Made by a program: the position numbers and the translations under genes. The notes beneath the pieces were generated by a model. The model worked only from the letters and a program-made list of their open reading frames with translations. It had not been told where the DNA came from and searched no databases. A DNA stretch of 64,000 bases, from positions 3,224,001 to 3,288,000 of the forward strand of contig NZ_CP011125.1 in NCBI RefSeq assembly GCF_000737325.1, given 5' to 3'. Below, in pieces: positions 1-64,000 of the stretch; positions within the stretch are counted from its first letter, which is position 1, and each line of letters opens with the position of its first letter. The stretch is from Sandaracinus amylolyticus. Its GTDB lineage: Bacteria > Myxococcota_A > Polyangia > Polyangiales > Sandaracinaceae.

Positions 1-451
1 TCGAGAGCGCGCCGAAGATGCCGCCGGTCTCCTGGCTCGGGATCATCGCGCCCGCGGGCAGCGGCTCGCCGCGACCGGGCGAGAGATCGACGAGCATGTC
101 GCCGAGCAGGCCCTTGCTGCCGAGCGTCGCGACGGTGCCGCCGGCGCCGGTCGCGGGATCGGTGGGCGAGGTGACGAGGTGGTGCACGTCCTCGCGCACC
201 TCGAGCACGACCTCGAGCTCACCGTTGTCGGTGAAGTTGATGGCGGAGACGGTGCCGACCTCGATGCCCGCGAGGCGGATCGGCGATCCCGGGCGCAGGC
301 CCGAGACGTTGGCGAACACCGTGCGGAACTCGAGCCGTGAAGCGAAGAGCGCGCTGCGGTTGCCGAGCGTGAAGACGAGCGCGGCACCGATGACGAGCGC
401 GAGTGTGACGAAGATGCCGACCTTGAACTCGGTGGAGCGGCCTGAATTCAT
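1..451 (-). CDS. mlaD: MlaD/MCE-domain lipid-transport protein (partial, C-terminus beyond window)
   Basis: The minus strand from 451 reads an N-terminal membrane anchor (hydrophobic stretch about residues 12-28, after MNSGRSTEFKVG) followed by an MCE domain with the typical GLRPGSPIRLAGIEVG and GSKGLLGDM features. MCE proteins bind lipids in the periplasm and work with an MlaE permease and MlaF ATPase to move phospholipids between the membranes. The reading frame stays open to base 1, so only about 150 residues are seen. The MlaF ATPase gene lies upstream on the same strand, about 290 bp away, which supports the role. No mlaE is visible. Confidence 0.85.
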   Translation of the reverse strand, partial: MNSGRSTEFKVGIFVTLALVIGAALVFTLGNRSALFASRLEFRTVFANVSGLRPGSPIRLAGIEVGTVSAINFTDNGELEVVLEVREDVHHLVTSPTDPATGAGGTVATLGSKGLLGDMLVDLSPGRGEPLPAGAMIPSQETGGIFGALS

Positions 452-575
452 GAAGTCGTGAGCCTCTCTATCGGCCCCTCGTAGGACACCCCTCGAACAC
501 CGTCAACATGTCCCCCGTGGGGCGATGTGGGGAGGCGTCACGCGCAGTCCACAGGACGGCCGAACACCACATGAC

Positions 576-711
576 GACCGACCACGACCACGACCACGAC
601 GACGACCACGACCACGACGACGACCACGACCACGACCACGAGGTCCACGTCGACGGCGGCCGTCCGTGCACGCGAACGTGGTCGTGGTCGTGAACGTGGT
701 CGTGGTCGTCA
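576..711. repeat. GACCAC simple repeat with inverted GTGGTC copy
   Basis: The 292-bp gap between mlaF and mlaD holds a run of GACCAC/GACGAC hexamer-like units (about 576-643) and, 30 bp on, the complementary GTGGTC units (about 676-711). The two arms can pair into a long imperfect hairpin. One plus-strand frame through the first arm would encode alternating His and Asp, but I see no good reason to call it a gene. The rest of the gap shows nothing recognisable. Confidence 0.75.
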
Positions 712-743
712 ACGCGACGCGAAGGTGCTCGTCGGTCCGCCGC

Positions 744-1517
744 TCACCCGCCGTAGCGCAGCAGCGTCGCGGCGTCGTCGGTCTCGGGCGCGTGGCCCAT
801 GATGAAGTCGCGCACCTGCGGGTTGTCGGTCGAGCGCGCGTCGTCGACGGTGCCGGACCACACGACGTAGCCCTTGTGGATCATCGCGATGCGATCGCTG
901 ATCTCGAACGCGCTCTCCATGTCGTGGGTGACGACGATCGAGGTCACGTTGAGCAGCTTCTTGGTCTCGACGATCAGCTGGTTGATGCGCTCGGTGTTGA
1001 TCGGATCGAGGCCGGTCGTCGGCTCGTCGTAGAGCAGCACCTGCGGGCGGATCGCGATCGCGCGCGCCAGGCCGACGCGCTTGCGCTGGCCGCCCGAGAG
1101 CGACGTCGGCATCGAGCGCTGGGTGCCCGGCAGGCCGACGTCCTCGAGCGCCTTGGCGACGCGCTCCTCGATCTCGTTCTCGGGCAGCCGCTCGTGCTCG
1201 CGCAGGCCGTACGCGACGTTGTCGTAGACGCTCATCGAGTCGAAGAGCGCCGCGCCCTGGAAGAGCATGCCGATGCGGCGGCGGATCGCGGGGAACTCGC
1301 GCTCGCCCTTGTCGTCGATGCGCTTCCCGTCGAACGTGATGGTGCCGCCGTCGGCGCGCAGCAGGCCGATCAGCATCTTGAGCATGACGCTCTTGCCCAT
1401 GCCCGAGCCGCCGATGATCGTGAGCGACTCGCCCGCGTGGACGTCGAGGTGCAGATCCTCGTAGACCACCTTCGGGCCGAACACCTTGCGGACGTTGCGG
1501 AACTCGATCAGCGCCAC
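744..1517 (-). CDS. mlaF: MlaF-type ABC transporter ATPase
   Basis: A 257-residue ABC ATPase. It shows a Walker A motif GGSGMGKS, the signature LSGGQRKR and Walker B LLYDEPTTGLDP, all close to the MlaF/Ttg2A type that powers retrograde phospholipid transport with MlaE and MlaD. I start it at the GTG at 1517 (VALIEFRNV), because the open frame upstream to 1661 has no ABC-family similarity. The partial mlaD gene follows on the same strand. The first 32 bp overlap the start of a divergent lipoprotein gene (1486-1944), so its promoter would lie inside that gene. Confidence 0.85.
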   Translation of the reverse strand: MALIEFRNVRKVFGPKVVYEDLHLDVHAGESLTIIGGSGMGKSVMLKMLIGLLRADGGTITFDGKRIDDKGEREFPAIRRRIGMLFQGAALFDSMSVYDNVAYGLREHERLPENEIEERVAKALEDVGLPGTQRSMPTSLSGGQRKRVGLARAIAIRPQVLLYDEPTTGLDPINTERINQLIVETKKLLNVTSIVVTHDMESAFEISDRIAMIHKGYVVWSGTVDDARSTDNPQVRDFIMGHAPETDDAATLLRYGG

Positions 1518-1944
1518 GGCGGCGAGCCTAGCACTCGTGCTCTCCTGCACGGGGGAGCGCGACGAGCTCGACGCGGAGCGCGCCGTCGAGATCGCGCGCG
1601 AGCACGCCGAGGAGATGGACGCGTTCGAGCGCTGGGCGCGCCGCGTCGCGGCGGCGGACACGACGTTCCCGAGCCGCGCGGCGCTCGAGGAGGCGACGTT
1701 CGCGCCGGTGCGCAGAGAAGAAGGCGTGGTCGGCGCGTGGGTGGAGCGCGACGGGCCCGATCCGTGGTCGCTCGCGATGCGCCGGCGCGACGCGGTGCCG
1801 GGCGATCTCGAGTGGCGCCGGGCGCGGCTCGGCGGGCTCGAGGAGTACGAGGTCGCCGTCGTCGGCGCGCGCCGCTACGTGCGCGCACGGAGCGAGACGA
1901 CCGGCGGTGCGATGTTGATCGTGACGCTCGCGTTCGAGCCGTGA
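1486..1944 (+). CDS. Predicted small lipoprotein, unknown function
   Basis: A 152-residue frame starting with TTG. It has a short basic N-terminus, a hydrophobic stretch and a lipobox-like LVLSC at residues 17-21, so the mature protein would begin at Cys21. The rest is charged (many Glu and Arg) and rich in W and V, with no domain I recognise. Codon third positions are G/C as in neighbouring genes. The start overlaps the 5' end of mlaF on the other strand by 32 bp. The TTG start is chosen only because it gives a complete lipoprotein signal. Confidence 0.55.
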   Translation: MRTLRNSISATAASLALVLSCTGERDELDAERAVEIAREHAEEMDAFERWARRVAAADTTFPSRAALEEATFAPVRREEGVVGAWVERDGPDPWSLAMRRRDAVPGDLEWRRARLGGLEEYEVAVVGARRYVRARSETTGGAMLIVTLAFEP

Positions 1945-1970
1945 TCGCGACGGAGGGCGTGACCGCAGGC

Positions 1971-2477
1971 TCACGCGTCGGGCTCGCCGTCGAGCTCGGG
2001 CGCGGCGCAGCCGACCGCGGTCGCGTCGCCCGGCGCGACCTCGGCGCGCACGTCGCGCGCGCGGCGGAGCATCGCGAGCAGCGGGCGATCGACGCTCTCG
2101 TCGATCGCGTCGGGCGGGGAGCTCACGACGATCACGCTCGATGCGCGATGGGCCGTCACGCGGTGCAGCGCGCCTTCGCGGAGGTGCAGTGACTGGCCCG
2201 CGATCGCGCGCGCGCCTTCGTCGCGCCACGCGCCTTCGTCGTCGCGCGACCAGCGCTCGAGCGCGAGCTCGCCCGCGACGACGTGGACCCAGACCTCGGC
2301 TTCGGGGCGCACCGTGATCTCGTGGATCGCGCCGCGCGGCCACCACGCGGCGCTGGTGCGGTGCAGCTCGCTGCGCCCGAGGATCGCGTGCGATGCGCCG
2401 TTCGAAGCGCGCGTCGGCGCGAGCGCGCGGATCTCACCCCAACCGAGCCCAAGCAGCGACGCACGACGATCGGTCAT
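1971..2477 (-). CDS. Cupin-fold protein, unknown function
   Basis: A 168-residue protein. The middle (VRPEAEVWVHVVAGELALERW, then GQSLHLREGALHRVTA) has the strand pattern of a single-domain cupin, a small beta-barrel that often binds a metal or small ligand. The usual cupin His pairs are not clear, so activity cannot be predicted. It starts at the ATG at 2477, 45 bp from a divergent lipoprotein gene, so the two may share a promoter region. It ends 26 bp from the convergent lipoprotein at 1944. Confidence 0.55.
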   Translation of the reverse strand: MTDRRASLLGLGWGEIRALAPTRASNGASHAILGRSELHRTSAAWWPRGAIHEITVRPEAEVWVHVVAGELALERWSRDDEGAWRDEGARAIAGQSLHLREGALHRVTAHRASSVIVVSSPPDAIDESVDRPLLAMLRRARDVRAEVAPGDATAVGCAAPELDGEPDA

Positions 2478-2522
2478 GGATCCAGCGAGTGCCCGAGGGC
2501 GCGATCCGATGCAAGAAATCGG

Positions 2523-3353
2523 ATGCGACCAGCCTCCGCGCTCTTGCTCGCTCTGCTCGTGACCGCTTGCGCCGAGCCCTGCGAGGTCCCGCGCCGCGAC
2601 GTGGCGTACCTCGTGACCTCGCTCTCGATCGACGACGCGCCCACCGGCGCGGCGCCGGGGCTCGACGTCGATGGCGTGGCGAGCACGGGCCGCTCCGGAG
2701 GCACGAGCTGCGTCGAGCTCACGCCGGACGGACCGCGCGGCGCGGACAACGCCGCCGCCCTGCTGGTCGGCATCGCCGAGGACATCGCTTCGGGGTCGCT
2801 CGAGGACGCGGCGCCGGAGCTGGTCACGAGCGGGCGGATGGTGCTGCTCTTCGACGTGCGGTGGGGCGAGGACGGGGGCACGCCGACGCTGCGCGTCGTG
2901 CGTGGTGAGCCAGTGAGCGGCGCGATCGAGACGCTCGGTGATCGGCCGCGGGTCGGTCAGGCGTTTCGCGCGCTCGAGGTGCTCGCGGAGGTGCCCTTCA
3001 CGGTCGAGCGCGAGTGCGAGCGGCGGCGCGAGCGCCTGAGCGCGGTGGTGCCGGCGTTCACGCCCGTCGACGGAGTCGCGGTGCCGGCGATGCCGATCGA
3101 GCGGGCGGAGGTGACGCACGTCGCGCTCGCGACCGATGGCGTGGCGCTGCGCGAGGGCTGGCTGGGTGGGAGCTGGACGATCGAGGACCTCGCGGCGTGG
3201 GCGAACCGCTTCGGTGGCGTTGGGAGCGAGGATGCGCTCGCCGCGCTCTCCGGCTTCGCCGACCTCGAGCCTCACCCCGATGACCCGCTGGTGTGCCGTC
3301 GGCTCTCGTTCGGCTTCCGGTTCGACGCCGTGATCGCCGAGCTGGTGGACTGA
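2523..3353 (+). CDS. Predicted lipoprotein, unknown function
   Basis: A 276-residue protein starting at the ATG at 2523 (MRPASALLLALLVTAC). The lipobox VTAC places the lipidated Cys at residue 16, suggesting an outer-membrane lipoprotein facing the periplasm. No domain is recognised in the mature part; it contains a few Cys that may form disulfides. Upstream in-frame ATGs exist, but they lie inside the divergent cupin gene and would bury the signal peptide. Its stop is directly against the stop of the convergent porin gene. Confidence 0.65.
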   Translation: MRPASALLLALLVTACAEPCEVPRRDVAYLVTSLSIDDAPTGAAPGLDVDGVASTGRSGGTSCVELTPDGPRGADNAAALLVGIAEDIASGSLEDAAPELVTSGRMVLLFDVRWGEDGGTPTLRVVRGEPVSGAIETLGDRPRVGQAFRALEVLAEVPFTVERECERRRERLSAVVPAFTPVDGVAVPAMPIERAEVTHVALATDGVALREGWLGGSWTIEDLAAWANRFGGVGSEDALAALSGFADLEPHPDDPLVCRRLSFGFRFDAVIAELVD

Positions 3354-4706
3354 TCAGAAGCTCGCGTCGAGCTGCAGGCGCACGACGTGCGCGCCGACGA
3401 GGAAGTCGTCGCCGAACGAGTGCGACCAGTCGGCCTGCACCTTGAGCAGGTGGCCGTGCAGGTAGAGGTTCGCGCCTGCCGAGAGGCCGTGGCCGCGCTC
3501 GTTCGCTTGCGCGACGAGCGCCGGGTCGGTGCCCTCGCGCGCGACGAGCTGCTCCCAGCGCGACCAGATCTCGAACATCGGATGGAGCATCACGCCGACC
3601 TGCGCGAGGTAGCCCCAGCCCGAGCGCGAGTACTCGCGCGTGACCTGGCCGTCGGCGTCGGTCTGCTCGACGAAGTCGCCGCTCGTCGACTCGCGCCAGA
3701 CGATCTCCGCGAGCAGCGAGACGCCCGCCCACTTGAAGACGAGATCGCCCGCGAGGTGCGCGTAGTCGAAGCGCGCGAACTGGTACGGCACGCCCGTCGT
3801 GGAGCGCGGGCGATCGCTGCGGTGGTTGAAGCCGAAGCCGGCGCCGATCGCGAGACGCGGACTCGGGCTGCGCGCGAGGTCGCCCTCGCTGTCGTCGTCG
3901 AAGCCGCCGAACGGGCGCACCGAGACGCGCGCGGTGTAGAGCAGGCCCGCGTCGGGCGTCGCGCCGAGCCGGTTGCGACCGTCGCCGCCGAACACGCCGA
4001 GGAAGTACGAGAGCGCGCCGCCGAGGCCGAGGAAGTCGGTCGACTGCAGCACGACGCCGACGTCGCGATCGAGCGTGAGCTCGCGGACGACGTCGGTGCG
4101 ATCGACGGTCTGCAGCGCGAACTCGCGGATGGTGCGCGCGCGATCGAAGGGCACGAAGAACTGACCGATGCGCACGTTGAGCTCGCGCAGCTGGCGCAGC
4201 TCGAGGAACGCGTCGAAGATCGGACTCGGGTTGCCGGGCTCGAAGTCGTTGGCGCCGAGCGCGAGCTGCAGGCCGTAGCGCACGTCGGGGTGCAGCACGT
4301 GGCCGGTCCACCACAGGCGCGCGGTGCGGATCTCGATGCCGGTGTCGACCTGATCGTCGTCGATGCGCAGCGTCGCGCGCACCTGGAGGCGCGCGCGGAT
4401 CGAGCCGGAGAAGGCATCGCCCATCGAGACGGTGAGGCCGCGGCCGGGCTCGGCGGTGACGGCGACCGACGGCGTCGCGGGCGCGACGGGCGGCGGCGCG
4501 GCCGGTGCGACGGGAGGCGGGGTGCTCGCGGCGGGCGCAGGCGCGGCGGGCGGGGGCTCGTCGGCCGGGGCGTCGGGTCGCGTCTCGCTGTCGAAGGTCG
4601 TGGTCTCGGTGTCCGCGTCGGCTGGGAGCGCGTCCTGCGCGTGCGCGATCGACGAGAGCGAAGCGGCCGCGAGCGAGGCGAGCAGAAGAGCGAATTGCGT
4701 ACGCAT
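3354..4706 (-). CDS. Phosphate-selective porin O/P-like outer-membrane porin
   Basis: A 450-residue protein with a signal peptide (MRTQFALLLASLAAASL, cleavage after AHA-QD), a Pro/Ala linker (about 25-90) and then a beta-barrel. The barrel has the OprO/OprP-family pattern: paired aromatic strands, VRIGQFFVPFDRARTIRE, and a terminal strand ending in Phe. OprO/P porins pass anions such as phosphate or other oxyanions; the substrate here is not shown. The start is the ATG at 4706. About 60 bp upstream is a strong sigma-54 type promoter and beyond it three CCGTG-N6-CACGG palindromes, so it probably belongs to the regulon of the enhancer-binding protein at 23027-24613. Confidence 0.8.
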   Translation of the reverse strand: MRTQFALLLASLAAASLSSIAHAQDALPADADTETTTFDSETRPDAPADEPPPAAPAPAASTPPPVAPAAPPPVAPATPSVAVTAEPGRGLTVSMGDAFSGSIRARLQVRATLRIDDDQVDTGIEIRTARLWWTGHVLHPDVRYGLQLALGANDFEPGNPSPIFDAFLELRQLRELNVRIGQFFVPFDRARTIREFALQTVDRTDVVRELTLDRDVGVVLQSTDFLGLGGALSYFLGVFGGDGRNRLGATPDAGLLYTARVSVRPFGGFDDDSEGDLARSPSPRLAIGAGFGFNHRSDRPRSTTGVPYQFARFDYAHLAGDLVFKWAGVSLLAEIVWRESTSGDFVEQTDADGQVTREYSRSGWGYLAQVGVMLHPMFEIWSRWEQLVAREGTDPALVAQANERGHGLSAGANLYLHGHLLKVQADWSHSFGDDFLVGAHVVRLQLDASF

Positions 4707-4765
4707 GTCAGCGGTCTTCACGCGTGGGGAGCGACGGCGGGCGAGCGAGCATGCGGCCCGCGCAG

Positions 4766-4781
4766 AGCACGGGTCGCGCCA
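4766..4781 (-). promoter_or_regulatory. Sigma-54 (-24/-12) promoter of the porin gene
   Basis: On the minus strand the sequence TGGCGCGACCCGTGCT matches the sigma-54 consensus TGGCACGRNNNTTGCW, with GG and GC separated by 10 bases. The predicted start point is near 4755, leaving a leader of about 50 nt before the porin ATG. Palindromic sites for an activator begin 13 bp upstream. Confidence 0.7.
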
Positions 4782-4793
4782 TCCACGGCGGTC

Positions 4794-4903
4794 CCGTGGA
4801 ATTCCACGGGACGCCTTGCTCCATCGCGGGGACGAGCCATGCCCCGGCACGGATCACACCGTTGCCCGTGATGGATCACGGCGAAAGCCGTGATCCATCA
4901 CGG
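4794..4903. promoter_or_regulatory. Three CCGTG-N6-CACGG palindromes (activator sites)
   Basis: Three perfect copies lie at 4794-4809 (within a larger 22-bp perfect palindrome, 4791-4812), 4866-4881 and 4888-4903. The last two are 22 bp apart centre to centre, about two helical turns, so bound dimers would sit on one face. They lie between the porin promoter and the plus-strand gene at 5232 and could serve both. The same motif occurs at four other sigma-54 promoter regions in this window. Confidence 0.7.
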
Positions 4904-5231
4904 TTGCGAGGCCACGGCCGTGCTGGGCGGCGGATGTCCGTGTCCGGCGCGTGGTGCCGCCGGTCGATGGGCTCGACGGCGCGACGCCGCGGTCGCCCGT
5001 GATCGCGCACGGGTCTCGCCCGCGCCGAGCACGCCGACACGCGAGATGCGCGAGAGAACGAAGGACTCACCGCGCGGTCCGGGACGTGCAGTCGGCCGCC
5101 GCGTGACGGACGAGCGATGCGCGCGATCGAGCGCGTGCGTCGAGCTCGCGCCGAACGTGGAGGCACGCGTCGCGCGAGCGACGCGCGGCGGGCGATCCGC
5201 GCTCGCCGTTCGAGGTGGATGGAGGACGCGG

Positions 5232-6116
5232 ATGACTGGACGAGCGGCATCGGTGCGAGCGCTTTGGTCGAGCGGCGTCGAGCGCGTGTGCGCGCTCGAG
5301 CTCGCGCCACCCGCGCTGATCACGCGCGCGGGGCTCGTGGCGTTCGATGCGTACGACGCGCTCGCGCGCATCGCGGACGGTGACCCGCTGCGCATCGTGG
5401 CGCTCGGATCGGGCGCGGCGCGATCGGCGGTGATCGGGCGCACCGACAAGGCGTGGGTGCGGCGCGGGCTGCGCGCCGCGGTGCCGCCGGCGAGCGCGCG
5501 CTCGTCGCGCGTGGCCGCGGAGATCGCATTGCACGTCGCGCTCGGGGCGCGCGCGAAGGAGGTCGAGCGCGTCGAGCTCGAGCCCGGTCGGAGCAGCGCG
5601 CTCGGCGCGCTCGCGCGGGATCGCGTCGACCTCGCGTGGACCGAGGACGACCCGGCGCTCGTGCCCGTCGGAGTGTCGTCGTGGGTCACGTTCGACGCGC
5701 GCTCGGGGCTGCCGAGCCCGCGCGGGCCGATCGTGATCGCGGCGCGCGCGTCGGCGCTCGCGAGCGACGGCGCGCTCGTGGTGCGCGCGCTGGCGGCGGC
5801 GCTGCGGGCGTCGATGCTCGCCGACGACGCGAACGTGTGGAGCCACGTGTCGGCGCGGCGCGGCTGGAGCGTCGAGCACGCGCGGGCGACGATCGGCAGC
5901 ACGCTCGCGGAGGCGACGCGACCGACGATCGACGAGGGCGCGATCGAGCACCTCGCGGCGTACGCGGCGAGGGCGCGTCAGCTCGGGTGGCTCGCGCGAG
6001 CGGTGGACGTCGCGCGCTCGTGCGACACGCGTTGGCTCGCACGCGCGGAGCGCCTCGCGTCGCGCGAGGAAGAGCACGACGACGCGAGCGAGACCGCGCT
6101 GCCGATCGCGCTCTGA
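5232..6116 (+). CDS. Substrate-binding-like protein, SsuA/NMT1-type (tentative)
   Basis: A 294-residue protein beginning MTGRAASVRALW at the ATG at 5232, with a GGAGGA-like ribosome site just before it. The layout (VERVCALELAPPALITRAGLVAFDAYDAL early, then GALARDRVDLAWTEDD and PRGPIVIAARASAL) resembles periplasmic binding proteins of the nitrate/sulfonate/bicarbonate group, but there is no signal peptide, so it may act in the cytoplasm. The 328 bp upstream (4904-5231) carries no gene; a weak sigma-54-like element (AGGCACGCGTCGCGCG) lies at 5161-5176 and the palindromes at 4794-4903 are upstream. The family call is low confidence. Confidence 0.5.
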   Translation: MTGRAASVRALWSSGVERVCALELAPPALITRAGLVAFDAYDALARIADGDPLRIVALGSGAARSAVIGRTDKAWVRRGLRAAVPPASARSSRVAAEIALHVALGARAKEVERVELEPGRSSALGALARDRVDLAWTEDDPALVPVGVSSWVTFDARSGLPSPRGPIVIAARASALASDGALVVRALAAALRASMLADDANVWSHVSARRGWSVEHARATIGSTLAEATRPTIDEGAIEHLAAYAARARQLGWLARAVDVARSCDTRWLARAERLASREEEHDDASETALPIAL

Positions 6117-6121
6117 TCGAC

Positions 6122-6160
6122 GCGACGCGCGCTCGGGCTCGACGCTCGAGCGCGCGTCGC
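6122..6160. terminator. Hairpin between convergent genes
   Basis: A perfect 14-bp stem (GCGACGCGCGCTCG and its complement) with an 11-nt loop lies between the stops at 6116 (+) and 6163 (-). There is no T-run, as is common in GC-rich genomes. A bidirectional transcription stop is the simplest reading. Confidence 0.6.
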
Positions 6161-6162
6161 GA

Positions 6163-6453
6163 TCAGAGCGTCTCGAGGAGCGCGCGGAGGCGCGCGAGCC
6201 CGCAGCGTCGGAGGAGGACGGCGGGCTTGCCGGCCTCGCGCGCTTCGCGTCGCGCGATGCCGACCGCGCCGTGGCTGTTCACGTCGGTGAGCACGAGCAC
6301 CACGTCGGCGCGCGCGATGACGCTGCGCAGCCCGACCGAGCCGCGCCCGCCGACCTCGCCGTCGTGCACCTCGAGCGCGTGCCCCATGTCGCCCGCGAGC
6401 TTGCGATACGTGTCCGCCGAGCGGCTGATCCCACCGATGAGCGCGAGCCTCAT
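6163..6453 (-). CDS. DUF2325 domain protein
   Basis: A 96-residue protein, MRLALIGGISRSADTYRKLA at the start, then ADVVLVLTDVNSHGAVGIAR. This is the pattern of DUF2325: an N-terminal GG loop, a central D and an SH motif in a small Rossmann-like fold. The function of the family is unknown. The start at 6453 is the first Met that gives the domain; the longer open frame upstream has no match. It is divergent from the methionine-rich gene at 6699; the 245 bp between them holds no gene that I can see. Confidence 0.75.
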   Translation of the reverse strand: MRLALIGGISRSADTYRKLAGDMGHALEVHDGEVGGRGSVGLRSVIARADVVLVLTDVNSHGAVGIARREAREAGKPAVLLRRCGLARLRALLETL

Positions 6454-6698
6454 GCCGCGAGCGCAGTGCGATGGCCGTGCCCAGCGCGATCTCGCGGAGA
6501 TCCGCGCGTGCTCCGTGATGGTTGCGCGGCGCAGCCGCGGCCGGTCGCGGGCGCTCGCATCCGTCGCGGCGAGCGACGCTTCCGTCGTGGCGGAGGAAAG
6601 CGCGCGCGCTCGGGAGAACCTCGTTGAACGCGTCGCGTGGGGGCGGCACACAGGGCCCGTGGGCGCGCCGGTCGCGCCACCCCCAAGGAGCCGCGCCC

Positions 6699-7094
6699 AT
6701 GATGATGCCCGCGATGCCGATGCCTCAGATGCCCGCGTCGATGCCGAACATGCCGATGTCGAACATGCCGATGATGGGCATGCCGGTGATGAACGGCATG
6801 ATGCCGATGATGAACGGCATGATGCCGATGATGAACGGCATGATGCCGATGATGGGCATGCCGATGACGAACGGCATGATGCCGATGATGCCCGGCATGA
6901 TGATGCCGATGATGCAGTGCCGGATGACCTGCGAGATGACCAAGGACGGCATGGTCTGTCGCATGATGCCGATGGACGCCGCGCAGATGGACGCGATGAA
7001 GGCGTGCTGCGAGATGATGAACGGCATGATGGCGATGGGGATGCCGTGCATGATGTCGTGCAACGGCATGCCCATGCTGATGTGCACGCGCTGA
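6699..7094 (+). CDS. Extremely methionine-rich, Cys-containing small protein
   Basis: A 131-residue protein of which I count 56 Met (43%) and 8 Cys. The first part is low complexity (MPM, MPN and NGMMPMM units); three exact 21-bp DNA units at 6792-6854 encode the NGMMPMM repeats. The last third has spaced Cys (CRMTC, VCR, ACCE, PCMMSC) and looks more structured. An AAGGAG ribosome site at 6685-6690 sits 8 nt before the ATG, so translation is well supported. Met-rich plus Cys motifs are typical of Cu(I)/Ag(I) binding, or of Met pools that absorb oxidants. There is no signal peptide, so it is probably cytosolic. A hairpin follows the stop. Confidence 0.8.
   Translation: MMMPAMPMPQMPASMPNMPMSNMPMMGMPVMNGMMPMMNGMMPMMNGMMPMMGMPMTNGMMPMMPGMMMPMMQCRMTCEMTKDGMVCRMMPMDAAQMDAMKACCEMMNGMMAMGMPCMMSCNGMPMLMCTR
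6792..6854 (+). repeat. Three tandem 21-bp units in the Met-rich gene
   Basis: The unit AACGGCATGATGCCGATGAT plus a final G occurs three times without change, encoding NGMMPMM. Degenerate copies follow to about 6905. This suggests recent expansion by slippage, and copy number may vary between strains. Confidence 0.85.
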
Positions 7095-7113
7095 AGCATC
7101 GCGACGCGACGCG

Positions 7114-7146
7114 ACGAGGCCGACCCGCCGAGCGGGCCGGCCTCGT
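7114..7146. terminator. Hairpin terminator between convergent genes
   Basis: A 9-bp perfect outer stem (ACGAGGCCG/CGGCCTCGT) and an inner CCCG/CGGG stem around CCGAG lie between the Met-rich gene (stop 7094) and the XRE-cupin gene (stop 7153). A short T-rich stretch follows on the plus strand. Confidence 0.65.
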
Positions 7147-7152
7147 GTCGTT

Positions 7153-7764
7153 TCAGTCGCTCTCGATCGCGTAGGTCATCACGAGGTACAGCACCGCGTC
7201 GTCGTCGCCGTCGTTCTCGTAGGTGTGCGGCACGTCCGCGACGAACTGGATCGCGTCGCCGGGCTCGAGGCGATGACGCTCGCTGCCGACGCCGATCACC
7301 ACGCGGCCGCGGTTCACGACGAGGTTCTCCATCGTGCCCGGCGCGTGCGCGTCGGCGCGCTCGATGCCGCCCGCGCGCAGGTGCAGCTCGTAGAGCTCGC
7401 TCGTGCGACGCCCGCCCCACGGGAACAGCGCGCGCGATCGGAACGCGCCGTCGTGGCTCGTCAGGATCTTCGCCTCGCGCGCCCGCAGCACCTGCGGTCC
7501 TCGGGGCTCGCCGCTCGACAGCAACGCGCCGAACGGAACGCCGAGCGCGCTCGCGATGCGCCACACGACGTTGATCGTCGGCGCGCTCTGCGCGAGCTCG
7601 ATCTGCGAGAGCATCGCGCGGCTCACGCCGCTCTTGCGCGCGAGGCGCTCGAGCGAGAGCCCACGCCGTGTCCGCAGCTTGCGGAGGTTCGCGCCGACGA
7701 CGGGCAGGAGATCCGGAGACGCGGCCGGCGTGTCCTCGTCGCTCGCCGGCGAGGGCGCGCTCAC
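7153..7764 (-). CDS. XRE-family HTH regulator with C-terminal cupin
   Basis: A 203-residue protein. The N-terminal helix-turn-helix (about residues 25-80: LRKLRTRRGLSLERLARKSG, then SRAMLSQIE) is the XRE/Cro type. The C-terminal half (VNRGRVVIGVGSERHRLEPGDAIQF) is a cupin that probably senses a small molecule. This architecture is common in regulators of amine, amino-acid or antibiotic response genes. The GTG at 7764 overlaps the stop of the small upstream gene (GTGA), which fixes the start and implies translational coupling. Confidence 0.8.
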   Translation of the reverse strand: MSAPSPASDEDTPAASPDLLPVVGANLRKLRTRRGLSLERLARKSGVSRAMLSQIELAQSAPTINVVWRIASALGVPFGALLSSGEPRGPQVLRAREAKILTSHDGAFRSRALFPWGGRRTSELYELHLRAGGIERADAHAPGTMENLVVNRGRVVIGVGSERHRLEPGDAIQFVADVPHTYENDGDDDAVLYLVMTYAIESD

Positions 7765-7958
7765 CCGCGCGGCCACAGCCAGTAGCCCCACGCGGGCACG
7801 ATGGGCGCCATCGGAGCGACCGGCGCGAACGGCACCATCCACACGAATCGCGCCGCGGAGCGCGCGGACGCCTCGCTCGCGCTCGCGCTCTCGCGCTCCG
7901 AACGACGCTTCCGGAACTCGTCCAGGTCGACCACCTTCGCGCTCTGCTCCGCACGCAT
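7761..7958 (-). CDS. Small protein coupled to the XRE-cupin regulator
   Basis: A 65-residue protein of unknown function. The N-terminus VVDLDEFRKRRSERES is highly charged; the C-terminal part (FVWMVPFAPVAPMAPIVPAW) is hydrophobic and Pro-rich and could touch a membrane. A GAGGAGG ribosome site lies 5 nt before the ATG. Its stop overlaps the start of the XRE-cupin gene by 4 bp, so the two are made together. It may modulate the regulator or be an unrelated microprotein. Confidence 0.65.
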   Translation of the reverse strand: MRAEQSAKVVDLDEFRKRRSERESASASEASARSAARFVWMVPFAPVAPMAPIVPAWGYWLWPRG

Positions 7959-8014
7959 CGATGCCTCCTCGCGCTACGTCGTCCGCTTCAGCACGTGGCG
8001 ATCCATCGTGATCG

Positions 8015-8434
8015 TCAGCGCATTTTCGCGGTGATCTCGCGCGCGCCGCGACGCGCGATGGTCGCGTCCGTGACCGGCCAAGGCGATCCGTGGTCGGCCA
8101 CGGCGCGGGTCACGGTCACGCGCGCGCTGCTCGCGACGTCCTCGAGCTCGCGCGCGATCTCGGCCCCCGCGGGGACGACGATGCGCTGGACGCGCGCGCG
8201 GCTCGCGAGCTCGAGCGCATCGCGCGTCGGCGCTTGCGCGAGGTACACCGTCGCGCCGCGCGCCGCGGCGCCGGCGTCGAGGATCGCGAGGTGGATCGCC
8301 GCCTGGCGTGCGCTCGACGTGACCGCCTCCGCGAGACGCTTCCCACGCTTCACCACGATCGCAGCGCGACCGTGCGACTGCGCCGCGAGCGCGGACGCGC
8401 GCGCCGACCAGAACGCGTCCTCGAGGGTGTTCAT
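8015..8434 (-). CDS. Degenerate cytidine/dCMP deaminase-fold protein
   Basis: A 139-residue protein. The order of segments (AAIVVKRGKRLAEAV, then AAIHLAILDAG, then GATVYLAQAPTRDALELA, then RVQRIVVPAG) follows the zinc deaminase fold. The usual H/C-A-E motif and the PCxxC zinc ligands are absent (HLA and APTRDA in their place). It is therefore probably inactive as a deaminase and may have a structural or binding role. Its ATG overlaps the stop of the dioxygenase gene upstream (ATGA, 8431-8434), so both come from one sigma-54 type transcript. A CCGTG-N6-CACGG palindrome occurs inside the gene at 8088-8103. Confidence 0.55.
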   Translation of the reverse strand: MNTLEDAFWSARASALAAQSHGRAAIVVKRGKRLAEAVTSSARQAAIHLAILDAGAAARGATVYLAQAPTRDALELASRARVQRIVVPAGAEIARELEDVASSARVTVTRAVADHGSPWPVTDATIARRGAREITAKMR

Positions 8435-9504
8435 CGCGCACCTCGATCGAAGTAGACGCCGCGCACCCAGCGCGCGCCGCGGAACCCGGTGCGCGCGTGC
8501 AGCATGCGATGGTTGTCGTAGAGAAGGACGTCGCCGGCGCGCAGCGTGGTCCGCACCGCGCTCTCCTCGACGAGCCGCACGAACCGCGCGTACGCGCGGT
8601 ACCACGCGTCCATCTCGGCGAAGGGCAGGCGATGCGGCGCCATCGTGAACGGCGACAGGCGCACCTGGAACCGATCGCTCCGCGCGTCGAGGATGGGGCC
8701 CGTGAAGAGGCGCTCGAACGCCTTCTGCTTCCGGTGGAAGCGCACGGGGGTCGTCGTGAGCACGCGGTAGGTCTCGACGTCGTGCTGCGCGAGCCAGCGC
8801 GCGGCGCGATGCGCGTCGGACACGAGGCTCTCGCCGCCTTCGTCGGCAGGACGGATCGCGTGCAGCAGCTGGTAGCGCGGCGGCGCGTCGAGGAACGGCT
8901 GATCGGTGTGCAGGTCGATCGGCGCGTCGGTGTAGCCGAGCTGATCGGTGTTCTGGTTCGTCGTGTTGTCGGTGCGCAGATCCTCGATGCGACCGAAGTG
9001 GGTCGTGATGACGGCGAGGCCCTCGGCCGCGATCTGATCGATCAGGCGCTCGGTGTGCTCGGGGCCGGTGATGCCGGTGGGGTGACGCGCGATCAGCGCG
9101 CCGTCGCGCGCGAGGCGCTCGGGCCAGTCGGGCGGCAGGAGCGCTTCGTCGGAGGCGAGCGTCGTCTCGAGCTCGGCGAGGGTGCGCGCGGGCTCGACGT
9201 CGTCGCGATCGGGCGCGTACGCGTGCTCGCGCAGCCAGCCGAGCGGATAGCGGCTCGCGGCGCGATCGGCGCGCTCGCCGGCCCAGCGGACGTGGAGCGC
9301 GTCGCCGTCGATCCACGCGTAGTGCGCGCGGAGATCGGGCGCGATGCGGGAGCTGCAGAGCGTGCGCTCGCCGGTGCTGGGATGACGATCGAGCGCGCAC
9401 TCGTGGCGCAGCCAGATCCAGTGGAAGTCGGCGTGACGGCCGTCGCCGAACACGATGCGCGCGAACCGATCGTGCGAGACGACACGCGGCTTCGAGAGGC
9501 TCAT
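8431..9504 (-). CDS. TauD/gamma-butyrobetaine hydroxylase-like Fe(II)/2-oxoglutarate dioxygenase
   Basis: A 357-residue protein. The first 100 residues look like the N-terminal domain of gamma-butyrobetaine hydroxylase (DUF971-like, WLRHEC and RHPSTGERTLC). The catalytic TauD domain follows, with the HxD iron motif at His199/Asp201 (DLHTDQPF), the distal His at 336 (NHRMLHART) and the 2-oxoglutarate-binding Arg region near 345-348. Such enzymes hydroxylate small substrates, including carnitine precursors or sulfonates; the substrate is unknown. A sigma-54 type promoter (9517-9532) and a palindromic site (9562-9577) lie upstream, placing it with the sulfate transport genes. No Shine-Dalgarno site is visible. 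Confidence 0.8.
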   Translation of the reverse strand: MSLSKPRVVSHDRFARIVFGDGRHADFHWIWLRHECALDRHPSTGERTLCSSRIAPDLRAHYAWIDGDALHVRWAGERADRAASRYPLGWLREHAYAPDRDDVEPARTLAELETTLASDEALLPPDWPERLARDGALIARHPTGITGPEHTERLIDQIAAEGLAVITTHFGRIEDLRTDNTTNQNTDQLGYTDAPIDLHTDQPFLDAPPRYQLLHAIRPADEGGESLVSDAHRAARWLAQHDVETYRVLTTTPVRFHRKQKAFERLFTGPILDARSDRFQVRLSPFTMAPHRLPFAEMDAWYRAYARFVRLVEESAVRTTLRAGDVLLYDNHRMLHARTGFRGARWVRGVYFDRGAR

Positions 9505-9516
9505 GCGCGTGGCTTT

Positions 9517-9532
9517 CGCAACGCTCGTGCCG
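9517..9532 (-). promoter_or_regulatory. Sigma-54 (-24/-12) promoter of the dioxygenase gene
   Basis: The minus strand reads CGGCACGAGCGTTGCG, which keeps GGCACGA and TTGC of the consensus with correct spacing. The predicted start point is near 9506, only about 2 nt before the ATG, so the mRNA would be leaderless or nearly so. Confidence 0.65.
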
Positions 9533-9561
9533 CGGAGAATACGCGCGAATCGCGATCTCTC

Positions 9562-9577
9562 CCGTGGCGGGTCACGG
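9562..9577. promoter_or_regulatory. CCGTG-N6-CACGG palindrome (activator site)
   Basis: A perfect copy, CCGTGGCGGGTCACGG, sits 30 bp upstream of the -24 element of the dioxygenase promoter and just beyond the end of the TonB operon. A half-site (ATCACGG) follows at about 9591-9597. Confidence 0.65.
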
Positions 9578-9591
9578 CCGACGCGCAGCGA

Positions 9592-10632
9592 TCACGGCTC
9601 GACGCGGAGCCGCGCCTGGGACCACGCGGCGCCGCCGCGCGCGTCGCGCAGCACGACCACGAGCGCGAGCTCGCCGGGCGCGTGGGGCAGCGCGAGCACG
9701 TTCTCGCTGCTCGTCGTCGTGTCGTCGTCGGCGACGCCGGTGCGCTCGGACTCGAGGGTGCCGCCGCTCACGTACCACGCGACGCGGATCGACTCGCGCT
9801 CCGGGACGAGCGTGCGCGTCGCGAGGTCGAAGCGCAGGTATCGCTCGGCGCCGCCGCAGCTCCCGGTGATCGTGGTGCAGTCGTCGGCGCAGAGCGTGCG
9901 CGTCTCGTCGATGCCGCAGAGGCCGTCGCCGCACGCGTCCTCGAGCGGGCAGTCGGGCCAGCGCACGCGCACGGTGACGACCTCGCTCGCGCGCACCGCG
10001 ATCGGCGCGTCGCCGAGCGTCTCGGTGGTGCCGTCCGCGCGCGTGATCTCGAGCGCCTGGATCGCGGGCGCGACGTTGCGTCGATAGCGCTGCGTGTACT
10101 CGACCGATTGCTGCTGCGTCGCGCCGAAGAGGCCGCACGCGAGGCGCGTCTCGACGAGCGACGTCGAGCCCTCGGTGGCGTCGAAGACGCGCAGCGGCTG
10201 CGCGTATCCGCCGGTGACGTCGGGATCGACGGGGCGGCCGGCGGGCTCTCCGCCCTCGGAGGGCGGAGGCTCCGGGCCGAAGAGACCGCACGCGTCGCGC
10301 GGGATCGCGCCGCTCACGTCGAGGCCGGTGCCGATCGGGACGAGCACGTCGTTCTCGAGCTCGAGGCACGCCTGCGCGACCGGACCGAGCTCGGCGAGCG
10401 GCTTGCGTGCGACGCAGAACGCCCAGTCGAGCGGGGCCTCGTCGATCGCACCCGACGCGTCGGCGTAGAGCCCGACGAAGCGCACCGTGTCGCCGGGGGC
10501 GGCCTCCGCGGGCTCGGCGCGCACGGCGAGCAGGCGAGGCGCCGCGAGGATCGACTCGTCGACGTCCACGTCGGGCACACACGCGCTCGCGAGGATGCCA
10601 ATCAGGATGCCAGTCGTCTTCAGAACGTCCAT
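9592..10632 (-). CDS. Predicted outer-membrane lipoprotein, last gene of the TonB operon
   Basis: A 346-residue lipoprotein with lipobox LASAC (Cys18) after MDVLKTTGILIGI. The mature part has several Cys-containing segments (CPLEDACGDGLCGIDETRTLC is a disulfide-rich patch) and two Ig-like stretches that read like surface beta-sandwiches (TVRFVGLYADASGAIDEAP). No known family. Its start overlaps the end of the TonB-dependent receptor gene by 13 bp, so it is probably a partner of that receptor, such as a surface ligand-binding subunit. Confidence 0.65.
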   Translation of the reverse strand: MDVLKTTGILIGILASACVPDVDVDESILAAPRLLAVRAEPAEAAPGDTVRFVGLYADASGAIDEAPLDWAFCVARKPLAELGPVAQACLELENDVLVPIGTGLDVSGAIPRDACGLFGPEPPPSEGGEPAGRPVDPDVTGGYAQPLRVFDATEGSTSLVETRLACGLFGATQQQSVEYTQRYRRNVAPAIQALEITRADGTTETLGDAPIAVRASEVVTVRVRWPDCPLEDACGDGLCGIDETRTLCADDCTTITGSCGGAERYLRFDLATRTLVPERESIRVAWYVSGGTLESERTGVADDDTTTSSENVLALPHAPGELALVVVLRDARGGAAWSQARLRVEP

Positions 10633-13385
10633 CGCAGTCCCAACACCGGCAGGATCGGCAGTCCGCGGATCGTGTCGCGGCGGGTGTAGTCGGGGGAGAA
10701 CACGAATTCCTCGGCGTTCGCCTGGTTCGTGACGTTCTGCACCTCGAGCCAGAGCTCGAGGCGCGTGTCTCCGAGCTCGATGCGCTGGCCCACGCGCACA
10801 TCGAGCTGCACGAATTCCGGCAGTCGGACGCTGCTGCGCTCGCCGAAGAGCGGCTGCCAGCGATCGCGCCCCGCGTCGTAGAACGCGTCCACGACGGGCG
10901 TGCGCGGGAATCCCGTGGAGTATCGGAATCGCGCGCCGACCTCGAAACCGCCGCCCGGCGTCCAGGAGAGCAGGGCAGTCAGCACGTGAGTCTGATCGTA
11001 GTCGAACAGACGCCATGGCTGGCCCGCTGCGTCCTGCCGCTCCGAGCGCATCAGCGTGTACGCGACCCATCCCGAGAAGCCCTCGGTCTCCTCGAGTCGC
11101 ACGAGCGTCTGCACGCCGTACGCGCGGCCCCAGCCCTCGGCGACGAGCGCCTGCGCGCGCAGCGGCGACTCGTCCTGGCTGCGCACCGCGAGCCCTTCCG
11201 AGAACGACGCGAACCCGGTGACCTCGATGCCGAGCGTCGGAGTCGGGCGCACCGTCGTGCCCGCGAGCACGTGCCACGACTGCCCGACTGGCAACGTGGG
11301 ATTGCCGAACGTCGCGCTCAGATCCTCGGGGACCGCGGACTGATGATAGAGGCCGCCCGCGGCACGGAATCCGAGGAACGGGTAAGGGTCCCAGCGCAGC
11401 GCGAGGCGCGGCTCGGCGCGGAAGTCCTGCAGCGCGAGCCCGATGTCGGGAGCGTCGCCCTCGCGCGGCGAGCGACGGCTGACGGTGCGTGCGTAGGGAT
11501 CGATGCGCAGCCCGGGCACGACGTGCAGCGCGCCGTCGAAGAACGCGAGGTCGCCCTCGACGTACGGTGCCGCGCCGACCTGCACGACCTCCCACGCGTC
11601 CGACGCGATGCGATCGGGCGGAGGCTGGCCGAACACGCGCACGTCGCCTTCGCGCGCCGGCAGGCCGATCGAGCCCTGTCGCGAGAGCCCGACGACGTCG
11701 ACCTCGGCGTCGACACCGATCTCGACGTCGAGCCCGAAGCCCGGCTGATCGAATGCGCGCACGCGATGGCTCGCGCGCAGGCCGAGGAGCCACGTCTCGC
11801 TCGCGACCGACGTCGTCACGTCGCCGAAGCGGCTCGCGCGCAGGCTCCGATCCCAACCGACCCAGGGCACGATCGTGCTGCGGCTGCCGTCGCCGCCCTC
11901 GCGATCCCAGCGCGCGTAGAGGCGCTGGAAGTCGAGCTCGCGCGACTCCGACGTGACGAGCGCGGGATCGCTGCTCGGCACGCCGCGCGAGATGCGATCG
12001 CCGCCGAGCATGTGCACGAGCTCGATGGTCTCGCCGGGCCGCACCTGGTGCGCGGCGCGCAGCTGGGTGTCCCAGTAGCGCGGCACCGCGACGTAGTCGC
12101 CGAGATCGCCCTGCGTGGCCTCGACGAAGAGGTGCAGCCAGCTCACGCGTGCAGCGCCCGCGGCGCGCCAGCGATCACCGGCCGAGCCGCGCAGTGTCGT
12201 GGACACGTCGTAGAGATCGGCGGAGACGGTGCCGTGGAGACCGTCGCCCATCGGCGTGAGCGTGCGGACCGTGACGATGCCGCCGAGGCCGCGGCCGTAC
12301 GCGGCGCCGTACCCGCCGGGCACGAGATCGAGCGACTCGACGAGATCGGACGCGATCACCGAGCGCAGTCCGCCCTCGTGATAGAGGCGCGGGATGCGCA
12401 CTCCGTCGACGTAGACGCGGGTGTCCTCGGGCGACGCGCCCCACACGACGAGCTGGCCGGTGCCGACGGACGAGCGCGCGACGCCGGGCAGGCTCTCGAC
12501 GACGCGCAGCACGTCACCGCCGGTGCCGGGGACGCGGCGCGCCTCTTCGGCCTCGACGCGCGTGGAGACGACCTCGCGACGCAGCGCGGGCGCGACGACG
12601 ACGATCTCGAGATCGTCCGCGTCGGCTTCGCTCTGCTCGTCCTCGGGATCGCGGAGCGTGACGTCGTACGCGACCTCGAGGCGCTCGCCCGCGGCGATCG
12701 TCTCCTCGGTGCGCAGCGCGGTGAGGCGCTCGCCCGAGAGCGAGAGCACGACGACGCCGGGCGCGAGATCGGAGAGCGCGAATCGTCCTTCGGCGTCGGT
12801 GACCGACGAGGCGCCGTTCTCGATCGTGATGGTCACTCCGGCGATCGGCGCGCGACTGCGACGGTCGCGGACGATGCCAGTCAGCGTGCCAGTCGTGGGC
12901 GGCGGTGGCGTTTCTTCTTCGAGCGTGAACCGATATGCGTACGAGATGCGAATCGCGGCGGGCACGCCGTCGACCTCGGCGGGTGTGAATCGGAACTGAC
13001 GCGCTGCCGTGATCGCCGCGGCGTCGAACGCGTCGCCGGCGCTCTCGATCACCACGGCCTCGGTGACGGCGCCGGTCGCGTCGATCGTGATCTGCAGCAC
13101 GACCGTCGCCTCGATGCCGGTCTCGCGCGCCTCGGGCGGATACTCCGCCTCGACGAACTGCACGAGCTCGGGCGCGCGCGTCAGCTGCGGCCCGGCGGGT
13201 CGCTCCTGCGCGTGGGCGGTGAGCGGAGCGAGGGCGGCGGCGATCAGCGTCGCGACGAACAGCGCGATCACGACGCGTGGCGAATATCTCTGTCGTCGCA
13301 CGGCGAGGTGGACCAGGAGGAGAGTCAGAGGGACGAGCGGTGGAGCGGCCGTGATCAGCGCGCTGGTCGTGGATGCCGTGCTCAC
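10620..13385 (-). CDS. TonB-dependent receptor with fused N-terminal TonB C-terminal domain
   Basis: A 921-residue protein. From the GTG at 13385 (overlapping the tonB stop as GTGA) it has two hydrophobic stretches (about 12-29 and 37-58, the second ending AHA-QE like a signal peptide). A TonB C-terminal domain follows (about 73-153: YPPEARETGIEATVVLQI, AARQFRFTPAEVDG), then a carboxypeptidase-regulatory-like domain (about 165-245), a TonB-box-like EIVVVA (260-265), a plug (about 270-390) and a 22-strand type barrel ending in WTF. It should import a bulky or scarce ligand across the outer membrane, powered by ExbB-ExbD-TonB encoded just upstream. The fusion of a TonB domain to the receptor is unusual. 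Ligand unknown. Confidence 0.85.
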   Translation of the reverse strand: MSTASTTSALITAAPPLVPLTLLLVHLAVRRQRYSPRVVIALFVATLIAAALAPLTAHAQERPAGPQLTRAPELVQFVEAEYPPEARETGIEATVVLQITIDATGAVTEAVVIESAGDAFDAAAITAARQFRFTPAEVDGVPAAIRISYAYRFTLEEETPPPPTTGTLTGIVRDRRSRAPIAGVTITIENGASSVTDAEGRFALSDLAPGVVVLSLSGERLTALRTEETIAAGERLEVAYDVTLRDPEDEQSEADADDLEIVVVAPALRREVVSTRVEAEEARRVPGTGGDVLRVVESLPGVARSSVGTGQLVVWGASPEDTRVYVDGVRIPRLYHEGGLRSVIASDLVESLDLVPGGYGAAYGRGLGGIVTVRTLTPMGDGLHGTVSADLYDVSTTLRGSAGDRWRAAGAARVSWLHLFVEATQGDLGDYVAVPRYWDTQLRAAHQVRPGETIELVHMLGGDRISRGVPSSDPALVTSESRELDFQRLYARWDREGGDGSRSTIVPWVGWDRSLRASRFGDVTTSVASETWLLGLRASHRVRAFDQPGFGLDVEIGVDAEVDVVGLSRQGSIGLPAREGDVRVFGQPPPDRIASDAWEVVQVGAAPYVEGDLAFFDGALHVVPGLRIDPYARTVSRRSPREGDAPDIGLALQDFRAEPRLALRWDPYPFLGFRAAGGLYHQSAVPEDLSATFGNPTLPVGQSWHVLAGTTVRPTPTLGIEVTGFASFSEGLAVRSQDESPLRAQALVAEGWGRAYGVQTLVRLEETEGFSGWVAYTLMRSERQDAAGQPWRLFDYDQTHVLTALLSWTPGGGFEVGARFRYSTGFPRTPVVDAFYDAGRDRWQPLFGERSSVRLPEFVQLDVRVGQRIELGDTRLELWLEVQNVTNQANAEEFVFSPDYTRRDTIRGLPILPVLGLRWTF

Positions 13386-14134
13386 AACGTGAACCGCACC
13401 GAGATCGTGAACGTCGCGGTCGTCGCCTCGCCGCAGCGCATCGCGGGCTCGAAGCGCGCGTCGCGCACCGCTGCGGTCGCCGCCTCGTCGAGGCCGTGGC
13501 CGAGGCCCTCGACGACCTCGACGCTCGTGACCGCGCCGGTCGCGTCGACCTCGATGCGCACGCGCACGCGGCCTTCGATCTGCGCGCTGCGCGCCTCGTC
13601 GGTGTAGGCCGGCTGCGGCATCGAGACCGGGCGCGGCCTCGTCGCGTCCTCGGCGCACGCGTCCTCGCTCGCGGCGCGCGGCGCGCGCGCTTCCTGCGGC
13701 GCCTCGAGCGCGCGCGCGCTCGCGGTGCGGGTGACCGCCTCGCGGGGCGCGGTCGGGCTCGCGTGCACGTCGCCGACGGGCACCGCGACGCCACCGAGCC
13801 CCACGCCGCCCTGCATCGCGACGCCGAAGTCGAGCGGCGCGGCCGCGGGCATCGGCGGCGGAGGCGGTGCAGCCTCGGGCGGCGGCTCGGCGCGCGGGCG
13901 CGGCGGAGGCGCCGGCTCGGGCGCAGCCTCGGGCGGCGGCGGCGGGGGCGCCTCGGGCTCGGGCGGCGGAGGCGGCGGCTCGACGGGCTCGGGCGGCGGA
14001 GGAGGCGCCTCGCGCATCGTGATGCGCACGGTCTCCACGCGCGCCGGAGGCTCGATCGCGGAGACCGCGGCCGCGAGCACGCCGTGCGCGAGCAGGCTGC
14101 CGACGTAGAGCAGGACGATGCGATTCTTCGCCAC
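13382..14134 (-). CDS. tonB: TonB energy transducer (copy 1)
   Basis: A 250-residue protein with an N-terminal membrane anchor (IVLLYVGSLLAHGVLAAAV), a long Pro/Glu spacer (about 45-110) and a C-terminal TonB domain (about 170-250: YTDEARSAQIEGRVRVRIEV). The His in the anchor (SLLAHG) is the position used for coupling to ExbB/ExbD. It passes proton-motive energy from the inner membrane to the receptor encoded next. The start is GTG at 14134; its stop overlaps the receptor start by 4 bp. Confidence 0.85.
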   Translation of the reverse strand: MAKNRIVLLYVGSLLAHGVLAAAVSAIEPPARVETVRITMREAPPPPPEPVEPPPPPPEPEAPPPPPPEAAPEPAPPPRPRAEPPPEAAPPPPPMPAAAPLDFGVAMQGGVGLGGVAVPVGDVHASPTAPREAVTRTASARALEAPQEARAPRAASEDACAEDATRPRPVSMPQPAYTDEARSAQIEGRVRVRIEVDATGAVTSVEVVEGLGHGLDEAATAAVRDARFEPAMRCGEATTATFTISVRFTL

Positions 14135-14193
14135 GGTGGATGTGCGCCGCGTGGAGTGTGGGAGTCAGGTTGCCAGTCAGCGTGTCAGTCGAG

Positions 14194-14619
14194 TCACTCG
14201 CTCCGCTCGACCTGCACTGCGAAGCTGGTGATCCGCTCGGTCCGCGCGACGTCGAGGACGTGCACGACCGCGCCGTGCTGCGCCGCGCGATCCGCGCTCA
14301 CGATCAACGTCAGCTCGGGATCGCGACGACGCGCATCGCGAAGACCTGCGATCAGCGCGGCCTCGTCGACGGGCTCACCGTTGAATTGCAGCGCACCGTC
14401 CGCGGCGATGCTCACCGCCGCGAGCGACGCCGCGCTCCCGTCGGAGGTCGCGGTGTTCGGCAGATCGACGCGCATGCTCTGCGACACGATGTAGGTCGCC
14501 GAGACCATCATGATGACGAGCAGCACGAGCACGACGTCGACCATCGGCGTCACGTTGATGCCGACGATCATCCCGCCACCCCTGCGCCCACGACCTCCGC
14601 TCGACGTCGTCGCGGCCAT
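14194..14619 (-). CDS. exbD: ExbD/TolR family protein (copy 1)
   Basis: A 141-residue protein. After a Gly/Arg-rich N-terminus it has NVTPMVDVVLVLLVIMMV, the single membrane helix with the conserved Asp that carries protons in ExbD/TolR. The periplasmic part (VSIAADGALQFNGEPVDEAAL) is typical. It forms the motor with ExbB, encoded 3 bp upstream, and drives TonB. Part of the seven-gene operon. Confidence 0.88.
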   Translation of the reverse strand: MAATTSSGGRGRRGGGMIVGINVTPMVDVVLVLLVIMMVSATYIVSQSMRVDLPNTATSDGSAASLAAVSIAADGALQFNGEPVDEAALIAGLRDARRRDPELTLIVSADRAAQHGAVVHVLDVARTERITSFAVQVERSE

Positions 14620-14622
14620 GGC

Positions 14623-15327
14623 TCACTCGGCCTCCGCGAGCGCGAGCTCGCCACGAACGTCCTCGCGCACGCGCGCCGGCGCGCGACGCGCGTGTGGCTC
14701 GCCGCCCGCGCGCAGCCACGCGCTCACCAGCTTCGCGAGCGCCTGCACGTCGTTCTCGACGTCGGCGATCTTCTTCTGCGCGACGTTGTAGGCGACGACC
14801 GCGGGGATCGCGACGAAGATGCCGACGCCCGTCGCGACGAGCGCCTCCGCGATGCCGCTCATGACGTTGCCCATCGCGGCTTCGCCGGAGCCGTCCGAGA
14901 GGTGATGGAACGCCTCGATGACGCCGAGCACCGTGCCGAAGAGACCGATGAACGGCGCGTTGTTCCCGAGCGTGCCGAGCAGCGTCATGCTGCGCTCGAG
15001 CTGCGCGCGTGCGCGGCCGATCTCGCTCTCGACCGCGTCGGAGAACGCCTCGGGCCCACCGCGACGCCACTCGAGCGCTGCGCGTAGCACGTCGGCCTCG
15101 ACCGACGGATTCGAGATCAGCGCCTTCGAGAGCGCGTCTTCGTCGTCCTCGTGCAGCGCCTTCGAGAGCGAGCGACGGAGCGCTTCGCCGCCTGCGCGGT
15201 TGCGCCGGAAGAACACCCAGCGCTCCGCCATCGCGGCGAACGACACGACGGAGAGCGCGAGCAGCAGCCAGAGCACCCAGCTCGAGCCGAGCAGCGCGAC
15301 GCGGAGGAGGGATTCGACGATGTCCAT
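14623..15327 (-). CDS. exbB: ExbB/MotA-TolQ family proton channel (copy 1)
   Basis: A 234-residue protein with three membrane helices (about 12-32, 125-145, 160-185). The conserved ExbB segment is clear: LGTLGNNAPFIGLFGTVLGV followed by IAEALVATGVGIFVAIPAV. It forms the inner-membrane proton channel of the TonB system. It sits between the upstream lipoprotein gene (28 bp) and exbD. Confidence 0.9.
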   Translation of the reverse strand: MDIVESLLRVALLGSSWVLWLLLALSVVSFAAMAERWVFFRRNRAGGEALRRSLSKALHEDDEDALSKALISNPSVEADVLRAALEWRRGGPEAFSDAVESEIGRARAQLERSMTLLGTLGNNAPFIGLFGTVLGVIEAFHHLSDGSGEAAMGNVMSGIAEALVATGVGIFVAIPAVVAYNVAQKKIADVENDVQALAKLVSAWLRAGGEPHARRAPARVREDVRGELALAEAE

Positions 15328-15354
15328 GGGGTACGTCTCTCGATTTCTGCGGAA

Positions 15355-16326
15355 TCAAGGAATCTCGACGGCCGTGACGTAGAGCGGACTGCCCGCTCCG
15401 CCGTTCGCCGCCATCGACATCAGCGCGCCAGTCGTCTGGCTCGTCCGGACGAGTCGGAACTCGCCTTCTCCGGTCTGCTCGCGCGCGTAGGTCGTCACCG
15501 CGAATCGCACGCTCGCGTGCGCGCACGCGTCGAACAGGTTCACGTACACGAGGTACGTGCCGCCGCCGGGCGGCGGCTCCTGGAACGTGAGGCTCTCGCT
15601 GTTGCGACCATCGGGCTCGCACGCCGCGAGCGAGTCGCCGTCGAGCCGCCCGACGGTCGGATCGCGCAGCGCCTCGGGCGGGATGCGCCCCGCGTCGTCG
15701 GGCAGCGCGGTGGTGGGGTGACGCGCGTCGACGGTCTTTCCGTCGGGCGTGACGATGGCGAGATCGAGATCGACGTCCTCGTCCCACGTCACCGCGATGA
15801 CCGCGGCGGGCGGCGGAAGCGTCGGATCACACGCGTTGAAGTTGTCGGCGACGCGCGGGTCGGTGACGCAGACGTCGAGCTCGCTCCACGCGCCGCCGCG
15901 ACCCTCTTCGTCGATCGCGACGACGCGCAGCGTGTGGAGACCGGGCGGCAGACCACCGCTCACGTCGAGCTCCACCGCCCACACGCGCTCGCCGGGGAAC
16001 GCGGGGTCGAGCGCGCCCACCGGCAGGCTCCAGTACCCGCTTCCGAGCCCGTCGATCTCGACGCCGATTGCCCACGTCTCCTCGGTGGCGCGGCCTTGCA
16101 GCGTGCGGTCGAGCTGACCCTGTGCCCAGATGCCGCCGGTCGTCTCGATCGCGGTGACCCGCGGGCCCTCTTCGAGCTCGGCGGCGCCGGGCAGCTCCTC
16201 GCCGCGGCGCAGCGCTGCGCCGTGCACGACGATCGGCTCTTCGACACCGACCGGGCTCACCTCGCCGGTGCACGCGGCGAGCGCGAGAATGCCAATCAGC
16301 GTGGCAGTCCGCACTGCCGCGCTCAT
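15355..16326 (-). CDS. Predicted lipoprotein of the TonB operon
   Basis: A 323-residue lipoprotein (MSAAVRTATLIGILALAAC, Cys19). The mature part contains a segment like the pre-peptidase/DUF2135 type beta-sandwich (VTWDEDVDLDLAIVTPDGKTV, later GGGTYLVYVNLF), often found in exported proteins of myxobacteria. No enzymatic motif. Its ATG overlaps the porin stop (ATGA), so it is translationally coupled. Likely a surface or periplasmic partner of the porin or the receptor. Confidence 0.65.
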   Translation of the reverse strand: MSAAVRTATLIGILALAACTGEVSPVGVEEPIVVHGAALRRGEELPGAAELEEGPRVTAIETTGGIWAQGQLDRTLQGRATEETWAIGVEIDGLGSGYWSLPVGALDPAFPGERVWAVELDVSGGLPPGLHTLRVVAIDEEGRGGAWSELDVCVTDPRVADNFNACDPTLPPPAAVIAVTWDEDVDLDLAIVTPDGKTVDARHPTTALPDDAGRIPPEALRDPTVGRLDGDSLAACEPDGRNSESLTFQEPPPGGGTYLVYVNLFDACAHASVRFAVTTYAREQTGEGEFRLVRTSQTTGALMSMAANGGAGSPLYVTAVEIP

Positions 16327-17873
16327 CGGAATTCTCCCTGCACGCGCACCGTGAATTGGTCGTTTCGCAGATCCGCGGGGACGCCGCGCGCGTCGCGTCC
16401 GAGCGCGTCGAGGATCGCGTCGTACTGGAACACCAGACGGCCTGCGAACCCCGGCGCGACCTCGGGCGGGAGGCGCACTCCGACGAGCGGAGAGAACGTG
16501 TGGATCGAGGCGTCCGCGGGGACCGACAGACCACGCCGCTGATCGACCAGATCCGAATTCGGATCGTAGTAGTCGTATCGGAGCCCGAGCAGGCCCCAGT
16601 CGAAGATCTCTTGGGTGAGCGCGGCGTACGCGGAGAGGTGCCGCACGTCGAACCCGGTCTCGATCGGGTCCGCGACGAACATCGAGCGATCGAGGTTGCT
16701 CGCGAGCGTCGCCTCGACGAAGAGCCGCGTCCAACCGATCGGGGTCCGCACGCCGGCGTGCGCGTCGAGGTTCACGCCCCAGCGCTCGAACGTGAGCGAC
16801 GGAGTCGCGGCGCGGCCCGGGATCGCGACGATCTCGCCGGTGTCGAGGGTCCCGCTCTCGTTCAGATCACGCCACTCGAGGCGACCCTTCACCGCGTCCT
16901 GTCCGGGGTGGAAGCCGGTGCCCCAGAGGAACGAGACACCGCCCGCGAGCTCGAAGTCGCGCTCGTTCACGGTCTCGACTCCGACGCGACCGACGACGTC
17001 GGGCACCGAGGTGGGATCCACCGCGAAACCCTGTCCAGCGCGGTCGTCGAGCGGCGTGCCGCCCATCACCGCGACGTCGTAACGGAGCACGCCGACGCCG
17101 CCCTGCGCGCGCACCCCGAGATCGAGCGGACCGCGGAAGAACGCGAGCGAGCCGAGCGAGCGCTCCATGAAGAGCCAGTCGCGCTGGCTCTGCCGCACCT
17201 CGTGACCGAACGGGATCTCGGTCAGACCGGCGGAGAGCTCGACGAAGGGTGGCAGTCCGGAATCCGGACTGCGGAGCAGCGCCGACACCGTCGTGCGTCG
17301 CAGTCCGAAGAAGGGCCCGCGCGTCGTGCTCCCATCGAGCTCGATCTCGAACGCGACGTGCTCCCACTCTCCTGCGAGCCGGATTCGCCCGCGGCGAATG
17401 GAGAATCGATTGCGATTGAGCACCACGCCGCCCTGGAGCAGCTGGTCCTCGCTGAGATCGCTCCACTCGTACTGGGCCTGGACGTAGCCGCTGAGCGAGA
17501 AGCCCCAGCGCTGCAATTGCGCGGGCACGCCGAGGCTCGGGCTGTCGGGCGCGACGGGCTCCGCCGGCGCAACGACCGCTTCGGGGGGCGCGGCCGCTTC
17601 GCGCGTACGTTCGGCGTCGATCGTGTCGAGTCGCTCGCGCAGCGCCGCGAGCTCGGCGCGCAGTTGCTCGACCTCGCTCGGCTCGGCAGGAGGCGGCGTC
17701 TCGGCAGCAGCAGCGGGAGGCGGGGACGACGCGGGGACGACGATCTCCTGATCGTCCTCTTCGATCTCGATGGTCGCGGACTGCGCGTGCGCTGGTCTCG
17801 CGGGTGCCCCCACGAGCGCAGCGAGCGCCAGAGTCTGCGCGAGCGAGCGACGGAATCGCGGAACGATGGACAA
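16323..17873 (-). CDS. OprO/P-type porin heading the TonB operon
   Basis: A 516-residue protein. The signal peptide ends at ARPAHA-QS. A Pro-rich linker with a coiled-coil stretch (EVEQLRAELAALRERLDTID, about 68-87) precedes a barrel starting WGFSLSGYVQAQYEW, as in phosphate-selective porins of the OprO/P family. The coiled coil may trimerise or anchor to peptidoglycan. I start at TTG 17873, which has GGAG five bases before it and gives a full signal peptide; the longer frame runs into the promoter. First gene of the operon, with a sigma-54 type promoter at 17937-17952. Confidence 0.8.
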   Translation of the reverse strand: MSIVPRFRRSLAQTLALAALVGAPARPAHAQSATIEIEEDDQEIVVPASSPPPAAAAETPPPAEPSEVEQLRAELAALRERLDTIDAERTREAAAPPEAVVAPAEPVAPDSPSLGVPAQLQRWGFSLSGYVQAQYEWSDLSEDQLLQGGVVLNRNRFSIRRGRIRLAGEWEHVAFEIELDGSTTRGPFFGLRRTTVSALLRSPDSGLPPFVELSAGLTEIPFGHEVRQSQRDWLFMERSLGSLAFFRGPLDLGVRAQGGVGVLRYDVAVMGGTPLDDRAGQGFAVDPTSVPDVVGRVGVETVNERDFELAGGVSFLWGTGFHPGQDAVKGRLEWRDLNESGTLDTGEIVAIPGRAATPSLTFERWGVNLDAHAGVRTPIGWTRLFVEATLASNLDRSMFVADPIETGFDVRHLSAYAALTQEIFDWGLLGLRYDYYDPNSDLVDQRRGLSVPADASIHTFSPLVGVRLPPEVAPGFAGRLVFQYDAILDALGRDARGVPADLRNDQFTVRVQGEFR

Positions 17874-17936
17874 GCGGGCTCCGGATCGATGGGGTCGAGT
17901 CGGCGATTGCGTCCTTCGACGCGGCGCGACCCCGTG

Positions 17937-17952
17937 AGCACGCTCGATGCCA
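17937..17952 (-). promoter_or_regulatory. Sigma-54 (-24/-12) promoter of the porin-ExbBD-TonB-receptor operon
   Basis: The minus strand reads TGGCATCGAGCGTGCT: GG and GC are 10 bases apart and TGGCA is exact. The predicted start is near 17926, leaving a leader of about 53 nt before the TTG start. Confidence 0.7.
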
Positions 17953-18022
17953 TCCCGCGAAAGCGCATCGGGACGCGTGAAAATCCTCCGATCCGGCCCG
18001 ATCCGATCACGGGCGCCGTGGC

Positions 18023-18038
18023 CCGTGCTGGATCGCGG
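18023..18038. promoter_or_regulatory. Near-perfect CCGTG-N6-CACGG palindrome
   Basis: CCGTGCTGGATCGCGG matches 9 of the 10 fixed bases. It lies about 70 bp upstream of the operon's -24 element. Several half-sites (CCGTG, CACGG) are scattered between 18008 and 18091, so other weak sites may exist. Confidence 0.5.
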
Positions 18039-18099
18039 CCGTGGGATCCGACAGGCCGTGCTCCGCGCTGGGAGCGCATCACGGAGCCGTGAAACGCGA

Positions 18100-18134
18100 G
18101 AGGCCCCGAGCATCACAAGGACGCTCGGGGCCTC
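18100..18134 (-). terminator. Hairpin terminator of the PstS-like/lipoprotein transcript
   Basis: A perfect 12-bp stem (GAGGCCCCGAGC and its complement) with an 11-nt loop begins 18 nt after the lipoprotein stop at 18153 and is followed on the minus strand by CTCGCGTTTC. It separates this transcript from the regulatory region of the TonB operon. Confidence 0.75.
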
Positions 18135-18152
18135 GATTCGATCGCGAGTCGC

Positions 18153-18506
18153 TCAATCGAGCGGCGGGACCGTTCCGTCGGCGCGCAGACGCGGAAGGCG
18201 CGCCTGGGTGACCGGGAACTCGATGCACGTCGAGTCGGTGCATCCATTGAGGAAGTGCTCGGGCTCGGTCGGGAGACACGACCAGCAGTCGGGCCGACTG
18301 GTGCACTCGCCGCCGTCGGGGAGCTCGCGATCGGGCAGCTGCGCGTCGACCTGCGCGTCGGTGGGCTCGGGATCGGGCCCGCCGTCGAGATCGCCGGAGT
18401 CGACCTGGGCATCGCGTCGACCACCGGCGTCGGGCGGCGCGGGATTCTCGCGCTCGCATCCCAGCGCGAGCAGCGCGAGGAGGGTGACGATCGTCGTCGT
18501 ACGCAT
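18153..18506 (-). CDS. Small Asp-rich lipoprotein
   Basis: A 117-residue lipoprotein (MRTTTIVTLLALLALGC, Cys17) with a Pro/Asp-rich spacer and six further Cys in a short C-terminal domain (CTSRPDCWSC, NGCTDSTC), a pattern of small disulfide-stabilised surface proteins. Function unknown. Its ATG overlaps the stop of the PstS-like gene (TGATG), so it is co-translated and may anchor or assist that protein. Confidence 0.65.
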   Translation of the reverse strand: MRTTTIVTLLALLALGCERENPAPPDAGGRRDAQVDSGDLDGGPDPEPTDAQVDAQLPDRELPDGGECTSRPDCWSCLPTEPEHFLNGCTDSTCIEFPVTQARLPRLRADGTVPPLD

Positions 18507-19765
18507 CACCGCACCTCGCAATAGCCGAAGCGGCACACCGAGCCGGGCGCGGTGCAGTCACTGGCCTCGTCGCACGCGGTGCACGACGCGGGCGCCGTGC
18601 CGGTCGCGACCTCTTCGTAATAGCAGCCACACGGCGCGGTCGGCAGATAGCTGTAGAGAGGGCCCATGTCGGTGTCGCGCCACACCTGCATCGCACACTC
18701 GGGGATGTTCCCGTTCTGCGCGGTGATCTCGAGCAGCGGGAGCTCGTCGGGCGTGTCGACCGCGCCGGTGAAATAGCCCACCAGCGTGCGAGTGCGCGGA
18801 TTCGTGATCTGCCCTGCTGCGTCGACCGGCGCGTAGAAGTGATAGGACGACCACAGGAAATAGTGTCCGTCGCGCACGTTGCGCTTGTCGAAGCGCGTCG
18901 ACGTCGAGTCCGGCAGATAGCCGCACGACTGGTCGTAGTGCTGATAGGCGAGCGTGCGCACCTGATCGCGCGCGTTGTCGGCGACCTCGGTGCTGACGAA
19001 GCCGAGCGTCGCAGCGGCCGACACCTGACCGCTCTCGTAGACGCGCTGGATCATCGCCTGGTTCGTGCGCACGTCCCACGAGGCGCGGTCGCCCGAGAAC
19101 CACGAGCCCACTCGCTCGGGCGGCACGCCGATCGCGAGCGCGATCGCGATGAGCGCCGCCGACGTCGGGTTGCGGCCCCAGAAATGCGCGGGGTCCGTCC
19201 ACGGCGAGACCTGCGCCTCGGCGGGCCCGAAGCCGTAGAGCAGATACGCGGCCTCGGCCGCGATCACCGTCTGCGGCGACGTCTGCGGGACGATCAGGCT
19301 CCACGACGTGATCGGGCCCGCGAAATCACCGATGCCCGCGGGGATCTCGGTGACGCCTTCGCAGAGCGTGCCCGCGGTGCCCATCATGCCGAAGTCGGGC
19401 ACCACGCCGGTCAGCGGGAGGTTGCACGTGCGCTGCACCGGAGGCGTGCCCGCGGGGCTGCCGGCGGGCGGCGGATCCCAGTAGCTCGCGGTGCCGGTGA
19501 TCGTCGTGCCGTCGACGTACGGCGTGATTCCGAAGCACGCGCCGGGCGACTGATAGACGACCGTCACCGCGGGATTCGAGACGCTGCGGAGCGCCGCGCC
19601 GACCCTCGCGAGCAGCGGCACCGAAGCGCTGCCGCCCGCGCCGATCACGGCGTTGGGCAGGTCTCGACAGTTCTCCTGTGCGTCGGCGCGCGACACCGCG
19701 AGCAGTGGCGCGGCGAGCGCGAGCAGCGCGGGAATCAGCAAGCGAATCGGGACTCGGCTCTTCAT
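18506..19765 (-). CDS. PstS-like periplasmic anion-binding protein
   Basis: A 419-residue exported protein (signal ending SRADA-QE). The sequence VIGAGGSASVPLLARVGAAL near the N-terminus, then a type-II binding-protein layout (GIGDFAGPITSWSLIVPQ, YLLYGFG), resembles PstS phosphate-binding proteins. The C-terminal tail is unusual: a Cys-rich module (CGCYYEEV, CTACDEASDC, CRFGYC) not found in PstS. It probably captures an oxyanion; the sulfate ABC genes in the same apparent regulon make a sulfur oxyanion or ester possible. The ATG at 19765 has GAGGAG upstream. A sigma-54 type promoter and two palindromes precede it. Confidence 0.7.
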   Translation of the reverse strand: MKSRVPIRLLIPALLALAAPLLAVSRADAQENCRDLPNAVIGAGGSASVPLLARVGAALRSVSNPAVTVVYQSPGACFGITPYVDGTTITGTASYWDPPPAGSPAGTPPVQRTCNLPLTGVVPDFGMMGTAGTLCEGVTEIPAGIGDFAGPITSWSLIVPQTSPQTVIAAEAAYLLYGFGPAEAQVSPWTDPAHFWGRNPTSAALIAIALAIGVPPERVGSWFSGDRASWDVRTNQAMIQRVYESGQVSAAATLGFVSTEVADNARDQVRTLAYQHYDQSCGYLPDSTSTRFDKRNVRDGHYFLWSSYHFYAPVDAAGQITNPRTRTLVGYFTGAVDTPDELPLLEITAQNGNIPECAMQVWRDTDMGPLYSYLPTAPCGCYYEEVATGTAPASCTACDEASDCTAPGSVCRFGYCEVR

Positions 19766-19795
19766 TCGTGCTCCTCGTGGGGCCGCCGCCCGCTG

Positions 19796-19811
19796 AGCAC
19801 GCAGAGTGCCA
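19796..19811 (-). promoter_or_regulatory. Sigma-54 (-24/-12) promoter of the PstS-like gene
   Basis: The minus strand reads TGGCACTCTGCGTGCT: an exact TGGCAC -24 element and GTGC at -12 with correct spacing. The predicted start is near 19786, about 20 nt before the ATG, leaving room for the GAGGAG ribosome site. Confidence 0.75.
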
Positions 19812-19885
19812 GTCCGATTCAGGTGCTGATCCCGCGAAATCCGATGCTCCAGCCAGTGCCGAGCATCGGAGTCGCGATCGATGTG

Positions 19886-19918
19886 CCGTGCCCGGTCACG
19901 GCCCGTGAGCGGGCACGG
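19886..19918. promoter_or_regulatory. Two CCGTG-N6-CACGG palindromes (activator sites)
   Basis: Perfect copies at 19886-19901 and 19903-19918, one base apart, 75-107 bp upstream of the -24 element of the PstS-like gene and just after the stop of the DUF1592 gene. This is the usual distance for enhancer-binding protein sites. Confidence 0.7.
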
Positions 19919-19927
19919 CTCGCTCCA

Positions 19928-21595
19928 TCAGCGGACGCGGCGAGACGTGAAGTGCGGCTCCGCTGCGAGCGCGGCGAGGAACTCGAGGATGCCCACCTCG
20001 CCGTCGAGCAGCGCCTGTCGCGCGCCTTCGCCGAGGCACTCCACCTGTCCTCCGCCGCCGTACGCGTAGAGCGTCATCTGGCCCGACACGCACACGGCGA
20101 CGTCCTCCGACGCGGCGAGCGCGCGCGCGAGCTCTTCCTGCCCCACGAACATCGCGCCGGTCTGCGGGATCGAGCCCGACGCGTCGACGGCGATGCCCGC
20201 CTCGAGCTCGCGATATCGGCCCGCCTCGTCGTAGTGCTCGAAGCCGAAGCCGATCGGATCGAACTGCGAGTGACACGACGCGCAGAAGGCGTCGCGCGTG
20301 TGCACGGTCTCGATGCGCTCGCGCGTGGTGCGCCCCTCGGCGGGCTCGAGCTGCGTCGACACGCCGGGCGGCGGCGGGCGTCGCACCTGGCAGAGCAACC
20401 GCTCGAACACGAGGAGGCCGCGGTTCGTCGGCGAGCTGTGCGTGACGTTCGACGTGCCCGCGAGGATCGAGCCCTGCGCGAGCAGCCCGATGCCGCGCCC
20501 TTCGGGGCGCGTGATCAGCGACGGTGTCGCGCCCGCGGGCGCGGCGAAGCCATAGAACGCGGCGAGCGGCGGATCGGCGATCGTGTAGTCGGCCGTGAGC
20601 AGCTCCGTGAGATCGCCGTCGCGCTCGTAGAGCACCTCGTCGACGAACCGGCTCGTCTCGTCGACCATCGCGCCGCGCACCTGCGCGAACGCCTCGCCGA
20701 CGTGCTCCTTGGTCTGCGACGCGACGTTCTCGTAGCGGAAGTGCTCGCGGAAGAACTGCTGCACGACCGCGTGACCGCCGGGCGTCTCGAGCAGTCGTCG
20801 CGCCTCGGCGATGCGCACCGCGGGATCGACGAGACCTCCGCTCCGCGCCATCGCGAGCAGTGCGTCGTCGGGCGGGCTGCCGCCGAACGTGTAGCTGAGC
20901 TGGCTCGCGAGCTCGTACGCATCGAGCTCGCGGGTGTCGCCCGCGGCGAAGCCCGCGCCGCCGCCGATCTCCGAGCGATACACCGCGTGCGGCGACTGGA
21001 TCATCGCGACGAGCGTCCACTTCGCGCCGGTGGCGAAGTCGGACTCGCCCGACACGCGCTGATGCAGCGCGACATATCGGCTCCGCTCGTCGCTCGTCAG
21101 GGGGCGACGGAACAAGCGCGCTCCATATCGATCCACCAGCTGACCTGCGCACCCCGCGTCCCCGCTCGACGCACACGGGAGGGTCGCGCTCAGCGTCGCG
21201 GGGCGCGTCATCAGCGTCGCGACGTCTTCCGCGGTCTCGAGCAGATCGCGCGCAGTCTGATTGCCCACGACGAGCGCGGTGGCGTTGTTGGTGAACCCCG
21301 TCTGATTGAGATCGGGCCCGAGGCGCACTCCGCTCCACTCGCCCGCGATCTCGGGAAACACCGTGCGCAGCGTGCGATCGATCTCGCCGCGAGTGAGCCG
21401 ACGCAGCAGCGGCGGTCCGACCTCCGAGGTCTCGCAGCGCGCGGTGGGATCGACCGGCGGGACCACCGGGGGATCGGGCTCGTCGGTCGGTGGACGATCG
21501 GTCGGCACACCGTCGGGCCCTGCCGCAGGACCGCCGATCTGGCCGAGACATCCCGCGAGCGCGCCACACAGCGCGATGAGCAGCACGCGCGTCAT
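19928..21595 (-). CDS. DUF1592-type lipoprotein with cytochrome-like CxxCH (pair 1)
   Basis: A 555-residue lipoprotein (LAGC lipobox, Cys16). It has the order of domains seen in the DUF1587/1592/1588/1585 group: LTRGEIDRTLRTVFPE, then LSYTFGGSPPDDALL, then FFREHFRYE, then a heme-type motif CASCH with QFDPIGFGFEHYD. The family is common in planctomycetes and myxobacteria and has no proven function; it is thought to be an exported, cytochrome-associated protein. Its ATG overlaps the DUF1552 stop (ATGA). Probably co-transcribed from the regulator gene upstream. Confidence 0.8.
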   Translation of the reverse strand: MTRVLLIALCGALAGCLGQIGGPAAGPDGVPTDRPPTDEPDPPVVPPVDPTARCETSEVGPPLLRRLTRGEIDRTLRTVFPEIAGEWSGVRLGPDLNQTGFTNNATALVVGNQTARDLLETAEDVATLMTRPATLSATLPCASSGDAGCAGQLVDRYGARLFRRPLTSDERSRYVALHQRVSGESDFATGAKWTLVAMIQSPHAVYRSEIGGGAGFAAGDTRELDAYELASQLSYTFGGSPPDDALLAMARSGGLVDPAVRIAEARRLLETPGGHAVVQQFFREHFRYENVASQTKEHVGEAFAQVRGAMVDETSRFVDEVLYERDGDLTELLTADYTIADPPLAAFYGFAAPAGATPSLITRPEGRGIGLLAQGSILAGTSNVTHSSPTNRGLLVFERLLCQVRRPPPPGVSTQLEPAEGRTTRERIETVHTRDAFCASCHSQFDPIGFGFEHYDEAGRYRELEAGIAVDASGSIPQTGAMFVGQEELARALAASEDVAVCVSGQMTLYAYGGGGQVECLGEGARQALLDGEVGILEFLAALAAEPHFTSRRVR

Positions 21596-22962
21596 GCCCG
21601 CATCTCCGCGATGGGCGAGCGCCCGTTCATGCCGAAGCTCGTCATCGGCGCGCCCATCGCCTGCGCGATCGTGAGCAGCGCGTCACCGTGCGCGCGGTTC
21701 TCGAAGTCGATCACCTGACCACCGCGCAGCGCGCCGCCGCCGCCGCCGATCACGACCGTCGGGACGAACTGCTGGTGCGCGCGACCTTCGACCCACACCT
21801 CGGCCTTGCGCGAGAGGTGCCCGTTGCCGTCCGCGATCTCGCTCGTCACGAGCAGCACCGAGTTCTCGAGCGCGGTGTGCGACGGATCTTCGGGATCGGG
21901 CACGTCGAGGATCTCCGCGACGCGCGCGACCTGCTCGTACATCCAGCGCTGACACCGCGCGAACTTCTCGCGCCCCGGTCCGTTGAGCGAGTGCGAGATC
22001 GGCTCGTGGTGCCCCTCGGGAATGCCGATGTGCCCGAAGGGCACGTTGGCGTTCACGTACATGTTCTGGATCGTCGCGACGCGCGTCACGCCGCAGAGCA
22101 GCGCGTTCGCCGCGATCTCGACCTGTGCCTGCGCGATCGCGCCGAAGTTCTCGTCGCGGAGGAAGAACGCGTCGTCGTTCCCCCGCAGCGCGTCCACGCG
22201 CGCGATCGCCGGACGCGTCGTGCACGTCCCGCCACCGCCCGGCGGCGGCATCTCGATCTCCGCGCGCAGCGTGCGCACCGCCGCGAGGTGCCGCGCGAGC
22301 TTGTCCTCTTCGCGCGTGAGCCCACGGAGCGAGCGCGACAGCGTGTCGAGCTCGCCCTCGGTGAGCTCGAGCGCGGCGTTGCGGAACGCGACCTCGTCGG
22401 AGACCGGATCGGGCCCGGTGCCGCCGCCGATGCCCGCGAACGTCTCGTCGTAGGCGCGCACCGGGTTCGAGATCGGCCGCACCCACTCGCCGTCGCGCAC
22501 CAGGAACGAATCCGCGTCGAGCCCACCCGCGCGATGCGGCAGCGCGCCGAGCACGAGCGGCCGCGTCTCGAGCGCGCGCGCGATCGCGAAGTCGATCGAC
22601 ACGTCGCCGCCGTCGGTGAGCACTGCGCGGATCGCCGCGTGGTTCGAGTGATCCTTGATCTCGAGCCCGCGCAGCACCGTCGTCAGGTGCTTCCATCGCT
22701 CGAGCGGGCCGAACACGCCGACCCCGCTGCCCTCGAGCGAGAAGCTCGCGCCCGACCCGACGGGGTTCATGTGCTCGGGCGGCGCGCCGTGCGGCACGTA
22801 GAAGACGAAGAGCCGCTTCGGTCGCTCCGCCTGCGCGCTCACGAGCCGCGCGAGGCGCGTCGCGAACGGCGCGGCGAGACCGAGCCCGAGCGCGGTGAGG
22901 AACACGCGACGTCGCAGCCGTCGCTCTGCCGGGCCGTTCGTCGATCGATCGCGAGGCGACAT
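21592..22962 (-). CDS. DUF1552 Tat-exported protein (pair 1)
   Basis: A 456-residue protein. The N-terminus RRRVFLTALGLGLAAPFA is a twin-arginine signal, so it is exported folded, probably with a cofactor or metal. The rest matches the DUF1552 pattern (RLFVFYVPHGAPPEHMNPVG, later HTALENSVLLVTSEIADGNG), which is related to sulfatase/alkaline-phosphatase-fold DUF1501 proteins. It always seems to pair with DUF1592 in such genomes. AGGAGG precedes the ATG. The gene follows the enhancer-binding regulator by 64 bp. Confidence 0.8.
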   Translation of the reverse strand: MSPRDRSTNGPAERRLRRRVFLTALGLGLAAPFATRLARLVSAQAERPKRLFVFYVPHGAPPEHMNPVGSGASFSLEGSGVGVFGPLERWKHLTTVLRGLEIKDHSNHAAIRAVLTDGGDVSIDFAIARALETRPLVLGALPHRAGGLDADSFLVRDGEWVRPISNPVRAYDETFAGIGGGTGPDPVSDEVAFRNAALELTEGELDTLSRSLRGLTREEDKLARHLAAVRTLRAEIEMPPPGGGGTCTTRPAIARVDALRGNDDAFFLRDENFGAIAQAQVEIAANALLCGVTRVATIQNMYVNANVPFGHIGIPEGHHEPISHSLNGPGREKFARCQRWMYEQVARVAEILDVPDPEDPSHTALENSVLLVTSEIADGNGHLSRKAEVWVEGRAHQQFVPTVVIGGGGGALRGGQVIDFENRAHGDALLTIAQAMGAPMTSFGMNGRSPIAEMRA

Positions 22963-23026
22963 GGTCCTCCTGGGGTCCCAGGAGCGCCAGTGGCGCGACG
23001 CGCGCCGATCGGGTCACGCAGCGCGA

Positions 23027-24613
23027 TCAGTCGGCGTCGGCGCCGCGGAACCGGCTCCAGTCGAGCCGCAGCTTCCTCATGCGCGCGCGCAGCGTGTGCG
23101 GGTTGATGCCGAGCAGCGCGGCCGCGCCCTTCGGGCCCTCGATGCGACCGCGCGTCGACGCGAGCACACGCTCGATGTGCGCGACGACCACGTCGTCGAG
23201 CTTCTGCGACCTCGCGTCGATCGCGGGCAGCGTCGTTCCGTGCCCGTTCGTCTCCGCGCGCGGCGTGCTCGCGGGGAGGCGCGACGGCGTCGGCAGCGGC
23301 CCGCCGAGGCCGAGCGCCGCCGCGACCTCGAGCTTCCTGCCGTGCCCGAGGATCGCCGCGCGCTCGATGACCGCCGCGAGCTCGCGCACGTTGCCCGGCC
23401 ACGAGTACGCGAGCAGCAGGTGCAGATCCTCGCGCGTCGGCGTGAGCGGTCCTGCGCCGAGCCGCGCGCCCGCGCGCGCCGCGAAGTGCGACGCGAGCTC
23501 GGGGAGATCTTCGAGCCGCTCGCGCACCGGTGGCAGGCGCAGCGGGAACACCGAGAGTCGATACCAGAGGTCCTCGCGGAACTGACCCGCTTGCACCATC
23601 TGATGCAGATCGCGATGCGTCGCCGCGACGATGCGAACGTCGACGTGAAGCGTGCGCTGACCGCCGACGCGCTCGAGCGTGCCCTCCTGCAGGATCCTCA
23701 AGAGGCGCACCTGCGCCGCCGCGGGCAGCTCGCCGACCTCGTCGAGCAGGAGCGTCCCGCCGTCGGCGCGCTCGAACCAGCCCTTGCGCGTGCCCACCGC
23801 GCCGGTGAACGAGCCGCGCTCGTGCCCGAAGAGCTCGCTGTCGATCAGCTCGCTCGGGATCGCGCCGCAGTTCACGCGCACCATCGGCCCTTCGCGCCGC
23901 CGCGATCGCTCGTGGAGCGCGCGCGCGATCACTTCTTTGCCCGAGCCGGTCTCGCCGAGCAGCAGCACCGGCACGTCGGCGTTCGCGACCTGCTCGACGC
24001 GCTCCATCAGCGTGCGCAAGCCGCCGCGCTCGCCGATGATCGACTCGACGATGCTCTGGCGATTGAGCCGCGTGAGCAGCGCGCGGTTCTCGGCGAGCGC
24101 CGCCTCGCGGAGCTGCGCGAGCTCGTGCACGCGGCGATCGTTCGCGAGCGCCACGACGAGCGGCTCGACGATCGTGCTCACGAGCTTCGCGTGGTCCGCG
24201 CTCACCTTCGCGCCATCGCGCGCGATCAGCGCGAGCACGCCGGCGGGGCCGTCGTCGTCGGCGAGCGGCGCGACGATCACGTCGCTCGCGACGCGCGCTC
24301 GATCCTCGCCCGGCGTCGCGCCGAAGAGGGGATCGTCACCGTCGAGCTGCGTCGCATGCGCGGTGCGTCGCTCGAACAGCGCGAGCACGCGCGCCATCTG
24401 CGGCGACGGCAACTCGAACGGCGCCTGCGTCACGTCGACCGTGCGGCCGACCTGCGCGACCGTCTCGAGGCGCGCGCGCGGCACGTCGAGCCTGCGCAGG
24501 GTGATCGCGTCGATCGGGAGGTGCCTCGCGAGCACCGGCAACATGCGCGAGAGCGAGTCGTGGATGTCGAGGTGACGACACGCCTCGCGCCAGATCTCGA
24601 GCTCGAGCATCAT
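23027..24613 (-). CDS. Sigma-54 enhancer-binding transcriptional activator (GAF-AAA-Fis)
   Basis: A 528-residue activator. Residues about 20-155 look like a GAF sensor domain. The AAA+ domain has Walker A GETGSGKE (220-227), the sigma-54 contact loop as GSFTGA (267-272, the Ala-to-Ser variant of GAFTGA), Walker B TLLLDE (287-292) and YRLSVFPLRLPPVRER (351-366). The C-terminus (about 489-516) is a Fis-type helix-turn-helix, which would bind palindromes such as CCGTG-N6-CACGG. Without a receiver domain it is not a standard two-component regulator; the GAF domain may sense a sulfur-related metabolite (inference). I start at the ATG at 24613. It is divergent from sbp and appears to have its own sigma-54 promoter. 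Confidence 0.9.
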   Translation of the reverse strand: MMLELEIWREACRHLDIHDSLSRMLPVLARHLPIDAITLRRLDVPRARLETVAQVGRTVDVTQAPFELPSPQMARVLALFERRTAHATQLDGDDPLFGATPGEDRARVASDVIVAPLADDDGPAGVLALIARDGAKVSADHAKLVSTIVEPLVVALANDRRVHELAQLREAALAENRALLTRLNRQSIVESIIGERGGLRTLMERVEQVANADVPVLLLGETGSGKEVIARALHERSRRREGPMVRVNCGAIPSELIDSELFGHERGSFTGAVGTRKGWFERADGGTLLLDEVGELPAAAQVRLLRILQEGTLERVGGQRTLHVDVRIVAATHRDLHQMVQAGQFREDLWYRLSVFPLRLPPVRERLEDLPELASHFAARAGARLGAGPLTPTREDLHLLLAYSWPGNVRELAAVIERAAILGHGRKLEVAAALGLGGPLPTPSRLPASTPRAETNGHGTTLPAIDARSQKLDDVVVAHIERVLASTRGRIEGPKGAAALLGINPHTLRARMRKLRLDWSRFRGADAD

Positions 24614-24631
24614 CGTGGGCTTGGCGCGCTC

Positions 24632-24647
24632 AGCACGAGGCGTGCCC
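24632..24647 (-). promoter_or_regulatory. Candidate sigma-54 promoter of the activator gene
   Basis: The minus strand reads GGGCACGCCTCGTGCT, matching GGCACG and GTGC at the right spacing. It lies 19-34 bp before the ATG at 24613; the predicted start is near 24622. With palindromes 60-130 bp upstream this suggests autoregulation. Confidence 0.55.
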
Positions 24648-24709
24648 GTGTCGAGACCCTTGGTGCCTCTACGGTCGTGGACTTCGGCCCGTGACCGGCG
24701 CGGGGGAAT

Positions 24710-24777
24710 CCGTGACATCTCACGGATTCTCCCGTGCTCTGGCACGGAAGGCCAGGATCTCCCGTGATGGGTCACGG
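24710..24777. promoter_or_regulatory. Three CCGTG-N6-CACGG palindromes between activator and sulfate operon
   Basis: Perfect copies at 24710-24725, 24732-24747 and 24762-24777. The first two are 22 bp apart centre to centre. They lie 42-110 bp upstream of the sbp promoter and 60-130 bp upstream of the activator's own promoter, so they could serve both directions. Confidence 0.75.
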
Positions 24778-24818
24778 GCGCGGCCGAGCAGCCCGTGAAA
24801 ACCGCGGGGCTCTCGCGC

Positions 24819-24834
24819 TGGCATACCTCTGGCG
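24819..24834 (+). promoter_or_regulatory. Sigma-54 (-24/-12) promoter of the sulfate ABC operon
   Basis: TGGCATACCTCTGGCG keeps TGGCA at -24 and GGC at -12 with 10 bases between GG and GC. The predicted start is near 24844, about 5 nt before the sbp ATG. A possible ribosome site (AAGGG) at 24835-24839 would then lie upstream of the transcript, a conflict noted in the findings. Confidence 0.6.
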
Positions 24835-24848
24835 AAGGGCGCCGCGCG

Positions 24849-25904
24849 ATGCGAGCCCGCGCTCTTCCACTGCTCCTCTCCTCCGCGCTGCTGATCACGC
24901 TCTCCGCTTGTTCCGGCGGCGGCGCGAGCGACGGGCAGGGGACTCTCACGCTGCTCCACGTCTCGAACGATCCGACGCGCGAGCTCTACGCCGAGATAAA
25001 CCCGACCTTCGCGAGCGCGTGGGCGCGCGATCACGGCGGACAGCGCGTCGAGATCCGCATGTCGCACGGAGGCTCGGGCCGTCAGGCGCGCGCGGTGATC
25101 GACGGGCTCGACGCGGACGTGGTGAGCCTCGCGCTGCCCTTCGACGTCGACGCGATCGCGCGCGAGGGACAGCACCTGCTCGACCCGCAGTGGGCCGCGC
25201 GCCTCCCCGATCACAGCTCGCCCTTCTACTCGACGATCGTGTTCGTCGTACGGCGGGGCAACCCGCGCGGGATCCGCGACTGGAACGATCTCGTGCGCGG
25301 CGAGACGCAGGTGATCGCGCCGAGCCCGAAGACGTCGGGCGGCGCGCGCTACGTCTACCTCGGCGCGTACGGATACGCGCTGCGCCACGGATACGACGGA
25401 CGCACCGGCGACGAGGCGGGCACCGAGATGGTGCGCGCGCTCTATCAGCGCGTGCCGGTGCTCGACTCGGGCGCGCGCGGCAGCTCGACGACGTTCGCGC
25501 GCAACGGCATCGGCGACGTCTTGCTCACGTGGGAGAACGAAGCGCACCTCTTGCTCGCGGAGAGCCCCGACGCGGGGCTCGAGATCGTGATCCCGAGCGA
25601 GAGCATCCTCGCCGAGCCGCCGGCCGCGTGGATCGATCGCAACGTCGAGCGCCACCACACGCGCGAGGTCGCGGAGGCGTACCTCCGGCACCTCTGGTCG
25701 ACCGAGGCGCAGGAGATCGCGGCGCGCCAGCACTACCGACCGCGCGACGCCGACGTCGCGGCGCGGTACGCGCAGTCGTTCCCCACGATGACGCTCTTCA
25801 CCGTCGAAGAGGTGTTCGGCGGATGGGAGCGCGCGCACGCGACGCACTTCGCGGAGGGCGCGCTCTTCGATCGAATCTACCAGCCGGGGCAGGGCGGAAC
25901 GTGA
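24849..25904 (+). CDS. sbp: Sulfate-binding lipoprotein of the sulfate ABC transporter
   Basis: A 351-residue protein, MRARALPLLLSSALLITLSAC, so a lipoprotein (Cys21) rather than the soluble form of enteric bacteria. It carries the Sbp/CysP signatures LLHVSNDPTRELYAEINPTF, SHGGSGRQARAV and PSPKTSGGARY, which form the sulfate pocket. It delivers sulfate or thiosulfate to CysT-CysW. The start is the ATG at 24849. Its stop overlaps the cysT start (GTGA). Divergent from the sigma-54 activator gene. Confidence 0.9.
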   Translation: MRARALPLLLSSALLITLSACSGGGASDGQGTLTLLHVSNDPTRELYAEINPTFASAWARDHGGQRVEIRMSHGGSGRQARAVIDGLDADVVSLALPFDVDAIAREGQHLLDPQWAARLPDHSSPFYSTIVFVVRRGNPRGIRDWNDLVRGETQVIAPSPKTSGGARYVYLGAYGYALRHGYDGRTGDEAGTEMVRALYQRVPVLDSGARGSSTTFARNGIGDVLLTWENEAHLLLAESPDAGLEIVIPSESILAEPPAAWIDRNVERHHTREVAEAYLRHLWSTEAQEIAARQHYRPRDADVAARYAQSFPTMTLFTVEEVFGGWERAHATHFAEGALFDRIYQPGQGGT

Positions 25905-26788
25905 CCACCACGCCCGTCGCCGCCGAGGCGGAGGCGACGCCGACCGTCGCTCCGCGCGCGGCACGCCCTCCGCGATCGATCCCGGGCTTCGCGCCGTCGC
26001 TCGCGATCACCGGCACCGTGCTCGTGGTGCTCGTGCTCGTGCCGCTCGGCGCGCTCGTGCTCGCGGTCGCGCGCGCGCCGTGGGACACGATCGTCCGCGC
26101 GCTCACCGACGCGCGCACGCTCGCAGCGGTCGGGCTCAGCGTGGGCGCGTCGGCCGTCGCCGCGCTCGTCGCGGCGCCGCTCGGCGTCGCGATCGCATGG
26201 ACGCTCGCGCGCTACGACCTGCCCGGTCGAAGGCTGCTCGACGCGATCGTCGACGTGCCGTTCGCGCTGCCGACCGCGGTGTCGGGCATCGCGCTCACCG
26301 CGCTGTGCGCGCCGAGCGGATGGATCGGCGCGCTCTTCGCGCCGCTCGGGATCGAGCTCGCGTTCAACCGCGTGGGCATCGCGATCGCGCTGCTCTTCAC
26401 CGGGCTGCCGTTCGTGGTGCGCACGGTGCAGCCGGTGATCGAGGATCTGCCCGCCGAGATCGAAGAGGCCGCGTCGTCGCTCGGCGCGTCGCGCGCCCAG
26501 ACGTTCCTGCGCGTCATCCTGCCCTCGCTGATGCCGTCGATCGTCGCGGGCACCACGCTCGCGTTCGCACGCGCGCTCGGCGAGTACGGCTCGGTCGTGT
26601 TCATCGCGGGCAACATGCCGATGCGCACCGAGATCGCGCCGCTGCGGATCCTCTCGCACCTCGAGAGCTACGACTACGCGAGCGCCGCGGTCGTCGCGCT
26701 CGCGATGCTGGTCGCGTCGGCGGGGCTGCTCTTCGCGGTGAACGCCGCGCAACGAAGGCTGGTGGATCGTGGCGCACAGGGCGCGTGA
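25901..26788 (+). CDS. cysT: Sulfate ABC transporter permease CysT
   Basis: A 295-residue inner-membrane protein with about six helices. The ABC-coupling loop EIEEAASSLGASRAQTFLRV and the end RALGEYGSVVFIAGNMPMRT are typical of CysT (CysU). It forms the sulfate channel with CysW. The start is GTG 25901, overlapping the sbp stop by 4 bp. The first 35 residues are an Ala/Pro/Thr-rich cytoplasmic extension. Confidence 0.9.
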   Translation: MTTTPVAAEAEATPTVAPRAARPPRSIPGFAPSLAITGTVLVVLVLVPLGALVLAVARAPWDTIVRALTDARTLAAVGLSVGASAVAALVAAPLGVAIAWTLARYDLPGRRLLDAIVDVPFALPTAVSGIALTALCAPSGWIGALFAPLGIELAFNRVGIAIALLFTGLPFVVRTVQPVIEDLPAEIEEAASSLGASRAQTFLRVILPSLMPSIVAGTTLAFARALGEYGSVVFIAGNMPMRTEIAPLRILSHLESYDYASAAVVALAMLVASAGLLFAVNAAQRRLVDRGAQGA

Positions 26789-27605
26789 GCGGCCGCGCGG
26801 GCGCGCGGCGTGGGCGATCGTCGCGATCTCGCTCGTCGCGATGATCGTGCTGCTGGTGCTGCCGCTCGTGGTGGTGTTCGTCGAGGCGTTCGCCGAAGGT
26901 CCCGCGCGCTGGGCCGCCGCGATCTCCGACGCCGACACGCTGCACGCGCTGGAGCTCACCGCGCTCGTGGTCGCGGTCGTCGTGCCGTTCCACGCGGCGT
27001 TCGGCATCGCCTCGGCGTGGGCGATCACGCGCTACGACTTCCCGGGCAAGGGCGCGCTGCTGACGATCGTCGACCTGCCGTTCGCGGTGTCGCCCGTCGT
27101 GTCGGGCCTGCTCTTCGTGCTGCTCTTCGGCGCGCGCGGGATCTTCGGGCCGATGCTCGCCGATCACGACATCCGCATCGTGTACGCGGTGCCCGGTGTG
27201 ATCCTCGCGACGCTGTTCGTGACGTTGCCCTTCGTGACCCGCGAGCTCGTGCCGCTGCTCGAGGCGCAGGGCCGCGAAGAAGAAGAGGCCGCCGCGAGCC
27301 TCGGCGCGGGCGGCTGGTCGATCCTCACGCGCGTGACGCTGCCGCGCATCAAGTGGGGCGTGCTCTACGGATGTGTGCTCTGCGCGGCGCGTGCCGCCGG
27401 CGAGTTCGGCGCGGTGAGCGTCGTGAGCGGTCACATCCGCGGCGAGACCAACACGCTGCCGCTGCACGTCGAGGTGCTCTACGGCGAGTACGACTTCGTC
27501 GCGGCGTTCGCGGTCGCGTCGCTGCTCGCGCTGTCGGGCCTCGTGACGCTGACGTTGAAGGCGCTGCTCGAGCAGCGCGCGAAGAACCGAGGAGCGCTCG
27601 CATGA
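26769..27605 (+). CDS. cysW: Sulfate ABC transporter permease CysW
   Basis: A 278-residue permease with about six helices. The coupling loop [20 protein letters not shown] and [20 protein letters not shown] match CysW. The start is GTG 26769, 20 bp inside the end of cysT; its stop overlaps the cysA start (ATGA). Partner of CysT in the sulfate channel. Confidence 0.9.
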
Positions 27606-28642
27606 GCATCGAAGCGATCGGCGTGACCAAGCGATATCGCGCGCACCACGCGCTGCGCGACGTGACCGTGCGCATCGAGCGGGGCGGGCTCGTGGCGCTG
27701 CTCGGTCCCTCGGGCTCGGGCAAGACCACGCTGCTGCGCGTGATGGCGGGGCTCGAGGCGCCCGACGCGGGGCGCGTGCTCTTCTCGGGGCGCGACGTGT
27801 CGGCATCGGGCGTCGCGGAGCGCGGCGTGGGCTTCGTGTTCCAGCACTACGCGCTCTTCCGCGAGATGACGGTGTTCGAGAACGTCGCGTTCGGGCTGCG
27901 CGTGAAGCCGCGCAAGGAGCGACCGAGCGAAGAGACGATCCGCGCGCGCGTGCACGAGCTGCTCTCGCTCGTGCAGCTCGAGGGAATGGCGCAGCGGCAT
28001 CCGTCGCAGCTCTCGGGCGGTCAGCGGCAGCGGGTCGCGCTGGCGCGCGCGCTCGCGGTCGAGCCCCAGGTGCTGCTGCTCGACGAGCCCTTCGGCGCGC
28101 TCGACGCGAAGGTGCGACGCCAGCTGCGCGCGTGGCTGCGCACGCTCCACGACGAGCTGCACGTCACGACGGTGCTCGTCACCCACGATCAGGAAGAGGC
28201 GCTGGAGATCGCCGATCGCGTGGTGCTGATGAACGAAGGGCGCGTGGAGCAGGAGGGCTCGCCCACCGCGCTCTACGACGCGCCCGCGACGGCGTTCGTC
28301 GCGTCGTTCCTCGGCGACGTGAACGTGCTCGAGGGCGTCGTCGAGAACGGCGCGATCGCGATCGGCGCGCTGCGCCTTCCGGTGGTCGGCGCGCGCACCG
28401 GCGAGCGCGTGCGCATCGCGGTGCGCGCGGGCGATCTCGACGTCGCGCCGGCCGACGACGGCGACGCGCACGCGACGATCTCGCGCATCGCGGATCTCGG
28501 CGAGCGCATCCAGCTCGAGGCGACGATCGACGGCGGGCCCACGGTGCGCGCGCACGTCCCGCGTCACGCGCCGCGCGCCGCCGAGCGCGGGAGCCGCGTG
28601 CGCATCGACGCGCGCGTCCAGCGTGTCTATCCGGCGCCCTGA
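27602..28642 (+). CDS. cysA: Sulfate ABC transporter ATPase CysA
   Basis: A 346-residue ATPase: Walker A GPSGSGKT (35-42), signature [15 protein letters not shown], Walker [13 protein letters not shown], and a C-terminal TOBE-like domain (about 235-346), as in CysA. It powers CysT-CysW. Last gene of the operon; its stop abuts the stop of the convergent mscS-like gene with no gap. Confidence 0.9.
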
Positions 28643-30250
28643 TCACGAGAGGCGTCGCGCGCCCGAGCCCTCGCTCGGTCGCTCGACGTCGTCGAGGCGC
28701 ATCCGCGGCAGATAGCGTCCGCCCTCGAGCCGCTGCAGCAGCCCGAGCACGAACTCGCGCGTCGCGCAGCGCAGATCCCACGTCGAGCCCGCGTCGCGCG
28801 CGCTCACGAGCACGCGCACCTTCGCCGCGCGCTCGGTCGCTTCGACGACCTGCACCCCGAGCACGCGACGGTCCCAGAGCGGATGCGCGCGCACGAAGCG
28901 CTCGATCTCGGGGCGCAGCCGCTCGATCGGCGTCGCGAAGTCGACGTAGAAGAAGACGTCGCCGATGAGATCGTCGGCGGCGCGCGTCCAGTTCTGGAAG
29001 GGCAGCTCGAGCAGGCGCGCCATCGGCACGATCAGACATCGCTGATCCCACACCCGCACCACGACGTAGCTGAGGTTCACCTCCTCGACGGTGCCGAACT
29101 CGTTCTCGATCACCACTTGATCGCCGACGCGCAGCGGCTGCGTGAACGAGAGCTGGATCCCCGCGAGCAGGTTCCCGAGCGTGCGCTGCGCCGCGATGCC
29201 GACGACGACGCCCGCGACGCCGGCCGACGCGAGCAGCGACACGCCGACCTCGCGCACCGGCGGGAACTGCAGCAGCAGCACGGACGCGAACACGACGGTC
29301 GCGACGACGTTGAGCGCGCGCCGCAAGAGGATCACGCGCGTCCGCACCATGCGCGCGCGCCAGCCCTGCCGCGCGGCGGCGCGCTCCGACGCCGCCTGCG
29401 CCGCGAAGTCGATGCCGCGCACCACGAGCCATCCGACCGCGACGATCCACGCCGCGCGATACGCGTCCGCGAGCACGGCGACGATGCTGGGCGGGTAGCG
29501 CAGCAGGATCGCGAGCAGCCCGAGGTACGCGAGCGTCAGCGCGAGCCTCGCCGGCGGACGCACTCGCTTCACGGCGCGTCCCAGCTTCGCGCGCTCCTCG
29601 CGGCGCAGCGATCGCCAGACGAGCCAGACCAGCGCGCGCCCGGTCGCGGTCGCGAGCACCGCCGCGATCACGAGCGCGAGCGCGCTGCCGATCCACTGCC
29701 ACGGCTCGAGCTCGGCGAAGCGCGGCTCGCGCAGCGCGGGCCCGAGGCGATTCCCGATCGGTCCGCGATCGATGCGCGCCGCGAGATCGGGCGCGACCCG
29801 CACGGTGGTGCGCGAGAACACCCAGACGGGCCGTCCGTCGCGCAAGAGGCGCCGCATCACCACGCCGGGCTCGACACCGGGGATCCACGCCACGCCGACG
29901 ACGTGGGATCCGCCGGGCTCGGCCTCGTCGGGGAGCGACTCGGGCGTCACGCCGCGATCGGTCAGCACCGCGTCGATCGCGCGCGCTGCGCCTTCTCCGC
30001 GCGGGACCGCGCGCTCCGGCGGCACGTCGCGCAGGTCGAGCACGCGCGCGGCGTCGATCCACTCTCCGTCGGCGACCGCGCCGTCGAAGTAGCGGAGCGC
30101 GCGGCGCGGTGTCGAGAGATCGAGCGGCTCGTCGGGCGGCGGTAGGCCGGTCGTCGGCGCAGGCTCGCCCTGCGCGCGCACGCTCCCCGCGATCGCGACG
30201 AGCGCGACGAACGAGGCCCACGAGGCGAGCGCGCGGAAGCGCGAGCGCAT
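28643..30250 (-). CDS. MscS-family mechanosensitive channel
   Basis: A 535-residue membrane protein. A signal peptide (ends VRA-QG) and a periplasmic domain (about 27-185) come first, then at least four helices (about 190-330). The MscS pore and beta-domain region follows, with GVAGVVVGIAAQRTLGNLLA and FTQPLRVGDQVVIENEFGTV. It probably opens under osmotic downshock. The periplasmic domain makes it longer than E. coli MscS (286 residues). The start is the ATG at 30250. Divergent from the phosphatase gene at 30346. Confidence 0.85.
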   Translation of the reverse strand: MRSRFRALASWASFVALVAIAGSVRAQGEPAPTTGLPPPDEPLDLSTPRRALRYFDGAVADGEWIDAARVLDLRDVPPERAVPRGEGAARAIDAVLTDRGVTPESLPDEAEPGGSHVVGVAWIPGVEPGVVMRRLLRDGRPVWVFSRTTVRVAPDLAARIDRGPIGNRLGPALREPRFAELEPWQWIGSALALVIAAVLATATGRALVWLVWRSLRREERAKLGRAVKRVRPPARLALTLAYLGLLAILLRYPPSIVAVLADAYRAAWIVAVGWLVVRGIDFAAQAASERAAARQGWRARMVRTRVILLRRALNVVATVVFASVLLLQFPPVREVGVSLLASAGVAGVVVGIAAQRTLGNLLAGIQLSFTQPLRVGDQVVIENEFGTVEEVNLSYVVVRVWDQRCLIVPMARLLELPFQNWTRAADDLIGDVFFYVDFATPIERLRPEIERFVRAHPLWDRRVLGVQVVEATERAAKVRVLVSARDAGSTWDLRCATREFVLGLLQRLEGGRYLPRMRLDDVERPSEGSGARRLS

Positions 30251-30345
30251 GCCGCGCGCGACACGCAGGCACGGTGCCAATTCTCGGAGCGAGGTGCTCT
30301 GCCGCGTGGCAACGCGCGACGTCGACGCGAGCGGGCACCCGCACC

Positions 30346-31140
30346 ATGCTGCGGCGCGTGGAGATCGTCCTCGTTCGTCACGCCGAATCGATCTGGAACG
30401 CAGAAGGTCGCTGGCAGGGCCAGACCGACGTCCCGCTCTCCGAGCAGGGCCGCGCCGAGGCCGCGAAGCTCGGAGCACGCCTCGCGAACGCCCACTTCGA
30501 TCGACGCATCGCGTCCGATCTCATGCGCACGCGCGACACCGCCGCCGCGATCGGCGCGGACTTCGTGCACGACCCGGCGTGGCGCGAATTCGATCTCGGC
30601 GCGTGGGGCGGCCTCCTCCACAGCGAGGTGCGCGAGCGCTTCCCCGACGAGGTGCAGGCGATGGCGATGGGCACCGACATGCCGATCGGCGGCGCCGAGT
30701 CGATGGTCACGTTCGACGCGCGCGTGCACCGCGCGCTCGACGCGGTGATCGCGAGCGGCCGCGACGGCGAGCGCGTGATCGTCGTGACCCACGGCGGCGT
30801 GATCCGCTCGATCGTGATGCGCCTGCTCGGCCTGCGCGGACGACCGCTGATCGGCGCGACGAACACGTCGATCACGCACCTGCGCGTCGACCCCGAGCGC
30901 CGCGTTCGCATCGTCTCCTACAACTGCGGCGCGCACCTCGACGCGAGCGACACCCCGCACGACGACGAGATCCTCGAGGGCGCGCCCGACGACATCGTTC
31001 GTCGCGTCGCGACGCGGCTCGGCATCGGCGACGCGCAGCGCGTCCACCTCCACCCGCCGCGCCCCGGCTCGATCACGCGCCTCGTGCGAGGCACCGCGCA
31101 TCCCGTGCTGCGCAGCTTCGCCACGCCCGCGTTCGGGTGA
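30346..31140 (+). CDS. Histidine phosphatase superfamily protein
   Basis: A 264-residue protein starting MLRRVEIVLVRHAESIWNAEG. The RHA/E motif (Arg-His near residues 11-12), the second catalytic His in VTHGG and the order of segments place it in the phosphoglycerate-mutase-like (branch 1) phosphatases. The substrate may be a sugar phosphate or a nucleotide-cofactor intermediate. The last 60 residues are an extension not typical of the family. ATG 30346 is the first Met that gives the motif. Confidence 0.85.
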   Translation: MLRRVEIVLVRHAESIWNAEGRWQGQTDVPLSEQGRAEAAKLGARLANAHFDRRIASDLMRTRDTAAAIGADFVHDPAWREFDLGAWGGLLHSEVRERFPDEVQAMAMGTDMPIGGAESMVTFDARVHRALDAVIASGRDGERVIVVTHGGVIRSIVMRLLGLRGRPLIGATNTSITHLRVDPERRVRIVSYNCGAHLDASDTPHDDEILEGAPDDIVRRVATRLGIGDAQRVHLHPPRPGSITRLVRGTAHPVLRSFATPAFG

Positions 31141-31345
31141 TCGCGCGGCGCTCCGCGCGCTCCGGGCGCGGAGCCGCGCGTGCTCCGAGCCCGCGATCCG
31201 CGAGACGCGCGCTGCGTCGACACGTCCTCGTCCCGCGCTGGAAACCTCGGCTGCAGCAGCCGGCCAGGCGCGTGGCCGGACGGCCGAATTTCCGCCGGAT
31301 CTCGCACCTCGGCGCGTGGCACGTGCGCTGCTCTTCGTGTCGCTC

Positions 31346-31534
31346 ATGCACCGCGAGACCACCCACCGCACGCCCCGCCGCACGCGCTCGACGCTCGCTT
31401 CGGCCGAGCTCCGGCGTCTCGATCACGACCTCGTCGCGCTCGAAGCGCAGGCGTCGACCGACCCAGTGCTCGCCACGATGCTCGCGGCCGCACGCGCCTG
31501 CCGCGCGCAGCTCGTCCGCGACACCGAGGGCTGA
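31346..31534 (+). CDS. Possible small protein
   Basis: A 62-residue frame (MHRETTHRTPRRTR), an alternative GTG start lying at 31316. It has a basic N-terminus and a helical Leu/Ala-rich second half (LRRLDHDLVALEAQ). Codon use is like neighbouring genes. It is the only candidate in the 500-bp gap between the phosphatase (31140) and the ABC ATPase (31644). An inverted repeat, GTCCGCG/CGCGGAC (31561-31582), follows it and may be a terminator or operator. Confidence 0.35.
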   Translation: MHRETTHRTPRRTRSTLASAELRRLDHDLVALEAQASTDPVLATMLAAARACRAQLVRDTEG

Positions 31535-31643
31535 CGGGCCACACGCTCTCCCGGGCCAGCGTCCGCGTGCGATTGCGCGGACTTCCGCGACGAGAGAGAA
31601 ACCCTCTGGAAACGTCACGCAGGCTCCGGCATCCTGCCGCCCC

Positions 31644-32723
31644 GTGTCGTCGCTGAGCCTGCGCGGAATCAAGAAGGATCTGGGGGGAAACCCGATCCTG
31701 CGCGGAGTCGACCTCGAGGTCGGCGACGGAGAGCTCGTCGTGCTCGTCGGCCCGAGCGGCTGCGGAAAGAGCACGCTGCTCCGCACCATCGCCGGCCTCG
31801 AGATCCCCGACGGCGGCACGCTGAAGATCGGCGATCGCGACGTGACGCAGCTCCCGCCACGCGACCGCGACGTCGCGATGGTGTTCCAGAGCTACGCGCT
31901 CTATCCGCACCTCACGGTCCGCGAGAACCTCGGCTTCGGTCTCAAGCTGCGCGGCACCGACGCGAAGACCATCGCCGAGCGCGTCGACGAGGTCGCGCAG
32001 ATGCTCGGCCTCGAGAAGCTCCTCGATCGCTACCCGCGTCAGATGAGCGGCGGCCAGCGCCAGCGCGTCGCGATGGGCCGCGCGATCGCGCGCCGTCCCT
32101 CGGTGTTCCTCTTCGACGAGCCGCTCTCGAACCTCGACGCCGCGCTGCGCGCCGACGTGCGCGTCGAGATCAAGCGCCTGCACGCTCGCCTCAAGGAGCA
32201 AGGGCAGGGCGCGACGATGATCTACGTCACGCACGACCAGGTCGAAGCGATGACGCTCGCCGATCGCCTCGTCGTGCTGAAGTCGGGCCACGTCGAGCAG
32301 ATCGGCGCGCCGCTCGAGGTCTACGAGAAGCCGCGCTCCCGCTTCGTCGCGTCGTTCCTCGGCTCGCCCGCGATGAACTTCGTGCCCGGCGAGATCGTCG
32401 ACGGGCGCATCCGCGCCGACGGTCTCGACGCGCAGCTGCCGCAGAACGATCGCATCGCGAGCAAGAGCGTGCTCGCCGGCATCCGCCCGCACGACGTGCT
32501 GCCCAGCGCGAACGGCCACGCGGACATCCTGCTGCGCGTCGAGGTGATCGAGGCGATGGGCTTCGAGGCGTACGCGCACGGCAAGGTCGGCGCGCACCCG
32601 TTCGTCGCGCGCCTCGAAGGGGATCGCGCGCGCGCTGCGCGGCCCGGCGACACCCTCGCGCTCGACATCGCGCAGGGCTCTCTCCACCTCTTCGATCCGG
32701 ACTCCGAGCGAACGCTCTCATGA
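31644..32723 (+). CDS. MalK/UgpC-type ABC transporter ATPase
   Basis: A 359-residue ATPase with Walker A GPSGCGKST, signature [15 protein letters not shown], Walker B FLFDEPLSNLDA and a C-terminal regulatory/TOBE domain. This is the carbohydrate (CUT1) subfamily. The start is GTG 31644 (VSSLSLRGIKKD). Its stop overlaps the start of the binding protein-permease fusion gene (ATGA). Sugar or glycerol-phosphate importers use this type. Confidence 0.85.
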   Translation: MSSLSLRGIKKDLGGNPILRGVDLEVGDGELVVLVGPSGCGKSTLLRTIAGLEIPDGGTLKIGDRDVTQLPPRDRDVAMVFQSYALYPHLTVRENLGFGLKLRGTDAKTIAERVDEVAQMLGLEKLLDRYPRQMSGGQRQRVAMGRAIARRPSVFLFDEPLSNLDAALRADVRVEIKRLHARLKEQGQGATMIYVTHDQVEAMTLADRLVVLKSGHVEQIGAPLEVYEKPRSRFVASFLGSPAMNFVPGEIVDGRIRADGLDAQLPQNDRIASKSVLAGIRPHDVLPSANGHADILLRVEVIEAMGFEAYAHGKVGAHPFVARLEGDRARAARPGDTLALDIAQGSLHLFDPDSERTLS

Positions 32724-34960
32724 GCTTCCGGAGGACCCAGACGCGCGCGGTGCTGTCGGCCGCGCTCACGGCGGTGCTCGCTCTCCTCGCGGGCGTCACG
32801 CTGACCTGGGTGTCGCTGTGTCTGCCGAGCGCAGCGCGTGGCCAGACGACCACCCTGACGCTCTGGCACTCCTACGGCGAGCGCGAGGAGCGCGGCCTCC
32901 GCGCGGCGGTGGACGCGTTCGAGCAGAGCCATCGCGGCACGCACGTCGAGATGCTCGCGGTGCCGTTCGGCGCGTACGCCTCGAAGCTCGAGTCCGCGAT
33001 CCCGGTGCAGCGCGGCCCCGACGTGTTCGTCGACGCGCACGATCGTTTGAGCTCATACGTTTCGTCGCACCTCGTCCAGCCGCTCGGCGCGGGGCTCGAG
33101 ATGGACGACGAGCTCGAGCAGGCGCACCTCGACGCGCTCACCATCGACAGCGCGCTCTACGGCGTCCCGCTGCAGCTCAAGAGCGCCGCGCTCTTCGTCA
33201 ACGACGCGCTGCTCGGCGATCGCACGATCGAGTCGCTCGAAGACCTCGAAGCGCTGCGCGCCACGCTCCCCGACGGCTCGTTCCCGCTCGCGTGGGACGC
33301 CGACGACGCGTACCAGTTCGCGTCGCTCCTCCACGCGTACGGCGGCGGTCTGCTCGAGCCCGACGGCACCTACGCGTTCGTCGGACCGCGCACCGAGCGC
33401 GCGCTCGATCACCTGCTGCGCCTGCTCCGCACCCGCACGATCCCGGAAGAGACCTCGTACGAGCTCGTGCGCGATCTGTTCCGCAGCGGGCGCGCCGCGA
33501 CCGCGATCAGCGGCCCGTGGTTCGCGAGCGATCTCCCGACCGACCTCGAGTGGTCGGTGCGCCCGCTGCCGATCGTGCGCGGCGCGGACGGCGAGCCGAT
33601 GCGCGCGTTCGCGACGATCGAGGCCGCGTTCGTGGCCGAGGGCGCGCGTGACCTCGACGCAGCGCGCGCGCTCGCGATCTTCCTCGCGACGCCCGACGCC
33701 GCGCGCCTCCGCGCGATCCACGGCGGCCACGTGGTCGCGACCCGCAGCGTGTGGAGCGATCCCGAGGTCGCGCGCGACACCCGCCTCGTCGCGTTCCGCC
33801 AGGCCGCGTCGCACGCGCGCATCACGCCGACGCATCCGAGCATGCGCGCCGTGTTCGTCCCGGCCGAGCGCGCGCTCCGCAACGTGCTGCGCGGCGAGAT
33901 CGCGATCGACGAAGCGCTCGCCCAGGGCCAGCACCGCTTCGACGACGAGACGCGCGAGCCGCCCCCGCCCCGCGATCCGTCGACCGGCCTGCTCGCCTTC
34001 GGCCTCGTGCTGCTCGCGATGGTCTTCGGCATGGTGCGCCGCGCGCGCGATCCGATGTTCCGCGTCGCGCTGCGCCGCTCCGTGCCCGCCTACGCGTGGG
34101 TCGCGCACGCCGCGATCACGGTGGGCGTCCTCGTGATCCTCCCGCTCGTCGTCGGCGCCGGGACGAGCTTCTTCGCGGGCCACGGTCGCGACCTCCACTA
34201 CGTCGGGCTCGCGAACTACGTCGACATCCTCACCGCGCGCGGCGGCGATCTGCTCGGCCACGGATCGTTCTGGGCGGTGCTGGTCGTCACCGTGCTCTGG
34301 ACCGCGGCGAACATCTCGCTCCACGTCGCGATCGGGGTCGCGCTCGCGCTCCTGCTCAACCGATCGACGCTGCGCTTCAAGGGCCTCTACCGCGTGCTGC
34401 TCGTGCTGCCGTGGGCGGTGCCGAGCTACGTCACCGCGCTCGCGTGGCGCGGCATGTTCCATCGCCAGTTCGGCGCGGTGAACGCGATGCTCGAGGCGCT
34501 CGGCGCCGAGCCCGTCTCGTGGTTCGCGCGCTGGTCCACCGCGTTCGCCGCGAACGTCACGACGAACGTGTGGCTCGGCTTCCCGTTCATGATGGTCGTC
34601 ACGCTCGGCGCGCTCACCGCGATCCCGAAGGACCTCTACGAAGCGGCCGAGGTCGACGGCGCGACGAAGTGGCAGCAGTTCCGCTTCGTCACGCTCCCGC
34701 TCTTGCGTCCTTCGCTCGCGCCCGCGGTCGCGATGGGCGCGGTGTGGACGTTCAACATGTTCAACGTCGTGTACCTCGTGAGCGCGGGCGAGCCCGACGG
34801 CACCACCGAGATCCTCGTGAGCGAGGCCTATCGCTGGGCGTTCACCCGCGGCCACCAGTACGGCTACGCCGCGGCGTACGCGGTCTTGATCTTCTTGCTG
34901 CTCTACTTCGGCACGCGCGCGCTGCCGGGCTCGGGCAGCGCGAAGGAGGGCGCGCGATGA
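32720..34960 (+). CDS. Fused ABC sugar-binding protein and MalF-type permease
   Basis: A 746-residue protein joining two functions that are usually separate. Residues about 43-400 form a MalE-like extracellular binding protein (LTLWHSYGEREERGLRAAVD, GPDVFVDAHDRLSSYV, FRSGRAATAISGPWF). After a helix near 425 comes a MalF-type permease (about 450-746) with the coupling loop YEAAEVDGATKWQQFRFVTL. The N-terminal helix (about 11-30) would be the signal anchor. The binding domain is therefore tethered to the channel. The partners are the ATPase before it and the MalG-type permease after it (ATGA overlaps on both sides). The sugar is unknown. Confidence 0.85.
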   Translation: MSFRRTQTRAVLSAALTAVLALLAGVTLTWVSLCLPSAARGQTTTLTLWHSYGEREERGLRAAVDAFEQSHRGTHVEMLAVPFGAYASKLESAIPVQRGPDVFVDAHDRLSSYVSSHLVQPLGAGLEMDDELEQAHLDALTIDSALYGVPLQLKSAALFVNDALLGDRTIESLEDLEALRATLPDGSFPLAWDADDAYQFASLLHAYGGGLLEPDGTYAFVGPRTERALDHLLRLLRTRTIPEETSYELVRDLFRSGRAATAISGPWFASDLPTDLEWSVRPLPIVRGADGEPMRAFATIEAAFVAEGARDLDAARALAIFLATPDAARLRAIHGGHVVATRSVWSDPEVARDTRLVAFRQAASHARITPTHPSMRAVFVPAERALRNVLRGEIAIDEALAQGQHRFDDETREPPPPRDPSTGLLAFGLVLLAMVFGMVRRARDPMFRVALRRSVPAYAWVAHAAITVGVLVILPLVVGAGTSFFAGHGRDLHYVGLANYVDILTARGGDLLGHGSFWAVLVVTVLWTAANISLHVAIGVALALLLNRSTLRFKGLYRVLLVLPWAVPSYVTALAWRGMFHRQFGAVNAMLEALGAEPVSWFARWSTAFAANVTTNVWLGFPFMMVVTLGALTAIPKDLYEAAEVDGATKWQQFRFVTLPLLRPSLAPAVAMGAVWTFNMFNVVYLVSAGEPDGTTEILVSEAYRWAFTRGHQYGYAAAYAVLIFLLLYFGTRALPGSGSAKEGAR

Positions 34961-35796
34961 AGGCGCGCGGACGCGAGCTCCTCGTGCACCTCGTCCTCTG
35001 GATCGCGGTGCTCTTCGCGCTCTATCCCGTCACGTGGGTCGTCTCGCAGGCGCTCTCGAGCGGCGCGACCACCGGCGGGCGCATCCTGCCGTGGCCGACC
35101 GAGCCCTCGCTCGAGCACTTCGAGGCGGTCGTCATGCGCGTGCACGAAGGGCGCTGGCTCTTCGGCCTCCAGCTGCTCAACAGCGTCGTCGTCAGCGCGG
35201 CGACCGCGCTCGTCGCGATCGCGATCGCGACGCCCGCGGCGTACGCGCTCTCGCGCTTCGAGTTCGTCGGCGCGCGGGGCGCGACGCGCACGCTCCTCGC
35301 GACGCAGATGTTCCCCGGCGTCGCCGCGTCGATCCCGCTCTACCTGCTGCTCGACGCGTCGAACCTCCTCGACACGCGCACCGGCCTCGTCCTCGTCTAC
35401 GCCACGAGCGCGGTGCCGTTCGCGATCTTCCAGCTGCGCGGCGCGTTCGACGCGATCCCGCGCGACCTCGAAGAAGCCGCGATGGTCGACGGAGCCACGC
35501 GCGCCGGCGCGTTCTTCCGCGTCGTGCTCCCCGCCGCGCGCCCCGCGCTCGCGGTCACCGCGCTCTTCGCGTTCATGACCGCGTGGAACGAGTTCATCCT
35601 CGCCGCGACGTTCCTGACCTCGCAGGACCTCTACACGCTGCCGATCCTCCTGAACGGCTACGCGAGCGAGTACGACTCCAACTTCGGTCACTTCGCGGCC
35701 GGCGCGATCGTCGTCTCGATCCCGGTGATGGCGCTCTTCTACGCGCTCCAGCGCCAGCTCGTCGGCGGCCTGACCGCGGGTGGCGTGAAGGGCTGA
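34957..35796 (+). CDS. MalG-type ABC sugar permease
   Basis: A 279-residue permease with six helices. The coupling loop LEEAAMVDGATRAGAFFRVV and the FMTAWNEFILAATFLTS segment are typical of MalG-like proteins. ATG 34957 overlaps the stop of the fusion gene. It completes an importer of three genes (ATPase, binding protein-MalF fusion, MalG); no catabolic enzyme is next to it. Confidence 0.88.
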   Translation: MKARGRELLVHLVLWIAVLFALYPVTWVVSQALSSGATTGGRILPWPTEPSLEHFEAVVMRVHEGRWLFGLQLLNSVVVSAATALVAIAIATPAAYALSRFEFVGARGATRTLLATQMFPGVAASIPLYLLLDASNLLDTRTGLVLVYATSAVPFAIFQLRGAFDAIPRDLEEAAMVDGATRAGAFFRVVLPAARPALAVTALFAFMTAWNEFILAATFLTSQDLYTLPILLNGYASEYDSNFGHFAAGAIVVSIPVMALFYALQRQLVGGLTAGGVKG

Positions 35797-35900
35797 GATC
35801 TCCGCTCGAGCGATCTCCGTTCGCGGACATCCACCTGGCCGATCGATGGCCGGACGCGACACGAGATTCCTGAGCCGGTCCGCGCGCGGCTCGCCACTTG

Positions 35901-36164
35901 ATGGACATGGGGGCGAGCACGCACGGAGACGGAGCGGCGGCGGAGCGCGTCGTCGCGCACCTCGCAGCGAGGGTCGGGCTCAACGACATCGAGCGGCGCG
36001 TGATCGCGCTCTCGCTCGCGGGCGTCGCGCCCGAGGCGCTGCCGGCGCAGCTCGGGGTCGATCCGTCGCTCGCGGCCGCGGCGATCCGCGTCGCCTGCGT
36101 GCGTCTCGAGATCGACTCCGTGAGCGAGGTCTGGCGCCTGGTGCGCGGCGACCTGCAGGACTGA
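35901..36164 (+). CDS. Small helical protein, possible HTH
   Basis: An 87-residue protein. The segment LNDIERRVIALSLAGVAPEA, then LPAQLGVDPSLAAAAIRVAC, resembles the helix order of a LuxR/sigma-4 type DNA-binding domain, but there is no sensor part. It could be a small regulator. The start is ATG 35901 (a TTG lies directly before it). It stands alone between the sugar transporter and the second exbB. Confidence 0.5.
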   Translation: MDMGASTHGDGAAAERVVAHLAARVGLNDIERRVIALSLAGVAPEALPAQLGVDPSLAAAAIRVACVRLEIDSVSEVWRLVRGDLQD

Positions 36165-36237
36165 GGCGCCATCTGCGGAGTCGTGCGGGGCGTTCCCGGA
36201 ACGACGTTCGGGAATAGCTGGGCGAGAGACGCGTTCT

Positions 36238-36268
36238 GCAACCACATTGCATTCTCAATGTTGGTTGC
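36238..36268. promoter_or_regulatory. AT-rich inverted repeat upstream of exbB2
   Basis: GCAACCACATTG and CAATGTTGGTTGC are inverted around CATTCT, with one extra base in the right arm. The block is unusually AT-rich here and lies 67 bp before the exbB2 ATG. ATTCTCA is like half of a Fur box, so a metal-responsive operator is possible. A second imperfect hairpin (TTCCCGGAACG/CGTTCGGGAA) lies at about 36193-36214. Confidence 0.45.
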
Positions 36269-36335
36269 GTCTGCAATCCACCTCTCGTAGGGTTCCGCCG
36301 CTTCTCGCGCCCTTTTACCTCAGGATCTCGCCCGA

Positions 36336-36995
36336 ATGGACATCCAGGAACGCCTCACCGCCTTCGCGATGCTCGGGGCCACGTGGGTCATGTGGCTGCT
36401 CGTGCTCCTGTCGATCGTGGGCTTGGCGATCATTCTCGAGCGCGCGTACTACCTCTTCGTCTCGCGCGACGACATCGCGAAGCTCAAGAGCGACCTGCTC
36501 GCGAAGCTCCGCTCCAACGACGTCGACGCCGCGCGCACCCGCATGCGGCAATCACGCAGCGTGGAGGCGCAGGTCGCGCTCGCCGGGCTCGACGCCGCCG
36601 AAGACGGCGCGGAGACCGCCGAAGAGCGCATGGACGGCCAGACGTCCATCTCGCGCCTGAACATGGAGCGCAACCTCGCGTTCCTCGGCACCGTCGGCAA
36701 CAACGCGCCCTTCGTCGGGCTGGCCGGCACCGTCATCGGCATCATCCGCGCGTTCCACGAGCTCAACGAGAGCCAGGGACAGGTGAGCGCGGGCCTGATG
36801 GCGGAGGTCGGCGAAGCGCTCGTCGCGACGCTGATCGGTCTGCTCGTCGCGCTGCCCGCGGTCGCGTTCTTCAACCTCTTCCAGCGCATCATCAAGGCGC
36901 GCCTCACGCGCGCCGACGCGATGGGCAGGGAAGTGCTGGCGTTCCTCAAGTCCGAGCGCCGCAAGAACGGCGTCGCGGAAGCCGCGGCGGAGTGA
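36336..36995 (+). CDS. exbB: ExbB/MotA-TolQ proton channel (copy 2)
   Basis: A 219-residue protein with the family segment LGTVGNNAPFVGLAGTVIGI and VGEALVATLIGLLVALPAVA. Helices lie at about 12-34, 112-135 and 150-180. It forms the inner-membrane proton channel with ExbD2 and drives TonB2. First gene of a three-gene operon (4 bp to exbD2). No receptor gene is next to it, so it may serve several receptors elsewhere. Confidence 0.9.
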   Translation: MDIQERLTAFAMLGATWVMWLLVLLSIVGLAIILERAYYLFVSRDDIAKLKSDLLAKLRSNDVDAARTRMRQSRSVEAQVALAGLDAAEDGAETAEERMDGQTSISRLNMERNLAFLGTVGNNAPFVGLAGTVIGIIRAFHELNESQGQVSAGLMAEVGEALVATLIGLLVALPAVAFFNLFQRIIKARLTRADAMGREVLAFLKSERRKNGVAEAAAE

Positions 36996-36999
36996 CGCG

Positions 37000-37437
37000 A
37001 TGGGCGGTGGAACCGGTGGTGGTGGCGACGACGATCTGATCACTTCGATCAACGTCACGCCGCTCGTCGACGTCGTCCTCGTGCTGCTGATCATCCTGAT
37101 GGTCACCGCGAGCTACATCGTGTCGCACAGCATCCCGATGGAGCTGCCGCAGGCCGAGACGGGCGATCCCGAGGCGCAGCAGCCGCGCACGCTGACGGTC
37201 TCGATCAACGAGACGGGGCAGCTGCACATCGACGCGGAGCCGATCTCGGACGAGGTGTTCCGGCGCCGGATCCGCGAGTACGTCGCGAGCCTGCCGAACC
37301 GTCAGGAGTCGCGCGCGACGATCGCCGCCGACGGGCGCATCCAGCACTCGCGCTTCGTGTACGTGCTGGACTCGCTTCGTCGTGAGGGCGTGACGCGCTA
37401 CGCGATCAACGTCCGTCCCGAAGACCTCGCGCAGTAA
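37000..37437 (+). CDS. exbD: ExbD/TolR family protein (copy 2)
   Basis: A 145-residue protein with SINVTPLVDVVLVLLIILMV, the single helix carrying the conserved Asp, and the periplasmic part LTVSINETGQLHIDAEPI. Follows exbB2 by 4 bp and precedes tonB2 by 11 bp. Same role as copy 1. Confidence 0.9.
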   Translation: MGGGTGGGGDDDLITSINVTPLVDVVLVLLIILMVTASYIVSHSIPMELPQAETGDPEAQQPRTLTVSINETGQLHIDAEPISDEVFRRRIREYVASLPNRQESRATIAADGRIQHSRFVYVLDSLRREGVTRYAINVRPEDLAQ

Positions 37438-37448
37438 GTCGAGACCGC

Positions 37449-38285
37449 TTGGGAGACGGCGCGGCAGGGCTCGCGAGGGTGTTCGGCATGCTGGTGCTCA
37501 GCACCGGCGCGCACGTCGCCGTCGCGTTCGTGTTGATCGCGCTGCCGCTCGCCCGGGAGCTGATCCCGAACGAGCCGCAGATGATCGAGATCGTCGCGAT
37601 CGACGAGCCGCTCCCGCCCGAGCCGGAGCCCGAGCCGGTCGTCGAGGAGCCCGAGCCTCCGCCGCCCGAGCCGGAGGCGGTGCGCCCTGAGCCGCGTCGC
37701 GTCGAGCGCACCGAGCCGCGCCCGTCCACGCCCGAGCCGCAGCCGGAGCCGCCGAGCGCCGAGCCGCCGCCGGTCGAGGAAGCGATCGCGGACTTCACCG
37801 GCGAGACGCTGACGAACGAGGGCGGCGAGACCTTCGCGATGCCGGTGGGCAACGGCGCGCCGATGGACGGACCGATCGGCCAGCCCGGCGCGGTCGTGAC
37901 CGGTCGTCGTCGCGAGGGCGGCAGCGGCGGCGCGATCGGCGGCAGCGGCACGGCGGCGCCCGAGGGACCGCGCGTCGTCGCGCTCGCGGATCTGTCGCGA
38001 CGCCCGAGCCCGCAGGGCGACATGAACGCGGTGCTGCAGCGGAACTACCCGCCGCGCGCGCGTCAGCTCGGCATCGAAGGGCGCGTCGTGATCGGGTTCC
38101 GCATCATGCCGGACGGCAGCGTGCAGCGGTTCCGTACGCGCAGCGAGACGCCGCCGTCGCAGGGCTTCGGCGAGGCGTGCCGTCGAACGGTGCAGCAGCT
38201 GCGCTGGGATCCGCCGCTCGCGCAGGACGGCGCCGCGGTCGCGACCGACGCCAGCTTCGAGTGCGAGTTCGCGGTCGGGCTCTGA
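37449..38285 (+). CDS. tonB: TonB-like energy transducer (copy 2)
   Basis: A 278-residue protein. The helix (LVLSTGAHVAVAFVLIALPL, about 14-33) has the conserved His. A Pro/Glu spacer (about 52-105) and a Gly-rich stretch lead to a TonB C-terminal domain (about 195-278: YPPRARQLGIEGRVVIGFRI). The start taken is TTG 37449; an ATG at 37488 (MLVLSTGAHV) is an alternative that shortens the cytoplasmic end. Downstream lies a palindrome array. Confidence 0.82.
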   Translation: MGDGAAGLARVFGMLVLSTGAHVAVAFVLIALPLARELIPNEPQMIEIVAIDEPLPPEPEPEPVVEEPEPPPPEPEAVRPEPRRVERTEPRPSTPEPQPEPPSAEPPPVEEAIADFTGETLTNEGGETFAMPVGNGAPMDGPIGQPGAVVTGRRREGGSGGAIGGSGTAAPEGPRVVALADLSRRPSPQGDMNAVLQRNYPPRARQLGIEGRVVIGFRIMPDGSVQRFRTRSETPPSQGFGEACRRTVQQLRWDPPLAQDGAAVATDASFECEFAVGL

Positions 38286-38340
38286 GCGGGGGCGGGGGCC
38301 GGGGCCGGGTCGCTCTCGGGAGCGGGCGCGGCGCCGGGGC

Positions 38341-38646
38341 GAATGTCGGAGGTTCGGGGTCTCGGTCGGGGACCGGCCGGCGAATCTCGGAGATTCGGTG
38401 GTCGATTCTGGAATCGGCGGGCGAATCTCGGAGATTCGGTGATCGATTTTGAAATCGGCGGGCGAATCTCGGAGATTCGATCCCCTGGATTCGAAATCCA
38501 CCCGGCGAATCTCGGAGATTCGGTCGGCGATTCTGAAATCGGCGGATGAATCTCGGAGATTCGATCCCTGGATTCGAAATCCACCCGGCGAATCTCGGAG
38601 ATTCGGTGGTCGATTCTGGAATCGGCGGGCGAATCTCGGAGATTCG
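38341..38646. repeat. Tandem array of palindromes, period about 41 bp
   Basis: Seven copies of the 17-bp palindrome CGAATCTCGGAGATTCG lie at 38381, 38422, 38463, 38506, 38547 (one base changed), 38589 and 38630, plus a degenerate copy at 38341. The 24-26 bp spacers are themselves related to one another and contain a second palindrome (such as CGATTCTGGAATCG or GGATTCGAAATCC). The spacing is 41-43 bp. Because the spacers are homologous it is not a CRISPR array. It fills the gap between the convergent tonB2 gene and the DUF1517-like gene. Any frames through it are low-complexity products of the repeat. Confidence 0.9.
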
Positions 38647-38661
38647 GGGCGGCTCGAGCGC

Positions 38662-39450
38662 TCAGGCGGGGACCAAGCGGGGGGCGCGGGCCAGGAGATC
38701 GCGGGTGGTCGTCGTCTCGCCCGCGCCCGGCGGGAACCACGTGACGTCCACCTGCACGATCTCGCTCGTCGGGCGTCGCGCGAGCGACTCGAGCGTGCGC
38801 CGTGCGGCGTCCGGAGGTGCTCCGAGCGCTTCCGGGAGCTCGGCGCGCGTGAGCACGAGCAGCGAGACGAGCGCGTGCTCCTCCGGCTCGTCGCGCATGG
38901 GCTCCCCGCGGTAGCCGCGCCCCGGCTCGGGCGGGACCTCGAGCGTCTCGCGCGCGGCGATCTCCGTCTGCACCGCGCGGTGGCGCTGCTCCGCGATCGG
39001 CGCGTCGACCCGCGGGTACTGGCGCATCCCGACGTGCGACCAGGGCGCGCGCGCGAGCGCGTTCGCGAGCTCCGGCAGCACGTCGCGCGCGTTGAGGCGC
39101 GACGCGAGGATCTCGTCGAGCTCGCGCCGGAGCGATGCGACGTGCTCGCGCGCGAGCGCGACCTCGACGACCGCGAGGTCCCACTGCTCGATGCGGATCG
39201 GTGTGTCCGACGCGAGCCGCGTGCGCGACCGTCGGCGGGAGAGCGCCCAGCCCGCGAGCACCGCGCCCGCCGCGGCCGTCGCGAGGACGAGCACGACGTT
39301 CTCGCGGGCGACGGCGCGCAGGTGGGCCGCCTGCTCGGGAGGGAACGGGCGCGGCCGCCGGGTCGAGGCCTGGGCGCTCGCCGTCGTCGCGAGCGCGGCG
39401 AGGACGGCGAGCGCGAGCGCGAGCCCGTGAAGCCACCCCGCGCCCGACAT
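38662..39450 (-). CDS. DUF1517-like membrane-associated protein
   Basis: A 262-residue protein. The signal/anchor region (GLALALAVLAALATTASAQA), a second hydrophobic stretch (about 50-72) and a C-terminal domain with VSLLVLTRAELPEALG and VQVDVTWFPPGAGETTTTRD match the layout of DUF1517 proteins of chloroplasts and bacteria. Function unknown. The start at ATG 39450 has GGAG seven bases before it; an ATG at 39468 would add a basic end (MLRRRS), better for a signal peptide, but lacks a ribosome site. Its stop is 15 bp from the palindrome array. Confidence 0.6.
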   Translation of the reverse strand: MSGAGWLHGLALALAVLAALATTASAQASTRRPRPFPPEQAAHLRAVARENVVLVLATAAAGAVLAGWALSRRRSRTRLASDTPIRIEQWDLAVVEVALAREHVASLRRELDEILASRLNARDVLPELANALARAPWSHVGMRQYPRVDAPIAEQRHRAVQTEIAARETLEVPPEPGRGYRGEPMRDEPEEHALVSLLVLTRAELPEALGAPPDAARRTLESLARRPTSEIVQVDVTWFPPGAGETTTTRDLLARAPRLVPA

Positions 39451-39528
39451 GGATCGTCTCCGGAGCATCTCGGCGATCACGCTCCGTCATACGCCTGCTG
39501 CGCGACGTGCGCCCTCGCGCGGACGCGA

Positions 39529-40977
39529 TCAGACGTGCAGCTCGCGGAGCGTCCCGCGCACGTCGATCGTGCTTCCGTCGCCGCGCGTCACCTCGCGCAT
39601 GCCGAAGTGATCGTCGTCCCAGCCGAAGCTGCGCAGCAACGTCACGAAGAGCTGCGAGAGCGCCGGGCCGTGCGAGAGCGGTCGCCCGGCCCAGTCCATC
39701 GCGGCGCGGACGTCGCGCGCGTAGCGCACGTACCGGCCGGTGCGGAAGAAGTCGGTGCCGCCCGCGATCAGCGTGCACGCGTCGACGTGCTGGTGCGTCG
39801 GGGAGCCCAGCTCGGTCAGCCACACGACCGTCGTGTGATCGAGCATCGTCCCCGATCCCTCGGGCACCGCGTCGAGCATCTCCAGCAGCGCGAGGAAGCG
39901 CTGCGAATAGAAGATGCCGTAGTCGATCATCGCTCGCTCCGACACGGGATCGAAGGGCTCGCTGCCGTCGTCGACCGAGCTGTGCGCGAAGCGCCCGTGC
40001 ACGTCGGAGCTCGCGGGATACCCGAATTCCGTGGGCTCGAGGATCGGCGGGACGATCGTGACGACCCGCGTGAGATCACACGAGAGCGCCAGGGTCGCGA
40101 GGCGCGAGTACTGGTCGATCACGTGGCCCGTCGACTCGAAGACGGGATCGCAGCGCGTCGGCACCGCGATGCCGAGCGCGCGCTCGAGATCGCGCACCAT
40201 GTCGCGGTGCTGCTCGAGCTTGCGCGCGCCCTCGAGCCCCATGCGCGTGCGCATGAACTCGTGCTCGCGCGCGACCGCGTCGAGCACGCTCCCGCGCAGC
40301 GCGCGGATGCGCTCGTCGCGCGTCGCGGGCGTGTCGCTCGCGGGCGGGACGTAGAGCCCGAGCAGGTCCGCGTACGCGCGCTCGGGATCGTCGACGCGCG
40401 GCGCGGCGTGGCCCGCGCCGAGGAACGAGTAGGGCATCCAGTGGTTCGCGCCCCAGACGCACGCGTCGAAGCGCCCCGGCTGCGAGACGCGCGCGCCGAT
40501 CTCCTGATCGATCGAGCGCCCGCCGCCGATGCAGATCGCGCCGGGCCCACGCTGCTGCGCGATCTGCGCCGTGAGCAGGTGCGCCATCGCGACGTTGTGA
40601 TGGTTCGCGTCGATGCCGGTCTGGCCGGCGAGCGCCGCGAGATCGCCGAGCACCGAGGTGTGCGCGATCCCTTCGATCGGCAGCACGCGATCGCGCATCG
40701 CGTGGAACGGCCGGAGCACCGGGCTGAGCTCGTCGCGCGAGAGCTCGAGGAGCGAGCGCTCCACGGTGCGATCGGTCGGCAGCCCGGGGAGCGCGACGTG
40801 CCAGCCGTTCCACACGTGCGCGTGTCCCGTGCAGAAGAAGACGACGCGTCGCGGCGGCGCGTCGTCGTCCCCGGCGTGCACGATCGATCGTCCGAGCGCG
40901 GTCGATGCGCCCGCGGAGGCGAGCGCCGACAGGCCCATGGCGCGCAAGAACCGTCGTCGATCGAGGATCGTCGTCAT
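39529..40977 (-). CDS. DUF1552 Tat-exported protein (pair 2)
   Basis: A 482-residue protein. It starts MTTILDRRRFLRAMGLSALA, a twin-arginine signal. DUF1552 features include VFFCTGHAHVWNGW, MLDHTTVVWLTELGSPTHQH and LLRSFGWDDDHFG. Same family as 21592-22962 but clearly diverged. The ATG overlaps the stop of the DUF1592 gene (ATGA), so gene order here is DUF1592 then DUF1552, the reverse of pair 1. Confidence 0.8.
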   Translation of the reverse strand: MTTILDRRRFLRAMGLSALASAGASTALGRSIVHAGDDDAPPRRVVFFCTGHAHVWNGWHVALPGLPTDRTVERSLLELSRDELSPVLRPFHAMRDRVLPIEGIAHTSVLGDLAALAGQTGIDANHHNVAMAHLLTAQIAQQRGPGAICIGGGRSIDQEIGARVSQPGRFDACVWGANHWMPYSFLGAGHAAPRVDDPERAYADLLGLYVPPASDTPATRDERIRALRGSVLDAVAREHEFMRTRMGLEGARKLEQHRDMVRDLERALGIAVPTRCDPVFESTGHVIDQYSRLATLALSCDLTRVVTIVPPILEPTEFGYPASSDVHGRFAHSSVDDGSEPFDPVSERAMIDYGIFYSQRFLALLEMLDAVPEGSGTMLDHTTVVWLTELGSPTHQHVDACTLIAGGTDFFRTGRYVRYARDVRAAMDWAGRPLSHGPALSQLFVTLLRSFGWDDDHFGMREVTRGDGSTIDVRGTLRELHV

Positions 40978-42644
40978 TCGCCCACCGCCGTGCGTCGCGC
41001 GAAGCTCGGGTGCGTGACGATCGCGAGCATCAGCGCTCGCACGTCGCCGCCGCTCTCCGCGAACCGCTCCTCGAGCTCCGCGAGGAGGAATTGCTCGCTC
41101 GCGTCCGCCGGCCTGCCGCGCACGAACTGCAGCCAGCGGCGCGTGTAACACGCGTGGACGTCACGGCTCGTCGCGAGCCGCCTCGAGAGCTCGAGCGCGC
41201 CGTCGAAGGGGCCGTCGACGTCGGTGCCGTGGAGCGCGCCCGCGGTGTCGATCGCGACGCCCACCTCGACGTCGCGCCACACGCCGGCGGCGTCGTAGTG
41301 CTCGAGACCGAAGCCGATGCCGTCGAGCCGCACGTGACAGCCCTGGCACAGCGCGGAGCTCGTGCGCTGGGCGAAGAGCTCGCGGTTGGTGCGCGGGCCC
41401 TCGCCGTCGCTCGGTCGCGGCTGCGAGAGATCGACGTCGGCGGGTGGGCTCGTGCGCGGCGCGCAGAGGAGCGTCTCGAGGACGAAGCTGCCGCGCAGCG
41501 GCGGCGATGCGTAGCCGGGGTGCGCGTGCGACGCGAGCACCGCGACGCGCGTGAGGATGCCGGCGCGTCGCTCGTCGGGCAGCGTCACGCGGCGCCACTC
41601 GTCGTCGGCCCACGAAGGGTCGGTCCCGACGTCGTAGAGACGCGCGAGGCGCCCGCTGAGCTCGGCCTCGGGGCTCTCGAGGAGCGACGCGAGGCGGCCG
41701 TCTCCTTCGACGAGCGCGATGCGCACGAAGCGCAGCGCTTCGGCGTGCGCGTCGCGCTGCGTCCGCGCGTCCCAGTCGCTGCGCGTGCCGTCCGCGCGGA
41801 CTGCGTGCTCGGGCTCGAGGATGCGATCGAGATCGAGCCACTGCCGGTGGAAGTCGACGATCGTGTCCCCGGCGCGCGCGTCCGCGATCATCCGGCGGGC
41901 TTCGCGCTCGACGCCCTCGCGGCTCGACAGCGCGCCGGACGCGGCGGCCTCGAAGAGCGCGTCGTCGGGCATCGACTGCCAGAGCGCGTACGAGAGCCGA
42001 GAAGCCATCTCGTAGCCGTCGACCGCGATGATCTCGTCGTCGTCGTCGACGCTCGGCTCGGTGCGATAGAGGAAGCTCGGCGTCTGCAGGAGCATCTGCA
42101 CCGCGAGCTCGATCGCGCCGAGGAAGTCGGTCTGCGTCGTCCACGCGCGGATGCGCGAGCGGAGGCGCTCCGCCTCGTCCTCGCTCGGCGGCCTGCGCAG
42201 CGCGCGCATCGCGAAGCCGGCGACGAACGCATCGACGCACGCTTCCTGCTCGCTCGGCGTCGACCACGCGTCGCACGAGAGGACCCGCGCGCGCGCACGC
42301 TCGTCGGCCATCACGGCGCTCGCCACGGCCCGCGCGGACTCCTCGTACCGCGCGATCCCGAGCTGCGAGGGCCCGAGCGAGCGCGCGTCGTTCTCCAGGC
42401 GATCGAGCTCGGTGTCGGGCGGGAGCTCGAGGAGCGGCAGCGCGGTGCCGGGGAACAAGTCGCGCAGCGTTCGTTCGTGCTCGACGCGCGAGAGCCGTCG
42501 CAGCGGCTCTGGCAGCGAGGGAGTCGCGCGCCCGGTCGGAAGCGGTCGCGCGATGGGCAGATCGTCGCCGCATCCCGAGAGCGCAGCGAGGAGGAGGATG
42601 ACGGCGAGGGGCACAGCGTGGCGCACGCAAGTCCCTGTTTGCAT
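40974..42644 (-). CDS. DUF1592-type lipoprotein with CxxCH (pair 2)
   Basis: A 556-residue lipoprotein (LAALSGC lipobox). Same domain order as pair 1: LSRVEHERTLRDLFPG, LSYALWQSMPDDALFE, FHRQWLDLDRI, CQGCHVRLDGIGFGLEHYDA. The CxxCH could bind heme, though a single site gives no proof. Its start is ATG 42644. The 224 bp upstream, to the divergent MopE-like gene, shows no gene; it is very G/C-rich with short GCG/CGC repeats. Confidence 0.8.
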   Translation of the reverse strand: MQTGTCVRHAVPLAVILLLAALSGCGDDLPIARPLPTGRATPSLPEPLRRLSRVEHERTLRDLFPGTALPLLELPPDTELDRLENDARSLGPSQLGIARYEESARAVASAVMADERARARVLSCDAWSTPSEQEACVDAFVAGFAMRALRRPPSEDEAERLRSRIRAWTTQTDFLGAIELAVQMLLQTPSFLYRTEPSVDDDDEIIAVDGYEMASRLSYALWQSMPDDALFEAAASGALSSREGVEREARRMIADARAGDTIVDFHRQWLDLDRILEPEHAVRADGTRSDWDARTQRDAHAEALRFVRIALVEGDGRLASLLESPEAELSGRLARLYDVGTDPSWADDEWRRVTLPDERRAGILTRVAVLASHAHPGYASPPLRGSFVLETLLCAPRTSPPADVDLSQPRPSDGEGPRTNRELFAQRTSSALCQGCHVRLDGIGFGLEHYDAAGVWRDVEVGVAIDTAGALHGTDVDGPFDGALELSRRLATSRDVHACYTRRWLQFVRGRPADASEQFLLAELEERFAESGGDVRALMLAIVTHPSFARRTAVGE

Positions 42645-42868
42645 GTCCTGCACCGAGGACTTGTCGCTCGTGGCCGTCGCGTTTTTCAGGCGCTCTGCGT
42701 CGACGCGCGCGGTTGGAACCGAGCGCGCGAGCGGACGACTCGTGTCGTCGCGGTCCGTGCTCCGAGACCGCGTGCGGCCCGCGTGCGCGCCCGCGGGCGG
42801 CCCGCGTGCGGTGCGTGCGCTCCGTGCGATTTCGAGCGTGGTACGCGCGCTGCTCGGGCGCGGCGTCC

Positions 42869-45800
42869 ATGCTCGATCGTCGTCGCGTCGTGGTGCTCGC
42901 TGTCGTGGTGATCGTCGCGTGCGAAGCGCCTCCACCGGCGACGCCCGACGGAGGCATCGAGGCCGATGCGGGGCCCGAGCTCTGCGTGCTCGATCGCGAG
43001 TGCCAGAACGGCGTGTTCTGCGACGGCGAGGAGCGCTGCATGCCCGGCGCGACCGACGCCGATCAGCGCGGCTGCGTGCCCGCGTACGTCGCGGCCTGCG
43101 AGCCCGGCTACGTGTGCGAGGAAGACGCGCGGCGCTGCGTGACCGACTGCCCGGTCGCGCTCGACGCCGACGGCGACGGCCGCATCGCGACCGAGTGCGG
43201 GGGCGACGACTGCGACGACGGCGATCGCAACCGCTTCCCCGGCAACACCGAGGTCTGCGACGCGGCGGGGCACGACGAGGACTGCAACGTCGCGACGTTC
43301 GGCTTCGTCGACGACGACGGCGACGGCTCGGCGTCCGAGACGTGCTGCAACGCGGACGACGAAGGCGCGCAGTGCGGCGACGACTGCGACGACGGCGACA
43401 GCCTGATCAACCCGCGCGCCGGCGAGGCGTGTGATCGCGTCGACAACAACTGCGACGGCGTCGCCGACGAGGTCTGTCCGTGCGCGCCCGGCGCCGCCGA
43501 GGTGTGCGGCACCGGCGAGGGCGCGTGCCAGGAGGGCCGCCGCGTGTGCGTCGAGGGGATCTTCGGCGAGTGCATCGGCGCGGTCGGTCCTGCCGAAGAG
43601 CTCTGCGACGGCGTCGACGACGACTGCGACGCGATCGTCGACGAGCACGTGCTGCGCACGTACCACGAGGACACCGACGGCGACGGCTACGGCTCCGCGA
43701 CCTCGGGCGTGACGACGAGCGCGTGCAGCGTCCCCGAGGGCTGGGCGTCGAACACGCTCGACTGCGACGACGCGCGCGCCGGCGTGAGCCCCGCCGCGCC
43801 CGAGGTCTGCAACGACCTCGACGACGACTGCGACGGCACGACCGACGAGGGCCTGCGCCGCGTCTACCACCTCGACGGCGACGGAGACGGATTCGGCGGC
43901 GCGGCGAACGCCGCGGGCGCGACGTGCGGCCCGCCGAGCGCGTCGTACGTCGAGCGGCGCGGCGACTGCGACGACGCGCGCGCGGCGGCGAGCCCGGTGG
44001 GCATCGAGTCGTGCAACGGCGCCGACGACGACTGCGACGGGCGCACCGACGAGGGCGTGCTGCGCACGTTCCACCGCGATCAGGACGGCGACGGCGCCGG
44101 CGGTGCCACGACGAGCACCGGCTGCACCGCGCCGAGCGGGTACGTGACGCTCGGGGGCGACTGCGCGGACACCGACGCCGCGCGCCATCCCGGGCGCCAC
44201 GACGCGTGCAACGCGATCGACGACGACTGCGACGGCACGACCGATCCCGGCTGCACGTGCACCGACGGCGCGCGCCGCGACTGCGGCACCGGCCCCGGCG
44301 GCGGCGCGCCGACGAACGTCGGCGAGTGCGCGATCGGATCGCAGATCTGCGTCGGCGGATCGTGGGGGAGCTGCGTCGGCGACGTCGCGTCGAGCGCCGA
44401 GGTGTGCGACGGGCTCGATCAGGACTGCGACGGTCGCACCGACGAGGGCACGGTCGTCGCGACGTGCCTCGGTGACGGCGACGGCGATGGCTACGGCGCG
44501 GGCGCGGCGACGCGACAGTGCCGCGATGCGACCCGCGCGAGCGCGGGCTTCTGCCCGCCCGGCTGGACCACGACGGGCGGCGACTGCAACGACGCGAACG
44601 CGTCGGCGCGCCCGATGGCGACCGAGTCGTGCAACGCGATCGACGACGACTGCGACACGACGATCGACGAAGGCACGACCGCGACCGGCTGCTTCCCCGA
44701 TGCCGACGCCGACACTTACGGCATCGGCAGCGCGACGACGCAGTGCCGCGACGCGACGCGCGGCGCGCACGGGTTCTGTCCGCTCGGCTACACGAGCCGC
44801 GGCGGCGACTGCAACGACAGCTCGAGCGCGATCCGCCCCGGCGCGACCGAGGCGTGCAACGGCCGGGACGACGACTGCGACGCCGCGGCCGACGACGGCG
44901 CGGGGATGATCTGCGCGCTCGGCACGGTGCGCGCGGGCACGGGCGCGTACGGCTCGTGCGCGAGCGTCGCGGGCACCTACGCGTGCAACGCGGGCTGCAC
45001 GACCGAGACGTTCACGCCCGCGCCTCCGTCCGAGACGTGCAACGGCGGCGACGACGACTGCGACGGCGCGATCGACGACGTGTTCGAGTGCCGCCAGAGC
45101 TCGAGCGGCCACGCGTGCGTGACGGGCTGCGGCACCGTCGGCACGCGCAGCTGCAGCGCGAGCTGCTCGTTCGGTGGCCAGACCTGTCGCGGCACCGAGA
45201 TCTGCAACGGCTGCGACGACGACGTCGACGGCAGCGCGGACGACGGCTTCGCGTGCCGCCTCGGCGAGACCCGCAGCTGCACGCGCGCGTGCGGCGGCGG
45301 CAGCGTCGCGGGCACGCAGCGCTGTCTCGCCGACTGCAGCGGCTGGAGCGACTGCACCGCGACCGAGACGTGCAACGGCTGCGACGACGACGGCGACGGC
45401 AGCGTCGACAACGGCTTCTTCTGTCCGCGCAACGCGATCACGTACTGCACGACCGCGTGCGGCACCGCGGGCCAGCAGATCTGCAACGCCAGCTGCAGCG
45501 CGCACACCGAGACCGCCTGCTACGCGAGCGCGGAGAGCTGCAACTACTGCGACGACGACGGCGATCCGAGCACGAGCGACGCGAGCCTCGCGAACGGCAT
45601 CGTCACCGACCTCTACACGTGCAGCGCGTTCCGCGCGGCGTCGACCACGACGACGTGCTCGACCCTCACGTCGCGCACGTACACGCTCGTGAACGGCGCG
45701 GCGAACGACGCCGGCGCGATCTGGCTCGACAGCCCTGCGGCGATGCGGCGCCTCGGCTGGGGACCGATGAGCTTCGTCGCCGAGGTGACGGCGGGCCGGA

Positions 45801-46393
45801 GCGCGTCGCCGACGACGTACCCGGCGGACGGCTGGGCGGTGATCCTCGGACGCAGCGGGAGCGGCGATCTCGGCGCCGTCGGCGGTGGGCTCGGCGTGCC
45901 CTCGACGCGCGACGGGCTCGTGCTCGAGTGGCGCTACTACACCGGCGTCCCGTCGAGCCAGAGCGATCAGGTGCAGGTCGTGCGGCAGTCGGGCGGGACG
46001 CGGACGGTGCTGGGCACGGTCACGCCGCCCTCGGCCCACCTCGACTCGACGTCGTCGAGCGACGTCACGCAGCGGCTCTTCATCGAGTACACGCCGGACG
46101 ATCCGCGCACCGTCACGAGCGAAGAGCGGCTGCGGCTGCGCTTCGCGGTGAACGGGCCGATCGCGCTCGACATCGCGCCCTCGCCGTCGTCGTGCGGCGG
46201 ATCGATCTGCGCGTGCGATCCGCCGTGCGCGTCGCCCTCGCTCTCGCGGGAGCTCGTCCCGGGTGAGCCGTTCCAGGTCGGGTTCAGCGCCGCGACGGGG
46301 GGCGCGGTGTCGATGGCGCGCGTCGAGCTCAACGGCGCGCTCGTCGGGGGCGGGCCGTACACGCGCGCCCAGCGATCGAACGTGTGCTTCTGA
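42869..46393 (+). CDS. Large MopE-like calcium/metal-motif lipoprotein with lectin-like C-terminus
   Basis: A 1174-residue lipoprotein (MLDRRRVVVLAVVVIVAC, Cys18). Residues about 80-820 carry a dozen or so repeats of the MopE-type motif: DCDDGDRNRFPGNTEVCD, then NGxDDDCDGxxDEG in many forms. These acidic Cys-rich repeats bind calcium or other metals. Later repeats are shorter (CNGCDDDGDGSVDNGFF). The C-terminal about 250 residues have a legume-lectin/concanavalin-like fold signature (YPADGWAVILGRSGSGDLGA, LVLEWRYYTG), which suggests sugar or surface binding. Probably exposed on the cell surface. Confidence 0.75.
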   Translation: MLDRRRVVVLAVVVIVACEAPPPATPDGGIEADAGPELCVLDRECQNGVFCDGEERCMPGATDADQRGCVPAYVAACEPGYVCEEDARRCVTDCPVALDADGDGRIATECGGDDCDDGDRNRFPGNTEVCDAAGHDEDCNVATFGFVDDDGDGSASETCCNADDEGAQCGDDCDDGDSLINPRAGEACDRVDNNCDGVADEVCPCAPGAAEVCGTGEGACQEGRRVCVEGIFGECIGAVGPAEELCDGVDDDCDAIVDEHVLRTYHEDTDGDGYGSATSGVTTSACSVPEGWASNTLDCDDARAGVSPAAPEVCNDLDDDCDGTTDEGLRRVYHLDGDGDGFGGAANAAGATCGPPSASYVERRGDCDDARAAASPVGIESCNGADDDCDGRTDEGVLRTFHRDQDGDGAGGATTSTGCTAPSGYVTLGGDCADTDAARHPGRHDACNAIDDDCDGTTDPGCTCTDGARRDCGTGPGGGAPTNVGECAIGSQICVGGSWGSCVGDVASSAEVCDGLDQDCDGRTDEGTVVATCLGDGDGDGYGAGAATRQCRDATRASAGFCPPGWTTTGGDCNDANASARPMATESCNAIDDDCDTTIDEGTTATGCFPDADADTYGIGSATTQCRDATRGAHGFCPLGYTSRGGDCNDSSSAIRPGATEACNGRDDDCDAAADDGAGMICALGTVRAGTGAYGSCASVAGTYACNAGCTTETFTPAPPSETCNGGDDDCDGAIDDVFECRQSSSGHACVTGCGTVGTRSCSASCSFGGQTCRGTEICNGCDDDVDGSADDGFACRLGETRSCTRACGGGSVAGTQRCLADCSGWSDCTATETCNGCDDDGDGSVDNGFFCPRNAITYCTTACGTAGQQICNASCSAHTETACYASAESCNYCDDDGDPSTSDASLANGIVTDLYTCSAFRAASTTTTCSTLTSRTYTLVNGAANDAGAIWLDSPAAMRRLGWGPMSFVAEVTAGRSASPTTYPADGWAVILGRSGSGDLGAVGGGLGVPSTRDGLVLEWRYYTGVPSSQSDQVQVVRQSGGTRTVLGTVTPPSAHLDSTSSSDVTQRLFIEYTPDDPRTVTSEERLRLRFAVNGPIALDIAPSPSSCGGSICACDPPCASPSLSRELVPGEPFQVGFSAATGGAVSMARVELNGALVGGGPYTRAQRSNVCF

Positions 46394-46402
46394 GCGCGAC
46401 GC

Positions 46403-47599
46403 TCAGCGGTGGTAGGCGAGGGCGGCGCAGATCTCGTCGCGGCTCGACAGGCCCGCGGTCAGCGTCGAGTCGTCGGCGGTGATCGTGCACGTGAGCCGCA
46501 GGCCGTCCTCACCGCCGAACGTCCGCCGCGGCGCCGCGATCGTGGTGCCCGGCGCGCTCCAATCCACCGCGTCGTGGATCAGCGCGCCCGTCGTGTCCGC
46601 CGCCGACGCCGCATGACGCACGGTCGCGTCGGCGCGCGAGCGCGTCAGCGTCGTGAGCGCGACCAGCTCGGCGCTCGCGGGCATCGCGTGGAACGAGCTC
46701 GTCGCGCACGTCGTGTGCGGAGGGCACGCGAACATCCAGTCGAAGAGCAGCGACACGCTCAGCGCGTCGCGCGCGGGCGCGCCGGGATCGAGCACGTCGA
46801 GCTCCACGTGCACCGAGGACTCGACGTCCGCGTCGCTCGTGTTCGCGACGCGCTGCAGGATGCGCACGTGCTCGTGCGGCGCGAGCACGAGCTCGGTGTC
46901 GTCGGGAAGGACGAGCGACGCGGGCGCGGCAGTCGCGACGAAGAGCGGCGCGCTCCCGATGTCCCCCGGGCACGTCGTCGCGCCCTCGGTCAGCGGCGCG
47001 GTCGTCCTCGCGATCTCGACCTCGTACGTGCCGGGCGACGGCGTGACGTGGATCGCGCGCACGCGCTTGCCGGTGATGCCCCCGGCGTCGACCACGAGGC
47101 AGAGCGTCTCCTCGGTGCCGGCGCCGGTGTTCCACGGGCCGAGGACGATCTCGTCGCCGGCCGTCTCGCGCTCGACCTCGATCCCGATGTCGAGCTGCCC
47201 CGGGCCCGTCTCGACGACGTCGCCGCGCACCGCGAAGCGGAAGCGCACCTGCGTGCTCGCGGCGGCCACCACGGTCGCGCTCACCGGGTTGGGCGAGACG
47301 AGCGTCGCGGTCACGTCCGTCGCTTCGCCGGCGACCACGCGCTCGAGCCGCCACCCGTCGGCGAGCGTGACGGCGTACGTGCCCGCCGCGAGCTCGAGCG
47401 AGATCGTCGCGGCATCGGGATCGGTCTCGGTCGATGCGCTCGTCGTCTCGGGCCCGGCGATCGCGAACGTCGCGTCGCGAAGGCGATAGGTCGCGCCTTC
47501 CGCGTCGGTCGCCGTCAGGTGCAGCGCGAGGCCGGTGGCAGGTTGGTCGGGCGCACAAGCAGCGAGCGCCGATGCGAGAACGAGAGCTGTGCGATGCAT
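46403..47599 (-). CDS. Predicted lipoprotein, unknown function
   Basis: A 398-residue lipoprotein (MHRTALVLASALAAC, Cys15). The mature protein is beta-rich with Ig-like stretches (LELAAGTYAVTLADGWRLER); no domain recognised. The start is ATG 47599. The next 295 bp (47600-47894), to the outer-membrane protein gene, hold no gene I can support. Stop is 9 bp from the stop of the convergent MopE-like gene. Confidence 0.6.
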   Translation of the reverse strand: MHRTALVLASALAACAPDQPATGLALHLTATDAEGATYRLRDATFAIAGPETTSASTETDPDAATISLELAAGTYAVTLADGWRLERVVAGEATDVTATLVSPNPVSATVVAAASTQVRFRFAVRGDVVETGPGQLDIGIEVERETAGDEIVLGPWNTGAGTEETLCLVVDAGGITGKRVRAIHVTPSPGTYEVEIARTTAPLTEGATTCPGDIGSAPLFVATAAPASLVLPDDTELVLAPHEHVRILQRVANTSDADVESSVHVELDVLDPGAPARDALSVSLLFDWMFACPPHTTCATSSFHAMPASAELVALTTLTRSRADATVRHAASAADTTGALIHDAVDWSAPGTTIAAPRRTFGGEDGLRLTCTITADDSTLTAGLSSRDEICAALAYHR

Positions 47600-47894
47600 G
47601 CGGATCCTCCAGGTGGACGGAGAGGTCCGATCGTGCGCCGGCCCCCTCGGCGTCCGCCGACGTAGCACGCATGCAGGCGCTGAGTGGAATCGGGATCCTG
47701 CGCGCGCCCTCTCGCGCACCCCGCTCGCGCGCAGATCTCGGAATTCTGCGCGCTCCCCTGTGCGGGACTTCCCTGACAGCACTACTGGATCCGAACGCTC
47801 TCGGCGTTTTCGACCTTGTTCTTCGCAATGGCGGTCTGAGATAGTCGCACCACGCGCGGCATGCCGCCCCCGCGCGTGAAATGGGGAGCTCTCG

Positions 47895-49382
47895 ATGCGC
47901 CGGATCGCCCTCGTCGTCGGCACGCTCACGTGTCTGCTCGTTGCGTGGACGAATCACGCGTCCGCTCAGCCATTGGGGGAGTTCAACGTCCTCCGCTACC
48001 ACCCCGCTCCAGGCCCCAACAACTACTTCGGCGTCGACGGCGCCGCGGTCCGTGGTGAGGTCGCAGGCGCAGCGGGCGTGCAGCTCGATTACGCGCACGA
48101 GCCGTTCACGCTCTACAGCGCGACCTGCGAGGCGGGCGACGCAGGCTGCGAGACGACGGGCATCGAAGCGAACGTCGTCCAGTACACCGCGGCCGCGCAC
48201 CTCTGGGGATCGATCGCGCTCTTCAACCGCATCCAGATCGGCCTGAACGTGCCGCTCGTGCTCACCGAGGGCGACGCGTTCCCGAACCCCGCGGGCCCCG
48301 GTGATCTCATCTCGTCGGGCAGCGGCTTCACGCTCGGCGATCCGCGGCTGCACGTGAAGGCGAACCTGCTCGACGATGCGAGCGGGCTGCGTCTCGGCCT
48401 CGCGGCGTGGGTGACGGCGCCGGTCGCAGTGCACATCGCGGAAGGGCGCTTCGTCGGCGACGAGGATCCGAGCTTCGGCGGCCACGCGATCATCGAGTAC
48501 GTCAACCAGGGCGTGCACGTCGCCGGCAACGTCGGCGGCTACTGGCGCGACGGCGACACGCTCTTCTCGACGGTCGCGGGACCGGCGCTGAGCTACGGCC
48601 TCGCGTTCGGCTACGACATCACGCCGCTCGTGATGGTGTTCGGCGAGATCCAGGGCTCGACCGCGTTCTCCGGGCAGGTCGACGAGAACCCGCTCGAGGC
48701 GCGCCTCGGTGGCCGCCTGCGCGTCGACGACGTCGTGTTCGAGCTCGGCGCGGGCGCGGGCCTCGTCGCGGGCGTGGGCGTGCCGGTGTTCCGCGTGCTC
48801 GGCGGCTTCGCGTGGGCGCCGCAGCGCGCCGACAACGACGGCGACGGCATCGACGACTCGATGGACTCGTGCCCGGCCGATCGCGAGGACCTCGACGACT
48901 GGCACGACGACGACGGATGCCCCGAGCCCGACAACGACTCCGATGGCCTCGCCGACGGCGCCGATCGCTGCCCGAACGAAGCGGAGGACATGGACGGCGA
49001 CGCCGACGACGACGGCTGCCCCGACCTCGACACCGACGGCGACGGCGTGCACGACGGCTACGACTCGTGCCCGACGCAGGCGGAGGACATGGACGGCGAC
49101 CGCGACGACGACGGCTGCCCCGACGCCGATCGCGATCGCGACAACATCGAGGACTCGGCCGACCAGTGCCCGGATCAGCCGGAGGACACCGACGGCTTCG
49201 GCGACGAGGACGGCTGCCCGGAGACCGACTTCGACGGCGACAACCTGCCCGACGACGGCGATCAGTGCCCGGATCAGCCCGAGGACGCCGACGGCTTCGA
49301 GGACGAAGACGGCTGCGCCGAGGAAGCGGGCCCGCCGCCCGCGGAAGAGACGCCCGCCGATCGCCGCCGCCGCGGCCGCTGA
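47895..49382 (+). CDS. Outer-membrane protein with thrombospondin type-3 calcium repeats
   Basis: A 495-residue protein: signal peptide (ends HASA-QP), a beta-barrel-like part (about 25-300; LFNRIQIGLNVPLVLTEGDA) and then five TSP3-type repeats (about 305-470; DNDGDGIDDSMDSCPADRED, DTDGDGVHDGYDSCP). These acidic repeats bind calcium. In myxobacterial relatives this layout normally ends with an OmpA-type peptidoglycan-binding domain; here the protein stops in a Pro/Arg tail and lacks it. Start ATG 47895. Confidence 0.75.
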   Translation: MRRIALVVGTLTCLLVAWTNHASAQPLGEFNVLRYHPAPGPNNYFGVDGAAVRGEVAGAAGVQLDYAHEPFTLYSATCEAGDAGCETTGIEANVVQYTAAAHLWGSIALFNRIQIGLNVPLVLTEGDAFPNPAGPGDLISSGSGFTLGDPRLHVKANLLDDASGLRLGLAAWVTAPVAVHIAEGRFVGDEDPSFGGHAIIEYVNQGVHVAGNVGGYWRDGDTLFSTVAGPALSYGLAFGYDITPLVMVFGEIQGSTAFSGQVDENPLEARLGGRLRVDDVVFELGAGAGLVAGVGVPVFRVLGGFAWAPQRADNDGDGIDDSMDSCPADREDLDDWHDDDGCPEPDNDSDGLADGADRCPNEAEDMDGDADDDGCPDLDTDGDGVHDGYDSCPTQAEDMDGDRDDDGCPDADRDRDNIEDSADQCPDQPEDTDGFGDEDGCPETDFDGDNLPDDGDQCPDQPEDADGFEDEDGCAEEAGPPPAEETPADRRRRGR

Positions 49383-49441
49383 GCTCGCTCCGCTCTGCCC
49401 GAAAGTTGACCCGGTGACGCGCTCGCCCGTACGTGGGCGGG

Positions 49442-50074
49442 ATGCGGCACCGGGTCGCTTCGCTTCTGATGCTCGTCGTCGCGCTCGTGGGCACGCCGTT
49501 CGTGCTCGCGTGTCGCGACGTCGACAGCACGTCGGGCACGTCGATCGGCAGCTTCGACGTGCACGGCACGCTCGACGAGAACGGGTGCGCGCCCGGGCTC
49601 GACTCGATCGATCCGCTCGAGTTCCGCGTCGACCTCGCGCGCGAGCACGGCACGCTGACCTGGCGGATGCAGGGCGGCGGTCCGGTGTTCGGCACGATCG
49701 AGGACGACGGCGAGTTCCGCGTGCGCTCGTCGACGGAGGCGGAGGCCTGGCCGGAAGATCCGGTGAACGGGATCCGCGGCTGCCGGCTCACGCAGATCGA
49801 GACGATCGAGGGCACGATCCGCGATCTGCCTCGCGCGGACGGCGGGACGTCGATGCCCGACGCGGGCACGCAGGGCGACGCGGGGACGCAGGGCGACGCG
49901 GGGACGCAGGGCGACGCGGGCGCGAGCGCGCGGCCGACGTTCGAGGCGTCGCACCGCATCGAGGTCGTGCCGGTCGCGGGCTCCGACTGCAGCCCGCTGC
50001 TGATCGTCCACGGCGGCAGCTTCCCGACGCTGCCGTGCTCCGCTCGGTACGACCTCGAGGCCGAGGCGGACTAG
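49442..50074 (+). CDS. Predicted lipoprotein with DAGTQG repeats
   Basis: A 210-residue lipoprotein (lipobox FVLAC). The middle has three exact 18-bp DNA repeats encoding DAGTQG, a flexible spacer between two beta-rich parts. No domain recognised. The start is ATG 49442; a GTG at 49433 is possible. Its 3' end overlaps the convergent methyltransferase gene by 4 bp. Confidence 0.6.
   Translation: MRHRVASLLMLVVALVGTPFVLACRDVDSTSGTSIGSFDVHGTLDENGCAPGLDSIDPLEFRVDLAREHGTLTWRMQGGGPVFGTIEDDGEFRVRSSTEAEAWPEDPVNGIRGCRLTQIETIEGTIRDLPRADGGTSMPDAGTQGDAGTQGDAGTQGDAGASARPTFEASHRIEVVPVAGSDCSPLLIVHGGSFPTLPCSARYDLEAEAD
49859..49912 (+). repeat. Three tandem 18-bp units in a lipoprotein gene
   Basis: The unit GACGCGGGGACGCAGGGC (first copy differs by one base) encodes DAGTQG. 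Copy number is likely to vary. Confidence 0.85.
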
Positions 50075-52176
50075 CTCTCCGCGCCGCTCTCCGACGAGTC
50101 GGTCGTGGGCGCGTCGACCGCGTCCATGCTGCCCGTCTTCTTCGGCGCGGGGGGCGGCGCGGCCTGCTGGATGCGGCGCTCCGCGAGGATGATCAGCTTC
50201 GGCGAGTCGGCGCCGAAGAACACGCCCGGCGTCGCCTCGCGCCCCGAGACCTCGACCACGCGGAAGCCGCGCTGGTGGAGGATCTGCCCGAGCTCGTGCA
50301 GCGAGTAGAGCCGCACCGAGTACTGGTTGTCGCGCTGGCGCCCGTCGTCGAGGATCACGGTGCGCTTCACGGTCAGGCGCGACGTGATGAAGTTCGCCTG
50401 CGTCTCTTCCATCACGACGCAGCCGTCGCCCTCGAACCACACGAGGTTCGGCTGCGTCGGCACGACGAAGTCGCGGTTCACGACCTCGAGCAGCAGCTTG
50501 CCCTTCGGGCGCAGCGCGCGATGCAGGCGCTCGACGACGCCGCGGTTCTGATCGTCGTCGAAGTAGCCGAACGTCGTGCCCCAGCAGAGCACGGCGTCGA
50601 ACGCTCCGTCGAAGTTCATCTCCCGCATGTCGGCGTGGAGGAAGTTGATGCGGAAGCCCTGATCCTGCGCCTCGTCGGCCGCGCGCGAGAGCATCGGCAG
50701 CGAGAGGTCGAGGCCGACGACGAGGTAGCCGCGGCGCGTGAGCTCGATCGCGTGCAGGCCGAGCCCGCAGCCGACGTCGAGGATCGTCGAGCCTTCCTTC
50801 AGCGCGAGCCGCTGCTCGATGAAGTCGCACTGCCGCGCGATCTGCCGCGGGTTCGGCGGCGGCACGGTGCGGAGGTAGTCGTCGTTGAAGAAGTCCTCCC
50901 ACCAGTTGCCCTTCTTCTTCGAGCGACGCGCGGGCTCGGCCGCGGGCTCCTGGGCGGTGGTGGTGGACGACGCGGTCGCGGTCGACGACGCGGTCGCGGT
51001 CGCCGATGCGGGCGCGGCCGCGGTCGGCGTGGCGCTCGTCGCGCCGGCGGGGCGTGCCGGCGGCGCCGCGCGCGCGGGCTTGTCGGGCGGCGGTGGCGGG
51101 GCGGAGCGCTTCTTCGGATCGAGCGAGTCGGTCTCGCCGCTCGCCTCGACCTCGAGATCGTCGGCGGCGAGCTCCTCTTCGTCGGCGGGACGCTGCGCGC
51201 GCGCCGGCGGCGGAGGGGGCTTCGCCGCGTCGGTGAGCTCGTCATCGGGCAGCTCGAGCTCGGCGGCCGAGACCTCGTCGCCGTCGTCCTCCGGCGCGCG
51301 CGCCGTGGCAGCGGCGTCGAGGGCTGCGTCGTCGTCGAGCGCATCGTCCTCGTCGAGCGCATCGCCCGCGTCGAGCGCATCGTCGCCGAGCTCCTCGTCG
51401 GCGAGCGCGCTCATCATGTCGCGCTCGTCGTCGCCGACGTCGACCTCGAGGTCGTCGAAGCTCTCGCTGATGCTCAGCTCCGGCTCCTCGTCGTGCGAGG
51501 GCCACGACGGCGTGGGCGCTGCCGCCTGCGTCGGCGTCGGGGCGGGCGGCGGCGACGAGATCGCGACGACGCGCGACACGATCACCGCCGGCTGTGCGCT
51601 CGGCATCGACGCACGCGGCTCGTCCGCCGCGCGGGTGACGCCGGGCGAGGTCCGCTCGGCGTCGACGGGCGGCTGGCTCGGCGGCGGGCGCTCGCTCATC
51701 GCGGGCTGCGCGCCGGGATCGGTCTCGCGCACGCGCTCGAGCTCGGGCTCCGTCGACGGGCTCCCGAGCGCGGGCGCGCTCGGCGTGGCGGCGATGCGCG
51801 TGGGCTCCTCCTCGAGCGACGGCGCGGCAGCGCCGGGCTCGTCGTCGACCTGGAGCTCGTCCGCGTCGAGCTCTTCCGCGAGATCGACGTCCGCGAGCTC
51901 CATCCCGAGCTCCGACGTCGTCGTCGCCGCGGCGACCGCCGCGCTCACCTGCGTGCGCTCGGTCGGCATCGGCGCGAACGGGTCCTGCTCCTCCGGCGTC
52001 GACACCGCGGCGAGCTCTCCGTCGGGGCTGGTGCTGCGACGCGGCACCTCGTCGACCGGCACGCGCAGCGAGCGACGCCGTCCGGTGCGACGCCGCGAGG
52101 GGCGTTCCGCCAGCGCGAGCGTGTCGGGGCTCGAGCCCTCGCCGTCCGGACCGTCGCCGTGCTCGCGATCGGTCAC
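50071..52176 (-). CDS. SAM-dependent methyltransferase with a long acidic disordered N-terminus
   Basis: A 701-residue protein. Residues 1-420 are low-complexity (Ala, Pro, Asp, Glu, Ser) and surely disordered. At about 424-435 comes GNWWEDFFNDDYL, and then a class I methyltransferase (about 440-660): motif I ILDVGCGLGLHAIELTRRG (465-483), VVGLDLSLPML, LCWGTTFGYFDD. The substrate is unknown. GTG 52176 overlaps the stop of the phosphatidylserine decarboxylase gene (GTGA), so the two are co-translated, and a role near the membrane is possible. Confidence 0.78.
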   Translation of the reverse strand: MTDREHGDGPDGEGSSPDTLALAERPSRRRTGRRRSLRVPVDEVPRRSTSPDGELAAVSTPEEQDPFAPMPTERTQVSAAVAAATTTSELGMELADVDLAEELDADELQVDDEPGAAAPSLEEEPTRIAATPSAPALGSPSTEPELERVRETDPGAQPAMSERPPPSQPPVDAERTSPGVTRAADEPRASMPSAQPAVIVSRVVAISSPPPAPTPTQAAAPTPSWPSHDEEPELSISESFDDLEVDVGDDERDMMSALADEELGDDALDAGDALDEDDALDDDAALDAAATARAPEDDGDEVSAAELELPDDELTDAAKPPPPPARAQRPADEEELAADDLEVEASGETDSLDPKKRSAPPPPPDKPARAAPPARPAGATSATPTAAAPASATATASSTATASSTTTAQEPAAEPARRSKKKGNWWEDFFNDDYLRTVPPPNPRQIARQCDFIEQRLALKEGSTILDVGCGLGLHAIELTRRGYLVVGLDLSLPMLSRAADEAQDQGFRINFLHADMREMNFDGAFDAVLCWGTTFGYFDDDQNRGVVERLHRALRPKGKLLLEVVNRDFVVPTQPNLVWFEGDGCVVMEETQANFITSRLTVKRTVILDDGRQRDNQYSVRLYSLHELGQILHQRGFRVVEVSGREATPGVFFGADSPKLIILAERRIQQAAPPPAPKKTGSMDAVDAPTTDSSESGAES

Positions 52177-53048
52177 GACACGTTCCTCCCATCGCGCACG
52201 CGTCGCGCGATCGCCTGTCCCATCCGCACCGGCGTCCCCGGGTCCACCGCGAGCTCGATGTCCGAGCGGCGCGTGGTGAGCACGATGACGGTCGAGCCGA
52301 GCTGGAACGCGCCGAGCTCGTCGCCGCGACCGAGCGTCGGCTCGCGCCCGGGCAGATATCGAACCGTGCCGCGCGGCGGCCCGTCGTTGGTGCGCATCGC
52401 GGGATCGAACGTGAGCGTCACGCTGCCGACCACGATCGCGCCGACGAGGATGGTCGCGATCTCACCGTGCAACGGGCTCTCCTGGAACACCGCGACGCGC
52501 TCGTTCTTCGCGAACAGCCCGGGCACGTGCTCGAGGCCGATCTTGTTGACCGGGAAGAGCGTCCCGCCGACGTGGCGCACCACGCGCACCGGACCCTCGA
52601 CCGCCGCGTGCACGCGGTGGTAGTCGCGCGGCGAGAGATAGATGATCGCGAAGCGCCCGCCCTCGTAGCGCGACGCGTCGCGCGCATCGCCGAGGAGCTC
52701 GCCGACGTCGTAGGGACGGCCCTTCACGCGGAACGTCGCGCGCGCGTCGATCGTCCCGCAGTCCTCCACGAGCCCGTCGGCGGGCGAGACGATGGCGCCG
52801 GGATCGGGATCGATCGGGCGACATCCATCGCGCAGCGGCCGCGTGAAGAACTGGTTGAACGACGTCCACCCGCCGCTCGGCACGTCGCACTCCGAGAGAT
52901 CGACGGCGTACGCGCGCACGTAGAGCTCGATCGCGCGCTGCAGGAGCGGGAGCGGTACACCCGCCGACGCCATCCGGCCGAGGACCCGGCTGATCCGCTT
53001 GCGCGGCAGGAATCGCAGGGTCTCGGCGGCGATGCGCGATGCGAGCAT
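52173..53048 (-). CDS. psd: Phosphatidylserine decarboxylase proenzyme
   Basis: A 291-residue proenzyme. Key features: SPADG (catalytic Asp91), DYHRVH (His144/147) and the autocleavage motif LGST (250-253, Ser252 becoming the pyruvoyl group). It makes phosphatidylethanolamine from phosphatidylserine. The start is ATG 53048. Its stop overlaps the methyltransferase start by 4 bp. Methylation of the ethanolamine head group by the next gene is tempting, but that enzyme does not look like a Pmt family member. Confidence 0.9.
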   Translation of the reverse strand: MLASRIAAETLRFLPRKRISRVLGRMASAGVPLPLLQRAIELYVRAYAVDLSECDVPSGGWTSFNQFFTRPLRDGCRPIDPDPGAIVSPADGLVEDCGTIDARATFRVKGRPYDVGELLGDARDASRYEGGRFAIIYLSPRDYHRVHAAVEGPVRVVRHVGGTLFPVNKIGLEHVPGLFAKNERVAVFQESPLHGEIATILVGAIVVGSVTLTFDPAMRTNDGPPRGTVRYLPGREPTLGRGDELGAFQLGSTVIVLTTRRSDIELAVDPGTPVRMGQAIARRVRDGRNVS

Positions 53049-53204
53049 GTGGGCGGGGTTCCCTCGCTGCCTCCCCGCTCGGTTCGACCGTTCTCTCGCG
53101 ATCGGAGGACGGTGCGGGGCTGGTGTGGGCGCCAAGACAGCGGGCGCGAGGGGCGACGAGGATGCTAAGCGAGCCCGGAAGCGGCCGTCAAACGCGTATT
53201 TACG

Positions 53205-54038
53205 TCACCCGGGCAGCCGCGCGCGGAGCGTGAACGTGAGCGGGAGACGGTCGCGCCACGCCTCGGGCAGGCGCCAGAGGCCGTCGTCGCCGCGCGTCAT
53301 CGACTCGAAGGGCTGGAACTCAGCGTCCCGGTGCTCGTGCAACATCTCGATCACGAGCCCGACGTCGAGCAGCGCTTGGACGATCTCGCCGAGGCCGTGC
53401 GCCCACTCGAAGCACGTCACGTTCTCGAGCTTCGGGCCGCCCTCGGTGTACGTCGTGCCGTCGTCCCAGCGCGTCGGCTCCTCGCGCTCGAAGTAGGGCC
53501 CTTCGACCACCAGCTTCCCGTCGCGCTCGAAGACGCCGTTCATCATCGGGTGCACCTCGCGCACGTAGAGCACGCCGCCCGGCTTCAGCAGCGCGCGCAC
53601 GATGCGCGCCCATCGCGTGATCGACGGCAGCCAGCAGATCGCGCCGACGCTCACGTAGACGACGTCGAACGGCGCCTCGTCCGCGAGCGCCCGCTCCGCG
53701 TCGTGCACGTCGCTCTCGACGAAGCGCGCGCGATCCGCGAGCCCGCAGCGCTGCGCGAGGTCACGCGCGGCCGTGATCGCGTCGTGCGAGAAGTCGAGCC
53801 CGACCACGCGCGATGCGCCGAGCCGCGCCCACGACAGCGTCTCGACGCCGAGGTGACACTGCAGCTGACAGAGCGAGCGGCCTTCGATCGCGCCGAGCTC
53901 CTCGCGCTCGCACGGATGCAACCAGATGCCGCGGGCGCCCGCGACGAAGCCGTCGAGGTCGTAGAACTTCGAGCGCGCATGGACGCGCGCGCGCTCGTCC
54001 CAGTTGCGCTTGTTCGTGTCTCGATGCTCGTCGCGCAT
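53205..54038 (-). CDS. SAM-dependent methyltransferase
   Basis: A 277-residue class I methyltransferase. Features are the binding loop GRSLCQLQCHLGVETLSWAR, VVGLDFSHDAI, DVVYVSVGAICWLPSI and LKPGGVLYVREVHP. It resembles the UbiE/SAM methyltransferase group; the substrate is unknown. The ATG at 54038 directly follows the T-run of the glnA terminator, so it is transcribed either by read-through or from a promoter inside glnA. Confidence 0.85.
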   Translation of the reverse strand: MRDEHRDTNKRNWDERARVHARSKFYDLDGFVAGARGIWLHPCEREELGAIEGRSLCQLQCHLGVETLSWARLGASRVVGLDFSHDAITAARDLAQRCGLADRARFVESDVHDAERALADEAPFDVVYVSVGAICWLPSITRWARIVRALLKPGGVLYVREVHPMMNGVFERDGKLVVEGPYFEREEPTRWDDGTTYTEGGPKLENVTCFEWAHGLGEIVQALLDVGLVIEMLHEHRDAEFQPFESMTRGDDGLWRLPEAWRDRLPLTFTLRARLPG

Positions 54039-54043
54039 GAAAA

Positions 54044-54071
54044 AAGACGCCCTCCGTGAGGAGGGCGTCTT
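54044..54071 (-). terminator. Rho-independent terminator of glnA
   Basis: A perfect 12-bp stem (AAGACGCCCTCC and its complement) with a GTGA loop, followed on the minus strand by a T-run (complement of A at 54040-54045). It lies 22 nt after the glnA stop and ends against the ATG of the next gene. Confidence 0.9.
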
Positions 54072-54092
54072 CTTACGCGATCGCAGCGGCGA

Positions 54093-55508
<1,416 letters not shown>

Positions 55509-55574
55509 AAGTCGGTTCTCTCTCTCCGGGTCTGGTGCTCTCTGGAGCGGATGCTGCGGGGCTCGGGATCAGGC

Positions 55575-55943
<369 letters not shown>

Positions 55944-56095
55944 CTATGAACGTGGTTTGTTTCGGTTACGTTTCGGCGCCGTAAATAGGCGACCGGAAGG
56001 TGCTTCGTCGAGCCGAACGTAGGGACACGTTCGATTTGAGTCGCGCCTGATACGTGAAGAAATGCGCGGGATCTGCGTGTCGCAGACGCGCTCGC

Positions 56096-56671
56096 TCACG
56101 GGATCCAGGTCGCGTGGAAGATCGGGCCCTGAGCGCCCGGCTCGGCGATGACGCGCACTTGATCCCGGCCCGCGAGGCGGAGCACGGACTCGATCGCGAT
56201 CCGGATGCCGCGCGTGGAGAACTCGGGGATGTCGGGCCAGCCGACGACGCGGATCTCCGCACGGCCGGGGCAGACGACGAGCGGCACGAGCTCGCCGCGG
56301 TTGAGCGCGCGCGCGTAGATGCGCGGGGTGCGCGCGACGAGCGCCTCGTCGGTCGTGAACCGGAGGAGCAAGCGCCAGAGCGTCGTGAGCGTGCGCTCGA
56401 CGGCGGTGCGCGAGACCTGCTCGTGGAGCTCGACGGGATCACGCGCGAGCTCGATCGCGGCCGCGTGCATGACGTGCTCGGCGGTCGTCACGCGCGGCCA
56501 CGACACCGCGGACGTCTCGTCGTACTCGCGACGCGCGTCGGGTGGGAGGCGATCGAGCGCGCGGGCGAAGCGCGCCGGCCCGCAGATCTCCTGCAGGATG
56601 CGCCGGTGCTCGAGGACGAGCGCGCCCGACATGCACGCGATCGACGCCGACGGTGCCCCCGTTCCGTCCAT
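56096..56671 (-). CDS. Myxobacterial DUF2378-like protein (tentative)
   Basis: A 191-residue protein of unknown function. The order ICGPARFARALDRLPPDARR, then VSWPRVTTAEHVMHA, then RTPRIYARALNRGELVPLVV, then VVGWPDIPEFSTRGIRIAIE resembles the myxobacteria-restricted DUF2378/TIGR02265 family, including the closing pair of strands. Confidence is modest because I cannot search. It is the last gene after the ECF module on the same strand (43 bp gap). Confidence 0.5.
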   Translation of the reverse strand: MDGTGAPSASIACMSGALVLEHRRILQEICGPARFARALDRLPPDARREYDETSAVSWPRVTTAEHVMHAAAIELARDPVELHEQVSRTAVERTLTTLWRLLLRFTTDEALVARTPRIYARALNRGELVPLVVCPGRAEIRVVGWPDIPEFSTRGIRIAIESVLRLAGRDQVRVIAEPGAQGPIFHATWIP

Positions 56672-56714
56672 GCGCGGATGCTAGCCGCCGCGGGATCGCC
56701 GCGGCAACCGAGGG

Positions 56715-57461
56715 TCACTGGATGGGTGCGGCGCCGCACGAAGCGCGCACGCGAGCCGCGTGCATCGAGCGCGGGTGCGCGGCGAGGAAGCGGTCGGCCT
56801 CGGTGCGCGCGGCCGCGGTGAGGCCCGCTTCGCAGAGCGCGAGGACGCGGGTCGCAGCGCGCTCTTCGCGCAGCGCGCCCTGCGGGAACCGCGCGGCGTG
56901 ATCGTCGAGGAGCGCGAGCGCGCGCGTCGCGTCGTGCGCGCGGAGGGCGCGGTGGGCTTCGCGGAGGAGCGCGGTCTCGGCGAGCAGGGCATCGCGGGCG
57001 GGCCCGGTGGCGCGCGGCTGCACGCGATCGGGGGACGCGGCGCGCACCGGCGCCGCTCGCTCCGGTGCGGGCGGCTCCGGCGCGGGCTCCTCGGTCGCCG
57101 GCTGCTCGGGCGCGTCGATCGGCGCGAGGTGGACTTCGGGCAGCGGATCGACGGGCGCGTCAGGCGCGACCTCGCGGCGGGGCGACGGCGCGTCGCGCGA
57201 CGCGATCACCGCGATCGCGGCGCCGCCGACCACCGTCGTCGCGAGCGCGGCGGCGGCCACGATCTTCCACGCGCTCCATGCGGCGACCGCCTTCGCGGCG
57301 GTCGCGCTCGCCGCCGCTCCCGACACCGCCGTGCCGGCGACCGCACCGCCGGCGATCGTCGCCGCGACCGCACGGCGCAGGCGCGCGCGCTCCTCCGCGC
57401 TCGGACCGAGGCCCTCGCGCGCTGCATCGATCAGCGAACGATCGATCTCGCGCTCGCTCAC
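56715..57461 (-). CDS. Membrane-anchored TPR-like protein, putative anti-sigma factor
   Basis: A 248-residue protein. A short cytoplasmic end (VSEREIDRSLIDAAREGLGP) and a single helix (about 66-88: WKIVAAAALATTVVGGAAIA) are followed by a Pro/Glu linker and a TPR-like C-terminus (about 160-240: LLREAHRALRAHDATRALAL). This is the usual companion of myxobacterial ECF sigma factors. The GTG start at 57461 overlaps the sigma stop by 4 bp; an ATG at 57473 is an alternative. It should hold the sigma factor at the membrane. Confidence 0.65.
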   Translation of the reverse strand: MSEREIDRSLIDAAREGLGPSAEERARLRRAVAATIAGGAVAGTAVSGAAASATAAKAVAAWSAWKIVAAAALATTVVGGAAIAVIASRDAPSPRREVAPDAPVDPLPEVHLAPIDAPEQPATEEPAPEPPAPERAAPVRAASPDRVQPRATGPARDALLAETALLREAHRALRAHDATRALALLDDHAARFPQGALREERAATRVLALCEAGLTAAARTEADRFLAAHPRSMHAARVRASCGAAPIQ

Positions 57462-58045
57462 GGCTGCCTCCATTCGTCCTTCGCGCGGAGGCGCGCGAGG
57501 TGTCGGTCGTACTCGCGGCGCGCGAGGCGCAGGCGCGAGTAGACGGTGTTCACGTTCACCTCGAGCGCGGACGCGATCTCGGGAACGGGCATCTGCTCGA
57601 TCTCGGCGAGCACGAAGACGGTGCGCTGGTCCTCGCCCATCGCGGCGAGGATCTCGCCGAGCAGGCGGACCGCCTCGGCGCGCGCGACCTCTTCGTGAGG
57701 GCCCGCGCTCGTGACGTCGACGACGTCGTCGGGGAGCGCAGCGTGATCGTGCTTGCGGCGGAAGCGACGACGATGCTCCTGGATGACGCGCACGAGGATG
57801 CGCGCGAGCCAGGTGCGAATCGCGGCGCGGCCTTCGAACTCGGGCAGGCGTCGGTGCACGACGACGAACACGTCCTGGAGCACGTCGTCGATCGCGGTGG
57901 CGGGCACGCCGAGGGCGCGCGCGCTGCGCCAGAGGAAGTCGACGTGCGCGTCGTAGACCTCGTCGAACGAGGGCACGTCCGCCGGCGTGGTCGCGGGCTC
58001 CGCGACGTCGACCGGATGCGCGCTCGTGGCGGACACGAAGGCCAT
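57458..58045 (-). CDS. ECF-type RNA polymerase sigma factor
   Basis: A 195-residue sigma factor. Region 2 (AIDDVLQDVFVVVHRRLPEF, AAIRTWLARILVRVIQEH) and region 4 (MPVPEIASALEVNVNTVYSR) are clear. ECF factors direct stress or envelope promoters. The start is ATG 58045. It sits 47 bp after a beta-rich outer-membrane protein gene and overlaps the probable anti-sigma gene. Confidence 0.88.
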   Translation of the reverse strand: MAFVSATSAHPVDVAEPATTPADVPSFDEVYDAHVDFLWRSARALGVPATAIDDVLQDVFVVVHRRLPEFEGRAAIRTWLARILVRVIQEHRRRFRRKHDHAALPDDVVDVTSAGPHEEVARAEAVRLLGEILAAMGEDQRTVFVLAEIEQMPVPEIASALEVNVNTVYSRLRLARREYDRHLARLRAKDEWRQP

Positions 58046-58092
58046 GCTCGCACGGACAATGTCCGCGGCGCGGCGCGCCCGTCACACGATCT

Positions 58093-59202
58093 TCAGGGGA
58101 GGCGGATCAGCGCGCCGAGCCCGAGGACCGCGCCGACGTCGGACGCGCGGTGGACGCGCCGTGGCGCTCCGTCGAGCTCGAGATCGAAGGTCGGCGCGAC
58201 GAACGGGATCTGGAGCTCGGCGAGCACGGTGATCGCGAGCGGTCCGACGACCCACACGCGCGCTTCGCCGCCGACGGCGAGCGCGGCCCAGGGCGCAGCG
58301 CCCGAGAGCACGATCGGCACGGCCTCGCCGCGGCCCCACATCGCGCCGGCTTCGACGGCGAGGCAGGGCGCGAGCTCGAGCAGCGGAGGTGCGGCCTCGA
58401 GCGCGAGGCACGTGCGGAGGCGCGCGGCGGCGAGCCCGAAGCTGCCGCCGCGCGGGTCGTCCTCGGCGAGCCGCGCGCGTTGCTCGGCGAGGAACGAGCC
58501 CGACGCCCAGAGCTCGAGCGCGCCTCCCGAGAAGAGACCGAGACGCACGCCGAGCGAGACCATCGCGCCCGGCGACACCGACGGAACCGGACCGATGCCG
58601 AGGATCGCGTGCGCGCTGGCGACGAAGCGCACATCGAGCGGCGTCGACGGCGTCGTGGGCGGGGGTGCGGCCTCGGGCTCGGGCGCGGGCTCGGCGACGT
58701 GGGGCCGCGGCGACGACAGCGCGTCGGCAGTGTCGGACGGCTCGCCGTTCGCACGCTCGGTCGCGGGCTGGGTCTCGGGCGCGGGGTCGGTCTCGGGCTC
58801 GGTCTCGGGCTCGGGCTCGGCCTCGCTCTCGTTCGCCGCGACGGCCTCGGGATCGATCGCCATCGCGATCACCAGCGCCGCGGCCTGCGCGAGCCCTTCG
58901 CACGACGTGCCTCCGATCGTGCGCGCGCCTTCGCCCTCGGGCGTGCTCGTCTCGATCTCGAGCTCCAGCTGCGTGCCGCGCCGCACGATCCTCGCGCGCA
59001 CGCGGATCGTCGCATCGCGCCGTGCGTGCGCGCCGAGCAGGCGATCGACCTCGCTCGCGACCGCGTCGCGAGCGGGACAGCCCACGGGCGCGCTCCACGT
59101 GAGCACGTCCGCGCTCGTTCGCTGCGCGTGCGCGCACGGCGCCGTCGCGCCGCCGAGCACGATCGCGAGCACGAACGTCGACCCCCACCAGTGCGCTCGC
59201 AT
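58093..59202 (-). CDS. Predicted exported outer-membrane protein of the ECF module
   Basis: A 369-residue protein with a signal peptide (ends CAHA-QR). A domain (about 30-115) with paired Cys and strands leads to an acidic Pro/Glu spacer (about 125-180), then a beta-barrel-like C-terminal half (FVASAHAILGIGPVPSVSPG, LGVRLGLFSGGALELWASGS). Function unknown. It lies upstream of the ECF sigma factor on the same strand and may sense or respond to envelope stress. Confidence 0.6.
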   Translation of the reverse strand: MRAHWWGSTFVLAIVLGGATAPCAHAQRTSADVLTWSAPVGCPARDAVASEVDRLLGAHARRDATIRVRARIVRRGTQLELEIETSTPEGEGARTIGGTSCEGLAQAAALVIAMAIDPEAVAANESEAEPEPETEPETDPAPETQPATERANGEPSDTADALSSPRPHVAEPAPEPEAAPPPTTPSTPLDVRFVASAHAILGIGPVPSVSPGAMVSLGVRLGLFSGGALELWASGSFLAEQRARLAEDDPRGGSFGLAAARLRTCLALEAAPPLLELAPCLAVEAGAMWGRGEAVPIVLSGAAPWAALAVGGEARVWVVGPLAITVLAELQIPFVAPTFDLELDGAPRRVHRASDVGAVLGLGALIRLP

Positions 59203-59322
59203 CCCCCCCTGCGCCGCGAGCCGGTATGCCCTCGTCGTTCGCCCGGCGCAACGACGTGCACTTCGTGTGACGGGCGCGGCGGCTCGCGGTCATTGGCCCC
59301 TCAGAGCAGCTTGGGAGGACGA

Positions 59323-60549
59323 ATGACGCGTATGACGAATCGGTGGGCGACGTGGCGCCCCGCGCTCCTGCTCCTGGCGCCCGCGCTCATGGGCGCGCGC
59401 GGTTGCGGCGATCCGGTGCCGATCGGAGGGACCTGCGATCCCGCGGATTGCGGCTCTGCATCGGGTGCGCCCGCGATCATGTGCTCGGATGGCTCGCTCG
59501 GCGGCAACACCGGGCGCTGCATCGCCGCGGCGGACGGATCGCAGTGCACGTGGGAGTTCCGCGACTGCCCCGATCCCGATCCCGCCGAGTGCACGCCGAC
59601 CGCCGACGGATCGACGCGGCTGACCATCGAGCAGTGCGAATCGTGCGGCGGGTTCGTCGTCGGCGATCCCGGTGACGGGCGCACGCACCGCGCGGACTTC
59701 CGGTGCCCCGACGGCACGCCCTCGATGGGCTCGGTGAGCTTCGGCATCGAAGGCGGCGCGTGCTGCCGACAGCCCGACGACACGTGCGCGAGCAGCGAGT
59801 GCGGTGCCGCGCCGGACGTCGCGACGTGGATCTGCGAGGACGGACGCGTCGGTGGCTTCACCGGTCGCTGTCTGCGCGACGCCGCCGGCGCGTGCGGCTG
59901 GGAGATCGTCGACTGCCCGCGCGGCGACGCGTGCGAGCCCGCGGAGTGCGGTCCTGCGCCCGGTGCGCCCGCGATCACGTGCCCCGACGGATCGATCGGC
60001 GGCAACACCGGCCGCTGCCTGCGCGCGGCGGACGGCACGTGCGGCTGGGAGCACCGCGAGTGCCCGAGCACGGTCGCGTGCGGCGGCCTCACGCCCGAGC
60101 CCGTCGACTGCGGCGAAGGTCGCTATTGCGCGTGGACGCTCGAGAACATGTGCGGCGCGTTCGACGCGCAGGGCGTGTGCCGCGATCGTCCGGACGCGAG
60201 CTCGTGCGCGGCGATCGACGCGGCGCCGGTGTGCGGCTGCGACGGCACGACGTACCAGAACGACTGCTACGCCGCGGCCGCCGGACAGAGCGCGTTCAGC
60301 AGCGGTCCGTGCGGCGGGTACGTCGAGTGCGATCCGAGCCTCGTCGCGTGCGACGCGCTCCCCGGTCCGTGCCCCGAGGGCCAGGTGCGCAGCGTGAGCG
60401 GCGTGTGCTGGGGCGAGTGCGTCGAGGCGGATCGTTGCCGCCCGTCCGACTGTCGTCGCGCGGGATGCGAGTCGGGGTACTCGTGCGAGGCGTGCCTCGC
60501 GCCCGAGGGCGCGGTGTACACGTGCATCCCCGAGGGAGCGGCCTGCTGA
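59323..60549 (+). CDS. Cys-rich exported protein with a Kazal-type domain
   Basis: A 408-residue protein starting at ATG 59323 after a GGGAGGACG ribosome site. It has a lipobox-like GARGC and several repeats of a Cys module (CSDGSLGGNTGRC, CEDGRVGGFTGRC, CPDGSIGGNTGRC). Near residues 297-328 is CAAIDAAPVCGCDGTTYQND, the pattern of a Kazal serine-protease inhibitor domain. It may protect the cell or block proteases outside; the activity is not shown. A large perfect palindrome follows the stop. Confidence 0.7.
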   Translation: MTRMTNRWATWRPALLLLAPALMGARGCGDPVPIGGTCDPADCGSASGAPAIMCSDGSLGGNTGRCIAAADGSQCTWEFRDCPDPDPAECTPTADGSTRLTIEQCESCGGFVVGDPGDGRTHRADFRCPDGTPSMGSVSFGIEGGACCRQPDDTCASSECGAAPDVATWICEDGRVGGFTGRCLRDAAGACGWEIVDCPRGDACEPAECGPAPGAPAITCPDGSIGGNTGRCLRAADGTCGWEHRECPSTVACGGLTPEPVDCGEGRYCAWTLENMCGAFDAQGVCRDRPDASSCAAIDAAPVCGCDGTTYQNDCYAAAAGQSAFSSGPCGGYVECDPSLVACDALPGPCPEGQVRSVSGVCWGECVEADRCRPSDCRRAGCESGYSCEACLAPEGAVYTCIPEGAAC

Positions 60550-60583
60550 CGCTACGGAATCCGTAGCGCTACGGAATTGATAG

Positions 60584-60615
60584 CGGGCCCGCGATCGACG
60601 TCGATCGCGGGCCCG
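60584..60615. terminator. 32-bp perfect palindrome between convergent genes
   Basis: CGGGCCCGCGATCGAC and its complement meet at position 60599/60600, with a T-rich tail (TTCGTTTC) on the plus strand. A smaller hairpin (GCTACGG AAT CCGTAGC, 60551-60567) precedes it. Likely a bidirectional terminator between the Kazal protein (stop 60549) and the gene ending at 60622. Confidence 0.8.
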
Positions 60616-60621
60616 TTCGTT

Positions 60622-61209
60622 TCATCCGTCGCGTCGCGTGCGCAGGTACTCGAGCAGTCGCGTCGCGGTCTGTCGGACCTGCTCGTCCTCGTCTGCCGTC
60701 GCGCGCTCGACGAGCTCGACGAGCTCCGGCCAGCCCGCCATCGCGATCGCGTTCAGCGTCGCGCGCTGCAGCAGCGGATCCGGCGTGTGGCGGACGTATC
60801 CGTCGAACACGTCGAACGCGTCGGGATCGAACCGGCGGAAGCCCGCGGCGAGCCGGAAGATCGCCTTCACGCGATCGTCGTGGGTCTTCGCGTCGCGAGC
60901 CAGCTCGATCAGCTGCTCCGGGTAGTACGAGAGCAGCCTCGTCGCGAGATCGACCGCGAGATCCGGCGTGTCGTAGCCGCGCACCCACAGATGATGCGTG
61001 CCCGAGATCGGATCTTCGACGTAGTGGACCGCGGTCGATTGGTCCTCGTCGGCCCAGACCTGCTCGTACGGCTCCTTGTCGCCCTGGGGCTCGTAGACGT
61101 GGTGTCGGACCAGACGTAGCTCCGACGCGACGCGCTCGAAGTCCTCGCGGGTCACCTGCGGGTACAGCACCACGTACTCTTCGGAATTCTCGTCTTCGTC
61201 GTCGCTCAA
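60622..61209 (-). CDS. HEAT-like helical protein, unknown function
   Basis: A 195-residue acidic protein beginning SDDEDENSEEYVVLYPQVTR. The second half (LATRLLSYYPEQLIELARDA, RATLNAIAMAGWPELVELVE, VRQTATRLLEYLRTRRDG) has the helix pairs of HEAT repeats, often protein-binding scaffolds. I start at TTG 61209 because AAGGAG lies five bases before it. Divergent from the peptidase gene (55 bp between starts). Confidence 0.65.
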   Translation of the reverse strand: MSDDEDENSEEYVVLYPQVTREDFERVASELRLVRHHVYEPQGDKEPYEQVWADEDQSTAVHYVEDPISGTHHLWVRGYDTPDLAVDLATRLLSYYPEQLIELARDAKTHDDRVKAIFRLAAGFRRFDPDAFDVFDGYVRHTPDPLLQRATLNAIAMAGWPELVELVERATADEDEQVRQTATRLLEYLRTRRDG

Positions 61210-61264
61210 TCGCGCTCCTTCGCACCCCGACACGACGACTATCACGCGACTACACTCCGTCTCG

Positions 61265-62155
61265 ATGAGGATCGTCTCGCCGGTGGTGGTGGTCCACGGA
61301 GGCGCGGGCGACGTGCCCGAGGCGTCGCGCGCCGCGCACGCGGAGGGATGTCGCGTGGCCGCTGCCGAAGGGCTGCGCGTGCTGCTCGAGACCGGCTCCG
61401 CGCTCGAGGCCGCGGTGCGCGCGGTCGAGGTGCTCGAGGACGACTCGAAGTACAACGCGGGCACCGGCGCGTGCCTCACGGAGGCGGGCACGATCGAGCT
61501 CGACGCGTCGGTGATGGAGGGCACGACGATGCGCGGCGGCGCGGTGTGCGCGCTGCCTCCGTTCCGCAACCCGATCCGCATCGCGCGCGCAGTGCTCGAG
61601 GAAGGACGGCACGTGCTCTACGCGAGCGAGGGCGCGTCGCGCTTCGCGATCGCGCACGGGTTCGCGCCCGCGGATCCCGAGACGATGATCACCGCGAAGG
61701 CGCGACAACGGCTCGACGCGGTGCTCGCGGGGCGCGCCGAGCGCGGCTGGGCAGGCGGCACCGTGGGCGCGGTCGCGTGCGATCGCGAGGGCCGCGTCGC
61801 CGCCGCGACGAGCACCGGAGGCATGGTGGGCAAGCGCGTGGGGCGCGTGGGCGACAGCCCGATCCTCGGCGCGGGCACGTTCGCCGACGACGAGTCGGGC
61901 GCGGCGTCGGCGACCGGGCAGGGCGAGGCGATCCATCGCTTCGGGCTCACGCGCTACGCGTGCGATCTGCTGCGCGCCGGGCTCACCGCGCAGCAAGCGG
62001 CGGACGTGTCGATCGAGCGCTTCGGCGCGCGCGTGTCGGGCAGCGGCGGGCTGATCGTCGTCGATGGGCGCGGCGAGATCGGGATCGCGCGCAACACCGC
62101 GACGATGAGCTTCGGCGTGGCGCGCGAGGGTGAAGACGCGGGGGCAGGGCACTGA
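61265..62155 (+). CDS. Isoaspartyl peptidase/L-asparaginase (Ntn hydrolase)
   Basis: A 296-residue proenzyme. VVVHGGAGDVPEA at the start, DDSKYNAGTGACLTEAGTIE and the autocleavage site GGTVGAVACDREGRVAAATS with nucleophile Thr166 are diagnostic. Residues TGGMVGKRVGRVGDSPI complete the substrate site. It splits isoaspartyl dipeptides and asparagine, and after self-cleavage forms alpha and beta chains. No signal peptide, so cytoplasmic. Stop is 48 bp before the next gene. Confidence 0.92.
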   Translation: MRIVSPVVVVHGGAGDVPEASRAAHAEGCRVAAAEGLRVLLETGSALEAAVRAVEVLEDDSKYNAGTGACLTEAGTIELDASVMEGTTMRGGAVCALPPFRNPIRIARAVLEEGRHVLYASEGASRFAIAHGFAPADPETMITAKARQRLDAVLAGRAERGWAGGTVGAVACDREGRVAAATSTGGMVGKRVGRVGDSPILGAGTFADDESGAASATGQGEAIHRFGLTRYACDLLRAGLTAQQAADVSIERFGARVSGSGGLIVVDGRGEIGIARNTATMSFGVAREGEDAGAGH

Positions 62156-62202
62156 AGCGCGCGCTCGGCGTATCATCGGGCTCGCTTTTCGGAGGCGCGC
62201 GC

Positions 62203-63243
62203 GTGAACCAGTCGTTCGGTCGTCTCTCGCTCGTGGTGCTCTCGATGATGATCGTCGTCGTTCCAGGATGCGGCGACGACGACGCGGTCGGGGGCGAAGA
62301 CGCCGGCGGCATCGATGCCGCGATCGTGCGCTCCGACTCGGGGCAGGCCCCGTTCGATGCGGGCGCGCCCGAGGCGTGCGACGCGCCGGGGACGGTCGAG
62401 GACGTCGCGTGCGGGATGTGCGGCCGCGCGCAGCGCTTCTGCACCTCGGAGCGCACGTGGGCCTACGGGCCGTGCATGGGCGAGACGGGCGAGTGCGCGC
62501 CCGGCACGACCGACGAGATCGCGTGCGGGATGTGCGGGACGCAGACCGCGCGCTGCACTGCGGAGTGCGTGTGGGAAGCGACGGGCGCGTGCACCGGCGA
62601 GGGCGAGTGCACGCCGGGCAGCGAGACGCGCTCGTCGGACGGATGCGCGCCGGGACAGACGCGTCCCGTCGAGTGCGACGACTCGTGCGCGTACGTCGCG
62701 GCGGGCGAGTGCGCGGACGACGGATGCACGACGCCGGGCGAGATGGAGACCGTCGCGTGCGGGATGTGCGGCGAGCAGGAGCGCTTCTGCACGATCGACG
62801 GTGTGTGGGACTACGACCCGTGCAGCGGCGAGGGCGAGTGCGAGGCGGGCACCACGCGCTCGGTGCCGTGCGGGCGCTGCGGGACGCGCACCGAGCGATG
62901 CGTGACCGCGTGCGCGTGGGACACCGGTGGCGCGTGCACCGGCGAGACCGGTGAGTGCGTCCCTGGCGGCACGCGGCGCGATCGCGCGGACTGCGCAGCG
63001 GGCGAGACGCGCGCGCAGACGTGCAGCGAGACGTGCGGATGGGTCGACTCGGGGCCGTGCGAGACGACCGTGCGCGACGCGGGCGTCGACGGGGGGCGCG
63101 ATGCTGGCCCGCGCGACGCGGGCACGCGCGACGCGGGACGTGTCGACGCCGGATCGTGCGCGCCGCAGCTCTCGGCGTGCACCACGACGGCCGACTGCTG
63201 CGCGCCCGCGGTGTGCCAGGTGCCCTTCCTGGTCTGCCTCTGA
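62203..63243 (+). CDS. Cys-rich lipoprotein with repeated CGMCG modules
   Basis: A 346-residue lipoprotein starting at GTG 62203; lipobox VVPGC (Cys23). At least six modules of the type ACGMCGxxxRFC, ECTPGSETR, CDDSCAYVAAGEC are spaced by 30-50 residues. Such arrays form disulfide-bonded rods or surface proteins. The C-terminus has an Asp/Arg-rich repeat (DAGxRDAG) and a six-Cys tail (CAPQLSACTTTADCCAPAVC) like small knotted domains. Function unknown. Confidence 0.65.
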   Translation: MNQSFGRLSLVVLSMMIVVVPGCGDDDAVGGEDAGGIDAAIVRSDSGQAPFDAGAPEACDAPGTVEDVACGMCGRAQRFCTSERTWAYGPCMGETGECAPGTTDEIACGMCGTQTARCTAECVWEATGACTGEGECTPGSETRSSDGCAPGQTRPVECDDSCAYVAAGECADDGCTTPGEMETVACGMCGEQERFCTIDGVWDYDPCSGEGECEAGTTRSVPCGRCGTRTERCVTACAWDTGGACTGETGECVPGGTRRDRADCAAGETRAQTCSETCGWVDSGPCETTVRDAGVDGGRDAGPRDAGTRDAGRVDAGSCAPQLSACTTTADCCAPAVCQVPFLVCL

Positions 63244-63258
63244 TCGGGTCGCGCGCGC

Positions 63259-64000
63259 TTGGACAACCTGACGCACTCGCTCGCGGGGATCGTCTGCGCG
63301 GAGCTGGTCGTCCAGGCGCGGCGCGCGCGCGGTGACGAGGTCGATTCGCGCTGGTCGCGCGCGGCGTGGCTCGTGAGCGCGGGCGCGCACAACGCGCCCG
63401 ACGTCGACTTCGCGTACTCGTGGATCACCGAGGGCAGGCTCGGGTACCTGCTGCACCACCGCGGGCACACCCACACGCTCGCGCTCGCGCCGCTGATGGC
63501 GCTGCTGCCGCTCGTCCTCGCGTGGATCTGGGCGCGCCGCGCGAAGCTCGCGTGGTCGCGCGCCGATCACGCGTGGCTGATCGTGCTCGCGCTCGTCGGG
63601 GCGGTCGGGCACCTCTGGCTCGACTTCTCGAACAACTACGGCGTGCACCCGTTCTGGCCGATCGAGAACCGGTGGATCGCCGCGGACTCGATCTTCATCG
63701 TCGAGCCGCTCTTCTTCGCGGCGACGATCCCGATGGCGATGCTCGCGACGCGCTCGCGAACGGGGCGCATCGCGTGGGGCGTGGTGCTCGCGATCACGCT
63801 CGCGCTCCCGTGGGCCGCGGCGTCGTACGTCGCGTGGCCGTTCGCGCTCGGCACGACGATCGTGGGCGCGTTGGTGCTCGCGGCGACGGCGCGCGTCGAT
63901 GCGCGGTGGCGCCCGATCGTGGCACTGAGTGCCAGTTTCGGCGTGCTCGTCACGTTCGCGGTCTCGGGCGCGCGCGGCGAGGCGCAGCTGCGCGCGGTGC
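63259..64000 (+). CDS. DUF457/YdjM-type membrane-bound metal-dependent hydrolase (partial)
   Basis: A frame from TTG 63259 to the window end, at least 247 residues, C-terminus missing. The start LDNLTHSLAGI, NAPDVDFAYS and HHRGHTHTLALAPL carry the conserved His and Asp residues that define the metal-dependent membrane hydrolase family (DUF457/LexA-regulated YdjM). Several helices follow (LIVLALVGAVGHLWLDFSN). Function in the cell is uncertain. Follows the Cys-rich lipoprotein by 15 bp. Confidence 0.82.
   Translation, partial: MDNLTHSLAGIVCAELVVQARRARGDEVDSRWSRAAWLVSAGAHNAPDVDFAYSWITEGRLGYLLHHRGHTHTLALAPLMALLPLVLAWIWARRAKLAWSRADHAWLIVLALVGAVGHLWLDFSNNYGVHPFWPIENRWIAADSIFIVEPLFFAATIPMAMLATRSRTGRIAWGVVLAITLALPWAAASYVAWPFALGTTIVGALVLAATARVDARWRPIVALSASFGVLVTFAVSGARGEAQLRAV

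Follow-up and report, generated by a model that had tools for sequence, protein, structure and literature searches.

TonB systems are by default taken to import iron or vitamins, and the locus studied here raises the question of what an operon with its own TonB motor imports in Sandaracinus amylolyticus. We analyzed a window of 64,000 nucleotides (positions 3224001-3288000 of the 10,327,335-base single-contig genome), in which a first-pass annotation had described an operon of seven minus-strand genes for a porin, ExbB, ExbD, TonB, a receptor and two lipoproteins. ORF calls and family searches confirmed that all seven frames are open, lie on the minus strand and follow each other in the order given. 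While these seven genes are real, the conserved block is longer and reaches upstream to 19765, including a PstS-like gene and a gene for a small lipoprotein. These two genes precede the porin gene in most relatives, and the PstS-like gene is linked to the block in nearly all of them. The block contains the following features:

18506..19765, minus strand: exported binding protein of the PstS fold, with which the conserved block begins (model, linkage, motif table)
18153..18536, minus strand: small lipoprotein overlapping the end of the PstS-like gene (orthologues in the same place)
18098..18134, minus strand, boundaries approximate: 15-bp perfect hairpin without U-tract between small lipoprotein and porin (fold z = -5.0)
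16323..17873, minus strand: OprO/OprP-like porin (PF07396, Porin_O_P, 23.3 bits, cut-off 20.9)
15355..16326, minus strand: lipoprotein 1 (invariant C19, 12 orthologues)
14623..15327, minus strand: ExbB (PF01618, MotA_ExbB, 4e-33)
14194..14619, minus strand: ExbD (PF02472, 1.6e-25)
13382..14134, minus strand: TonB (PF03544, TonB_C, 8.6e-21)
10620..13385, minus strand: TonB-dependent receptor (TonB_C, CarboxypepD_reg and Plug domains; alternative start 13301)
9592..10632, minus strand: lipoprotein 2 (invariant C17, 15 orthologues)

Gaps of 27 bp, 3 bp and 59 bp separate lipoprotein 1 from exbB, exbB from exbD and exbD from tonB, respectively. Four overlapping genes had been counted before, but the coordinates allow three overlaps at most, namely 4 bp between porin and lipoprotein 1, 4 bp between tonB and the receptor gene, and 13 bp between the receptor gene and lipoprotein 2. 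With the GTG at 13301 as the receptor start, which yields a normal signal peptide, the second of these is replaced by a gap of 80 bp. Lipoproteins 1 and 2 found no match in the family search; each carries an invariant cysteine after the signal sequence in the 12 and 15 orthologues aligned. The hairpin in front of the porin gene is probably a terminator or processing site, and because the PstS-like gene and the porin gene are each preceded by a sigma-54 promoter match (see below), the block is likely to be read as two transcripts in this genome. Scans for sigma-70 promoters and T-run terminators gave nothing above shuffled sequences.

ExbB, ExbD and TonB each score above the Pfam cut-off, so a motor set is present, and the conservation of the whole gene set across the Myxococcota bears out the description of the operon as a dedicated import module with its own motor, the import function being assigned by homology. 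The motor is not universal, as distant relatives such as L128, L137 and L138 are devoid of ExbB-ExbD-TonB. A third group of blocks without these genes (L128, L129, L137, L138, L158 and L160) shows KSTL or KGT in the pocket of the binding protein. A second ExbB/ExbD set of the TolQ/TolR-like type, followed by a TonB_C protein, was noticed 20 kb off in the window (36336-38285, plus strand), so that the region contains a further motor besides that of the operon. The receptor has an unusual layout with TonB_C and CarboxypepD_reg domains preceding the TonB box (EIVVVAP) and the plug (PF07715, 9.4e-8), and a D-x-E-x-V-V-V-A-P stretch before the plug is conserved in the receptor alignment. Its model aligns with TonB receptors over positions 239-893. 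A likeness to siderophore receptors, which had been named beforehand as an argument against a sulfur ligand, does exist, but Z values of 30-37 were obtained with receptors for siderophores, cobalamin, heme and PQQ alike, and the comparison cannot discriminate between them. We therefore dropped the receptor fold as a guide to the ligand, since all TonB receptors tie. The porin profile found no match among solved structures.

The block recurs across the Myxococcota as two kinds, a phosphate kind and a sulfur kind, and the window contains the latter. Members of the PstS-like profile occur in 74 of the 183 genomes of the order, not all of which contain the whole block, and a search of the whole phylum, which also covers other classes, gave members of the lipoprotein-2 profile in 44 of 377 genomes. 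The block itself is present in, among others, Nannocystis exedens and Minicystis rosea. A FastTree phylogeny built from the porin, the lipoproteins and the receptor, with the PstS-like protein left out, places the sulfur-neighbour loci in several well-supported lineages and the phosphate kind in one main clade plus L142/L143 and L157, with weak deep nodes. The loci L142 and L143 carry a phosphate-like motif (DSGT) but are grouped in the tree with the sulfur-linked L148, a pattern that may reflect a switch of aim.

The proposal of a sulfur ligand had been derived from the neighbours in this one genome, which include the following genes:

24795..25904, plus strand: sulfate-binding protein Sbp, of which the genome showed no second copy (TIGR00971, 400 bits)
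25904-26788, plus strand, start not fixed: CysT (TIGR02139, 330 bits)
26769-27605, plus strand: CysW (TIGR02140, 365 bits)
27602-28642, plus strand: CysA (TIGR00968, 372 bits)
8431..9504, minus strand: GBBH/TauD-family dioxygenase with the TauD/TfdA fold (PF02668, 1e-33)

Comparison with the relatives strengthened this proposal, since sulfate-ABC genes adjoin the block in nine genomes and four arrangements, genes for a family 2A encapsulin and a cysteine desulfurase adjoin it elsewhere, and a conserved sigma-54 activator links the block and sulfur genes. The nine genomes with adjoining Sbp-CysTWA are those of the window, its congener, G004, G005, G114, G150, G143, G202 and G247. The transporter genes lie divergently upstream of the block in G150 and G143, on the same strand downstream in G114 and G202, on the same strand upstream with the activator in between in G247, and 6 to 18 kb upstream in Sandaracinaceae. 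According to whole-genome counts, a genome usually contains a single Sbp gene. With the congener excluded and the loci collected by following the block rather than Sbp, Sbp lies beside the block in 8 of the 16 sulfur-kind genomes having Sbp, compared to 0 of 8 of the phosphate kind (Fisher 0.022, a guide only, because relatives are not independent of one another); the chance rate was assumed to be about 0.5% per locus. About half of the sulfur-kind loci, Nannocystis among them, have no sulfur neighbour in the stretch read. The genes for the family 2A encapsulin (SrpI) and the cysteine desulfurase, a pair that Synechococcus induces when starved of sulfate (PMC8049743), adjoin sulfur-kind blocks in G004, G005, G037 and G052, whereas this encapsulin was not found in the genome of the window. 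The phosphate kind shows pst/pho genes beside 3 of 16 loci (G022, G028 and G152), with a single run of phoB-phoR-pstB-phoU-pstS-pstC-pstA, the block, DUF47 and PiT in G028; Pst adjacency alone is not significant (3/7 vs. 0/6).

The dioxygenase next to the operon, which had been taken as a pointer to sulfur, is by itself no sign of it: its best NCBIfam matches are the carnitine/phosphonate enzymes TmpA and gamma-butyrobetaine dioxygenase, and it falls below the cut-off of every named family. Genes of this GBBH/TauD type are linked to sulfur-kind blocks only. The block contains no enzyme of proven sulfatase or desulfonating activity. Two further genes were noticed on the same side of the operon. 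An XRE-cupin regulator is encoded at 7153-7842 (minus strand), and because its relatives are found near sulfur-kind blocks in G037, G052, G150 and L090, the one in G052 being fused to a rhodanese-like domain, it may represent a sulfur regulator. The other is a methionine-rich ORF with NGMMPMM repeats at 6522-7094 (plus strand), possibly coding for a metal-binding protein.

The control of the block was analyzed by consensus scans, using weights that are our own approximation of the published -24/-12 frequencies. The relevant features are:

23027..24949, minus strand: sigma-54 activator (enhancer-binding protein; PF00158, 3e-69)
19796..19811, minus strand: sigma-54 promoter match TGGCACTCTGCGTGCT upstream of the PstS-like gene
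17937..17952, minus strand: sigma-54 promoter match TGGCATCGAGCGTGCT upstream of the porin gene
9517-9532: sigma-54-like site by the dioxygenase gene

The sigma-54 promoter reported earlier in front of the porin gene was thus recovered and is unchanged in the congener, which also contains the site that precedes the PstS-like gene. The two strands of the 64 kb together contain no more than 12 sites with a score of 9.5 or higher on the 11.7 scale. The PstS-like gene is preceded within 300 bases by a match scoring 9.9 or more on this scale at 13 of 26 sulfur-kind loci vs. 0 of 15 phosphate-kind loci, with random stretches giving 1.9%. Every locus with an orthologue of the activator nearby (at least 55% identity) has a sigma-54 site, and these orthologues adjoin PstS-like genes and/or sulfate-ABC genes. 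The activator is probably the regulator of the block, and both elements of a candidate sigma-54-controlled sulfur regulon, a -24/-12 promoter and a linked activator, are present. The promoters of Sbp are mostly without sigma-54 sites, and we rejected sigma-54 control of Sbp, since of the nominal 2 of 9 cases L150 is an artefact of contig truncation and only L148 is credible. Upstream of the phosphate-kind blocks, Pho boxes of the E. coli type showed no enrichment worth claiming. Proteins of the DUF1592 (PSD/PSCyt) and DUF1552 (HXXSHH) types are encoded between the activator and the PstS-like gene (19928-22962, minus strand), a pair that accompanies the block in this genus only.

The AF2 model of the PstS-like protein reached a pLDDT of 92, and the solved structures closest to it are PstS without exception (Z 25 over 258 residues), followed by molybdate-binding (ModA, Z 15) and sulfate-binding proteins (Z 14). 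Compared to PstS of the PstSCAB system, it shares the fold and retains the arginine and serine of the R-x-x-x-S-G-T loop, but the contacts S38, D56, G140 and T141 are replaced by A76, G129, A203 and A204; it also differs by a Cys-rich C-terminal tail and by an operon without its own ABC partner. The assignment of E. coli residue numbers is based in part on the motif and on a HMMER alignment to solved PstS sequences. The phosphate contacts missing in the window protein, notably Asp56 and the S-G-T loop, are kept in the phosphate-kind orthologues, which retain the serine of the G-S-C turn, S-D and R-x-x-x-S-G-T. At the same positions, sulfur-kind proteins including that of the window show alanine, glycine and R-x-x-x-S-A-A or similar, which makes the side chains of the pocket smaller and removes hydrogen-bond donors. 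Because the two kinds had first been spotted by eye, the alignment columns were then picked by gene neighbourhood alone to avoid circularity, using ten sulfur-context and three phosphate-context loci. The phosphate context conserves 135 columns, and in 20 of them the two contexts have no residue in common; these 20 comprise 4 of the 7 PstS contact positions vs. 16 of the 128 others (p = 0.009, to be read with the same caution as above). With such an altered pocket, the protein could even bind no oxyanion whatever.

We consider it probable that the block is an outer-membrane module for sulfur acquisition. Under sulfur limitation, the activator would turn on the promoters of the PstS-like and porin genes, as suggested by the sites and the gene linkage. 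The ligand of the lipoproteins and the TonB-dependent receptor would be a sulfur oxyanion compound, for which a sulfate ester or sulfonate is the likeliest candidate and free sulfate a less likely one, and ExbB-ExbD-TonB from the same operon would open the receptor plug by means of the proton-motive force, as in homologous systems. The PstS-fold protein is predicted to take over the ligand from the receptor and to capture it in the periplasm, from where the sulfur would enter the cell via the neighbouring Sbp-CysTWA transporter or be released by the linked TauD-type dioxygenase, while the porin may pass small products or counter-anions. An organic sulfur oxyanion is favoured for three reasons, none of them strong: free sulfate crosses general porins, so that a TonB system for it would be odd, the pocket has smaller residues and fewer donors, and a TauD-type oxygenase is linked. 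The sister blocks with a PstS phosphate pocket beside pst/pho genes would do the same job for phosphate. We give about even weight to the wider proposal that this is one myxobacterial TonB module with two aims, phosphate and sulfur, the aim being set by a few pocket residues of the PstS-fold protein while control shifts from a phosphate neighbourhood to the sigma-54 activator.

The strongest competitor assumes that phosphate or an organic phosphate is the substrate of the block in every genome, including that of the window, and that the sulfur genes are mere neighbours. It would account for the PstS fold (Z 25), the OprO/OprP-like porin and the three sister blocks adjoining pst/pho genes, but we regard it as unlikely, because S38, D56, G140 and T141 are lost in the kind represented by the window, the pst genes of this genome are located elsewhere (9.65 Mb, with the block at 3.24 Mb), and sulfate genes recur beside the sulfur kind only. 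Another oxyanion such as molybdate, tungstate, arsenate or selenate, or a larger non-sulfur ligand, might be imported under co-regulation with sulfur metabolism, which would agree with the match of ModA structures to the binding protein (Z 15) and with the smaller side chains lining the sulfur-kind pocket. Since sulfate-ABC and desulfurase genes recur beside the block and molybdenum or arsenic genes were not found to do so, this appears improbable.

The uptake of siderophores or other metal chelates is the usual task of TonB systems, and the barrel of the receptor has the same fold as those of siderophore receptors (Z ~36). Its N-terminal TonB_C domain before the plug likewise resembles MxcH, the TonB-dependent myxochelin receptor (NF038079). 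However, the MxcH model scores 104 bits, far under its cut-off of 925, cobalamin receptors give a match of similar quality (Z 33.9), and MxcH comes from a siderophore locus, whereas the receptor of the window comes from a sulfur or phosphate setting. In agreement with the first-pass annotation, no siderophore gene was seen nearby, the recurrent neighbours being sulfur or phosphate genes, and we hold siderophore uptake to be no more probable than that of another oxyanion. A literature search on MxcH gave nothing usable. The least probable reading, to which we give very little credit, has the receptor working outward and the block exporting a protein or lipoprotein. A myxobacterial precedent is given by Oar of Myxococcus xanthus, a TonB-dependent transporter reportedly required for secretion of the protein PopC (PMC6434023), and the block does contain lipoproteins and a Cys-rich exported protein. 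Against export stand the nutrient-uptake genes around the block, the fold of the binding protein, which is that of a transport receptor, and the lack of a conserved protease or other cargo among the genes.

The reading as a sulfur-acquisition module has partial parallels in known systems. The sulfate-ester uptake locus of Pseudomonas putida contains the sulfur-regulated TonB receptor SftP beside an ABC transporter (atsRBC) under control of another type than that of the block, and is not known to include a dedicated motor, porin or PstS-fold protein. TonB uptake whose induction depends on nutrients besides iron is already known, as in the case of the Pus system of Flavobacterium, where the TonB-dependent transporters and lipoproteins of PusCD are induced by a lack of phosphate, not iron (PMC8115612). 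Both PusCD and the block thus comprise TonB transporters and lipoproteins for a mineral nutrient other than iron, but PusCD are SusCD-type pairs from another phylum, serve for phosphorus instead of sulfur and are not described (PMC8115612) with their own ExbB-ExbD-TonB, porin or PstS-fold protein. The block differs from known TonB nutrient uptake by its constant gene set with own motor, porin and PstS-fold protein and by its paired phosphate and sulfur settings. A literature search, which covered few subscription papers, found no description of it. If the sulfur reading is true, no self-contained TonB system for a sulfur oxyanion compound would have been described before, and the range of TonB ligands would be widened by a conserved motor-bearing module that is linked to sulfate transport and sulfur nanocompartments and, in its sister copies, to phosphate transport. 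The two kinds would also form a natural pair for studying how a PstS-fold protein is re-aimed from phosphate, and transcript and growth tests are practicable because holders such as Sandaracinus and Nannocystis are culturable.

We also observed a direct repeat of 12-base period, GACTGGCANNCTGAYTGGCA, in four copies within the operon:

10596-10615, 12875-12894, 14171-14190 and 16290-16309, all minus strand: copies of GACTGGCANNCTGAYTGGCA

Three copies are in frame (TGxLxGI), and the fourth lies in non-coding sequence before tonB. The congener contains all four in perfect form, other families contain none of them, and the repeat occurs at six places only in the whole genome, allowing at most one mismatch. 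The repeat GACTGGCA was discarded as a mark of a regulon, since its remaining genomic sites are scattered without a common theme. Finally, a phosphate-kind and a sulfur-kind block occur together in one genome, that of Minicystis rosea (G141, loci L083 and L096), which provides a natural pair for comparing both kinds within one cell.
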